Below are positions 1-64,000 of a DNA stretch of 64,000 nt, piece by piece. The translations under genes were made by a program, and so were the position numbers. Below the pieces are notes generated by a model. That model made no database searches. It was not told the DNA's origin and was given only the letters and a program-made list of their open reading frames with translations. Position 1 is the first letter of the stretch. The number at the start of each line of letters is the position of its first letter. Source of the DNA: Antedon mediterranea. Taxonomy: Eukaryota; Echinodermata; Crinoidea; Comatulida; Antedonidae. The DNA lies in assembly GCF_964355755.1 (NCBI RefSeq), contig NC_092675.1:31582912-31646911 (forward strand). Direction: 5' to 3'.

Positions 1-1045
1 GCACAGGTCTAGCTAGTATATTAAAATAAAAATAGGGCCTATGATATAGGCCTAGCCTACCCAGCCAGTGGTAGTGATTGATTGTTAATATTACAAATTA
101 ATAGCATGGTACACAATTTAATATTTGCTACTTCTTGAACAGCAAAATAATCTTACCTATATAGATGGTAGGTATGGTCCAAATCTGCTTAGCCACTTCA
201 GGTTACTGCTCTATATATGTATCTACAATAGTATAACATTAATAATTATTATAACAATTTTATAAAATTAACTTAACTTATTAAATTTAATATGATTGCA
301 TACTAATTTGAATATGCAGTGATGAGCAAAACCGAATGTTAATATGATGCTTGTCATTATTTATATTGTAATTATTACATACATATAGGCCTATAATATT
401 CCCTATTGCATACATGTTACATGGGTATATACAGTATAATCCTCATAATATTAAATTTACAGTTTTTGTAATGAATACTGTAAATTTAATAAACTAAAAT
501 TAATTATAATGATTAAATAATATTAAAAATATATAGGCCTAGGCGTAGATCCTGGGCCTAATTTTAATTAGGTAGCCTACTAATACCTATTAGGCTAGCC
601 TACTCAAGGCCAGGCTAACTAAGCCGGAAAGCTGCTTCTCTGTAGTAGGCTGCTAGAGAACACAGGTCTAGCAAGGGCCTAGGCCTAGTATTAAAATAAA
701 AATAGGGCCTATAATATTGGTATATGCCTACCCTACCCAGCCAGGCCTAAATAATTAAAATAATGTAACATTTCCAAACTCATTTGGGTCAGCTGTCACA
801 TGAAAGGCAGTGTTGCAACTAGAGTAGACATAAGCCTAAGCCTAAAAATGACACAATTTGAAACGGCCATAGCTCAAAAATTCCACCATCACCTCTCGAC
901 CATTACTATGTTATAACATTCACAGATAACTAAATTATCATGCAGTACCAAAGAATTAGAGTGAAAATTACATTTTTTAAAGATACGGACAAACAAACAT
1001 GTACCTAATTTGGAAATGTCACTCACGCGCGTCAATTGGTCTATG
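1..1045. other. Intronic DNA rich in AGGCCTAG motifs, with a duplicated segment
   Basis: No coding exon seen. Bases 1-75 and about 660-745 are diverged copies of one sequence (ACAGGTCTAGC..., then AATAGGGCCTAT..., then CCCAGCCAG), so the interval holds a spaced direct repeat. Blocks around 535-690 are almost entirely made of AGGCCTA/TAGGCTAG words. Because the first recognised WDR36 exon starts in mid-protein, this stretch is most likely inside a WDR36 intron. Confidence 0.5.
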
Positions 1046-1049
1046 CTTG

Positions 1050-1850
1050 TGTTATGCGCGATTTGAACGATTTGCGCAATTTGAAATTGCGCAAAAAAAT
1101 CCTTGCGCAATTTTAAATTGCGCAAGAATTATTTGCGCAATTTGAAATTGCGCAAGGATTTTTTTGCGCAATTTCAAATTGCGCAATCAACTTGCGCAAT
1201 TTCAAATTGCGCAAGAAAATCTTTGCGCAATTTTAAATTGCGCTGCACAATTTGTAAATTGCGCAAGATAGTTCTTGCGCAATATGACACCTTTGCGCAA
1301 TTTGAAAACGAACTGTAAATTTTCCCATACATGGCTATAGGCTAGGCCTAGGCAGAGGAGTTTAAAATTTAGTATTTTATTATATAAATAAGACCATTTC
1401 AATGAAGATAATGTTTAATACTCACTTTTTAAGTTTTTAATATTAGTTTAAGCTAGGCCATGTAACCTAGTCAGTATCAGTAGTCCAGACCCTAGCTAGG
1501 CTAGAGTAGTATAGCCGGCCGCCCGCGCCGCGCCCGCCTGGTGGAACACCACCGCTTCGTTTTCCTTCGTCGGTTCTTCGACGGTATGCTAACTTATAAC
1601 AATATTTGCACTACTAAAATAAGGAAATGCGATATTTATCTTTAAATTTGAATCATTCTTAGAAATTACTATAAAAATATGGGTGTACATGATTTCACAA
1701 TCTGTCGAAAAACCTTGCGCAATTTGCAGATTACTTGCGCAATTTAATACGTTGCTTGCGCAATTTGAAACACATGTTTCAATTCAAATTGCGCAAGGAT
1801 TTTTTTTGCGCAATTTCAAATTGCGCAAATCGTTCAAATCGCGCATAACA
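1050..1850. mobile_element. 801-bp MITE with arrays of TTGCGCAA palindromes and CTTG target duplication
   Basis: The ends are inverted repeats beginning TGTTATGCGCGATTTGAACG and continuing for about 50 bp. Direct 4-bp duplications CTTG flank the element at 1046-1049 and 1851-1854. Both arms contain tandem, self-complementary units of the type TTGCGCAATTTgAAATTGCGCAA. There is no transposase, so this is a non-autonomous DNA transposon. Superfamily is not assignable. The repeated open frames in the arrays are a by-product of the repeat. Confidence 0.8.
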
Positions 1851-1891
1851 CTTGTAATTTATGGCCCACCCTTCCATTAATTTTCAGCGTT

Positions 1892-2612
1892 GGGTGACTA
1901 CTTCTTCGCATGCAGCTAAAGTAAAATGACGTCACGTTAAAGCGTGTCGTCACAGAATCTCATGCATATGCAAAAGTTGTTTTGTTTCTGCTTCTTGTGC
2001 GCTCATGATTTATCTGTGGTACAGAAAATAATCCGATATTGTTCCAGATAACAAAGAAGCAGATTAAATATAGTTTTTTATTCGACCCATTTGACTTAGA
2101 TGCCTAGCCCTAGAAAGACTTTCTATGATACCTACTCACTAGCGGCCTAACTAAAGACAAGTAAAATACAGTATACACTACCCACTATCAGGCCATCCAT
2201 ATCCTCCCCTTCATCGTTACCGCGTGGCATTGTGCAGATACTAACCCAGCATACTAGCCCACCCACCCTAGCTCTCAGGTATGCACTGCGCTGCCACTAG
2301 ACAGTAGGAGGCCTAGCCTATTTCAGCATTTGAAAATACATACTAATATTGTACATTATTATTATTTTTTATTTGCACTGGAAGTATCTAGGTTCTCCTG
2401 TCATGTTAAAATTAAAGTATATTATTTATTATCCTCAGCAGTGAAAACAATTATATTTTGTTGTATATTTTCAATAAATCTCGCGTCGCGTGTGTGTGGT
2501 GTGGTGGAAAAAACTCTCAGCAAGTTTGCTTCATTAATATGCATGAGACTCTGTGACGACCCACTTTAAGGTGACGTCATTTTACTTTAGCTGCATGCGA
2601 AGAAGTAGTCAC
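1892..2612. mobile_element. Non-autonomous DNA transposon with about 80-bp terminal inverted repeats
   Basis: Left end GTGACTACTTCTTCGCATGC at 1894 matches the reverse complement of 2593-2612. The match continues through AGCTAAAGTAAAATGACGTCA and, with some mismatches, through TCACAGARTCTCATGCATAT. A short CGTT occurs beside both ends and may be the target duplication, but two extra bases on the left make this uncertain. The interior of about 560 bp has no recognisable gene. Confidence 0.7.
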
Positions 2613-2870
2613 CGTTACATTCCTTCTTAAAAACAAAACGACAACGTGCTTGTTTCATCCAGGGACTCTTTAATGAATATTCATATTTTTAGCGACCCTT
2701 TATTTTTTTATCTCATTCTCATTGGCTGTTTAAAACATGTCTTTAAATGACGTTTGACTCCACTCTGCACACGTGGATTTGTAAGTAATTGTTTATGTAT
2801 TGTTACTCCAGCGATACGACTTGTAACGTTGAGGGCGCATGACTTAATTCGTATGTTTGAAACAGCTGTG

Positions 2871-3191
2871 TTATGCATGCTCTAGAACTGTGTAAAATCA
2901 TTATGATTTCATGTCTGTTATGCATGCTATAGAACTGTGTAAAATCATTATGATTTCATATCTGTTATGCATGCTATAGAACTGTGTAAAATCATTATGA
3001 TTTCATATCTGTTATGCATGCTCTAGAACTGTGTAAAATCATTATGATTTCATATCTGTATGCATGCTATAGAACTGTGTAAAATCATTATGATTTCATG
3101 TCTGTTATGCATGCTCTAGAACTGTGTAAAATCATTATGATTTCATATCTGTTATGCATGCTATAAAACTGTGTAAAATCATTATGATTTC
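2871..3191 (+). repeat. Minisatellite, 47-bp unit, about 7 copies
   Basis: The unit starts TTATGCATGCTMTAGAACTG and ends TTATGATTTCATRTCTG. One copy lacks one base of the unit start. It lies in the WDR36 intron upstream of the first exon in the window. Confidence 0.9.
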
Positions 3192-3796
3192 AGTGAGTTA
3201 CCATTTGCAAGGTAGTTTACCCTACAGAAGCAAGGAATAAACTTAATTGTAAACATAATTCATCCCTTTTTGCTGCATAAGCGTTAATAACATGATTTAA
3301 AGGCGAATATTACTGTATTATTAATGATGACTAGACGCATCTGGAATCTGAATCCCAATTAACTGAGCAAACATCTAAATATACAGGTAGTTGTGAATAT
3401 CTGGTGGTTACCACCTTAAAGTAACTACCTGTATGCATTCTGGTGCGTGGATGTAAAATGACAGAGCCCAGATATCAACAAGTTAACTAAACTGGCTAAA
3501 TATAGTAGCAAATGTTTAACAGAAACAAAAAAAAGACTGACAAGGCCCGATAAGTACACAATTGGATTGCTAGCTTGTAATATATGCATGCATAAAAGTC
3601 AAAATGGAATGCTGCACTCTACCTAGAGTGTGATGGTAGCTTTCAAAAGTACTGTAATATAAAATGATATATTACAGACCTCTGTATAGCACACCTTTAA
3701 TGGCTCTCTGCGACCACTCCTTGTAAGCCATCAAAGATTGTTTTGTTTTCCATTGTACATGATATCATAAGCATAATTACAATTATTTATTGACAG
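3192..3796. other. Rest of WDR36 intron; one short hairpin
   Basis: No exon or gene seen. A small perfect-arm hairpin sits at about 3379-3433 (ATACAGGTAGTT ... AACTACCTGTAT). The interval ends with the acceptor TTGACAG at 3790-3796. Confidence 0.5.
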
Positions 3797-6700
3797 GTCA
3801 AGATTGTACACTAAAATCCTTCTCAACAGTTCATGAAAAGCACAACAAAAATCTTGGACAAGCTTCTATGAAAAGAAGTGTTGCAAAAAAGAAGGGCTTA
3901 AAACATGATACCTTTAAATTACCCCCAATAATTAATTTTGCTGCAGGTAATAATTTTGTTTAATTTAATTTATTCTGCATCACAGTATGTAATATCACAG
4001 CATTGGGATACCAGGCTCTGCATAACAGCATACCTTATTACCAACATTGGGATACCAGGCTCTGCATAACAGCATACCTTATTACCAACATTGGGATACC
4101 AGGCTCTGCATTACAGCATACCTTATTACCAACATTGGGATACCAGGCTCTGCATAACAGCATACCTTATTACCAACATTGGGATACCAGGCTCTGCATT
4201 ACAGCATACCTTATACCAACATATGGATTCCAGGCTCTGCATTTAAAGCGACATTCCGCAAACAACGGGTTGCAGCCCAAAATGGCTTGGTCCTGAAACA
4301 ACCATGTGCAGAATGCAAAATAAAAATATTGTGTATTCTTCTAATATAATAAAAAGACAATAGAATTTAATTATTTACACAATTTTAATTTTTGTTAGAG
4401 TGCAGTCGAGAAATGCATTGGGATGGAATAGTAGCTTGTCATCATGGTTTCCCTATTGTTACAACATGGAACTTTCAAAAGTGCTGTATGGGAACACACA
4501 AATTAAAACATAAGCGCTTTGATGACAATTTACATAAACATGTACAGGCCACGGTATGTTTATTCTTAGATACCACGTTGATTTTACTATTCATCTAATA
4601 CCCTTTTCACACCTGCAAAAAAAGTTGTAATCACGTTTGGATAGTGTTAAGACAATTTTGTCGAAAACATACCGACAATAGGGCCTGTTTTTTCGTTCCC
4701 AGATGGTACTGTGCATATGTATATTGCCCTGGCATTGAAGTTAGTAATCAAATAGCATGCAACTGTGTTTTCTTCTGAGGTTTCTCATGGTTTGTATGAA
4801 AAAGTGTAATAAATCAGGAGATCAAACCTGGTTACAACTTGTAAACAATTAATGCAGATGTGAAAAGGTTGCTTGATCACACTAAAATCAGCCAAATGTA
4901 TGAAAATCCCACAAATTAATTAAGGTTAATAATCAGCAGTTAAATCTACAAACAATGGTCTGTATTACATTGGTACATTTTTTTAAAGCTCATTATCATT
5001 ATCATAAATTTATAAATATGTAAATACAGTTAGTCTTAGCACATTATTTTTTCAATTTGAAACAATAATTTAATAATAGAATAAAATGAATAACAGAATA
5101 TTTAATTTATGCCTTTTTCATTGATTTTTTTAAACATAGGTTGTAGAGGTGACGAGTTGTGGTAACTTTGCTGTTGTTGGATGGAGTACAGGACATGTTG
5201 ATACATACAACATGCAGTCTGCTATTTTTAGAGGTTCCTATGGTATCCCAGTAGGTAATGAATAACCATAGTTAGGTTCCTATGGTATCCCAGTAGGTAA
5301 TGAATAACCATAGTTAGGTCCCTATGGTATCCCAGTAGGTAATGAATAACCATAGTTAGGTTCCTATGGTATCCCAGTAGGTAATGAATAACCATAGTTA
5401 GGTTCCTATGGTATCCCAGTAGGTAATGAATAACCATAGTTAGGTTCCTATGGTATCCCAGTAGGTAATGAATAACCATAGTTAGGTTCCTATGGTATCC
5501 CAGTAGGTAATGAATAACCATAGTTATTAATGAATAATTTAAAAATTATAAACAGTTTGTAATATATTGCGCATTATATGAATATTCTTATCTGAATATA
5601 TTAATTGTATTATATCTGTCTAGTCCGACATAATGGAGACATTTGTACTGTAGCAGTCTAAACCAAATCTGTATTACAAACCATTTAATTTGAACAAATT
5701 AGTAGCAATTTGTGAGGATTTTTGTTGTCCAAACAAATAATATGTTATTTTAAAGCACATGAGGGAGCAATTCGTGGCGTAGCAGTAGACGGCCTAAACC
5801 AAGTCACTATTACAGCTGGCACTGATGGGCTTATCAAGTTTTGGAATTTCAAATCCAAGGATTTGATAAAAAATGTAAAAATGGATTGTACAATCTTAAA
5901 AGTGTTTTTACATCGAGAAAGGTCAGTCTTATTTCTTTTTGTTACCTTTTTAAAGAGAGTTACTTTTACAGTGGCTAGTTAATATTCAGGACAATGGCAC
6001 AAATCCTTTTCAAAAAGGTGGGGGGAGGGGACAAAACAAGATTTTGGCTGGGGGCTATGAAAGATGCCCGGCTCTCTCAATTTTAGGTTGTTACAATCGG
6101 TTCAATATGAACTGTACATAGTTTTAATCTATGTGTATATGAATATGAACTAAGTTAAAAAACTCAATAAGCTGCACTTCTGAATTACTAGTAAGATAGT
6201 GTTCTGAAGTAGATGGAATTTGGTAAGAGAAGCATCTTAGCTTCACCATGGTTGGGACTGAGGTAAAACTAAGAGTTGATCTTTTAGTTGCCCAACACCC
6301 TGTTAGTAACTAAAAATGTCAGTAGCAGACAATCTTCAGAATGTTCGAAATAATCTAGAGCCAAGAAGTAAAGTTAAAAAATGCGTGCATTAACTAATGG
6401 TGTTAGTAACTTATTTCTAGACTCGGTCACATCATAGATCCCGGGGACAACAATACAAAAAATTAATTAAAATATTGAAAACATACAGACATTTAGAATT
6501 TTAAATAAATCAGCATAAATCATATTGCAACTAACATTGGTGATTGTTATTTTGACAGTGGTATGTTGGCAGTAGCATTAGGTGATTTTACTTTGAATGT
6601 ACTTGATATAGACACATGCAGCATTGTCAGGATATTTGTTGGTCACAGAAATAGCATAACAGATATGGTAACTTTATTTTATTTTGTTAATGACCGATTT

Positions 6701-9700
6701 TAATTTATAATTCGACAAACAAATCATTTGAAATTTTGTTTTTCTTAGGCATTTCGTTCAGATGGCAGATGGTTACTTACATCATCAATGGATTCAACCA
6801 TTCGCACTTGGGACCTTCCACTTGGAAAGTAATACCTCATTCTGTTCATTAGGTTTTCAGATTAAACTTATATATATATATATATGAAAAATTAAAAAAA
6901 AATATTTTAATCTATGTAATATCAATAAATATATGAAAAATTTAAAATAATTTTCTGGTTAAAACTCACTGTGCTTTGTAATAATTAGGTAAATGAAAAA
7001 CCTGTGTTTATGAAAAGCTAGTGTTCATTAATATTAGCAGTAGCAAAATGTACTATAAAGCTAGTGTTCATTAATATTAGCAGTAGCAAAATGTACTATA
7101 AAGCTAGTGTTCATTAATATTAGCAGTAGCAAAATGTACTATAAAGCTAGTGTTCATTAATATTAGCAGTAGCAAATAGTAGTCCTAAATTACCTCCTAA
7201 ATTTCTTATATATTTTTTATTACATTTCTTCATAACATACAGTTTATATCTGTTCTCAAAACACCTTACTTTTTCAGATTATTATTTTCTTTGCAATCAT
7301 TTACTTTTAGTTAAACCAATTTTAAATAACGTTTAAAGAAGTGTAATTTAACCCTAGTTTGAAAACTGTGAACTGCTTCATGGACTAAATATATATATAT
7401 ATATATATATATAAATTGGCGTGTGAATTTTAGTGCCAGCAGCTGTCTGAAATTGGTGTTAAAATGTTCCCCTGCTGTTATAACTTTTTCCAGCAAACTG
7501 TCTACATACAGTATATACACCTACCAATATATCTTTTCTTGTCTGTTTTCAATAACTGCAATGGTCCTTCCCTATGTGCTGTCAGTTTTGGCTAACTTGT
7601 GTGGGATGAGGACTTATGCACATTCTTATATTTATATATGTTCCCCATCTTATATTTGTCACTTAAAGAATTGACGACACCAAACCAGTCTGATACAGTT
7701 GACAGTTTTAATTTAAATTGTACTTAACATTTCAAACTTCATTTCTAATGCATACAAGTTATGTTGCTAATATTTGAATGTTGATTGTCAACAATATTGT
7801 TCAATTTTAGATTGGTTGATTCCTTCTTATTGGATTCCCCGGCAACAAGCTTAACTCTTTCTGTAACATGTGATTACTTGGCAACCACTCATGTTGATGA
7901 TTTAGGAGTTTATTTATGGTATTCTAAGCTTTTTTTAAATGTAAAACGACAACTTTCTGCAAGGAAATGTACTATATTCCTACAGAAAGTAATAAATCTG
8001 TATTTGATCAATTAGTCACATGATCTTTACTATTAATAAAAGAATTCATAAATACCGTGCAAGTTATTAACTTGCCTAATGCATTCATCAATAGTAATAT
8101 TAGACTTTATCTAATTTGTATCTAAACGTTATCTAATAATGGTTTGTCATTTTGTATAACCTTTATAATTTAGTCTATGCAAGTCATCAAATATCACTTA
8201 CTTAAAATCATCTACTGTCATTGTTGTCATCAAGTTACTTGTAGTAATTTGATACTATACAACTCAAGGTGATATAAAACCTGGTTAATATCATTATGGA
8301 CGAATTATCAATCGTAAATTATAAATTTGATAATGCATTTTACATTAAACTGATATTTACTGATATTAAAATTATGGTAAATACAGGTAAAAATTGTATC
8401 CCCTGTAAAATCTATTTAGTTATCTAAATATTGATAAAAAACCTCAGCTATTGGTTAGGAAAGTTGTGCAATTTATTATCTTAAAATGATTTAATTGTGT
8501 ATAAAGTCTTCTGTATATTAGTACTACAATTTAGTACTAAACTACATGTTTATTCATAATAGGAACAATAGAACATTGTTTGTACATGTGTGTTAGTACA
8601 GTACTAAACTACATGTTTATTTATAATAGAAACAATAGAACATTGTTTGTGTTAGTACAGTACTTAACTACATGTTTATTCATAATAGGAACAATAGAAC
8701 ATTGTTTGTACATGTGTGTTAGTACAGTACTAAACTACATGTTTATTTATAATAGGAACAATAGAACATTGTTTGTACATGTGTGTTAGTACAGTACTAA
8801 ACTACATGTTTATTTATAATAGGAACAATAGAACATTGTTTGTACATGTGTGTTAGTACAGTACTAAACTACATGTTTATTCATAATAGGAACAATAGAA
8901 CATTGTTTGTACATGTGTGTTAGTACAGTACTAAACTACATGTTTATTCATAATAGGAACAATAGAACATTGTTTGTGTTAGTACAGTACTAAACTACAT
9001 GTTTATTCATAATAGGAACAATAGAACATTGTTTGTACATGTGTGTTAGTACAGTACTAAACTACATGTTTATTTATAATAGGAACAATAGAACATTGTT
9101 TGTACATGTGTGTTAGTACAGTACTAAACTACATGTTTATTTATAATAGGAACAATAGAACATTGTTTGTACATGTGTGTTAGTACAGTACTAAACTACA
9201 TGTTTATTCATAATAGGAACAATAGAACATTGTTTGTACATGTGTCTCTTCAAGCATTACCTGATGACTTTAAACCAACAGTAGTAGCTCTTCCAGGAAC
9301 CTGCATTAACACCAAAGGTAAACCACAGATATATGGTCGCTCTAATAAATTTTGAATAAAATTTGAATCTCAATTCTGGATCACTTTTTAATATTTTCAA
9401 ACCACTGAAAGTTATATACTACAATGACTCAATTTCATTTTGGGGGCATCTCTACCAGGATCCCAATTCTGGACCACTTTTTACTATTTTACTAATTTAA
9501 ACTACTGTTATATACCACAATGACTTAATTTCATTTTGGGGGCATCTCTACCAGGATCCCAATTCTGGACCGCTGTAGGATGATGGCCAAATTGTAAGTT
9601 GTTTTTTGTTAACCAACTGAAAACTACATAATTTGTGTATAACAAACATTAGACAACGCCCTGTTTGGTTGAGTATTTTAAACAATAGGAATTTTAGAAC

Positions 9701-11276
9701 AATGCTTAATCATTTTGGAGGTATGATCTTGGCGGAGGTGAACTCTTGGCGGAGGTCAGCTCTTGGCGGAGGTCAGCTCTTGGCGGAGGTCAGATCTTGG
9801 CGGACCTATGTAATCTCTGACTGCTCTTGTTTGTTAATTAAGAAACCTCTATTTTTATATTTACCTCTGAAAGAGATTCATGTTAAGTTGATTGTATTTT
9901 TTAAGAATCTGATAATGAGGAAATAAAGGATGTATATGAATTTGATGGTAACTTCAAGTCTCCTGATCAGATTTCATCTGAATTAGTTACTTTGTCATTA
10001 TTACCACAATCAAGATGGAAAAGTTTAACTAATCTTGAACTTATACGGGTAAGAATTCATAAGTTTTAAGTTCAATAAACCTTTTCAGATATAATTTGTG
10101 CTTTAATTGCCTTAGTTTGGTTTTATATAAATTGTTATTGGTGGAATATTTTGGGTGAAAATGGTGGATAATTAATAGTTTTTTTTTATTTTTCAACAGA
10201 AACGGAATAAGCCAAAAGAGCCACCAAAATTAGCTCAAGTGCCATTTTTCTTACCAACACTTCCAGGATTAGAATTGAAATTTGCTACATCAGAATTGAA
10301 AGATAGTTCAGAGGTAAATACAGGTTACAGTAGTATCCCTTCTATGATGAGTACTGACAATGAAGAGAAACGTAGCGTTTTTTGTGTGCTTGTCGGCTGA
10401 AATAAAAAAGTATATATTTTAATAACATGTATTCTAAATTTAAAGGCTTCTAGAATTCTCCAAATAGATGCTCTTGCTGAAACATCTGAACTGTGTAATT
10501 ATTTATCACGAGCAGAAGAAACTCGAGACTGTAAGTTTAAAAACTTTCTTTCAAATAATAACCTTTTTTTAGAGCTATATTTATCAAACCATGTGTTAAT
10601 GACTTATGTCAACTAACTATGCATTCACTCAGGATTTTGTAAAACTGATTTAGTACAATCAGTGACTTGATACAAAGATTTGTTATGAAGCAACTTCATA
10701 CCCAGACATATGTGTCAAATAACCTCTTTTGTATACCACTTCATCAATATCATCAATGATATAATGTAATATCCTTACAAAATATTACCCTTCTATTTTT
10801 TTTTAGATATGCCTGTACTACTTTTTATGAAAGAACTTGGACCATCTGCCATTGACACACAAATTCGTTCTCTGTCTCCAATTGGAGGAGGTTCTGTGCA
10901 TATGATGATCTATTTCATACAATTTTTGAATTCTGAATTGTCTAGCAAACAGGATTATCAACTGGTACAGGCTTATTTGGGGTTGTTCTTAAAAGTGAGT
11001 ATAATAATGATAATTTATATACCTACATAAAATCAATACAAGATAATTTTCCAACCATAATTTTATTGAACTTTTGGTATGTTCATAATTTTAAATTCAT
11101 ATAAATATTTTTGTATATATTTTTAGATTCATGGGGAGTTGTTAACAAAGGATTCAGATTTGACAGGTGAACTTGAAACTCTACAAAGAATTCAAACGAC
11201 TGCTTGGAAAGAACTCAATAAAAAGTTTAACCAAAGTGCATGTATTGTAAACTACTTGAAAAATGCCACAATATGA
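3797..11276 (+). CDS. WDR36: WDR36/UTP21-type WD40 protein, C-terminal 13 exons (5' partial)
   Basis: U3 snoRNP/SSU-processome component needed for 18S rRNA maturation in the nucleolus (family knowledge). Exons: 3797-3946, 4399-4553, 5140-5242, 5756-5921, 6559-6667, 6749-6828, 7811-7918, 9217-9317, 9906-10048, 10200-10313, 10446-10530, 10807-10994, 11127-11276. All use GT-AG and all junction phases agree, giving about 549 residues ending TGA. The early exons carry the late WD40 blades: FSTVHEKHNKNLG, the WDGIVACHHG segment, VAVDGLNQVT, SDGRWLLTSSMDSTIRTWD and DYLATTHVDDLGVYLW. The last exons (RNKPKEPPK onward to VNYLKNA) form the UTP21 C-terminal domain. Roughly 450 N-terminal residues expected for the family lie upstream of the window. 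Two exon boundaries fall inside tandem repeats (see 5234 and 8540 entries). Confidence 0.95.
4000..4245 (+). repeat. Intronic minisatellite, 44-bp unit, about 5.5 copies
   Basis: The unit begins CATTGGGATACCAGGCTCTG. It lies in the WDR36 intron between 3946 and 4399. The open frame through it is repetitive (HWDTRLCITAYLI...) and is not part of the spliced gene. Confidence 0.9.
5234..5525 (+). repeat. 42-bp minisatellite built from a WDR36 exon-intron (donor) boundary, 7 copies
   Basis: The unit begins GTTCCTATGGTATCCCAGTA. Its first copy contains the last codons of exon 5140-5242 and the donor TATG|GTATCC at 5242/5243. Each later copy repeats the same donor sequence. Using a later donor would add a segment containing an in-frame TAA (GGT AAT GAA TAA), so only the first donor gives an open product. 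Confidence 0.85.
7014..7175 (+). repeat. Intronic minisatellite, 43-bp unit, about 3.8 copies
   Basis: The unit starts AAAGCTAGTGTTCATTAATA. It lies in the WDR36 intron 6829-7810. That intron also holds short TA dinucleotide tracts at about 6872 and 7390. Confidence 0.85.
8540..9244 (+). repeat. 67-bp minisatellite built from a WDR36 intron-exon (acceptor) boundary, 11 copies
   Basis: The unit runs GTACTAAACTACATGTTTAT, TCATAATAG|GAACAATAGA, ACATTGTTTGTACATGTGTG and so on. The last copy supplies the acceptor ATAATAG|G at 9216/9217 and the first codons (NNRTLFVHV) of exon 9217-9317. All 11 copies carry the same AG. In upstream copies the frame runs into GTG TGT TAG, so only the last acceptor yields an open product. 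Two copies are about 8 bp shorter. Confidence 0.85.
9369..9575 (+). repeat. Tandem duplication of about 105 bp in a WDR36 intron
   Basis: Two diverged copies share AATTCTGGAYCACTTTTTA and TTTCATTTTGGGGGCATCTC. Confidence 0.7.
9727..9806 (+). repeat. 17-bp tandem repeat, about 4.6 copies
   Basis: The unit is CTCTTGGCGGAGGTCAG. It lies in the WDR36 intron between 9317 and 9906. Confidence 0.85.
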
Positions 11277-11294
11277 GAAATCTTATAAAATAAA

Positions 11295-11304
11295 AATAAA
11301 TAAA
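11295..11304 (+). promoter_or_regulatory. Polyadenylation signals for WDR36
   Basis: Two overlapping AATAAA hexamers lie about 20 bp past the WDR36 stop at 11276. They are consistent with a very short 3' UTR. Confidence 0.6.
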
Positions 11305-12169
11305 TCATATTTAGGTTTTTGATTGGACTAAACAAACAATGTGACAATGAATTTAGTTATTGGCCACCATTGAACAAAAGACTTCCTCTTTACTCCTGGG
11401 TGCAAAAACATGTGTATTAATTAATATTTTAACTGTACTATATTTTACTATACTTTCGATGATTAAAGCTGTTGTCATACATGCATGTTGTAGATGATTG
11501 TAGCTGCTGGCATGGGGTGGGTGGGGGGGGGGGGGGGGGGGTGGGGGGCGGGGGGGGGGGGGGAGGGGTGTCATGTCCCTGATATAGCTGTATTTTAAAT
11601 GGTGTTTTTCTACCTAGTGTTTGGAATAAGAAATGTGATGATATACAATTCCCTTTTTGTGTAATTCAAAATAAAATGAGAATTTCAAACAGTTGAGTAT
11701 TATTTCGAGTACATTATTCTAGAAAAAGCTCTCGTAATTTAGAAGTTCTTATCATTTTCTTTGTTCTAAAATATTATTTACATTGTAATTCATATTGCAG
11801 TGCCCCTCAAGTGCCTGGTATAATAAGGTCCAATTTCAAATAGTTGTTTTATTCCGTGTTGTATGTTTATGTAACAATATAATTACAGTACAATGCACAC
11901 AATTGGCGTGTATATTGTTACCATGGGAAAGTTCACTGAAGCAAATGTCTAATTTAATTAAAAAGTATTTATTGGATACAATCGATCTTAACTCTTTCTA
12001 TAAGGCGAGAGTGGACAGGCAAGTTATGGCATTTTAAGGCTCCTGCTATTGTTTAATCATTTAACAGGTACAGTAAATAAACACTTATATTTGTCATGTC
12101 GTTTAGCCAGTTTCTCTTTGCATTAAACATGTTTTAGAATATATTCAATTCGATTATATATTAATAGGA
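11305..12169. other. Intergenic spacer with a long G tract
   Basis: No gene recognised. The G-rich tract is listed separately. Just before the next start codon the sequence TTAATAG|GAATGG could be a splice acceptor for an upstream untranslated exon, but I could not identify that exon. Confidence 0.4.
11515..11568 (+). repeat. Near-pure G tract of about 50 bp
   Basis: Guanine runs are broken only by single T, C or A bases. Such tracts can form G-quadruplexes on the + strand. A proline-rich open frame on the minus strand is only the translation of this tract. Confidence 0.9.
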
Positions 12170-15100
12170 ATGGAAAAGGCACAGCGTAAAACGCTTCTAC
12201 TGAACAAATCTCGCTTAGTTGGCGATATCCAAACCGAGCAGATAATTTGGGAGCTAAAACAGTTTGAAGTGTTAACACCCATACTCTTTAAAGATATTGA
12301 GCAAGAAAGTGGACGTAAAGCAAAACTCAATCGCCTTATTGATCTCATTACATCATGTGGCCCTAAATCTTTCCAAATATTTATTGAAATTTTAACAAAA
12401 CATGGATATAATGAACTAGTGGAAAGTTTAAAAAGTGATTATCAAAGATTCCGAAATGACGACGCCAGCAAAAAAAGTAAGTTAACAAAACTGAATACCT
12501 TTTTTGTGGCATTTAAATAAAAGTGTATGCATTGGTCTTATGTATTTTCTTTTATAGTTTTTTATATCCTTCAGACCGGGGGAATTATTGATGTCAATAT
12601 CATTATACATAGGCATTATGCAGTGAGTCGAAAACATATTGACACTTGATAAAGCATGAGATTTGAATTGTATATGATAAATTATGCGTTTTGTTCATTA
12701 AATTCCAATAAACCTGATTAGAAGTATCTACAGCAAATATAGATTTAACGGTAATGATACACTACCTATGGTCAAGATGTTATAATATAAATAATACAAT
12801 TCCTTAATTAATAATAATAATGCGATTCGTTAATGATGATGCAATCCGCTAAATGATAATGCAGTCCGTTAAATAGAAATAATTCAATCCGTGAATTAAT
12901 AATGCAGCCCGTTAAATAGAAATAATTCAATCCGTTAATTAATAATGCCATCGGTTAAATAATAATCTGTCAAAATAGTCCGTAAAAAATAACCCCATAA
13001 AGTAGGCCCGGTGATATCAGGATGCACTTCTAAAATGTAATGCGCCCGTAAAATAATAATACGGTTGCGCCAGGAAAATAGTCAATTATAATTAAACCGT
13101 AAATTATTCAGCTGCTACACGTATGTCATTACTTTTCCATTGTATTTTAATCTATTCTTAACATATTTTTTTCTTAACGAAATCGTTTCAACTTGTACTT
13201 CAAGAGCCCAACATGAACCAAATAGACAAAACTAATTTAAGAAGAGCGATTTCATTTACTTCATCATCTATTGAATTACGTAGACGACATTCTCATCAGC
13301 AGTTTTACGATCAGGAATTGTCACATTTTTTAAGCAAAGATAAATCTCATAATCATGCTGTTGGAGTGACAACTTGTGAATGTTTACTTTGCAAACAGAT
13401 CACATTCTGTGGTAATCCAGTCTTAGGTACAGACAATAAGAAACTTGTATATACTGTATTTTATTGAGGCTATGCTAGTACATACTATACTTTTTTTTTG
13501 TTTCTTCACAAATTTACATGTTAACAATACTATTTATCACTTTTCAAAATAAATAATAGAGTTTTGTTATTTAATTGTATTTCCAGAAACGAAACTGATT
13601 CCTATTCCACGTACATACGGTGAGGTATGTTTGAATAACCGTGAGAGTTTCATCGAAAATGTCTGGGCAGAACACATCGTACCAGAACTACGACCACCAT
13701 TGCAGCTTAGCAATCTGGATAAACAACTATTACGAACGGAGAAATCTCGTCGGAATAGATCTGAAATATTGTTTGACTTGTTGTTACAAAAAGTGGATGA
13801 GCATGGTCATAAGGCATTCTTTATGCTGCATGGTATATTGGATAGAACGTATCCTCATGTGTCCGATCTTGTTTGGAATGACCTGATGAAAATGACGGCA
13901 CCAACACCCGAGGTACACCTCCCTAGTAAGTTTCTTTACTTTATTGTGCATACAAAGTATTGATTATTATTGTTGATATAGGCATTTGTATTCACAATAC
14001 GGAGATGTTGTTTCTTTGCCAAAACTATTGTTTCACTCCGAAGACCGAATGGGTTCAATACCAAGCCACAGTAACTCAAATTGACATTAAATAAATTAAA
14101 GGATATTTTTTGGGTATAACAATAGTTATATTAAAAATTATCTGATGTGTTATACATTAATTATAGAGCATTCTCCTGCACCTCCAAATCACAACAGAGA
14201 CAACTTTATTGGAACGATTTCGGACACGGAGTATTCACAAGAACTGCAGAAAAACAAAAAGCACACAGGTCTGAAGTCTAGTCTTAATGTTATGCAACAA
14301 GAACTTCTTAACACGGGAGCTGATAGCTTGGGAAGATCAAGACAACTTGACAGAGCATCACAATTAATTGCAGAAGCAAACGGTGCAATTAAAATGCTTG
14401 AATCAAGAATTAAATGTGTTGAGCGTGAACGAGAAGACGCCCAACATTTAGAAAGAGTGGCCAATATGCAATGTAAAGACCTTAAAAAACAAATAGAAAT
14501 GCTTGAACATGAAAGCCGACAAATTCGTAAACAAGATGAAGATCACAGAAAACGTTGGGAAAACAATAAAAAATTGAAAATGGATGAGCTTCAGAAGATG
14601 AATGATGAATTGAAATCATTGGAGAATGACTTGCACAAAACACAATTAGATCAGAATCAAAAGCATGAGGAATTGATTCAAAGGAAAAGAAATCTTGATA
14701 TAATTGAGAGTAGTTTAAGCGAAAAGGACGAAAATCAACGAGATCGTTCTGCAAAATCAATGAAGAAACAACAGAACATAAAACAGCGAGACGTAGAGGT
14801 AACGAGACGCGAAGCCGATGTGATTATACGTGAAAGGGAAGTAGAGAACCGTGAGGATTCTTGTAGGAAGACAGGCCTCGAACAAAGACGTCGTTCAATG
14901 GAATTAAAAAGAAGGGAAGCAGAAGCAATTGTGCTTCAAGAGCAATATCAAATGAAGGAAGATAATCTTAATGATCAGATAAAGGAAAACAAGATGTGAG
15001 TTGTTTTTTAGGTTTTTTTTTTTAAACTATAAAAGCAGGAAAGAATTCTTCCCTGATAAAAGCTACTAAAAGGTGCTATTTCCATTTGTGAATCTCATTG

Positions 15101-17631
15101 ACTGTGTTATCATTTTTCAAATATTACTTCAACATAATTATTTCAAATTATAAGGTAAGATAAACTTTACCACCACGTTTACAACTGGGATATACATAGT
15201 GAATTACCGTATACAGACATAAATAAATCCATAGGCCTACTAGTAACATATTTATACTTGTGTGTAGGCCTATAATTTTGTACTAGAAAAACAAATACTG
15301 TAAGTTCAAAAATCAACTACCATTACGTCATTAATTTATTAAATAAAAAAAAATCTTATTATCAAAGGCAGCATAAATGATTATCATATAGTTGTAGAAT
15401 TTTCTAATTTTATTTTGTTTTATTTAAGAAAAATGTATATTTATTTACTTATCGTCGTTCGTTCTAGTGTGTAGGTGCCTTTAAAGTATAAGCAACTTGC
15501 AACGCATTATATTTAAATGGTATTAGTTTGGAATAGCATGCTACTTCACCGTCAGTCCACGTCTAGAGAACGCACTGCTTGTCTAGTCCAATCCAGTTCC
15601 TAATCCTAACTTTTTATTGTGCTTTATCCAATCGTCACTTATTGTTGCTAAATTCATAGAAAATAGTATTATTATAATATTCGAGATTTGTTTGATTTCA
15701 GAAAGCAAAGTGAAATTATGGCTCAGTTGAAAGATCTAAAAAAACAAGGAGAGAATTTAGATGAACAGAACATGGAGCAAAGTATGAAGGAGGAGCTACT
15801 AAGGGAGAAGGAAAACAGTATCGAACAACGGGAGCGGGATACTAAAGCTGCATTGCAACAGAAAACCGCGGCACTTGAAGAAGAGAAAGAACTTGTGGAA
15901 TTGGAGAGGCAGCGTTGGTACAGTGAATGGCGTCAAAAAGAACATAACATTAAACAAACAGAAGAAGAATGGAACAAAAAAACAGACGAGTTACAAGATC
16001 GAGAAAGAACATTGAGAAACATGGAAGACGAAATGAATAAAAAGAATAATGAATTAAGACAAGCACAGAAAGAATGCAAAGAGAGAACAGACGAAAATCA
16101 GAGAAAGGAAGAAGAGCTCACAATTGAGACTAAAAGATTATATGAAAAAGAACACAAGCTGAAATCTCGTAAAACAGATTTGGACAAAAGAGAGCAAGAT
16201 ATTGGTTCAATAGAACATGGCAGACGAGTGTTAAATGAAGATGTTGAACGTTTTAAAGCAGAGCAAAGAGATCGTGAAAAAGATTTCATGTTGAGATATG
16301 AAGAAATGGATACCAAATATGAACAGTTGCGAAAACAAGAAGATATGCTGATCAATATACAGATGAAACAGAGACAAAGAGAATTACTGTTACAAAAGAG
16401 GGAAAATAATAATTATATGCTCGAAGATGATCCAAGTAATACGGTACAGAATAACGTAGAAACGGTTACACGTACCTCAAGTGACAGTGGTTTGACAGAC
16501 GAGCCTATTATGTGTGAGTATACTATTGTACAAAGAGGTGATGATCAAAACTCTCCACGACGGTTTCAACCTTTTAACATTAAGGTTTCGCCAGGCTTGA
16601 CTATCTGGGGTCTAAAAACAATACTAGATAAAGAAGAGGGAATACCGACTCACTGGCAGCGGTTTTATTATGGAGGAATTCAACTTAATGATACCACAAC
16701 CCTTTCTGAAAATTCAATTGTACCCGAATCTTCGATATATTTAAAATTAGACGTGAAAGAAGGTTCAACAACTATCATTCTTAAAACTGGACAGAGAACA
16801 CGGATGATTGACGTTGACTTAAATGAAACAGTTGCTGTGACGAAGGCGCGAATATACAAGTATGAAGGTGTACCACCACATCAGCAAATATTGTTACATC
16901 GGGATGTCGTTATGGATGACGGTAACTTACTTCACGACTTTAATCTACACAAGAACTCTGCAATATCAATGAAATTAAACTACCGCATATGGGTTAGAAC
17001 TAAATCAAATACACTGATTCCCTTGGAGGTCGATGAACTTTCGACAATCAGAAATGTCAAATTTCTTTTGAGAGAAGCTGCTGGCGTTTGTGTTGATTCT
17101 CAAAAGCTAGGATTTAGAGGGAAGTTCCTAGATGATAGCCGTTCCCTCATTCACTATAAAATATGTGAGGGAAGTACAGTAGATCTTACGTGTGCGGTAA
17201 CCATCTCTCAAAAACCAGCAGGTGAAAGTTTGAAAATGGAACTAGATCCGTGTGTGACTGTTAAACAGTTAAAAGAAGAAATACGAAGAATAAAAGCAAT
17301 ACCAGTAAACAGACAAGCATTAGTAGTTCGTGATCAGCATCTACATGATGGTGATATGGTAATGGATCATTTGAAGAAGGGATCAATCATTAATCTACAT
17401 AGTGGTAATGTAATGATTGTCTCTTCATCTGGAAAGGTAATACTTAGTGATGTACAGCCATGGCATAATGTTTTGAAAGTTAAAGAGATGATTGAGCGTA
17501 AGACTGGAATAACAGTGCATATGCAACATTTGGAATATCAAGGGTCTGCCTTAGTTTCGGGCAGTTTACGACTATCGGATTTCGATATTAAAAATGGAAG
17601 TGTCTTGCAAATGAAACAAATAGAAGGTTAG
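12170..17631 (+). CDS. CARD-CARD-coiled coil-5x ubiquitin-like protein
   Basis: Five exons: 12170-12476, 13205-13426, 13587-13925, 14167-14995, 15702-17631. All are GT-AG with consistent phase, predicting 1208 residues. Residues about 9-92 form a CARD-like death fold (RLVGDIQTEQIIWEL, then CGPKSFQIFIEIL). Residues 103-177 are a linker with clustered cysteines C160, C162, C165 and C171. Residues about 194-277 are a second, more diverged CARD-like domain (ENVWAEHIVPEL, then HGHKAFFMLHGIL). Residues about 315-800 are E/K/R/Q-rich coiled coil. Residues 838-1208 hold five ubiquitin-like folds starting near 838, 922, 994, 1065 and 1136. No Gly-Gly ends any unit and the protein ends in IEG, so it is not a processed polyubiquitin. 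Inference: a cytoplasmic signalling scaffold, possibly innate immune. I recognise the domains but not the gene, and know no named protein with this order. Confidence 0.85.
12800..12985 (+). repeat. Degenerate tandem repeat in CARD-gene intron 1
   Basis: Words such as AATAATGCARYCCGTTAAAT and AGAAATAATTCAATCCGT recur imperfectly every 20 to 55 bp. The rest of intron 1 (12477-13204) shows nothing else. Confidence 0.6.
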
Positions 17632-19017
17632 ATCATTAAATGCCATTTCAATCAAAGAAGGTATTATTCGTTGTGCTTAAATAATTGTATGTCCTGGTAG
17701 TACTGTAGTATTATGCAAGTGATACTCTATTTAAATTTCGATTTAGAGAATCGTAAAGTACAGTGTATACTATACGTGTTTAGGGAGAGATAATTTCTGT
17801 AGTTGAAAAGCAAAAACCAGTTGAAACTGGCCGCTGCTAAACACTGCATGAAAGGAGTCGAAATCCGGGTTTTAATCTTGGATAATAGGAACAACGGATA
17901 CCAAATTACGCAACAAACTATCTTCATTGTTGTATAAGCCTACACTTAAAGTAGCACTGTTTTAAGCAATGAACCAATATTTTTTCGGAATCCTTTCATT
18001 GTCCGCTTTATTTGACCTATTATTATTGTGATTATGTGGAACATTAAAGTTTATAGTAGTTCTTAATTTTGCCTTTTTTTTTTTTTTGTATATGAATAAT
18101 CTCGTGGAGATGTAGTGAGTGTGAGAGAACCGAGACCGAGTCCGGTCGTATGTATCGGTACTGCAGCTACACTTCTACAACCAGAGGCTCTATGCTACTA
18201 GTTCTGTTCGTCGGCTGCATTCATCGTCGAATTTTTTTGTCTTCTTCCAGCAGCCAAATTAAATATAGCTGAAATGTTCAGCAGCTTCATGGATCTTATT
18301 TAGCGTCACATTTATCTTTCTTCAAAATGTAAACATCTTCCATATATTATCATTATGCAACAATATTATGCCATATTATTTTATAATAGAATCTTGAACT
18401 AGTGTCATCTATACAGCAGTATTGTTCCTGTGAGCTCGGTGAAGAAACAATTCATTTTGAAACTTTAAATGCGCGTGCGCGTGTCATTTCTTGGATAGCA
18501 TTATAAAGTTCCAACAATAAACTTTAATAAAAACATAACTTAATTACGCTGCGTGACTCTTATAAAACATAACTTAATTACGCTGCGTGACTCTTATAAA
18601 ACATAACTTAATTACGCTGCGTGACTCTTATAAAACATAACTTCATTACGCTGCGCGACTCTTATAAAACAAAATTTAAGCGAATTATACAAGTAATAGA
18701 ATTAAAAAATGGTATTCAACGAAACTATATTCAATCAAATGTATATAGGAAATGTATAATACAGAATTGGTAAAAGTACAGCAGCAATTCTTAAAACATG
18801 GCTTATATTCTGGCTTATATATCATATTAACCACAATGGTTTAACAAAGTGTTCTATTACAATGCATCCATTCAACATGATTTATTATCATTATTTTGAC
18901 CACTATTCATGAGTATGAAAAATTGACATTAATAATGATCATGAAATTAAATAACAAAATAGTAAATAATAGACATTAGATATTAGTCTTTTGTAAAATC
19001 TCTAATGTGTTTGTTGG
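17632..19017. other. Spacer between convergent genes
   Basis: This holds the 3' flanks of the CARD gene (+) and WDR83OS (-). A possible ATTAAA signal for the CARD gene is at 18043-18048. TTTATT at 18881-18886 is an AATAAA on the minus strand, about 130 bp past the WDR83OS stop. Apart from the tandem repeat at 18531 I see no other gene. Confidence 0.5.
18531..18668 (+). repeat. 34-bp tandem repeat, about 4 copies
   Basis: The unit is AAAACATAACTTAATTACGC followed by TGCGTGACTCTTAT. The last copy has two substitutions. Confidence 0.9.
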
Positions 19018-21100
19018 TCATTGAAACGGTAATGTCATTGGTTGTGGACTTTGCAGATATGACATCACAACGGCAGATATAGACAACCTTGAAATAAGAA
19101 GAAAACAAAAGTTATTAAATGTACTGTAGGTTAGGAAAGCAGCAAATAATATTCCTCATTACCCTGTCAGACAATACAATTCGCTATTCAAATAATATTC
19201 CTCATTACTCTGTCAGACAATACAATCCGCTATTCAAATTGCTTGTTATCTCTAATACACTAGTGGCGAAAGTGACTATCGCTAGTAGGAATCTTATTTT
19301 TATAGATTTCTGCTTTTATATTAAGCAATTACTTAGTAATATAAATCATTTATGTGTGATATTCTTTGCATTACATATACTGTAGAGTAATCCTTTAAAT
19401 TATAGGTAATATTACATTCATGACAGTAATGCTTATTAATATCTATGAATTACATGACACATGAATTGCACAAACCACATATATCACGTACATAAAACTG
19501 CTAAATGTTTGTTTTCCATCTTCTGTAACTCTGGAATTTGCAAAACTAATAAAAGAACAAAATACAGCTACCCAAGCACACCATTTCATCTAGAAAATAA
19601 TAATAATTTTCAAATTAAAATATAAGCATCTCTCATTGTGGCCACAGTATGTACATTCCAGAGAAGGATTTTCTTTTTAACATCTAAACTTTAATATTCA
19701 CGGTAAATTACCTTTAACATTAGTCCACACATACTGAAAATCATACCAAGTAAATTCATGTAATCTGCCATAGGGTCATCTGGTGGTGCATTGCTGTCTA
19801 CAACTGGGGGTTTGTACCTAAATAAACATTCAGCAGGTTAGAAGTAACAACCATATAATATATATTCGGTTTAGTGTTTGAATCATTTGTCATTGATGTG
19901 ACTATGCTGTAATCCTAGAGGGCACTTGTATGTAAAGGCCTAATAAATAGGATGGTAGAGTCTAGGTGGCTAAAAATATAAATCCTGCTGCTAGGAAATA
20001 AAGCACTAAGCTTACCACCAGTATAAAGTAATGAAATATACTTTAATGCACTTGTCAATTGTATGACCCACTATACGACCCCCGGGAGAGGTGCGTCATT
20101 TGTCTGATGTGCGTCATACCTTTAAATACCATGACGCACCCGTGCGTCAAAAATGTGACTTACCTTTAGGTGACCATGACGCACCCATTTTGACGCACTG
20201 TGACCATGTTGTTTATGATATGGTGGGTGGTAAAGTGACGGACATTGACACACCTTGTTCATTGATGTGACGTACCATCTACTGTAGGGTTTTTTGACGC
20301 ACCCCTGCGTCAGTAATTATTTGTAAATGACGCACCCATGACGCACCTCTCCCGGGGGTCGTATAGTGGGTCATACAATTGACAAGTGCATAATAGGCCA
20401 GTACAGCAGCAGACTGAATGGCTACAATTCATTAATGATAAAATAAATTAATGTTATCGTGTTATGGCTATATTATTATTATTTCTTTTCCCTGCTTCTA
20501 CTTGACCCTCCCTTCTACTATACATTGTTATTGCCTATTTATTATTATTATTAATTCCTATACACTATTAGGGCTAGGCTAGTGTGTGGTAATAAACGCT
20601 TTTTCGTTTGTTTTGTTGTGGGATTGGTTGTCCCCCTCCTCCCTTGACCCTGCTGTTCCATAATTATATTAAATTTAATGAATGTTATTATTAATTATAT
20701 TTTGTCACATATATTATAAACACATTGAATTTGAATAACAAAAATAATAAAATACTATCAATCATAGCCTAGCCTAGTAGGTCTATTTATGCCCTCTACT
20801 CTTACTAGGCTAGGCCTAGAGTCTGCACTCTCTAGCAGGCACATAGCTCTAGGCTAGGCCTAGACTAGCCGACTACCCTAGGCTCCCGGTCCTCCAGTAG
20901 TAGACCTAGCCTATAAATAATAGCCTACCTAGGCGCGCCTAGGCCTTAGTTAGTAATAGGCCTAGTAGTATAGGCTAGGTCATACACTGTGTGTAGGCCT
21001 AGTCTGTACGGATCCGTCTGTACTATAACTAGGCTAGCCTGACCATATACCGTTTTTCTTTGCTTGGTTTGCGAACGTCAGCAGAATTATTCGACGACAT
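19018..21100 (-). CDS. WDR83OS: WDR83OS (Asterix/PAT10), ER membrane-protein insertion chaperone
   Basis: Complete four-exon gene. In transcript order: 21051-21100, 19712-19817, 19492-19589, 19018-19087. The exons sum to 324 bp and 107 residues, close to the usual 106, with consistent phase and GT-AG introns. Recognised from [57 protein letters not shown] and [16 protein letters not shown]. In other animals it pairs with CCDC47 as the PAT complex, protecting polar transmembrane segments during multipass protein insertion at the ER. Hydrophobic segments are at about residues 40-55, 57-73 and 86-97. Exons are short and easily missed by open-frame scans. Intron 1 contains a 344-bp MITE and an AGGCCTAG block. 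Confidence 0.95.
20047..20390. mobile_element. 344-bp palindromic MITE, Harbinger-like
   Basis: Near-perfect terminal inverted repeats of about 55 bp start TGCACTTGTCAATTGTATGA. They continue through the CCCCCGGGAGAGGTGCGTCA motif on both arms. TAA duplications flank it at 20044-20046 and 20391-20393; a 3-bp TWA duplication is typical of PIF/Harbinger. The interior repeats GTGCGTCA/TGACGCAC words. It sits in WDR83OS intron 1. Confidence 0.8.
20760..21045. other. AGGCCTAG-rich block at the 5' end of WDR83OS intron 1
   Basis: The stretch is dense in CCTAG, AGGCCTAG and TAGGCTAG words, largely self-complementary. It ends within about 10 bp of the exon 1 donor (exon 1 is 21051-21100, minus strand). 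Confidence 0.7.
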
Positions 21101-21949
21101 AATATTAACAAAGACGAAAAAATGGCGATTAAAACACTGGTTTTCGTCGGAACGTTTTCGTATCCTCACTTTCTTTTCAACACACAACCAGCGTACCAAA
21201 GATTATATAGCGCCGCTATATACGGCGGCGCTATATAATCTTTGAGCGCAGCAGAGCCATATATATAAAGAGTTACGACATTGGATTATAGTCACGTGAT
21301 ATGCAGATCAAAATGTGTCAAACTTGTCTGCATTTAATGCATGTAAAGTATAGGAGCAACAAAATACTTTCAATTTTTTCTTGTATTAAAAAAAATGTAA
21401 TTGCACATTTTACGATGAAATATCGATGTGCACAGCGTACAGAAGTACTTGCGCCAAAGAATATTGCGCGCGCGTGCGCTAGTACATTATAACGTTCGAT
21501 TGATTGATTTTGGAACAAAACATCCCATAACTACGTCCTATTAATAACAATTATGTAATATTTTCAATTCATAATGCATGCTTTGATGACGAAATAAAAT
21601 AATGAAGTGTCGTGGATATATTTGTTAATATATTGAATAGGGTATGAACAATATTAAAATAATAAAGGCAAATTATTACAAATGAAATGATGAACGAGTC
21701 TCTGAAAGTTTGTGTCAAAAACACACAGAGAGCCATATACTGTATAAAAAGAGGGGTGCATTTGTGTGTTTTTTGTATTGGTTCATGATTGATTTTTTTT
21801 ATTTTTTTTTTTTATTTATTCAGGTTTATACAATAAAAAACATGCAGCCCGAAGGCTGAAATTGTTGATTTACAAAAATATATATATAAATATATGGAAA
21901 CTACGAAAGCCTATTAGGGCCAACAAAAAAATAATATTGCTTTCACAAA

Positions 21950-22465
21950 TTCGAAATAACGAATTATTAATTCGTTTTTTCGAATTATTAATTCGTTATT
22001 TCGAATTTATTTAAGTAATTTGAAATTTCGAATTAATAATTCGAAATTTCGAATTATTAATTCGAAATTTCGAATTATTTATTTCGTTATTTCAAATTAT
22101 TAATTCGAAATTTCGAATTATTAATTCGAAATTTCGAATTATTAATTCGAAATTTCGAATTAGTAATTCGTTATTTCGAATTCATAATTCGAAATTTCGA
22201 ATTAGTAATTCGTTATTTCGAATTCATAATTCGAAATTTCGAATTAGTAATTCGAAATTTCGAATTAGTAATTCGTTATTTCGAATTAATAATTCGAAAT
22301 TTCGAATTAGTAATTCGTTATTTCGAATTAATAATTCGAAATTTCGAATTAGTAATTCGTTATTTCGAATTAATAATTCGAAATTTCAAATTAGTAATTC
22401 GTTAATTCAAATTTTTAATTCGTTATTTCGAATTAATAATTCGAAATTTCGAATTAATAATTCGA
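21950..22465. repeat. TTCGAA/TTATTAATTCG array, left subterminal region of transposon copy 1
   Basis: About 500 bp of alternating words TTCGAAATTTCGAATTA and GTAATTCGTTATTTCGAA, each self-complementary. The array is mirrored at 27350-27802. Confidence 0.9.
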
Positions 22466-22530
22466 CCTCTGCCCTTTCTAATGACATCCCAACCATCCCG
22501 GATTACTTTAGCTAATGCAATCTGGTCACC

Positions 22531-23899
22531 ATGCGTCCTGAAAACCATTGGATTAGATTATATTTCAATCGTAGCTTAAATTATCAAGAGATTATTGAAA
22601 TGTTAGCAGAAGATCATGATATTTTGATAAGTAAACGAACATTAAAGCGAAGGCTGAAAAAAATGTGCCTTAGTCGAAGAAAACGGCATTCTGACGAACT
22701 GGAAGTCGCTGCGTTCATTGAAAGCCAATTACAGACGTCAGGGATGCTACATGGGTACAGGTGGATGCACATTCGTTGCACACAAAATGGGTTAAACATA
22801 GATAAAGAGACGGTCAGAATAATTTTAAACCTTCTTGACCCAGAGGGTGTCGAAGCAAGAAGAAGACGACGACTACACAGAAGAATTTATCATGTAGGCC
22901 CTACCTGGCCCAAACTATATCTGGCATATCGACTCGTACGACAAACTTAAGCCATACGGCATTTGTATAAATGGCTGTATAGACGGATTCTCTAGACACA
23001 TAATATGGCTAGAAGCTTACTTTACTAGCAGCAATCCAAAAGTTATAGCCGGCTATTACGTAAATTCTGTTCGCCAAAAATGGGTTGCCCAAAGTCTATT
23101 AGAACAGATTTCGGAACTGAAAATTCTATTGTTGGTCCAATGCAACAGTTTCTTTGTAATGAGAACAGCAGTTTTATACAAGGAACAAGTCAGCATAATC
23201 AACGAATTGAGAGTTGGTGGGGCATTCTCAGAAAACACTTTACTCAGTTTTGGATGGACGCTTTTAAACAACAAAAGAATGACGGTAGATATGATGGAGG
23301 TCTTATAGACAAATCTTTATTACAATTTTGTTTTATGAAAATTATCCAGGTAAGCAGTACAGCAATTACATTGTGTGCTATGCATTATAGTCCCCAAGTA
23401 CGACAATTATAATAATAATTTGGGCTTTCGCAACAATTTGAAAAGCAAACAATATTAGCCTAGAATTAAATCACTCCTCTTTTATTTACGATATTGTTTT
23501 TTTTTTCACGGTCTAAACTGTCATTAAACTATTTGTTTTTACTGTACTGTATTATATTTGCCTTTTTTAAAGGATGAACTGGACACGGTTGCAAATGAGT
23601 GGAATGCCCATCGCATCTCAAAATCGAGAAATAGCCATGGTCCGTTTGGACGCCCGACATTGATGTACAATGTACCATACTTATTCGGGGGACAAGAGTG
23701 TATTATTCCCGTTGATGTGGCTAAAGTTGAAGTTTGTGAAAGTGAATCCATCTTCAAAAGCCAGATTCCATGAGATAAGGACGTGTTCGACTTATGTTCC
23801 ATATTCTTGGAAAAAAGGCAGCTATCGATGCCGAAAACATGTGATGAAGGTTTGCAGTTATACAGCAGTCTTAGAAATATGTTTCTTGACGTCATCTGA
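22531..23899 (+). pseudogene. rve/DDE integrase (transposase), broken copy in transposon 1
   Basis: Two exons: 22531-23349 and 23573-23899, joined by CAG|GTAAGC and TTAAAG|GAT. The sibling copies show the DDE core: HIDSYD, RTDFGTEN and QRIESWW. The N-terminal part is helix-turn-helix-like (ISKRTLKRRLKKMC). Damage: a 7-bp insertion near 22896 (GTAGGCCCTACC versus GTACC in siblings), a 5-A instead of 6-A run near 23076, and a TGA in exon 2 at 23771-23773. An inactive copy. Confidence 0.85.
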
Positions 23900-24572
23900 T
23901 CAAATGCCACAGCAAGCACGTGATATCACATTATCATGTTATAAATCGTTTTTTTTATTAATTAATTGTCGCTGTGATATTATTTCCAATACAAAGTTAG
24001 AATTGCAACGAACACAATGTAATGAATACAATATAAACAATTATATTTATTTATATTATGTTCAGTTGGTGATGATCAGACAGAATTGTGTTATGTAGCT
24101 GTACAATACAGTAAAACAGATGTAATTTAACAACATTTTGTTTATTGAAACTTTAATAACAGTATTTTATTTCTGAAACAATTACAAAAATGTTGGCTAC
24201 TAAAATTTGATCATAATTTAAAGATATATTGTCCCCCTGAAAAAATATTTTTTTTTAATTGTTTTGTTGAATATGTTATTTTAATGTCACATAATAGTTT
24301 TTCACTTTCACAAAAAAATGGGTCTGAAAAAAAATTATTTACCTATTAAGAAAACTGTAATTTAAAGCAAATAAATGGTCAAATTGGCTGGAAGACAATG
24401 AGTTTTGGGGTAATTTAACTGTTTAACTGTTTTGTCTTTCTATAGGTGAAATAATTTTTTTTTCTCGTTTTTTTTTCTTATGGAAACAACTTCATTAAAA
24501 CTGCAAAATGGCCTATTCAAAGTCAGATTTAAAAAATCTTTATTCTTCATGATTTTGGGGGACAATACATCT

Positions 24573-24823
24573 TTAAAGTTTTCCAAAACCCTTGCCATTT
24601 ATGATGGCTTCCTCCATTAGAGTTGTGAATTCCAATGGATCGTCATATCCACGGGGGAGGTGTAAATTCAACCCACATGTACTGGCTGTCGGGTGACCTC
24701 TCATCTTTCGCTCCTTACTAAAAAAATTTATATGTATCTGGTTGCTAAAACCAAGAGGGGGAATTGAGTCAGCACCAGTAACAAATGTTAGGAAGTCTCC
24801 AAGGGATGTCTTGGTCTTTTTAT
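24573..24823 (-). pseudogene. HECT E3 ligase C-lobe exon inside transposon 1
   Basis: After acceptor TTTTAG the minus strand reads KTSLGDFLTFVTGADSIPPL, then HPTASTCGLNLHLPRG, and ends GFGKL-stop. The FVTG segment and the TASTC cysteine motif are hallmarks of the HECT C-lobe, where that cysteine accepts ubiquitin. It resembles the many G2E3-like HECT copies of aquatic animals (family knowledge). The N-lobe and E2-binding part are missing; upstream sequence is gypsy pol, so this is a truncated passenger or a remnant of an element gene. Confidence 0.75.
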
Positions 24824-25152
24824 CTAAAATGCATAAAAATAAAAATGTTAAACATTATGAAATAAAAAATGTATACTTTTTTCGTCTACCATTTACCCTT
24901 TCACCGCTCTTATTAGCATACTTTCGTTTTGGTACAAGGAATTACAAATAGGGTATAGCGGTATAGTTCTTCAAGGTAAAGTTTGTTCGTGAATACACAC
25001 AACCTTGTTTCTCTCTCGAAGGGCTATATTATATAACTGTAAGGAAATACGGTATTGTATCGTTTCGTTTCGTTTCGAGCCCTGGGGGTACCTAATTTTA
25101 CTTTGGATATTCATTCTCAGCCCGAAGGATTGGGGGGGGGGGGGGTGGTATC

Positions 25153-26420
25153 TCAAGGTAGACAAGGAGGTCTGCCGTAGAGTAGATAAAACGGTGAGTA
25201 CCCTGTTGAATCATGGCGAGTGCAGTTATAAGCATGCACAACTTTATTGAGTGATTCCTTCCAGTTGTCCTTCTGGTTTTCGGACAAGGTTCGTAACATT
25301 CCAAGCAACGTTCGATTTAACCTTTCCACTTGGCCATTGCCTTGAGGGTGATAAGGTGGGGTACGTGAATGTTAGATCCCAGAGTAAGCTTCAAGATTGG
25401 TAAATAAGTGATTTTCAAATTCCCGACCCTGGTCATGGTGCAATGTCTTTGGAAATCAAAATCGCAGTATAAAGTCATTGAAGATTAAGTTGGCTGCAGT
25501 TTTACCGCTCTTATTCCTTGTCGGATATGCTTGCGCAAATCGAGTAAAGTGGTCCATAATTACTAAAATATACTCATATCCGCCTTTGCTCTTTTTCAAG
25601 TGTACATAATCGATAGAAACAAGTTCAAAGGGTTGAGTCGTAATGATATTGACTAAAGGAGCTCTGGTTATACGAACTGGTTTCTTCTGGATCAGACATC
25701 GGCAGATGTGATGTAATCCTCTATTTCTGCTTCCATATGTGGCCAATAAAACCCCTCTCGTGCCATATGTACAACTCGTTCTGGACCAAGTTGTCCCATG
25801 TTACTATGCAATTCTGTGTATACTAACTGTTTTGTATTTTTCTGGAAGGACGATCTGAGAACGTGTTGTGGTGCAGCGTCGGAGAATACCATCATGTCCA
25901 ACTTGCAGCTTGTTTCCACTCATGCATGATTGACGTTTTTGTTTTGGTCTCGTTCTTTCTTTCTTTTCGAGTTGGCCAGCGCCCCTTGGCCTTATACTTT
26001 AGGACTCTATTAATGGCTGGATCTTGTGTTAGAACTGTCTTTATATCTTCTGGGCAGAGGTTATTAATTAAGGGTCTTAAGGGTTTCTCAATATCTGGAT
26101 CTATGATCTGACCATGTAGTTAAGCCTTCTGCCTAAGTATTCACACCATGGACTGCCGCTTGCATGACCTCTTCAGATATTTCTTCCGAACACAACTTTT
26201 CCAATTGTTTTAGATCAAGCGGGATTCTTGACAAGGTGTCGGCATCCTGATGTATTCGACCTGGTCTATATTTTATCTGAATGATAATCCGCTAATTCTG
26301 CTACCCAGCGGTGTCCCGTAGCATTAAGTTTGGCCGTGGTCAATACATAGGTCAATGGATTATTGTCAGTATATATGTAACAGGTTCGTACTATATAGCG
26401 TCGTAGCTTTATCGCGTAGT
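25153..26420 (-). pseudogene. Ty3/gypsy pol fragment (RNase H end to integrase) in transposon 1
   Basis: The minus strand reads RNase H end (YTDNNPLTYVLTTAK, GHRW), then the H2C2-type integrase N-terminal segment ([14 protein letters not shown]...GFYWPHM), then the integrase core ([27 protein letters not shown]), then the C-terminal [15 protein letters not shown]. Frame breaks occur near 26275 and elsewhere. No LTRs, reverse transcriptase or protease are attached. Its upstream edge fuses abruptly to the integrase intron at about 26420. Confidence 0.85.
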
Positions 26421-26470
26421 ACTTGGGGACTATAATGCATAGCACACAATGTAATTGCTGTACTGCTTAC

Positions 26471-27283
26471 CTGGATAATTTTCATAAAACAAAATTGTAA
26501 TAAAGATTTGTCTATAAGACCTCCATCATATCTACCGTCATTCTTTTGTTGTTTAAAGGCGTCCATCCAAAACTGAGTAAAGTGTTTTCTGAGAATGCCC
26601 CACCAACTCTCAATTCGTTGATTATGCTGACTTGTTCCTTGTATAAAACTGCTGTTCTCATTACAAAGAAATTGTTGCATTGGACCAACAATAGAATTTT
26701 CAGTTCCGAAATCTGTTCTAATAGACTTTGGACAACCCATTTTTTGGCGAACAGAATTTACGTAATAGCCGGCTTTAACTTTTGGATTGCTGCTAGTAAA
26801 GTAAGCTTCTAGCCATATTATGTGTCTAGAGAATCCGTCTATACAGCCATTTATACAAATGCCGTATGGCTTAAGTTTGTCGTACGAGTCGATATGCCAG
26901 ATATAGTTTGGGCCAGGTACATGATAAATTCTTCTGTGTAGTCGTCGTCTTCTTCTTGCTTCGACACCCTCTGGGTCAAGAAGGTTTAAAATTATTCTGA
27001 CCGTCTCTTTATCTATGTTTAACCCATTTTGTGTGCAACGAATGTGCATCCACCTGTACCCATGTAGCATCCCTGACGTCTGTAATTGACTTTCAATGAA
27101 CGCAGCGACTTCCAGTTCGTCAGAATGCCGTTTTCTTCGACTAAGGCACATTTTTTTCAGCCTTCGCTTTAATATTCGTTTACTTATCAAAATGTCATGA
27201 TCTTCTGCTAACATTTCAATAATCTCTTGATAATTTAAGCTACGATTGAAATATAATCTAATCCAATGGTTTTCAGGACGCAT
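26471..27283 (-). CDS. rve/DDE integrase exon 1, open, minus-strand copy in transposon 1
   Basis: An uninterrupted 813-bp exon (271 codons) from ATG to the conserved donor CAG|GTAAGC. It contains all three putative catalytic positions (HIDSYD, RTDFGTEN, QRIESWW). About 50 bp into the intron the sequence changes to gypsy pol, so exon 2 is missing. Reading on through the donor adds only about 34 residues before a stop. It is the mirror image of the + copy at 22531 and more than 95% identical by eye. Confidence 0.75.
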
Positions 27284-27349
27284 GGTGACCAGATTGCATT
27301 AGCTAAAGTAATCCGGGATGGTTGGGATGTCATTAGAAAGGGCAGAGGT

Positions 27350-27802
27350 CGAATTATTAATTCGAAATTTCGAATTATTAATTCGAAATAACGAATTAAA
27401 AATTTGAATTAACGAATTACTAATTTGAAATTTCGAATTACTAATTTGAAATTTCGAATTATTAATTCGAAATAACGAATTACTAATTCGAAATTTCGAA
27501 TTATTAATTCGAAATAACGAATTACTAATTCGAAATTTCGAATTACTAATTCGAAATTTCGAATTATGAATTCGAAATAACGAATTACTAATTCGAAATT
27601 TCGAATTAATAATTCGAAATTTCGAATTAATAATTCGAAATTTCGAATTAATAATTTGAAATAACGAAATAAATAATTCGAAATTTCGAATTAATAATTC
27701 GAAATTTCGAATTATTAATTCGAAATTTCAAATTACTTAAATAAATTCGAAATAACGAATTAATAATTCGAAAAAACGAATTAATAATTCGTTATTTCGA
27801 AT
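27350..27802. repeat. TTCGAA array, right subterminal region of transposon copy 1
   Basis: Reverse-complement counterpart of 21950-22465, made of TTCGAAATTTCGAATTA words. Confidence 0.9.
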
Positions 27803-27956
27803 TTGTGAAAGCAATATTATTTTGTTGTTGGCCCTAATAGGCTTTCGTAGGAAACAGAAACATTTAAAAAAAAACAAAAATTTATACAAAACATTAAAAA
27901 ATTTGAAAAAATCTACGAAAGCCTATTAGGGCCAACAAAAAAAAATTTTGCTTTCA

Positions 27957-28225
27957 CAAATTCGAAATAACGAATTACTAATTCGAAATTTCGAATTAGT
28001 AATTCGAAATTTCGAATTAGTAATTCGTTATTTCGAATTAATAATTCGAAATTTCGAATTAGTAATTCGTTATTTCGAATTAATAATTCGAAATTTCGAA
28101 TTAGTAATTCGTTATTTCGAATTAATAATTCGAAATTTCAAATTAGTAATTCGAAATTTCAAATTAGTAATTCGTTAATTCAAATTTTTAATTCGTTATT
28201 TCGAATTAATAATTCGAAATTTTTT
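27957..28225. repeat. TTCGAA array, left subterminal region of transposon copy 2
   Basis: Shorter than the matching array of copy 1, showing that repeat number is variable. Confidence 0.9.
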
Positions 28226-28294
28226 AAGACCTCTGCCCTTTCTAATGACATCCCAACCATCCCGGATTACTTTAGCTAATGCAATCTGGTCACC

Positions 28295-29655
28295 ATGCGT
28301 CCTGAAAACCATTGGATTAGATTATATTTCAATCGTAGCTTAAATTATCAAGAGATTATTGAAATGTTAGCAGAAGATCATGATATTTTGATAAGTAAAC
28401 GAACATTAAAGCGAAGGCTGAAAAAAATGTGCCTTAGTCGAAGAAAACGGCATTCTGACGAACTGGAAGTCGCTGCGTTCATTGAAAGCCAATTACAGAC
28501 GTCAGGGATGCTACATGGGTACAGGTGGATGCACATTCGTTGCACACAAAATGGGTTAAACATAGATAAAGAGACGGTCAGAATAATTTTAAACCTTCTT
28601 GACCCAGAGGGTGTCGAAGCAAGAAGAAGACGACGACTACACAGAAGAATTTATCATGTACCTGGCCCAAACTATATCTGGCATATCGACTCGTACGACA
28701 AACTTAAGCCATACGGCATTTGTATAAATGGCTGTATAGACGGATTCTCTAGACACATAATATGGCTAGAAGCTTACTTTACTAGCAGCAATCCAAAAGT
28801 TATAGCCGGCTATTACGTAAATTCTGTTCGCCAAAAATGGGTTGCCCAAAGTCTATTAGAACAGATTTCGGAACTGAAAATTCTATTGTTGGTCCAATGC
28901 AACAATTTCTTTGTAATGAGAACAGCAGTTTTATACAAGGAACAAGTCAGCATAATCAACGAATTGAGAGTTGGTGGGGCATTCTCAGAAAACACTTTAC
29001 TCAGTTTTGGATGGACGCTTTTAAACAACAAAAGAATGACGGTAGATATGATGGAGGTCTTATAGACAAATCTTTATTACAATTTTGTTTTATGAAAATT
29101 ATCCAGGTAAGCAGTACAGCAATTACATTGTGTGCTATGCATTATAGTCCCCAAGTACGACAATTATAATAATAATTTGGGCTTTCGCAACAATTTGAAA
29201 AGCAAACAATATTAGCCTAGAATTAAATCACTCCTCTTTTATTTACGATATTGTTTTTTTTTCACGGTCTAAACTGTCATTAAACTATTTGTTTTTACTG
29301 TACTGTATTATATTTGCCTTTTTTAAAGGATGAACTGGACACGGTTGCAAATGAGTGGAATGCCCATCGCATCTCAAAATCGAGAAATAGCCATGGTCCG
29401 TTTGGACGCCCGACATTGATGTACAATGTACCATACTTATTCGGGGGACAAGAGTGTATTATTCCCGTTGATGTGGCTAAAGTTGAAGTTTGTGAAAGTG
29501 AATCCATCTTCAAAAGCCAGATTCCATGCGATAAGGACGTGTTCGACTTATGTTCCATATTCTTGGAAAAAAGGCAGCTGTCGATGCCGAAAACATGTGA
29601 TGAAGGTTTGCAGTTATACAGCAGTCTTAGAAATATGTTTCTTGACGTCATCTGA
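28295..29655 (+). pseudogene. rve/DDE integrase, near-intact two-exon copy in transposon 2
   Basis: Exon 1 is 28295-29106 and exon 2 is 29329-29655. It lacks the 7-bp insertion and the exon 2 stop seen in copy 1. Its only visible break is a 5-A run near 28836, where the minus-strand copies have 6 A, which shifts the frame before the second catalytic aspartate. Exon 2 encodes DELDTVANEWNAHRI and ends FLDVI-stop. This is the best guide to the full-length transposase, about 380 residues. Confidence 0.85.
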
Positions 29656-30324
29656 TCAAATGCCACAGCAAGCACGTGATATCACATTATCATGTTATAA
29701 ATCGTTTTTTTTATTAATTAATTGTCGCTGTGATATTATTTCCAATACAAAGTTAGAATTGCAACGAACACAATGTAATGAATACAATATAAACAATTAT
29801 ATTTATTTATATTATGTTCAGTTGGTGATGATCAGACAGAATTGTGTTATGTAGCTGTACAATACAGTAAAACAGATGTAATTTAACAACATTTTGTTTA
29901 TTGAAACTTTAATAACAGTATTTTATTTCTGAAACAATTACAAAAATGTTGGCTACTAAAATTTGATCATAATTTAAAGATATATTGTCCCCCTGAAAAA
30001 ATATTTTTTTTAATTGTTTTGTTGAATATGTTATTTTAATGTCACATAATAGTTTTTCACTTTCACAAAAAAATGGGTCTGAAAAAAAATTATTTACCTA
30101 AGAAAACTGTAATTTAAAGCAAATAAATGGTCAAATTGGCTGGAAGACAATGAGTTTTGGGGTAATTTAACTGTTTAACTGTTTTGTCTTTCTATAGGTG
30201 AAATAATTTTTTTTTCTCGTTTTTTTTTCTTATGGAAACAACTTCATTAAAACTGCAAAATGGCCTATTCAAAGTCAGATTTAAAAAATCTTTATTCTTC
30301 ATGATTTTGGGGGACAATACATCT

Positions 30325-30569
30325 TTAAAGTTTTCCAAAACCCTTGCCATTTATGATGGCTTCCTCCATTAGAGTTGTGAATTCCAATGGATCGCCATAT
30401 CCACGGGGGAGGTGTAAATCCAACCCACATGTACTGGCTGTCGGGTGACCTCTCATCTTTCGCTCCTTACTAAAAAAATTTATATGTATCTGGTTGCTAA
30501 AACCAAGAGGGGGAATTGAGTCAGCACCAGTAACAAATGTTAGGAAGTCTCCAAGGGATGTCTTTTTAT
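30325..30569 (-). pseudogene. HECT E3 ligase C-lobe exon inside transposon 2
   Basis: Same exon as at 24573-24823 but lacking 6 bp near its 5' end (in frame). It keeps FVTGADSIPPLGF and HPTASTCGL. Frame and cysteine are preserved in both transposon copies. Confidence 0.75.
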
Positions 30570-30888
30570 CTAAAATGCATAAAAATAAAAATGTTAAACA
30601 TTATGAAATAAAAAATGTATACTTTTTTCGTCTACCATTTACCCTTTCACCGCTCTTATTAGCATACTTTCGTTTTGGTACAAGGAATTACAAATAGGGT
30701 ATAGCGGTATAGTTCTTCAATGTAAAGTTTGTTCGTGAATACACACAACCTTGTTTCTCTCTCGAAGGGCTATATTATATAACTGTAAGGAAATACGGTA
30801 TTGTATCGTTTCGTTTCGAGCCCTGGGGGTACCTAATTTTACTTTGGATATTCATTCTCAGCCCGAAGGATTGGGGGGGGGGGGTATC

Positions 30889-32155
30889 TCAAGGTAGACA
30901 AGGAGGTCTGCCGTAGAGTAGATAAAACGGTGAGTACCCTGTTGAATCATGGCGAGTGCAGTTATAAGCATGCACAACTTTATTGAGTGATTCCTTCCGG
31001 TTGTCCTTCTGGTTTTCGGACAAGGTTCGTAACATTCGAAGCAACGTTCGATTTAACCTTTCCACTTGGCCATTGCCTTGAGGGTGATAAGGTGGGGTAC
31101 GTGAATGTTAGATCCCAGAGTAAGCTTCAAGATTGGTAAATAAGTGATTTTCAAATTCCCGACCCTGGTCATGGTGCAATGTCTTTGGAAATCAAAATCG
31201 CAGTATAAAGTCATTGAAGATTAAGTTGGCTGCAGTTTTACCGCTCTTATTCCTTGTCGGATATGCTTGCGCAAATCGAGTAAAGTGGTCCATAATTACT
31301 AAAATATACTCATATCCGCCTTTGCTCTTTTTCAAGTGTACATAATCGATAGAAACAAGTTCAAAGGGTTGAGTCGTAATGATATTGACTAAAGGAGCTC
31401 TGGTTATACGAACTGGTTTCTTCTGGATCAGACATCGGCAGATGTGATGTAATCCTCTATTTCTGCTTCCATATGTGGCCAATAAAACCCCTCTCGTGCC
31501 ATATGTACAACTCGTTCTGGACCAAGTTGTCCCATGTTACTATGCAATTCTGTGTATACTAACTGTTTGTATTTTTCTGGAAGGACGATCTGAGAACGTG
31601 TTGTGGTGCAGCGTCGGAGAATACCATCATGTCCAACTTGCAGCTTGTTTCCACTCATGCATGATTGACGTTTTTGTTTTGGTCTCGTTCTTTCTTTCTT
31701 TTCGAGTTGGCCAGCGCCCCTTGGCCTTATACTTTAGGACTCTATTAATGGCTGGATCTTGTGTTAGAACTGTCTTTATATCTTCTGGGCAGAGGTTATT
31801 AATTAAGGGTCTTAAGGGTTTCTCAATATCTGGATCTATGATCTGACCATGTAGTTAAGCCTTCTGCCTAAGCATTCACACCATGGACTGCCGCTTGCAT
31901 GACCTCTTCAGATATTTCTTCCGAACACAACTTTTCCAATTGTTTTAGATCAAGCGGGATTCCTGACAAGGTGTCGGCATCCTGATGTATTCGACCTGGT
32001 CTATATTTTATCTGAATGATAATCCGCTAATTCTGCTACCCAGCGGTGTCCCGTAGCATTAAGTTTGGCCGTGGTCAATACATAGGTCAATGGATTATTG
32101 TCAGTATATATGTAACAGGTTCGTACTATATAGCGTCGTAGCTTTATCGCGTAGT
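30889..32155 (-). pseudogene. Ty3/gypsy pol fragment in transposon 2
   Basis: Same truncated RNase H to integrase segment, with the same fusion point to the integrase intron, as in copy 1. The capture therefore preceded the spread of this transposon. Frame breaks are present. Confidence 0.85.
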
Positions 32156-32205
32156 ACTTGGGGACTATAATGCATAGCACACAATGTAATTGCTGTACTG
32201 CTTAC

Positions 32206-33018
32206 CTGGATAATTTTCATAAAACAAAATTGTAATAAAGATTTGTCTATAAGACCTCCATCATATCTACCGTCATTCTTTTGTTGTTTAAAGGCGTCCA
32301 TCCAAAACTGAGTAAAGTGTTTTCTGAGAATGCCCCACCAACTCTCAATTCGTTGATTATGCTGACTTGTTCCTTGTATAAAACTGCTGTTCTCATTACA
32401 AAGAAATTGTTGCATTGGACCAACAATAGAATTTTCAGTTCCGAAATCTGTTCTAATAGACTTTGGACAACCCATTTTTTGGCGAACAGAATTTACGTAA
32501 TAGCCGGCTTTAACTTTTGGATTGCTGCTAGTAAAGTAAGCTTCTAGCCATATTATGTGTCTAGAGAATCCGTCTATACAGCCATTTATACAAATGCCGT
32601 ATGGCTTAAGTTTGTCGTACGAGTCGATATGCCAGATATAGTTTGGGCCAGGTACATGATAAATTCTTCTGTGTAGTCGTCGTCTTCTTCTTGCTTCGAC
32701 ACCCTCTGGGTCAAGAAGGTTTAAAATTATTCTGACCGTCTCTTTATCTATGTTTAACCCATTTTGTGTGCAACGAATGTGCATCCACCTGTACCCATGT
32801 AGCATCCCTGACGTCTGTAATTGACTTTCAATGAACGCAGCGACTTCCAGTTCGTCAGAATGCCGTTTTCTTCGACTAAGGCACATTTTTTTCAGCCTTC
32901 GATTTAATGTTCGTTTACTTATCAAAATATCATGATCTTCTGCTAACATTTCAATAATCTCTTGATAATTTAAGCTACGATTGAAATATAATCTAATCCA
33001 ATGGTTTTCAGGACGCAT
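32206..33018 (-). CDS. rve/DDE integrase exon 1, open, minus-strand copy in transposon 2
   Basis: An 813-bp open exon with the same properties as 26471-27283: DDE motifs present, donor present, exon 2 absent. It differs by very few residues, for example near TLNRRLKK. Confidence 0.75.
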
Positions 33019-33084
33019 GGTGACCAGATTGCATTAGCTAAAGTAATCCGGGATGGTTGGGATGTCATTAGAAAGGGCAGAGGT

Positions 33085-33540
33085 CGAATTATTAATTCGA
33101 AATTTCGAATTATTAATTCGAAATAACGAATTAAAAATTTGAATTAACGAATTACTAATTTGAAATTTCGAATTACTAATTTGAAATTTCGAATTATTAA
33201 TTCGAAATAACGAATTACTAATTCGAAATTTCGAATTAATAATTCGAAATAACGAATTACTAATTCGAAATTTCGAATTACTAATTCGAAATTTCGAATT
33301 ATGAATTCGAAATAACGAATTACTAATTCGAAATTTCGAATTAATAATTCGAAATTTCGAATTAATAATTCGAAATTTCGAATTAATAATTTGAAATAAC
33401 GAAATAAATAATTCGAAATTTCGAATTAATAATTCGAAATTTCGAATTATTAATTCGAAATTTCAAATTACTTAAATAAATTCGAAATAACGAATTAATA
33501 ATTCGAAAAAACGAATTAATAATTCGTTATTTCGAATTTG
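33085..33540. repeat. TTCGAA array, right subterminal region of transposon copy 2
   Basis: Reverse-complement counterpart of 27957-28225 and nearly identical to 27350-27802. Confidence 0.9.
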
Positions 33541-34789
33541 TGAAAGCAATATTATTTTTTTGTTGGCCCTAATAGGCTTTCGTATAAATCAGTTAAAAAA
33601 AAATAAAATTACTTATTATAGACACAATATATATATGTTACCAAATTAATACGCTCTGTTTGAGCGTACTCTCTGTGTAATATACTACCGTTGGATATAT
33701 TCCACAACAGCATAGCGTCGCGTTCCGCCTGGCTGCACACCGTAAACAGAGATGGCCGGTGTAAGATTTAAATGTGTCCGGTGTTTGAAAGTGTCCACTG
33801 GACAATTTTCAGCATTGAATAGTGTAATACCAGCTGTTGAAAATGGCTGCAACCACCCGGGCAGCTTTCATCGATAAAAAAGTAGGACCATCGACATCGA
33901 CATCATATTAACCCCGTAAAAACTAGGGCACTGGACGGTCACCAACTCCCGTTAGGGTAATTATAATTCCTTAGAATACCAACTTGAATCGCAAAATATC
34001 AAGTCGATTGAAATAAATATTACTATTATTATATCTGGAGACATATAGTCTAATCAAATTAAATTGTTTGTTTTTGATTGAGTATATACAACCTGTTGTC
34101 AATTTGAAGTAAATCTGACAACTTGAAAAAATATATAGCCTACCGGTACTGTATTATTATTTCTAGGGAATGAATATCACTAAATCATATAGGCATAGGG
34201 CCTACCTATTTTCGTTCTCTCGAAATATTATTTCATTGGAATTCGAATTACTAATTCGCGAGAGAACGAAATAATTTCCCTCGAAATTATTTCGTTCTCT
34301 CGATCATTCCTTGTCTCGAAGTAGTAATTCATTTTTTATATTGTTCAGTTCTTGAAATCTTATTTTGTTCTCCCTAAATATATTTGTTCCCTCAAAATAT
34401 TTTTCAGTTCTCAAAATATTATTTTGTAATATTCATAATACTGTTACTAATTTAATAATATTAACTGATAACAAAAGTGCTTTAAACAAGTAAGTTCGTC
34501 ATTGTTAAAGTGAGTTCTTTTTCATTATATTTTTTTTCACAGATGCCTGATTTTTGGTTTTATTTAATAAAACATTGAATTGATTAGTCACAATATTTTA
34601 TTTGTTTCTAGAGATTTTACATTATTTATTTATTTATCTAAAATACATTTGAAAAATATTGTTGATGCATATTACCAAAAAATATTTATTTTTTTATATT
34701 TTATATTGCAAAATAAACACCTTAATTGCGCATCAAAATTATTCGTTCACTCAAGGGTATTTCGGTTTTTTGTATTTTTCGAATAATCT

Positions 34790-35115
34790 CTAAAAAAAAA
34801 ACGTCCACCTCTCCTAAGGGACCACTTCTCATAATTCCGTAACGACCACCTTTCGCAAATTACCACCTCTATTGAGGTGGTCACTTACGGGAGGTGTAGT
34901 CGGTAAAAGAAGTGGTCGTCTACGAGCGGTGGTAGTTTATGAAAGCAGTCCGTTATGAGAGGTGGTTACCCCTTCAGGAGGTTGTCCATTGTGAGAAGCG
35001 GTCCTTTAACAGAGGTAGTCCCTTTTAAATATTAAAGGTGGTCGCTAACAAGGGTGGTTGCTTACGATCAGAGTGCTAAGTTTTGAAAGCTGATCACTTA
35101 CGAGAGGTGGATAGA
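34790..35115. repeat. Degenerate GAGGTGGTCRCTTACG-type tandem repeat
   Basis: About 15 imperfect units of roughly 20-22 bp (GAGGTGGTC, GCGGTCC, GGTGGTTGC). Orientation switches near 34865, where ACCACCTCTATTGAGGTGGT forms a palindrome. Confidence 0.6.
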
Positions 35116-35375
35116 CTGACGACAAGTAGAGAAATACATTTGCACATGATTTAGACATTTTTAATTCAACATTTATTAGTTTCTATCAATGGTATAACAA
35201 TACAATAAAAAGAATGATAATTTATAATGAGAAAATACAAAAAATACCATTAATAGAGGATCTTGCAAGAAGAGAATACTTGTCACGCAAGACCCATAAA
35301 CAAAAGAAAAAAATACATTTGTATATAATTATTAAATAAAATAAAAAAAAGTCATGACAAAAACATTTTGAAGGT

Positions 35376-35650
35376 CTAGTTTGAGTACAATGATAACAAA
35401 TTACTTTTAAGTTTTTTACGAAAAGTTGGGAGAGAGGAAGAGTTAACAATACTAGTATCTAATTGATTCCAAATTAAAGGGCCAGAAACATAAATAAAGT
35501 GAGAAGAACTAGTTAATCTTACAAAAGGAATAGTTAACTGAAACTTATGAACAGTACTTCTTAAATTATGACCATGGTTGAAATCAGCAGTGTTAAATAA
35601 ATTCATCATGGGAGAAGGAAGATTGTTAGAAAAATATTGAAAGACAAAAG
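35376..35650 (-). pseudogene. C-terminal remnant of a non-LTR (LINE) reverse-transcriptase ORF
   Basis: The minus strand reads HNLRSTVHKFQLTIPFVRL, then GPLIWNQLDTSI and LPTFRKKLKSNLLSLY-stop. This is the characteristic tail of many LINE ORF2 proteins. The reverse transcriptase core is absent, so this is a 5'-truncated insertion inside the inverted-repeat element. Confidence 0.7.
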
Positions 35651-36186
35651 AGGCACTTTAGGTTTGTAAAATATATAATATTTTATTAGCTGGCGATATT
35701 AACTACATTAGCTGTGAGGCAATTTTCGTTACTACATTACCTGTTGAGTTGTATATGAGTATAATGTTGATTTTTATTTGATAAATAAGCTGTTGGTGTT
35801 TCTACATCATTAGCTAGTTCTAGGTTTTATTATATGGGTGGATTTGACTTTTCTACACTAGCAGTTTTGAACAGGGCCTACTGTGTTTAAATGGAATGCT
35901 ACAAGTTGTATTATTTTTTTTTATTTATCGTTTTGTGTACTAAAGTGGCAGCATAATCAGTATTTATTTTTACCAGATGTCCAACAAGGGTAATGTCCCA
36001 ATTGGTAATTGCCACAATTGTCAGGTCAACCTCAAAACAGCGGCTCTCGGGACCGGGAGAGTTGTATGATTTGTTTTTATTATTATTTTTTTTTTAATGC
36101 GCCTTGAGCACTCTGTGGTATGTGTGCTATAAAAATCCTGTTATTATTATTTGTTATTATTATTTCACCTTTTAGTCGTGTCTGTC

Positions 36187-38165
36187 TTAAAGTAAAGTGA
36201 TCTTTAATTGGAAGAGGACCAGTACAATTACTTGTTTTTAATCACATGATTATAAACTATTTATTCCTCTTGTCTGTGCTCGTACAAAATAATAAAACGG
36301 TCGCTAATTGGAAGTGTATTAAAGTAAAGTGATCTTTAATTGGAAGAGGACCAGTACAATTACTTGTTTTTTATCACATGATTATAAACTATTTATTCCT
36401 CTTGTCTGTACTCATACAAAATAATAAAACGGTCGCTAAATGGAAGTGTTTAAATTGAAGTGATCTTTAATTGGAAGAGGACCAGTACAATTACTTGTTT
36501 TTTATCACATGATTATAAACTATTTCTTCTTCTTGTCTTTATTCATACAAAATAATATAACGGTCGCTAATTAGAGGTGTCTTAAAGTAAAGTGATTTTT
36601 AATTGGAAGCGGACCAGTACATTTACTTAATTTTGTCACATAATTAAACTATTAATTATTCTTACCTTTACTCATACCAATTAATAAAAATGGTCGCTAA
36701 TTAGAGGTGTCTTAAAGTAAAGTGATCTTTATTTGGAAGCGGACCAGTACAGTTACTTAATTTTGTCACATAATTAAAACTATTAATTATTATTGTCTTT
36801 ACTCATACCAATTAATATAATGGTCGCTAATTGGAGGTGTTTTAGGTAAAGTGATTTTTAATGGAAGAGGACCACTTCATTTACTTGTTTTTGTCATATA
36901 CTTAACAATTATTTATTCTTTTTGTCTTTATTAATACTAAATAATATAATGGTCGCTAATTGGAGGTTTCTTTAAGTAAAGTGATCTATAACTGGAAGAG
37001 GACTAGTACAGTTACTTAATTTTGTCACTATCATAATTAAAACTATGTATTCTTCTTGTATTTAGTCCTACCAATTAATAAAATGGTCGCTAATTAGAGG
37101 TGTCTTAAAGTAAAGTGACCTTTAATTGGAAGCGGACCAGTACATTTACTTAATTTTGTCACATAATTAAACTATTAATTATTCTTGCCTTTACTCATAC
37201 CAATTAATAAAAATGGTCACTAATTAGAGGTGTCTTAAAGTAAAGTGATCTTTAATTGGAAGCGGACCAGTCAGTACAGTTACTTAATTTTGTCACATAA
37301 TTAAAACTATTAATTATTATTGTCTTTACTCATACCAATTAATAAAATGGTCGCTAATTGGAGGTGTTTTAAGTAAAGTGGTCCTTTATTGAAAGAGGGC
37401 CAGTACAATTACTTGTTTTTTGTCACATAATTAATAACTATATATTCTTCTTGCTTTATTAATACTAAATAATATAATGGTCGCTAATTGGAGGTTTCTT
37501 TAAGTAACGTGATCTATAACTGGAAGAGGACTAGTACAGTTATTTAATTTTGTCACTATCATAATTAAAACTATGTATTCTTCTTGTATTTACTTCTACC
37601 AATTAATAAAAATGGTCGCTAATTAGAGGTGTCTTAAAGTAAAGTGACCTTTAATTGGAAGCGGACCAGTACATTTACTTAATTTTGTCACATAATTAAA
37701 CTATTAATTATTCTTGCCTTTACTCATACCAATTAATAAAAATGGTCATTAATTTGAGGTGTCTTAAAGTAAAGTGATCTTTAATTGGAAGCGGACCAGT
37801 CAGTACAGTTACTTAATTTTGTCACATAATTAAAACTATTAATTATTATTGTCTTTACTCATACCAATTAATAAAATGGTCGCTAATTGGAGGTGTTTTA
37901 AGTAAAGTGGTCCTTTATTGAAAGAGGTCCAGTACAATTACTTGTTTTTTGTCACATAATTAAAAACTATATATTCTTCTTGCTTTATTAATACTAAATA
38001 ATATAATGGTCGCTAATTGGAGGTGTTTTAGGTAAAGTGATTTTTAATTGGAAGAGGAACACTTCATTTACTTGTTTTTGTCACATACTTAACAATTATT
38101 TATTCTTCTTGTCTTTTCACATACCATATAATATAATGGTCCCTAATTGGAGGTGTTTAGGCAAA
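36187..38165 (+). repeat. Satellite array, about 127-bp unit, about 15 copies, with about 535-bp higher-order period
   Basis: Units contain AAAGTGATCTTTAATTGGAA, GGACCAGTACA, TTGTCACAT and GGTCGCTAATTGGAGGTGT. Four-unit blocks recur: 36950-37480 matches 37485-38000 more closely than neighbouring units match one another. The array lies inside the inverted-repeat element. Confidence 0.85.
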
Positions 38166-39327
38166 GCGATCTTTAATTAGAAAAAAAAAATTTGTTTGGC
38201 ATCATTAAGTATTATTGGTTATTAAAAGAAGACAAGACAAGTGCAGGCGTGATAAAAACAACCACCTATCATAAAACGTATGATACAGTATTTAATAGTG
38301 GACGCATTTCAATCCATGGGTCAGACATTATTAAACGGGCCGGACAGCATTAAATTGTTGAAAAACGCCCACGAACCCGTTGAAACATGCAACTGGACAC
38401 TATCCAATGCTGAAAAGTGTCCACCCGGACACTTTTGAATGCTGGACACAATTCAATCTTACACCGGCTCTGACACCGTATAAATAAAGAGTTACGACAT
38501 TGAAAATTAGAAGCCATTTTTGTGTCAAAGAATTCGCACGCTGAAGGCGCGCGCGTTTCTTTTGTTTAGCGTTTTCCTATAGTTCATGCATTATTTTTAG
38601 ATTTTTTTGTCTATGAAATAACGCTTGTATTCCGTTTTTATTTTAGTAATTAATTTTATTAATGGTATTAATTTGGTAAACATATATATATTGTGTCTAT
38701 AATAACAAAAGAATAAATGCTAGGGCCTACAGGCAAGTCAGGATACATCAAAGCATGAACCAATACAAAAAACACACACATTCACCTCTCTTTTTATACA
38801 TGGCTCTCTGTACTGTGTGTTTTTGACACAAACTTTCAGAGACTCGTTCATCATTTCATTTGTAATAATTTGCCTTTTTATTTTAATATTGTTCATACCC
38901 TATTCAATATATTAACAAATATATCCACGATACTTTATTATTTTATTTAGTCATCAAAGCATGCATTATGAATTGAAAATATTACATAATTGTTATTAAT
39001 AATAGGACGTAGTCCCCGTAGTTATGGGATGTTTCGTTCCAAAATCAATCAATCGAACTTTATAATGTACTAGCGCACGCGCGCGCAATATTCTTTGCCG
39101 CAAGTACTTCTGTACGCTGTGCACATCGATATTTCACCGTAAAATGTGCAATTACATTTTTTTAAATATAAGAAAAAGTTTAAAGTATTTTCTTGCTCCT
39201 ATACTTTACATGCAATAACGGAGACAAGTTTGACACAAATTGATCTGCATATCACGTGGCTATAATCCAATGTCGTAACTCTTTATATATATGGCTCTGA
39301 CCGTAAAGATTGTATAGCGCCGCTTAA

Positions 39328-39504
39328 GCTTGGTTCCCACTAGAACGTAACGCAAGGACGTAAACGCAACGCAAGCGTTTTAACCAATGACAAGCGAAGT
39401 TATAGACAGTTAGCAATCACAAGCGAATAAGTCATCGCTTGTGATTGGTCAATTCACTTGCGTTGCGTTACGTCCTTGTGTTGCGTCGCTAGTGGGAACC
39501 ACGC
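39328..39504. mobile_element. 177-bp MITE with GCTTGGTTCCCACTAG ends
   Basis: Terminal inverted repeats GC(T/G)TGGTTCCCACTAG are followed by ACGCAAGGACG-type subterminal motifs. Flanks TTAA (39324-39327) and TTTA (39505-39508) suggest a TTAA target, as in piggyBac or Kolobok derivatives. It splits the right terminal palindrome of the larger inverted-repeat element. Confidence 0.75.
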
Positions 39505-39533
39505 TTTAGCAGTGCTATACAAATTGTTTTCAT

Positions 39534-41441
39534 GATGGAAAAAAAAGTGGGATGAACCCACATAAGACAAAAAAACTAAATTACAAGAAAACATTATTTA
39601 AAAAAATATCAACAGAATAGAAGGCATGCGTCAACAACACAAACGTGGCCACAAACTTTTTTTATTATTTCTGTACAAATTTGGTTTTTGTTTATTTAAA
39701 TTTAATTAAATGGCAATCATCAATATGCCTCTAAAATGTAATTAAAACTGCCCTGCACTGCAAAAATTGTTAATGTATAATATACAATTCACAATTACAA
39801 TATTTAAACAAAAGAAGAGGGTTCTTCTTGGCATCCATAGGCATACACACAGACCAGTTGAACGTTCAGGAACAATTAAGATATACACAATTAATTTTAA
39901 ATAAAATATGTACATAATGGTAAAATCGAGGGCGAGACATTCCTCCTGGAATGGAAAGGCCTTTACTCACTGATGACGTCTTAACGACGGTGCGTATTCC
40001 ATGGTTTTAAGCGCACAAAAGTGTCCCACCACAGAAGTATACCAGTATTATATACAAAAGAGGAGGGACACCGTTCGTCTTTGGTCTTCCGGAGGAAATA
40101 AACCGCGAAGAGCGACTCTTTGTATAATAATTTTAATTACTAATTAATATAATTTCTTTAGTTTCTTAATATAGTTTTGGGAGTTTAATTCAGTATTTTT
40201 ATAGAGCGCATTAGTTCTAAATATTTGTCCGTGAATATCGATATGGAAGTTATGGAAAATGTATACACATTTTCGTTGAATTTCTAATTGTGTTTTTGCG
40301 CATCCCAACATTTACGCCGAGTATACCGGAAGATCAATCCCATACTCACCATTAGTTAAATCTGAAACGTCTACCAATTATGACGTCTGTTTTCACTGAA
40401 TCAACAACAAACATAACAATGAGAGGCAACATTGTCTGGCATTATTGCCAATTGCTGCCTCTCATCATTCCTACTACCAAACTGATTATAATCAACCCTA
40501 CCAGAGCGCGCATCAACGTGACATTTTTAACGAATTTCCATCTGACACCTCCACAAAAATTACCCTCAAAAGCACCAAAACACAAGTGCTTTAATTATCA
40601 GAAACGCATTATAGCATAATTTCCGACAAGCATATGCATTGGCCACAATTTGTTGATACAACTCAGTCAAGGTGTAGGCATACTATATGTTCTTACATTA
40701 CAAGAGTGACGTGTAATCTCAGTCAGATTGTTGCCTTGGTCAGATGTCGCGCGCACCCATCCCACCGTTTCGAATAATAAACGCCCCGCTTGGAATAATT
40801 GATACTTGTATTTTATCTTTTGTTATTAATAAATGTATGTTTATATCGAAGGAATTGACTATCGGGATCCGCCACTGGTCAATCAGCATTATAAAAATCT
40901 TCATTAATAAATTAAATGAACCAAACCATACACAAAATCTAAACAGATCAATCCAGATTAAGCCAAATTCAAATAATGTTTAACATTAATCGTGTATAAA
41001 ATAATCCCATGATTATGACTCATGACAATGAGTTTAAGATCTATGGTCATTAGGTCTGCTGTATTTTATATTGCTTGTTCAGTTGTTGTTGTTAGTTCCA
41101 AGTTGTTCACGAATATATAGGCCTATGTGTATTGTTTTGCTTGTGTTTCTCTGCCAAGAAAAAAGTACATGATTATACTGTACTATATGAATGACTTAAT
41201 AAATAGAATCTGGTAGGACTAGGAGGATAATAAAGTTTGGGTTTTCGTTGCATTTGTGTGTGAGGGCGGGATTGCATACTGGAGTAAACTATTTTGTTTT
41301 AACAAACACGCATTTTATCACGAGATCATCGATTCGATCTGCGTCGTCGATCGTCTCCTCTGGCTGCTGGCTGATGCTGCTGATCAACTCTGAAAACTAG
41401 GCCTAGCTAGGAGACAGTAGTACGAATTAATTTAATTTATC
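39534..41441. other. Spacer and 5' flank of ATP6V0B
   Basis: No gene recognised in either strand. Short open frames near 40380-40620 and 40744-40983 have no recognisable domain and no supporting splice structure. A Kozak-like context is weak before the ATP6V0B ATG. Confidence 0.4.
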
Positions 41442-46592
<5,151 letters not shown>

Positions 46593-47900
46593 AGTGAAGA
46601 GCAAACATGATATTACTTTTTGGATTTGTGCACTGTTCACATAAATAATCCAACAATTCTGGAATGGTGCAGTATGTGTCTAGTCTAATTGGTTAAATAA
46701 TAGTTATATATATATATATATAGTTATTAATTGTTGTCTACCCTGTGTGATGTCATTGAATGGAGTAGGATAGCGGTTGTGTGGTTTAATTAACCTATAA
46801 TGAACAGTGTCAGGAGGGAAACAGACATTGAAGCTGTTCTCTTTGGGTGTACATCATTGTGACACTATAAAACAAATAATGAATCGTTTTTATTCAACCT
46901 ATAGACATGCTATAATATAGGCTTCCATGTTTTGTAAATTGGCATCTAGGGTAGATGTAATATTATTAATAATGGTCAAAATACATCTTAGTCACAATAT
47001 ATCTTAGTTGGTTATTCATGTTTTTAAATATTATTACTTCAGTTGGTGTTTATCTCTTTGAACTGTAAATTAAACAAGTACAGTAAATAGTTATAGAATA
47101 TAAGTTGTATAATAATTAATTATTTTCAAGATTAGTATTGTAAAATAATGATACCAGCATTACTGTATCATAATACATTACCAATAGGAAAACTGATATT
47201 ATGTGTATATTATGATAATATATTGATTCATATTTAATTGTTAGACCTACTCGTTATTGTAACCAATCATTTCGTGAATGTGATCGATTTAAACATGACC
47301 AAAATGATCATAAACCACAATTAGTGAACAAAACTCCAATAGTCACTCTAAGAGTATACATAGTTATATATTATTATCATGGAGCTATACAATTATATCT
47401 AACTCCATGTTATGTATTTTAACTCAGATATGTGCCAAGGTTGGTACTTTGAGTAATGTTAATAATAAACTAAAGCTGGCTGTAGGTGTGTAGTAAATTA
47501 TTTCAAGGGAAATGGGAGTTGTCTGGTGAATTCTAGCATAATTTAGCCTAACAAGACAGACACCAAATTAAATGTCGACTTTTAAAAATCATGTTGAAAT
47601 ACAAGGTATTTATAGACCTTTATAGTGAACTTAACTGAAGTCCTGTCTATCATTACATCATCATTTGAAAGACGGTAGTCATGGCTTTGCTTAAATATGC
47701 GATTCTTGGAGAGAGTGCTATGTTTTGACGAAATATGTGAATAAAATATGTAATTTATGGACAAAATAACACACGGACTTGAATCAGGTCTAAGATCAAA
47801 TGTTTCCGACAGAACGTGGACTGCGTTGCTAAATAAGCAAAGACTTCTTATCGGTGCTGCTTGCATTTGAGCTGCCCAGTGTAACGTTACGAAACAACAT
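46593..47900. other. ATP6V0B 3' UTR and intergenic spacer
   Basis: AT-rich, with a (TA)n run near 46707 and candidate AATAAA at 47464-47469. A minus-strand open frame at 47582-47866 has no recognisable domain. No other gene seen. Confidence 0.4.
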
Positions 47901-47904
47901 TCAA

Positions 47905-49100
47905 ATTTAGTGACTTCTATTTTATATCACTGTGCTCCAATGGTGCCAGATTGGGTCCGCTTGAACATAGTGTATTAACATATGAAAAAATAGTAACTTT
48001 TTATTTTATATTACTGTGGTCCACTGGTGCCAAATTGGGTCCTGGTGAGCAGTTACAGTACATGCAGTACTATTTCTATTTGAGAAGTCAATAAAGGCAT
48101 AAGTGGCGTTCCGTAGAAGTAGAGAATGTGCATGCTGTATCCATTTATGAGGTATATCAAAGAATATATATCACAAGAATGAGTATTCCGCGATTTTTGC
48201 ATGAGAAATTTGTAACAGAGAGCTCCAGTGAGTGATGCCCGCCCTCATAAGGGCGGATGTATACATACTAAATAAGACTTGATTTAATAGATATTATACA
48301 TGTCACATTAAATAGAATTATGATAATAGTTTTTGCAATTGTAAACTATTTTATAATACATATTTATTAACAAATAGTGTACATTCACTTTTACAGACAA
48401 TTATTTACTAACATGCTAAGTTAGTTCACAAAAAAGGCCTAACACAGCAACACCAAAAATCAATGAATCGTTACTCAGCACGGCCTATTCTTTACCATTG
48501 CCGTGTACTACTCTACGCCCGGTAAATTAAGTATTGTTTTTATGATATAAATTAGTATAAAATACATGTTATTAATAGGACAAAATGTTAAATGTTATTA
48601 ACATGTATTTGTTTTACCAGAAACAAATTAAATATAGGAATATTATTAAACAATCCTTCGTGAAAACGCGTAAACACCAACACGCCCGGTCACGCTATCG
48701 TAGCGCCCGGTTGATAAAGCAAACTGTTTATACGGCAGTTTTTACTAAATAAATTGCATAAAACGAACAATTAAATATCCAAATAGTATTTAACATGATG
48801 TTGGCATGTAGTTGATAACATTTTTTATCATGAAAATACTACCGGTGGTCTAGCCTTTGATTATTGAAATCGTCACAAAAAGTTGTATACATCCCAGATA
48901 CATCTACACTTATGGCGGCGCCCTACCACATGGACAATAATATTACTGTTACAGGGAAAATCGCGGATTACTCATTCTTGTGATTATATTCTTTGGGTAT
49001 ATTCAGAGCGTCATTTCGGAGCATTTCGACGATCGAGCATTCTCTACTTCTACGGAGCGCCATTTATGCCTTTATTTATTTACGAAATAGAAATAGTACT
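47905..49100. mobile_element. Foldback element flanked by inverted satellite units
   Basis: Arms 48064-48130 and 49030-49100 are inverted (GAAGTAGAGAATG / CATTCTCTACTTC; GGCATAAGTGGC / GCCATTTATGCC), as are 48156-48195 and 48955-49005 (AAGAATATATATCACAAGAA-type). Outside the left arm, 47905-48050 carries about 1.5 satellite units in inverted orientation; outside the right arm the same unit is expanded into the large array. The core 48540-48960 recurs in opposite orientation at 60135-60600. No gene inside. Confidence 0.7.
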
Positions 49101-49104
49101 TCGG

Positions 49105-52100
49105 TAGCTGCTCCAGTGGACCAAATTTAGCACTAGTGGAGCGCAGTGATAAAATAGAAATAAGTCACTAATTTTAATATCTTTTCGTATGTTAATACAC
49201 TGTGCTCAAGTGGACACAATTTGGCGCCAGTGAGGAGCACAGTGATATAAAATAGAAATAAGTCACTGAATTTTAATATCTTTTCGTATGTTAATAACAC
49301 TGTGCTCAAGTGGACCTAATTTGGAGCCAGGGGAGCACAATGATATAAAATAGAAATAAATCACTGAATTTTAATATCTTTTTTGTATGTTAATACACTG
49401 TGCTCAAGTGGACCCAATTTTGAGCCAGGGGAGCACAATGATATAAAATAGAAATAAATCACTGAATTTTAATATCTTTTTTGTATGTTAATACACTGTG
49501 CTCAAGTGGACCTAATTTGGCGCCAGTGGAGCACAGTGATATGAAATAGAAATAAGTCACTGAATTTTAATATCTTTTCGTATCTGTGCTTAAGTGGACC
49601 CAATTTGGAGCCAGTGGAAAACAGTGATATAAAATAGAAATAAGTCACTGAATGTTAATATATTTTCGTATGTTAATACACTGTGCTCAAGTGGACCTAA
49701 TTTGGCGCCAGTGGAGCACAGTGATATGAAATAGAAATAAGTCACTGAATTTTAATATCTTTTCGTATGTTATTACACTGTGCTCAAGTGGACTCAATTT
49801 GGAGGCAGGGGAGCACAGTGATATAAAATAGAAATAAGTCACTGAATTTTAATATCTTTTCGTATGTTAATACACTGTGCTTAAGTGGACCCAATTTGGA
49901 GCCAGTGGAGCACAGTGATATAAAATAGAAATAAGTCACTGAATTTTAATATCTTTTCGTATGTTAATACACTGTGCTCAAGTGGACCCAATTTGGAGCC
50001 AGGAGAGCACAGTGATATAAAATAGAAATAAGTCACTGAATTTTAATATATTTTCGTATGTTAATACACTGTGCTCAAGTGGACCTAATTTGGCGCCAGT
50101 GGAGCACAGTGATATGAAATAGAAATAAGTCACTGAATTTTAATATCTTTTTGTATGTTATTACACTGTGCTCAAGTGGACCCAATTTGGAGCCAGGGGA
50201 GCACAGTGATATAAAATAGAAATAAGTCACTGAATGTTAATATCTTTTCGTATGTTAATACACTGTGCTCAAGAAGTGGACCCAATTTGGAGCCAGTGTA
50301 AAACAGTGATAAAAAATAGAAATAAGTCACTGAATTTTAATATCTTTTTGTATGTTAATACACTGTGCTCAAGTAGACCCAATTTGGAGCCAGGAGAGCA
50401 CAGTGATATAAAATAGAAATAAGTCACTGAATGTTAATATATTTTCGTATGTTAATACACTGTGCTCAAGTGGACCTAATTTGGCGCCAGTGGAGCACAG
50501 TGATATGAAATAGAAATAAGTCACTAAATTTTAATATCTTTTCGTATGTTATTACACTGTGCTCAAGTGGACTCAATTTGGAGCCAGGGGAGCACAGTGA
50601 TATAAAATAGAAATAAGTCACTGAATGTTAATATCTTTTCGTATGTTAATACACTGTGCTCAAGAAGTGGACCCAATTTGGAGCCAGTGGAAAACAGTGA
50701 TAAAAAATAGAAATAAGTCACTGAATGTTAATATCTTTTCGTATGTTAATACACTGTGCTCAAGTGGACCCAATTTGGAGCCAGTGGAGCACAGTGATAT
50801 AAATAGAAATAAGTCACTGAATTTTAATATCTTTTCGTATGTTAATACACTGTGCTCAAGTGGACCCAATTTGGAGCCAGTGGAGCACAGTGATATAAAA
50901 TAGAAAAAAGTCACTGAATTTTAATATCTTTTCGTATGTTAATACACTGTGCTCAAGTGGACCCAATTTGGCGCCAGGAGAGCACAGTGATATAAAATAG
51001 AAATAAGTCATTGAATGTTAATATATTTTCGTATGTTAATACACTGTGCTCAAGTGGACCCAATTTGGAGCCAGGGGAGCACAGTGATATAAAATAGAAA
51101 TAAGTCACTGAATGTTAATATCTTTTCGTATGTTAATACACTGTGCTCAAGAAGTGGACCCAATTTGGAGCCAGTGTAAAACAGTGATAAAAAATAGAAA
51201 TAAGTCACTGAATTTTAATATCTTTTTGTATGTTAATACACTGTGCTCAAGTAGACCCAATTTGGAGCCAGGAGAGCACAGTGATATAAAATAGAAATAA
51301 GTCACTGAATGTTAATATATTTTCGTATGTTAATACACTGTGCTCAAGTGGACCTAATTTGGCGCCAGTGGAGCACAGTGATATGAAATAGAAATAAGTC
51401 ACTAAATTTTAATATCTTTTCGTATGTTATTACACTGTGCTCAAGTGGACTCAATTTGGAGCCAGGGGAGCACAGTGATATAAAATAGAAATAAGTCACT
51501 GAATGTTAATATCTTTTCGTATGTTAATACACTGTGCTCAAGAAGTGGACCCAATTTGGAGCCAGTGGAAAACAGTGATAAAAAATAGAAATAAGTCACT
51601 GAATGTTAATATCTTTTCGTATGTTAATACACTGTGCTCAAGTGGACCCAATTTGGAGCCAGTGGAGCACAGTGATATAAATAGAAATAAGTCACTGAAT
51701 TTTAATATCTTTTCGTATGTTAATACACTGTGCTCAAGTGGACCCAATTTGGAGCCAGTGGAGCACAGTGATATAAAATAGAAAAAAGTCACTGAATTTT
51801 AATATCTTTTCGTATGTTAATACACTGTGCTCAAGTGGACCCAATTTGGCGCCAGGAGAGCACAGTGATATAAAATAGAAATAAGTCATTGAATGTTAAT
51901 ATATTTTCGTATGTTAATACACTGTGCTCAAGTGGACCCAATTTGGAGCCAGGGGAGCACAGTGATATAAAATAGAAATAAGTCACTGAATGTTAATATC
52001 TTTTCGTATGTTAATACACTGTGCTCAAGAAGTGGACCCAATTTGGAGCCAGTGTAAAACAGTGATAAAAAATAGAAATAAGTCACTGAATTTTAATATC

Positions 52101-53140
52101 TTTTTGTATGTTAATACACTGTGCTCAAGTAGACCCAATTTGGAGCCAGGAGAGCACAGTGATATAAAATAGAAATAAGTCACTGAATGTTAATATATTT
52201 TCGTATGTTAATACACTGTGCTCAAGTGGACCTAATTTGGCGCCAGTGGAGCACAGTGATATGAAATAGAAATAAGTCACTAAATTTTAATATCTTTTCG
52301 TATGTTATTACACTGTGCTCAAGTGGACTCAATTTGGAGCCAGGGGAGCACAGTGATATAAAATAGAAATAAGTCACTGAATGTTAATATCTTTTCGTAT
52401 GTTAATACACTGTGCTCAAGAAGTGGACCCAATTTGGAGCCAGTGGAAAACAGTGATAAAAAATAGAAATAAGTCACTGAATGTTAATATCTTTTCGTAT
52501 GTTAATACACTGTGCTCAAGTGGACCCAATTTGGAGCCAGTGGAGCACAGTGATATAAATAGAAATAAGTCACTGAATTTTAATATCTTTTCGTATGTTA
52601 ATACACTGTGCTCAAGTGGACCCAATTTGGAGCCAGTGGAGCACAGTGATATAAAATAGAAAAAAGTCACTGAATTTTAATATCTTTTCGTATGTTAATA
52701 CACTGTGCTCAAGTGGACCCAATTTGGCGCCAGGAGAGCACAGTGATATAAAATAGAAATAAGTCATTGAATGTTAATATATTTTCGTATGTTAATACAC
52801 TGTGCTCAAGTGGACCTAATTTGGCGCCAGTGGAGCACAGTGATATAAAATGGAAAAAGTCACTGAATTTTAATATCTTTTCGTATTTAATATACACTAT
52901 GCTCAAGTGGACCCGATTTGGAGCCAGGGGAGCACTGTGATATAAAAATAGAAATAAGTCACTGAATTTTAATATCTTTTCGTATGTTAATACACTGTGC
53001 TTACGTGGACCCAATTTGGCGCGCGCGCCAGTGAGCACAGTAATATAAAATAGAAAAAAGTCACTAAATTTTAATATCTTTTCGTATGTTAATACACTGT
53101 GCTCAAGTGGACCCAATTTGGCACCAATGGGAGCACAGGG
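49105..53140 (+). repeat. 97-bp satellite, about 41 units, with 878-bp higher-order repeats
   Basis: The unit contains GTCACTGAATTTTAATATCT, TTTCGTATGTTAATA, CACTGTGCTCAAGTGGACCC, AATTTGGMGCCAGTGG and AGCACAGTGATATAAAATAG. CACTGTGCTC and GAGCACAGTG within each unit are self-complementary. Nine-unit blocks of 878 bp starting near 50234, 51112 and 51990 are essentially identical, a true higher-order structure. Open frames repeated at these spacings are by-products. Confidence 0.95.
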
Positions 53141-53760
53141 AAATAGTCACATTCAAAAACATCGGGAAAAAATACTGGAATTTAAAAATATTTCAAACTT
53201 GGTATATACTGTATGTTCAATATCGGTTACTCCATCCGTAAACCAAAAGAAAAAATAGTTTCAAGCCACATCAGTGATTTTAATAAATTGCGTTCGCTTA
53301 AGATAATACTTATGAAAAAACGTACAATTCCGACACATAGGCCTATTATGTTAAACTCTAATAATGATTTTGACAATAAAAAAACGGTTAGGAATTCGAC
53401 TTTTTCCCTGTAAATTGAGCAACTTAAATTAAAAATATACCAAGAAATATATATTGAAATCAAGGAGTATTTTTTTGTTACAAAATAAATGTTCGTATGT
53501 TAATACTGTGCTCCAGTGGATCCAATTTGGCGCCAGTGGAGCACAGGGAAATAGTCACATACAAAAACATCAAGAAGAAATACTTCTGGATTTCAAAAAT
53601 ATTTCAAACTTGGTACGTATATATAAGTTCAATATCGGTTACTCCATCCGTGATGCAAAAGAAAAATTTGTTTTAAGCCACATTAGTGATTTTAATAACT
53701 TGTGTTTGTCTAAGATAAATACTTATGAAAGAACATACAATTCCAACACATAAACTTAGC
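53128..53760 (+). repeat. Diverged tandem duplication after the satellite
   Basis: The segments 53128-53340 and 53545-53753 share GGGAAATAGTCACAT, TATTTCAAACTTGGTA, TCAATATCGGTTACTCCATC and AGTGATTTTAATAA. The second copy is preceded by one more satellite-like unit at 53490-53545. Confidence 0.75.
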
Positions 53761-54705
53761 GATTAAAAAAAAGACATATTGAACGTGTAGTAACCTATTG
53801 AACGTATACTACCAAATTTCAAATGTGTAGGACAATTATTTTATGACGATCAAAATTTAAAGTTTAAAAAATCCTTAGTCGCATTTTTATCCGAATTATT
53901 ACTCATTTTGTTTGTACTGTATTTTGACATGTTAAAATATGTTAAATGCATATCGCCGCAAATTACTCAATTATTATTTTTATGTTGGGTCTGATATGTT
54001 CGTTTTATTTATGCACCTGTGTTCTTAAGACATGACCTGAGCTCCATGATAAAACATTTAATTACTCCTGTGTTGTATTAAAAACCAATCAAATGAAGAC
54101 GACAAAGTTTTATTAAATTTATTTTTTTTTATCACTAATTTTCTTCTTGATTCTGCTTGTATTGATGTGTGAGTTCCTGATATTCCTCTTTGTTCCTTAG
54201 GTCACCTAAGCAATGGAAGGAAAAACGTTTTAATTAAATTTCTTTTTTTTTCTTAGCATTTCTATTTCTTTTTTCATAGCCAAACTAGTAATACGTCTGT
54301 ACTAAGAGAGTATTAATTTAACTGTGTCACTGACAGTTGAATTTGTTTTTCGCCAAGACTCCATGATATAACTAAACTGGAATGGAAACAACAAATCTAA
54401 TAAATGCAAATTGTAGTGGAATAACGTTAAGAATGATAACACTGTACTGGTAGTAATCGTCATAAAAAATACTATACATACTATACAACAAAGCATGAGA
54501 TGTGCGATAACTAATAGCAAAAACAATAGCACGGTCTAATATATGCGTGAATGGCGCGCCATAGTAATCTGTTGTAGCCGAAACTGTCTGTGGCCGAAAC
54601 GGTCATATATGCCTCTGAATATACCTCCATTATATCGTGGACCGATCAAAAATGACGTTCTGAATTTATAATACCTCTCTTTTGTTGCTTGCGAAACGTG
54701 AAATC
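53761..54705. other. Spacer and 5' flank of INTS4
   Basis: AT-rich, no gene recognised on either strand. The last 150 bp before the INTS4 ATG presumably hold its promoter; I see no clear TATA or initiator. Confidence 0.4.
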
Positions 54706-57700
54706 ATGGCAGCCCATCTAAAAAAACGAGCATATGTTGAATTTAGTGTTTCTGTTATTAAAGTGAGTTCTTTTGTTGATTATATTCGGATAGAGGTCCT
54801 ATGCCTAGGTAGGCTATTATTTATTAGGCCCGCCTGGACACTATAGACTATGGTTGACAGAAGATCGGGCCCATGGACGATCGGACTTATTCCAAGACGA
54901 TCGGGTAGCAACGCCTGTGGATGTGGGGCCTAACTGTGTGGACGTCCGGGCCCAATATAATTAGACGATCGGGCATAACATTAATTAGACGGGCCCATTC
55001 AGCTAAAAATAAAGGAAAGACGATTGGTCCACGAAAATGAATTAGATTTATAATTGTTCACCATAAAATGAAGTAAAGTTGGACGTCCTTTCCACGAGTT
55101 TGTGATACAAAAATGTATAGCCTAGCCTAGCTGGTAGGCCTAGCTAGGCCTTTTTATTTTTATTTCTTTATTCTGATATAAAATCAATAGGAGACGGCTT
55201 CTGTACAAGAATTATAAAATAATTGTAATAATATCATTAAAATAAAAATATATAATAATAATGATAATCTTTTTCTGTGCATGTGGTGTTTGTTGTGCAG
55301 ATAAAACTAACTTGTCAAATCTAGTTATTCTTGCTTTTATTGTACTACTACTAAACCATTCATAAAAGGCCTGTTTGCATATTTTATTTTTTCAGGACGA
55401 ACGTGGACAGAAATCATGAATAATTGATTGGGTGTCTCGAAAACAGAGACCTCGAAAACAGAGACCAGAGACCCGAGACCCAGAGTCTCTGTTTTCGAGA
55501 AAATCACGAAAACAGAGACCCCCTATATTATGTAATATTATTGAGACGTTTTAGTGGGGGTCTCTGTTTTCGAGATTTTCTCGAAAACAGAGACCCTGGA
55601 TCTCTGGTCTCTGTTTTCGAGGTCTCTGTTTTCGAGACACCCATAATTGATTAATTATTTTCTATTATAAAGAATTGCAAGATAGCTGATATACTTCCTA
55701 AATATACTAAACCTAACCTTCTAAATAATCTCTCAACTATATTAAAAGACCTCGAACTGAGGGCTCCAGTGTATAAACAGGGGAACGCCTTTACCACTAG
55801 ACCAAACATTTCGGTTGACGAACGCTGTTTACTATGTATGTACTGGGTAGTATCTGCTTTACTACCCAGCAGTGTGTCATTTGTTACCGCTTATGACTAT
55901 GTATGTATTGGGTAGTATCTGCTTTACTACCCAGCAGATGTGTCATTTGTTACCGCTGTTTACTATGTATGTACTGGGTAGTATCTGCTTTACTACCCAG
56001 CAGATGTGTCATTTGTTCAATGTGCATGAATACCATGAGGCAACCCTGCATTCAATTTGTGATGGACCTTTAAGAGAACAATGACACGCTATGACTGTCT
56101 CTTTGTGATTGATGTACCATTTAGGTTTTTTAATGCACCCCTGCGTGGATAAATTAAATAAAATAATTAAAAGTAGGTGTGTTATGTTAACACATATAAT
56201 TTTCTATTCGTTGAATGGAGAGAATCTTTCATTCAATGACAAATTGACTGCTCCAATTTTGGCTCTGCCTCATTAAGAATAGAGCAATCAATATTTTAAC
56301 TCATGAAATATTCTCACCATCAAACTCATAAACATACATTATTTTTTATAATGACGCACTCATGGCCCACATCTATTGGTTTTAAACAGTACTGTAGCAA
56401 TTTTTGACATTTTTTTAAAGGAGGAAGTATCAAAGCCTAAAACTCTTCGTTTGACTGTTCCTGTATCATCTGCACCTCCATTATTAGATTTGAATTTAGC
56501 AAGTGGACCTCAAGAAATATTAACACAACTTAAAACATTAACCGATAGCCTTCCTCTATCCCCTCAGCATGTTGGTGAGTGTACTATTTGTACAATACAC
56601 TTATTAAATTAGTAATTTAAATGTACAGTAGTCTTTAAAGTAGCTAAACATTTTGAAATACTAAGGAAGAACTCTTGAAAATTGCTACATCAATATTAAA
56701 TATTTTGAATTATAAACTGTGTCATGTTCCACATTTAAATTAGTTAAATGCTACATTTACACAATAATTTGGTTAGAAGAAAGAGAATGTTTTCACCAGG
56801 CTTCCAATTGACTTGGTTAAATGAAACATTTTAATGTTTCATTGAAAAATGAGTAATTAAATTACTCATTTTTTGTATTCATTGTCCAACTTATAACAAT
56901 ATTCATTATTTCAATAAAATTACTTTTAATGAATTTAATGTTGGCATTTATTCTATTTTTAGACTCAGTAATTCATACACTCATAGAACATTTACGAAAA
57001 GAAGAAATTGCGTACATCAAAGCTCGTATTATTAGCATTCTTGGTATACTAACAAGAACACCAGATTGTAACAAAACACTAGTCATTGATGAACTAACTC
57101 AAATGCTACGGAGGGAAAGTATGCTTACTTTTGGATCTAAATACTGAGTGATTCTTAAACTTATCTCAACTTAATAATTTACCATCATTTTTAAATGTAA
57201 TTTTATCATAAGATTTAGCGATTATTATTATCTGTTTTTCTTAAATAACCAATTTATTTCTTTAGCTTCTCATAAAGTATGTGCTGAGCTATTTGGTACC
57301 ATTTACAACATCTGTAGAGCTATTCCGAATTCTATAGACTTGCATCAAAAACTTGTTGTCCTAGCCTACAAGGTAAAGATAACTTTTAACAATCTATAAT
57401 CAATCAAAAAATGTACAGTATGATCACTAAAATTCCCCAGTACTGCTATAACAACAACAACAATACTATGAATATTACTATAAAAACATCAATGCTTATT
57501 ACAGTGTATAGAGTACAACACAGCTCACGGTACCGACTTGCAACACGTATCGCCTGATTTGTATTGGTTTCGGTTCTGTAAATTCTAGCATTGTTTGTAC
57601 CATTCAAAACATTCTACATCAAGCATTCATCCACTATTGATTAATTTCAAATTAATGTTAAAAACTTCAGTTTTCTCTCATTTTTTTAAATTTCTGTAAT

Positions 57701-59808
57701 ACTAATAGAATTGTTTTTATTATCTGTTTTTGTTATAGGATCTTTTATATTTGATAATATTATATTGATAATATTGTGCTAAATATCATTTTATACATTT
57801 CAGCATTTATCCAATTCAGACCATTCTGTGCGGCAACATTGTCTTTCAATAATAGGAACATTAGGATCCAAAGAAACACATGTAAAAATTAATGAAAAAC
57901 AAGAAAGTCCATTACAAGTGTTAACAGCTTATGCAAAAGATCAAGACCCAAGAGTTCGTAGTAGCGCATTTGAAGCTATGGTGAGTATAAATCATAATAA
58001 ATCTTAATAAATATAATTTTAATTAGAAAACAAGAAAATCATGTGATTATGTAATGGTGATAAAAGAAAGATAAACAAGAAATATAGATTATTTCAGAAG
58101 TTGAAATGCCAACGTTCCTTGCTTATGAGTAAATAGCAGATAAAATAAACTTAACATAATGGTATTTTGCATTGTTTTTTTTTGTGCAAAATTCAGGCTG
58201 AATTTATAATTATTTGTAATTATATAGTTCTATGTTAATATAAAGTTTGCGGTACACCACGTGTATTAGTTCTGAAAAGAACTGTTGAGTTTCTCGACGT
58301 TTCGATCAATATACTTTGATCGTCCTCAGGAGTGAGAATCTAATTTTGATTATGAATTAAAACGTTAATGGATTCCTGGTTTAAATACTTAATAGTTTTC
58401 ACTTACACAAATGTTTGATAAAATAGTTCCATCAGTCTGAACATGTATTACAATATTTGTGAAAGTGTTGACAAAGTTCTTAATATAGCCTTAATTGCTC
58501 TTACTTAGATGAATATTGTTCTTGTTTATGTGTAATTTTGACAAAAGAGTAATATAATATTTTTTACATTTTTATAGTTATCGTTTCATCAAAAGGGTCA
58601 AGTTTTGGAACAGTCTATTTATAAACAGGTATACACTGCTCTACATGATGATAGTGAAAGTGTTCGTTTAGCAGCATTACGCCTTATGTGGGTCATAGGT
58701 CATGTCTATCCTGAGAGTCTTATACCTGTAGTTGATTCAGATGAGAAGTTGCGACTTGTTGATGATGCGTTTGCTAAGATTTGTCAATTAGTAAATGATT
58801 CAAGTGTTTTGGTGCGTACCACTGCTGTAGGATTGCTTGGTTCTTTGCATCGTGTCAGCCCACATTTCTTGGAGCAGACTTTGGATAAGAAGCTGATGTC
58901 AGGATTAAGGGTGAGTTTATGCAGTAAAACAAAGAGTACAGTACAAGGAAAATGAAACCTTCGAATGTACCTTGTCGACATAACCTAATAAGTAAGCTAT
59001 AGAATTGTACTCTACTATACATCAATCTCCTACTGCATCATTGAATCAGAATTGGTTCTTTTAATTTCGTTTAGCGTAAAAGAACTGCACATGAGCGGCA
59101 AAAAGAACAATTTGTTTCTGGTGAATGGTCCAGTGGTAAAAAGTGGGGAGATGATGCTCCTAAAGAGGAACTTGATCCAGAGGCTGTAACCTTAATGGAT
59201 ACTGGAGCTTGTGGAGCATTTGTTCATGGACTTGAAGATGAATTCTTAGGTTTGCCAATGATTGTTTTTTATATATAACAAATATGTAAATATAGTATTT
59301 AAAAACCACCATGACATTTATTTAACCGTTGTATATAATAACATCGATAGTTACAAGCAAATGTGACTATAGTACAAAGACCATGTTCATCTGTATTTTT
59401 ATTGTAACCTCATATCCATACAATTTTTTTTTGTAGGTTTAACCATACTGTACTATTAGTATGATGAAGATTTTGAAATTCATTGTGTTGTGTGCATAAT
59501 TGTGACCATAACTGATAAGGTGTATACCTAAAATATAGATAGTTAACATTGTATTGTATCTAATGTGACAATCCTTTTATATTTAAAGTGATTATTTTAC
59601 AGAGGTAAGACATGCAGCTTTAGATTCTCTGTGTGAGCTTGCCAGCCAGTCACCAGCATTTGCCTCTTTATCATTGGATTATCTGGTGGATATGTTAAAT
59701 GATGAAATTGAAAGTGTGCGTCTGAATGCTGTATATAGTTTACACAAGATAAGCAAAGACATTGTTTTAAGAGAAGACCAGCTTGAAACTGTGCTAAATG
59801 GCCTTGAG
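54706..59808 (+). CDS. INTS4: Integrator complex subunit 4, first eight exons (3' partial)
   Basis: HEAT-repeat scaffold of the Integrator cleavage module, which with INTS9/INTS11 processes snRNA 3' ends and attenuates paused transcription (family knowledge). Exons: 54706-54762, 56421-56574, 56963-57118, 57266-57372, 57804-57980, 58578-58910, 59075-59249, 59603-59808, all phase-consistent, about 455 residues. Recognised from the start [88 protein letters not shown] and [10 protein letters not shown]. About 500 further residues are expected and must lie beyond the window, since 59809-64000 is taken up by repeats and a retrotransposon. Exon 1 is only 19 codons. Confidence 0.95.
54795..55160. 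other. Start of INTS4 intron 1 with AGGCCTAG and ACGATCGG motifs
   Basis: CCTAGGTAGGCTATT and AGGCCCGCC begin about 35 bp past the exon 1 donor, followed by GACGATCGGGC words (54865-54975) and a further block TAGCCTAGCCTAGC at 55118-55155. Confidence 0.55.
55430..55642. mobile_element. 213-bp palindromic MITE with 10-bp target duplication (Mutator-like)
   Basis: Direct repeats ATAATTGATT flank it at 55420-55429 and 55643-55652. The ends are GGGTGTCTCGAAAACAGAGA and its reverse complement. Both arms repeat TCTCTGTTTTCGAG several times. Duplications of 9-11 bp are typical of Mutator-like elements. It lies in INTS4 intron 1. Confidence 0.85.
55690..55815 (-). repeat. tRNA-like SINE fragment
   Basis: The minus strand reads TTGGTCTAGTGGTAAAGGCG (box A-like), then about 25 bp, then CAGTTCGAGG (box B-like), then AGAGATTATTTAGAAGGTTAGG. 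There is no complete cloverleaf, so it is not a functional tRNA gene. The tail is shared with 42215-42350. Confidence 0.5.
55833..56015 (+). repeat. About 66-bp tandem repeat, 3 copies, each with a hairpin
   Basis: Each copy has CTGGGTAGTATCTGC and TTTACTACCCAG (a stem-loop) followed by TGTGTCATTTGTTACCGCT. Confidence 0.85.
58255..58345 (-). mobile_element. Possible Penelope-like element end with hammerhead-like core
   Basis: The minus strand reads CTCCTGAGGACGATCAA, a short loop, TTGATCGAAACGTCG, then AGAAACTCAACAGTTC. CTGAGGA, a GATCAA/TTGATC stem and GAAAC in this order resemble the hammerhead ribozyme core found in Penelope-like retroelement ends. Base pairing next to the core is imperfect and no reverse transcriptase is nearby, so this is tentative. 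It lies in the INTS4 intron before exon 58578. Confidence 0.35.
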
Positions 59809-60134
59809 GTTAGTAAAATATTACAAAATAACCACTGATCTAAAAGTATTGAAATATAAAACTATATTCATTGACTTCACTGTAATCGTCTTGAGATCAG
59901 TCAAATTGATGATTAAAGAAAGAACACCTATATACCATGCATAAAGAAACTCTAATAAACCACCCAGTGATATAATGGTAATTCAATCATTTATAAATGG
60001 TTAACACTTTCACTGCGTATAACCGGTACTACTGGGTATAAATAGACGTCGTTGAAATATGTATACACGGTACTACCGGGTATGGGCAAAACATGATTTA
60101 ATCGTATTTGCCTATAATATATAGCACCCTCTAT
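59809..60134. other. INTS4 intron, first part
   Basis: No exon seen. A short imperfect repeat (ACTACTGGGTATAA / ACTACCGGGTATGG) lies near 60027 and 60071. Confidence 0.4.
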
Positions 60135-60610
60135 ATTTTGTCTTGAACCAAAGAATATATATCACAAGAATGAGTATTCCTCGATTTTCCCTGTAACAGT
60201 AATATTGTCCATGTAGTAGGGCGCCGCCATAAGTGTCGATGTATCTGGGATGTATACAACTTTTTGTGACTGTTTCACTAATCAAAGGTTGGACCACCGG
60301 TAGTATTTTCATGATAAAAAATGTTATCAACTACATGCCAACATCATGTTAAATAATATTTGGATATTTAATTGTTCGTTTTATGCAATTTATTTAGTAA
60401 AAACTTCGTATAAACAGTTTGCTTTATCAACCGGGCGCTACGATAGCGTGACCGGGCATGTTGATGTTTTCACGAAGGATAGTTTAATAATATTCCTGTT
60501 TCTGGTAAAATAAATAAATGTTAATGACATTTAACATTTTGTCCTATTAATAACATGTATTTTATACTAAGTTATATCATAAAAACAATACTTAGTCTAT
60601 ATCGTGCCTA
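60135..60610 (-). mobile_element. Second copy of the foldback core
   Basis: This is the reverse complement of 48540-48960: shared landmarks are AAAGAATATATATCACAAGA, GGGCGCCGCCATAAGTG, ACCGGGCGCTACGATAGCGT and TTTTATACTAAGTTATATCA-type sequence. It lies in an INTS4 intron without the satellite array. Confidence 0.75.
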
Positions 60611-60955
60611 GCTTACCTGGATAAACCAACATAAGCCTCTCTCTCCGACGAGAGGTAAACATTACGAAAAGAAGAACATTAATAACATTAATTTTTCCCC
60701 ACCCCCGTCGGATAATGGATCAGTCCGCCACCAGTACGCCCTCAAGTGAGACACACCCACTTATCATCGTTATCATTTCTTTTCGTAACGTCGTTGTGTA
60801 CGTACGTCTTTTTCTGAACACATTCCTGGAATTCCTGAGGAATTTGCGATAAAGACTTTTATACTGTAGACTGGAAGAGAAGAATAGAGCAAGAAAACGA
60901 AGCTAAGTGTAGTAGATCGTTATCTTGTGGTTGGATACGTTTAGAATCGTTACCC

Positions 60956-62548
60956 TTGGCTAGTTGCCAGGAGTTAAAATTTAGCGTTGTAAGCCGTTAT
61001 CCAGAGTGTTTCACCTGGATAGAAATACTGGAAGATCTTTTGTTGTTCGTTAGGCTAGTGGGTAGAAGTAGGTCTGTTAGATCACCATGCCTAAGCAGGA
61101 GTGTGTTAAATGTAGGGGTCCCCGCTCTACCGTGTGTCCGCTGGACACCGTCCAAGTTCAAATCGCTCCCTAAGCCTAAGGAGCGCACGGAGGCTGTACC
61201 ACCTCCGGAGGTGGGTACCGCCGATACGGCAGGCCCTCCTGCCGTCGCGCCGGAAGTTAGCCTTCCAGATATGCCTGCACCGGCTGCGGCCTCTGCGGTT
61301 CCGGGGGTGAATGAGATTTCTCCGGGGTTACTGCAAGCCATTGTTGCAGCTGTGAGAGCTCTGCCGAGGGATGAGCCTGAGGTACCCTCTCAGATTAGAC
61401 CTCCTCCCCAGATTCCATACATTGATGTTGGCCCACAGCAGACCTCGTTTTTCGATGGTTCGTCCGTCCGGCAAAGGGATTACGATAGTGACAGGACGAT
61501 GGCCTCGCTCTCTGACGATGATAGAGATAGCTTAAGAGAACAGGCCGGGCCAGGGGAGGAAGGTCTGCAGGCGCTAGTTATGCGGACGGTCCCCGCGGTG
61601 CTGTCCTTTCTCGGCGTCGATTTCACGTATCGCGAGCCTAAGCATACTCCTTCGTCTAAGCGGGTTTCCACTTTTGGCGTACGCACGCCCTTTAAGAAGG
61701 TATCTTCGTGCCCGGTTACGCCTCTCGATCCAGAACTTGTGGAACGTGTGGAGCTGATCGCTAAGGAGTCCAAGATTCGTAGGCCTATGCCTTATAGCCT
61801 GTCATCGGCTTTTCCGGTGCCGCAGAAACAATTCGAACTGTACATCGCGGCGCCGAGCGTCCCGGAGGCAGCGAAGGAACGGGTCCGTGAGGACCAGAAC
61901 CTGGACCCGTCCAGGACTAATTTTTTGAAGCCTTCGGAATCCCGGACAGAGGACGTCCTTACGTCCGTCGACAGGGCCGCACGCGAGACGCTTAGAGCCG
62001 CCTCTATGGCCGGGTACTTGCTATCCTTTCTGGCTGATCCAGAACATCCGCCCCAGGGCGATTCGGACGTGATAGCTCTACTACAGCAGATCATGGGCCT
62101 GGTTGTTGATCAACAGGCAACGATCTCATTATCTGCGGCCGCGGCCCGTCGCGTTAACGTCTTGGGTGCAACTGACATCGCACCGACCGATTTCCGTAGG
62201 TTTACTACGTCTGACTCCTTCGGGGCGCAGGACTTGTTCTTTGGCTCCTTCTCACAGAAGGAGGATAAATGGGCTCGTGAGAGGGAAGCTCGTCGGGAGA
62301 CAAGAGCGCGCTTCCCGCAAAAACGCCGAGCTAGCAATTCACGCTCAAGGACAGCCGCACGACCGCCGCCTGTCCCTGCTGCTCCTCAGCAGATGCAGCC
62401 TCCCCCGCCGCCACCGGCTCAGCCTATGCAAAGTCAGGCTTCTACATCAAGACAGGCTTCACACCCCCCTCGCGGAATGCGAAATAGGGGTGGCAAAGGC
62501 GCCACCAACAGGAGTGGTCGCCGGTATTATAATGTGAAGCGCCGGTGA
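60956..62548 (+). CDS. DIRS gag-like ORF1 protein
   Basis: A 530-codon open frame whose middle and end are rich in proline, arginine and serine. The basic tail (GRRYYNVKRR) suits nucleic-acid binding. The first ATG at 60956 may not be real: an ATG at 61087 in the next frame begins MPKQECVKCRGPRSTVCP, a cysteine-containing start like those of DIRS gag proteins. It stops at 61170 unless the frames are joined, hinting at a one-base indel near 61150. ORF1 ends TGA at 62546-62548 and overlaps ORF2 by about 11 bp. Confidence 0.7.
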   Translation: MASCQELKFSVVSRYPECFTWIEILEDLLLFVRLVGRSRSVRSPCLSRSVLNVGVPALPCVRWTPSKFKSLPKPKERTEAVPPPEVGTADTAGPPAVAPEVSLPDMPAPAAASAVPGVNEISPGLLQAIVAAVRALPRDEPEVPSQIRPPPQIPYIDVGPQQTSFFDGSSVRQRDYDSDRTMASLSDDDRDSLREQAGPGEEGLQALVMRTVPAVLSFLGVDFTYREPKHTPSSKRVSTFGVRTPFKKVSSCPVTPLDPELVERVELIAKESKIRRPMPYSLSSAFPVPQKQFELYIAAPSVPEAAKERVREDQNLDPSRTNFLKPSESRTEDVLTSVDRAARETLRAASMAGYLLSFLADPEHPPQGDSDVIALLQQIMGLVVDQQATISLSAAAARRVNVLGATDIAPTDFRRFTTSDSFGAQDLFFGSFSQKEDKWAREREARRETRARFPQKRRASNSRSRTAARPPPVPAAPQQMQPPPPPPAQPMQSQASTSRQASHPPRGMRNRGGKGATNRSGRRYYNVKRR

Positions 62549-64000
62549 CGGCCCGGGGACGCCCGTCCCTCCAAGCGAGGGCGGGCAGGTGGGGGGTCGC
62601 TTGAAACGGTTTTCACGGGTTTGGGAGACCCTGACCACAGACAGATGGGTTCTCTCCACCGTGACACACGGGTATCGTATCGAATTCTCGAGCCCTCCGG
62701 TGAGCGGAGGTGCCCGGCACACGAGGATTCCGTCAGAGCCGGAAAAGAGTCAAGCGCTCATGACGGGCCTCGAAGCACTGCTCCAGAAAGGAGCTGTGGT
62801 GCATGTTCAGAAGGAACAACTTACGATCCCGGGACACGAATCCACCGTTTTCCTCGCCCAGAAAAAATCGGGCGATTGGCGACCCATCCTAAACCTCAAA
62901 AGTCTGAACAAGCGGTACATCCGGCCCCGCAGGTTCAGGATGGAGACTGTCTCATCTATCCTGTTGGGGCTAAGACGAGGGGACTGGGCAGCCACAATAG
63001 ACTTGAAAGACGCGTACTTTCACGTGCCTATTGCGCAAGAGCACCAGAGTTGGCTGCGCTTCCGCATTCACGATCAGGTATACCAATTCGTAGCTCTGCC
63101 GTTCGGCCTCTCAACGGCCCCACGAGTGTTTACTCGTCTAGTGAGAACCCTGGCGGCGTTCTTTCATCAACACGGCATCAGAGTGTTCATGTACTTAGAC
63201 GATTGGTTGATCGTGGCCCAGTCCAGGGACCAGCTGCTGAGCAGCTTATCTTTTGTCCGCCTCGTGACGGAACAAGCAGGGTTCATAATAAACGAGGAGA
63301 AGTCATGTCTTCTCCCTTCTCAGAACCCTCTGTATCTCGGAGCCCAAATAAATTTGGTTACGGGCCGTGCGTGCCCATCCATCGAGCGTGTGGCCAAGGC
63401 AAGAACTGCAGTGCTACATCTTATCAATGCTCAGGCTCCGACGGCGTACGACTGGCTACGCACCTTGGGGTCACTGGCCAGCTTCGTCGCCCTCGTTCCG
63501 TTCTGCCGGTTAAGGATGCGGCCTCTACATCTGCACCTTCTGGCAGCATACCGCCCAAGATCAGACTCTCTACACAAAGTGGTTCCAACGAATGCGTTCA
63601 TTATCTCGCATCTCGAATGGTGGCTCGTGGAAGACAGGTTACTTGTGGGCACACCTATACAAAGGTCAATTCCGGATGTCCGTGTGGAAACGGACGCATC
63701 CGAAGTAGGCTGGGGCGGTCACATACCGTCTCCGGACATTCGCGTCTCCGGCCTCTGGTCGCCCGAGGAGACGCGCGCCCACATCAACCTGCTCGAACTT
63801 TGGGCAGTCGAGCGCTCGTTGGAGGCTCTTCTTCCCCATCTGGCAAATCGCCATGTTCTCGTCAATTCCGACAACACAACCGTCGTGGCATACATAAACA
63901 GGCAAGGGGGTACACGGTCCCCCACGCTATGTTGCCACACGTGGACGTTGCTAATGTGGTGTATAAGACACAACATCCAACTGTCAGCGGCCCACATTGC
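62538..64000 (+). CDS. DIRS reverse transcriptase/RNase H ORF2 (3' partial)
   Basis: Open for 487 codons to the window edge, in the +1 frame relative to ORF1. No ATG occurs near its 5' end; the first useful one is at 62760. Recognised motifs: GAVVHVQKEQ, SGDWRPILNLKSLNK, TIDLKDAYFHVPI, ALPFGLSTAPRVFT, the polymerase box FMYLDDWLI (catalytic YLDD), then RNase H-like ETDASEVGWGGHI, LLELWAVE and NSDNTTVVAYI. These are the DIRS/Ngaro signatures. The frame arrangement suggests frameshifting or re-initiation. No inactivating change was seen in this part. Confidence 0.9.

Follow-up and report, generated by a model that had tools for sequence, protein, structure and literature searches.

The window, a stretch of 64,000 nucleotides of Antedon mediterranea DNA, sits close to the end of a 31.7-Mb contig in an assembly of 354 Mb. 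It contains a predicted gene of five exons on the forward strand, the spliced frame of which is open from an ATG at 12170 to a stop codon at 17629-17631 and specifies a product of 1,208 amino acid residues. The splice donors are, in order, GTAAGT, GTACAG, GTAAGT and GTGAGT; every intron ends in an AG acceptor, and the intron phases are 1, 1, 1 and 2. The original prediction of five exons in consistent phase is exact: with consensus splice sites, they form a single open frame of 1,208 codons. The predicted protein consists of a caspase recruitment domain (CARD1), a Cys-containing linker, a second such domain (CARD2), a helical region of approximately 500 residues and five tandem ubiquitin-like domains (UBLs). 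The exons and UBLs, with the evidence for each, are as follows.

12170..12476, + strand: exon 1, with the start codon, CARD1 (residues about 1-95) and a phase-1 donor; PF00619, caspase-9 CARD match, frame and splice sites.
13205..13426, + strand: exon 2, a 74-residue linker with CxCxxCx5C (13375-13413) and several histidines; open phase-1/phase-1 exon.
13587..13925, + strand: exon 3, CARD2 (residues about 188-275); CARD HMM from the same genome against shuffles, CARD9-ranking profile, weak AF2/Foldseek support.
14167..14995, + strand: exon 4, a Pro-rich start, then the first half of the charged helical/coiled-coil region; composition and 3.5-residue periodicity.
15702..17631, + strand: exon 5, the second half of the helical region, a short Ser/Thr/Asp hinge, five UBLs and the stop codon; 654-codon open frame.
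16510..16764, + strand: UBL1 (residues 836-920); PF00240, 41.4 bits.
16765..16983, + strand: UBL2 (residues 921-993); PF00240, 40.9 bits.
16984..17196, + strand: UBL3 (residues 994-1064), the closest to ubiquitin (39% identity); PF00240, 52.1 bits.
17197..17406, + strand: UBL4 (residues 1065-1134); PF00240, 30.9 bits.
17407..17628, + strand: UBL5 (residues 1135-1208), C-terminus ...MKQIEG; PF00240, 37.4 bits.

Upstream lies a Utp21/WDR36-like gene, which apparently ends near 11276, some 0.9 kb before the CARD gene; a promoter, and any exon further 5′, must thus fit into at most about 0.9 kb. Searches of the genome with each exon found no second copy, the matches being ordinary polyubiquitin genes and other UBLs, so a paralogue elsewhere in the genome was rejected; exon 4 has no other copy in the genome. 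The CARD-UBL gene is single copy. A candidate second CARD-UBL gene at C1:36.219 Mb was likewise rejected, no CARD being recognised in the upstream ORFs when these were inspected by eye; the locus itself (L078:540-1358, − strand) is a 272-codon ORF of about three divergent UBLs in which the Gly-Gly end is missing.

Elsewhere in the window, positions 21900-33600 contain a near-identical direct duplication of about 5.7 kb (25831-26130 and 31566-31865 are 100% identical, as are other segments). The duplicated elements carry rva_4 integrase-core ORFs in both orientations and are flanked by 21-bp tandem repeats (AATTCGAAATTTCGAATTATT); this is likely a recently duplicated mobile element. A 97-bp unit forms a 4-kb tandem array at 49109-53145, with higher-order periods of 194 and 391 bp. 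A 569-codon ORF at 60839-62548, with a local GC content of 0.52 versus about 0.33 and no Pfam match, is possibly a gag-like gene of a retroelement.

Pfam analysis of the full protein returned ubiquitin-family matches only, and that of its exons returned CARD. CARD1 scores 35.2 bits against PF00619 (Pfam cut-off 23.9) and falls below the cut-off of Pfam CARD_2. Its PDB match is the CARD of caspase-9 (E = 2.2e-4), in an alignment beginning at the first methionine of CARD1, and this extra N-terminal CARD is classed as caspase-9/CRADD-type. CARD2 alone reaches 15.4 bits against PF00619, under the cut-off of 23.9. An HMM built from CARD exons found elsewhere in this genome, with both CARD1 and CARD2 left out, nevertheless gave 22.7 bits for CARD2 and 43.0 bits for CARD1; the best shuffled controls attained 10.7 bits (2,000 shuffles of CARD2) and 15.7 bits (2,000 shuffles of CARD1), such that CARD2 exceeds all 4,000. 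A three-member profile, in which CARD2 was combined with L010 and L011, the two CARDs nearest to it in the genome, ranked CARD9 first in the PDB (E = 6.9e-9), with RAIDD nearly equal (8e-9), CARD11 next, and Apaf-1 and caspase-9 behind these. By itself, CARD2 shows only a modest affinity for CARD9 (z = 4.9, versus 3.2 for RAIDD and 0.7 for caspase-9). Modelled by AF2 from its single sequence, CARD2 folds into six helices at low confidence (pLDDT 51), which lends weak support; Foldseek searches with this model retrieved mostly CARDs, CARD9 on top, with no E value below 0.1. Exon 2 gave no significant Pfam domain. The CARD-like domain, cysteine-bearing linker and second CARD-like domain of the original prediction are thus all recovered, the last below the Pfam cut-off yet above every shuffle. 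Its likening of the pair to the tandem CARDs of RIG-I-like receptors gains little support: against the two RIG-I-like receptor (RLR) CARDs tested from this genome both domains score z = 1.6-3.0, compared with 9.8-10.8 for the best non-RLR CARDs, and the 74-residue exon plus flanks separates them. On these scores, a clear likeness to the two tested CARDs of RLR type is seen for neither domain.

Residues of approximately 309-805 are almost devoid of proline, and over most of this length 50-60% are E, K, R, Q or D. This agrees with the predicted coiled coil of about 480 residues, with the qualification that a significant 3.5-residue period is found only near residues 365-448 and 645-728, much of the region having no clear heptad signal. 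The term "coiled coil" is fair, although some stretches may instead form a single charged helix.

The whole protein matches PF00240 with E = 1.5e-50 over five stretches, and each UBL taken singly exceeds the cut-off of 25.4 bits. The unit ends are DVKEG, LNY, TCA, HSG and KQIEG for UBL1 to UBL5, and none carries Gly-Gly, precisely as had been predicted. The UBLs share 27-39% identity with ubiquitin and 21-28% with one another; Smith-Waterman scores are 84-121 against ubiquitin, no more than 86 against seven other UBLs of the genome and no more than 71 against each other. For every one of the five, ubiquitin outscores all seven of these genomic UBLs. Since ubiquitin matches each unit better than the neighbouring units or the other UBLs compared do, the tail most likely descends from a polyubiquitin gene, and the simplest history would be that a polyubiquitin array was fused and its units then diverged independently.

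The recognition surface has fared differently from the core. Across the five UBLs, 60 of 65 core positions are hydrophobic, while none of the 20 positions of the Leu8/Ile44/His68/Val70 patch is identical to ubiquitin. Around Leu8 the alignment of UBL2 and UBL4 is gapped and uncertain; at Ile44, His68 and Val70 all five UBLs have other residues, and Phe4 of ubiquitin is kept in none. The fold is apparently under selection, with the standard recognition face gone. AF2, run on the single sequence of the array, gave an uninformative model (pLDDT 31.5), and the β-grasp fold consequently rests on sequence similarity.

Several other loci of this genome contain ubiquitin, RLR or CARD sequences. On C4 at about 35.517 Mb (L077:3497-4066, − strand), a decayed tandem ubiquitin ORF with a frameshifted second unit lies between the N-terminal and helicase exons of an RLR gene on the same strand. 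A UBL-RLR fusion beside the RLR C-terminal domain at C4:35.504 Mb was rejected, since the ubiquitin ORF is frameshifted, looks decayed and sits inside the RLR gene. Two divergent ubiquitin ORFs (L060 and L061; C4, 35.571 and 35.647 Mb), ending in LVLRYRGG and LVLRYRSG, share a 160-kb stretch with two RLR C-terminal domains. Small groups of diverged UBL exons occur at about 24.2 Mb of C1 and 1.83 Mb of C5 (L062-L064, L067, L068 and L071); most end in LRLRGG and resemble an expansion of ISG15-like conjugatable modifiers. At 24.35 Mb of C9 (L080:742-1579), a CARD exon is followed by a death-domain-like exon in a CRADD/RAIDD-like arrangement. Downstream of the CARD exon L010 (L079:4808-6980; C6, 31.275 Mb), long ORFs in two frames arise from a short tandem DNA repeat.

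The explanation that we favor, with about an even chance of being correct, is an uncharacterised CARD-coiled-coil adaptor with a CARD9/CARMA-like core, an extra CARD and a scaffold tail derived from polyubiquitin. CARD2 and the coiled coil together appear to resemble the CARD-CC core of the CARD9/CARMA proteins. Counting against this reading are the Pfam score of CARD2, below the cut-off, and its modest affinity for CARD9; the fact that the profile that placed CARD9 first also includes L010 and L011, the latter a CRADD-like CARD; the missing heptad signal in much of the helical region; and the single CARD and lack of UBLs of the canonical family members. In vertebrates, CARD-CC proteins oligomerise through their coiled coils and nucleate BCL10 filaments. 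By analogy with CARD9/CARMA, it is plausible that oligomerisation of the coiled coil nucleates CARD filaments here: the coiled coil would cluster the protein, and the CARDs, once clustered, would seed the filament of a CARD partner acting downstream. The UBL tail would offer dedicated partners a rigid, multivalent scaffold on which to dock, or would serve in autoinhibition, and would not be a general polyubiquitin mimic; a role as docking scaffold or regulator is more likely than one as a polyubiquitin signal. Because the ubiquitin-recognition surfaces have been lost, the protein looks like an immune-type adaptor related to CARD9/CARMA rather than a self-made polyubiquitin signal, an immune function being presumed. 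CARD-CC proteins are ancient in bilaterians, the MAGUK domains having been gained in jawed vertebrates (PMC5978004). In this genome a NEMO-type CC2-LZ match is present, and no MALT1 Ig domain scored above the cut-off, a point against this reading that does not in itself show absence.

If expressed as modeled, the protein would unite in one chain the two halves of innate-immune signalling, the assembly of CARDs and scaffolding of the ubiquitin type. An animal would have fused a polyubiquitin-derived array to a CARD-coiled-coil adaptor, the ubiquitin recognition surface then being lost, and this loss after fusion would make the protein a natural experiment on the function of a polyubiquitin-shaped scaffold that the ordinary readers of ubiquitin can no longer bind. 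In the collection of papers searched, none described tandem UBLs, a CARD domain and a coiled coil together.

Among the alternatives, it is unlikely, though the least so, that the UBL tail works in trans, in the RLR/MAVS pathway of the genome, as the two UBLs of OASL act on RIG-I. RLR C-terminal domains and RLR-type CARDs do exist in the genome, a CARD_2 exon at C4:1.8525 Mb continues into a Gln/Ser/Pro-rich MAVS-like tail, and the UBLs of OASL enhance RIG-I by polyubiquitin mimicry (PMC6019448). Against this, no genetic or sequence link was found from the CARD-UBL gene to the RLR genes, the ubiquitin surface is lost in its UBLs, and OASL carries two UBLs on an OAS domain with no CARD.

Quite improbable is the mechanism originally put forward, in which the array serves as a non-cleavable polyubiquitin built into the protein, whose own tandem CARDs it binds so as to drive their assembly without a ubiquitin ligase. 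Its premise stands insofar as the units score highest against ubiquitin and lack Gly-Gly ends; free K63 chains activate the CARDs of RIG-I (PMC6652118), and the CARD of NOD1 binds ubiquitin (PMC4134136). The mechanism is itself little supported. NMR places the major contact of the NOD1 CARD on the Leu8/Ile44/His68/Val70 patch and a minor contact around Phe4 (PMC4134136), whereas all five UBLs lack the Ile44 patch and none keeps Phe4. CARD1 (1-87) and CARD2 (92-173) of RIG-I are adjacent (PMC6652118), but the two CARDs described here are not, nor does either clearly resemble the RLR CARDs tested. The idea would require CARD and UBL to meet through a face other than the standard one; a protease-resistant polyubiquitin surrogate that organises its own CARDs through surfaces other than Ile44, bypassing ubiquitin ligases, would be a slightly more doubtful version still.

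Just as improbable as the original mechanism is that the UBLs form a Rad23-like tail docking to the proteasome or p97, or act as an autoinhibitory cap controlling how stable the CARD adaptor is. The NCBIfam Rad23 model does match, at 59.8 bits against a cut-off of 207.3, through UBL similarity alone; Pfam found no UBA domain in the protein, and the Ile44-type patch, which proteasome receptors commonly bind, is lost. Very unlikely is a misjoining of two neighboring genes, CARD-linker-CARD (exons 1-3) and coiled-coil-UBL (exons 4-5), as although the frame of exon 3 continues to a stop at 13961, an in-frame ATG precedes exon 4 near 14145 and intron 3 has one AATAAA, the two exons are just 241 bases apart with a consensus donor and acceptor in matching phase, and the DNA is so AT-rich that AATAAA is common.

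The CARD9/CARMA-related adaptor that we favor can finally be compared with known systems. Canonical CARD-CC proteins are not known to carry more than one CARD or any UBLs. Like that family (CARD9, CARD10, CARD11 and CARD14), the protein has a long coiled coil directly after a CARD, and CARD9 ranked first by the profile of that CARD and its two nearest genomic relatives, with RAIDD almost level; unlike it, there is a second, N-terminal CARD, and five UBLs replace the CARD9 tail or the MAGUK module. With OASL it shares C-terminal tandem UBLs without conjugation ends in a presumed immune protein (PMC6019448), yet OASL has an OAS-like domain, two UBLs and neither CARD nor coiled coil, whereas here there are CARDs, a coiled coil and five UBLs, and Pfam found no OAS-like domain. 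Two N-terminal CARDs are also a property of RIG-I and MDA5; here, however, a long Cys linker separates them, they are not clearly RLR-like, and neither a DExD/H helicase nor a C-terminal RNA-binding domain was found in the protein by Pfam. The NOD1 CARD with ubiquitin (PDB 4jqw) is a published case of CARD-ubiquitin binding, but it involves real ubiquitin in trans, mainly through the Ile44 patch that these UBLs lack. By comparison with polyubiquitin itself, the array is head-to-tail within a single exon and ubiquitin is the closest relative of each unit, but the units are only 27-39% identical to ubiquitin and have neither the Gly-Gly nor the Ile44 patch.
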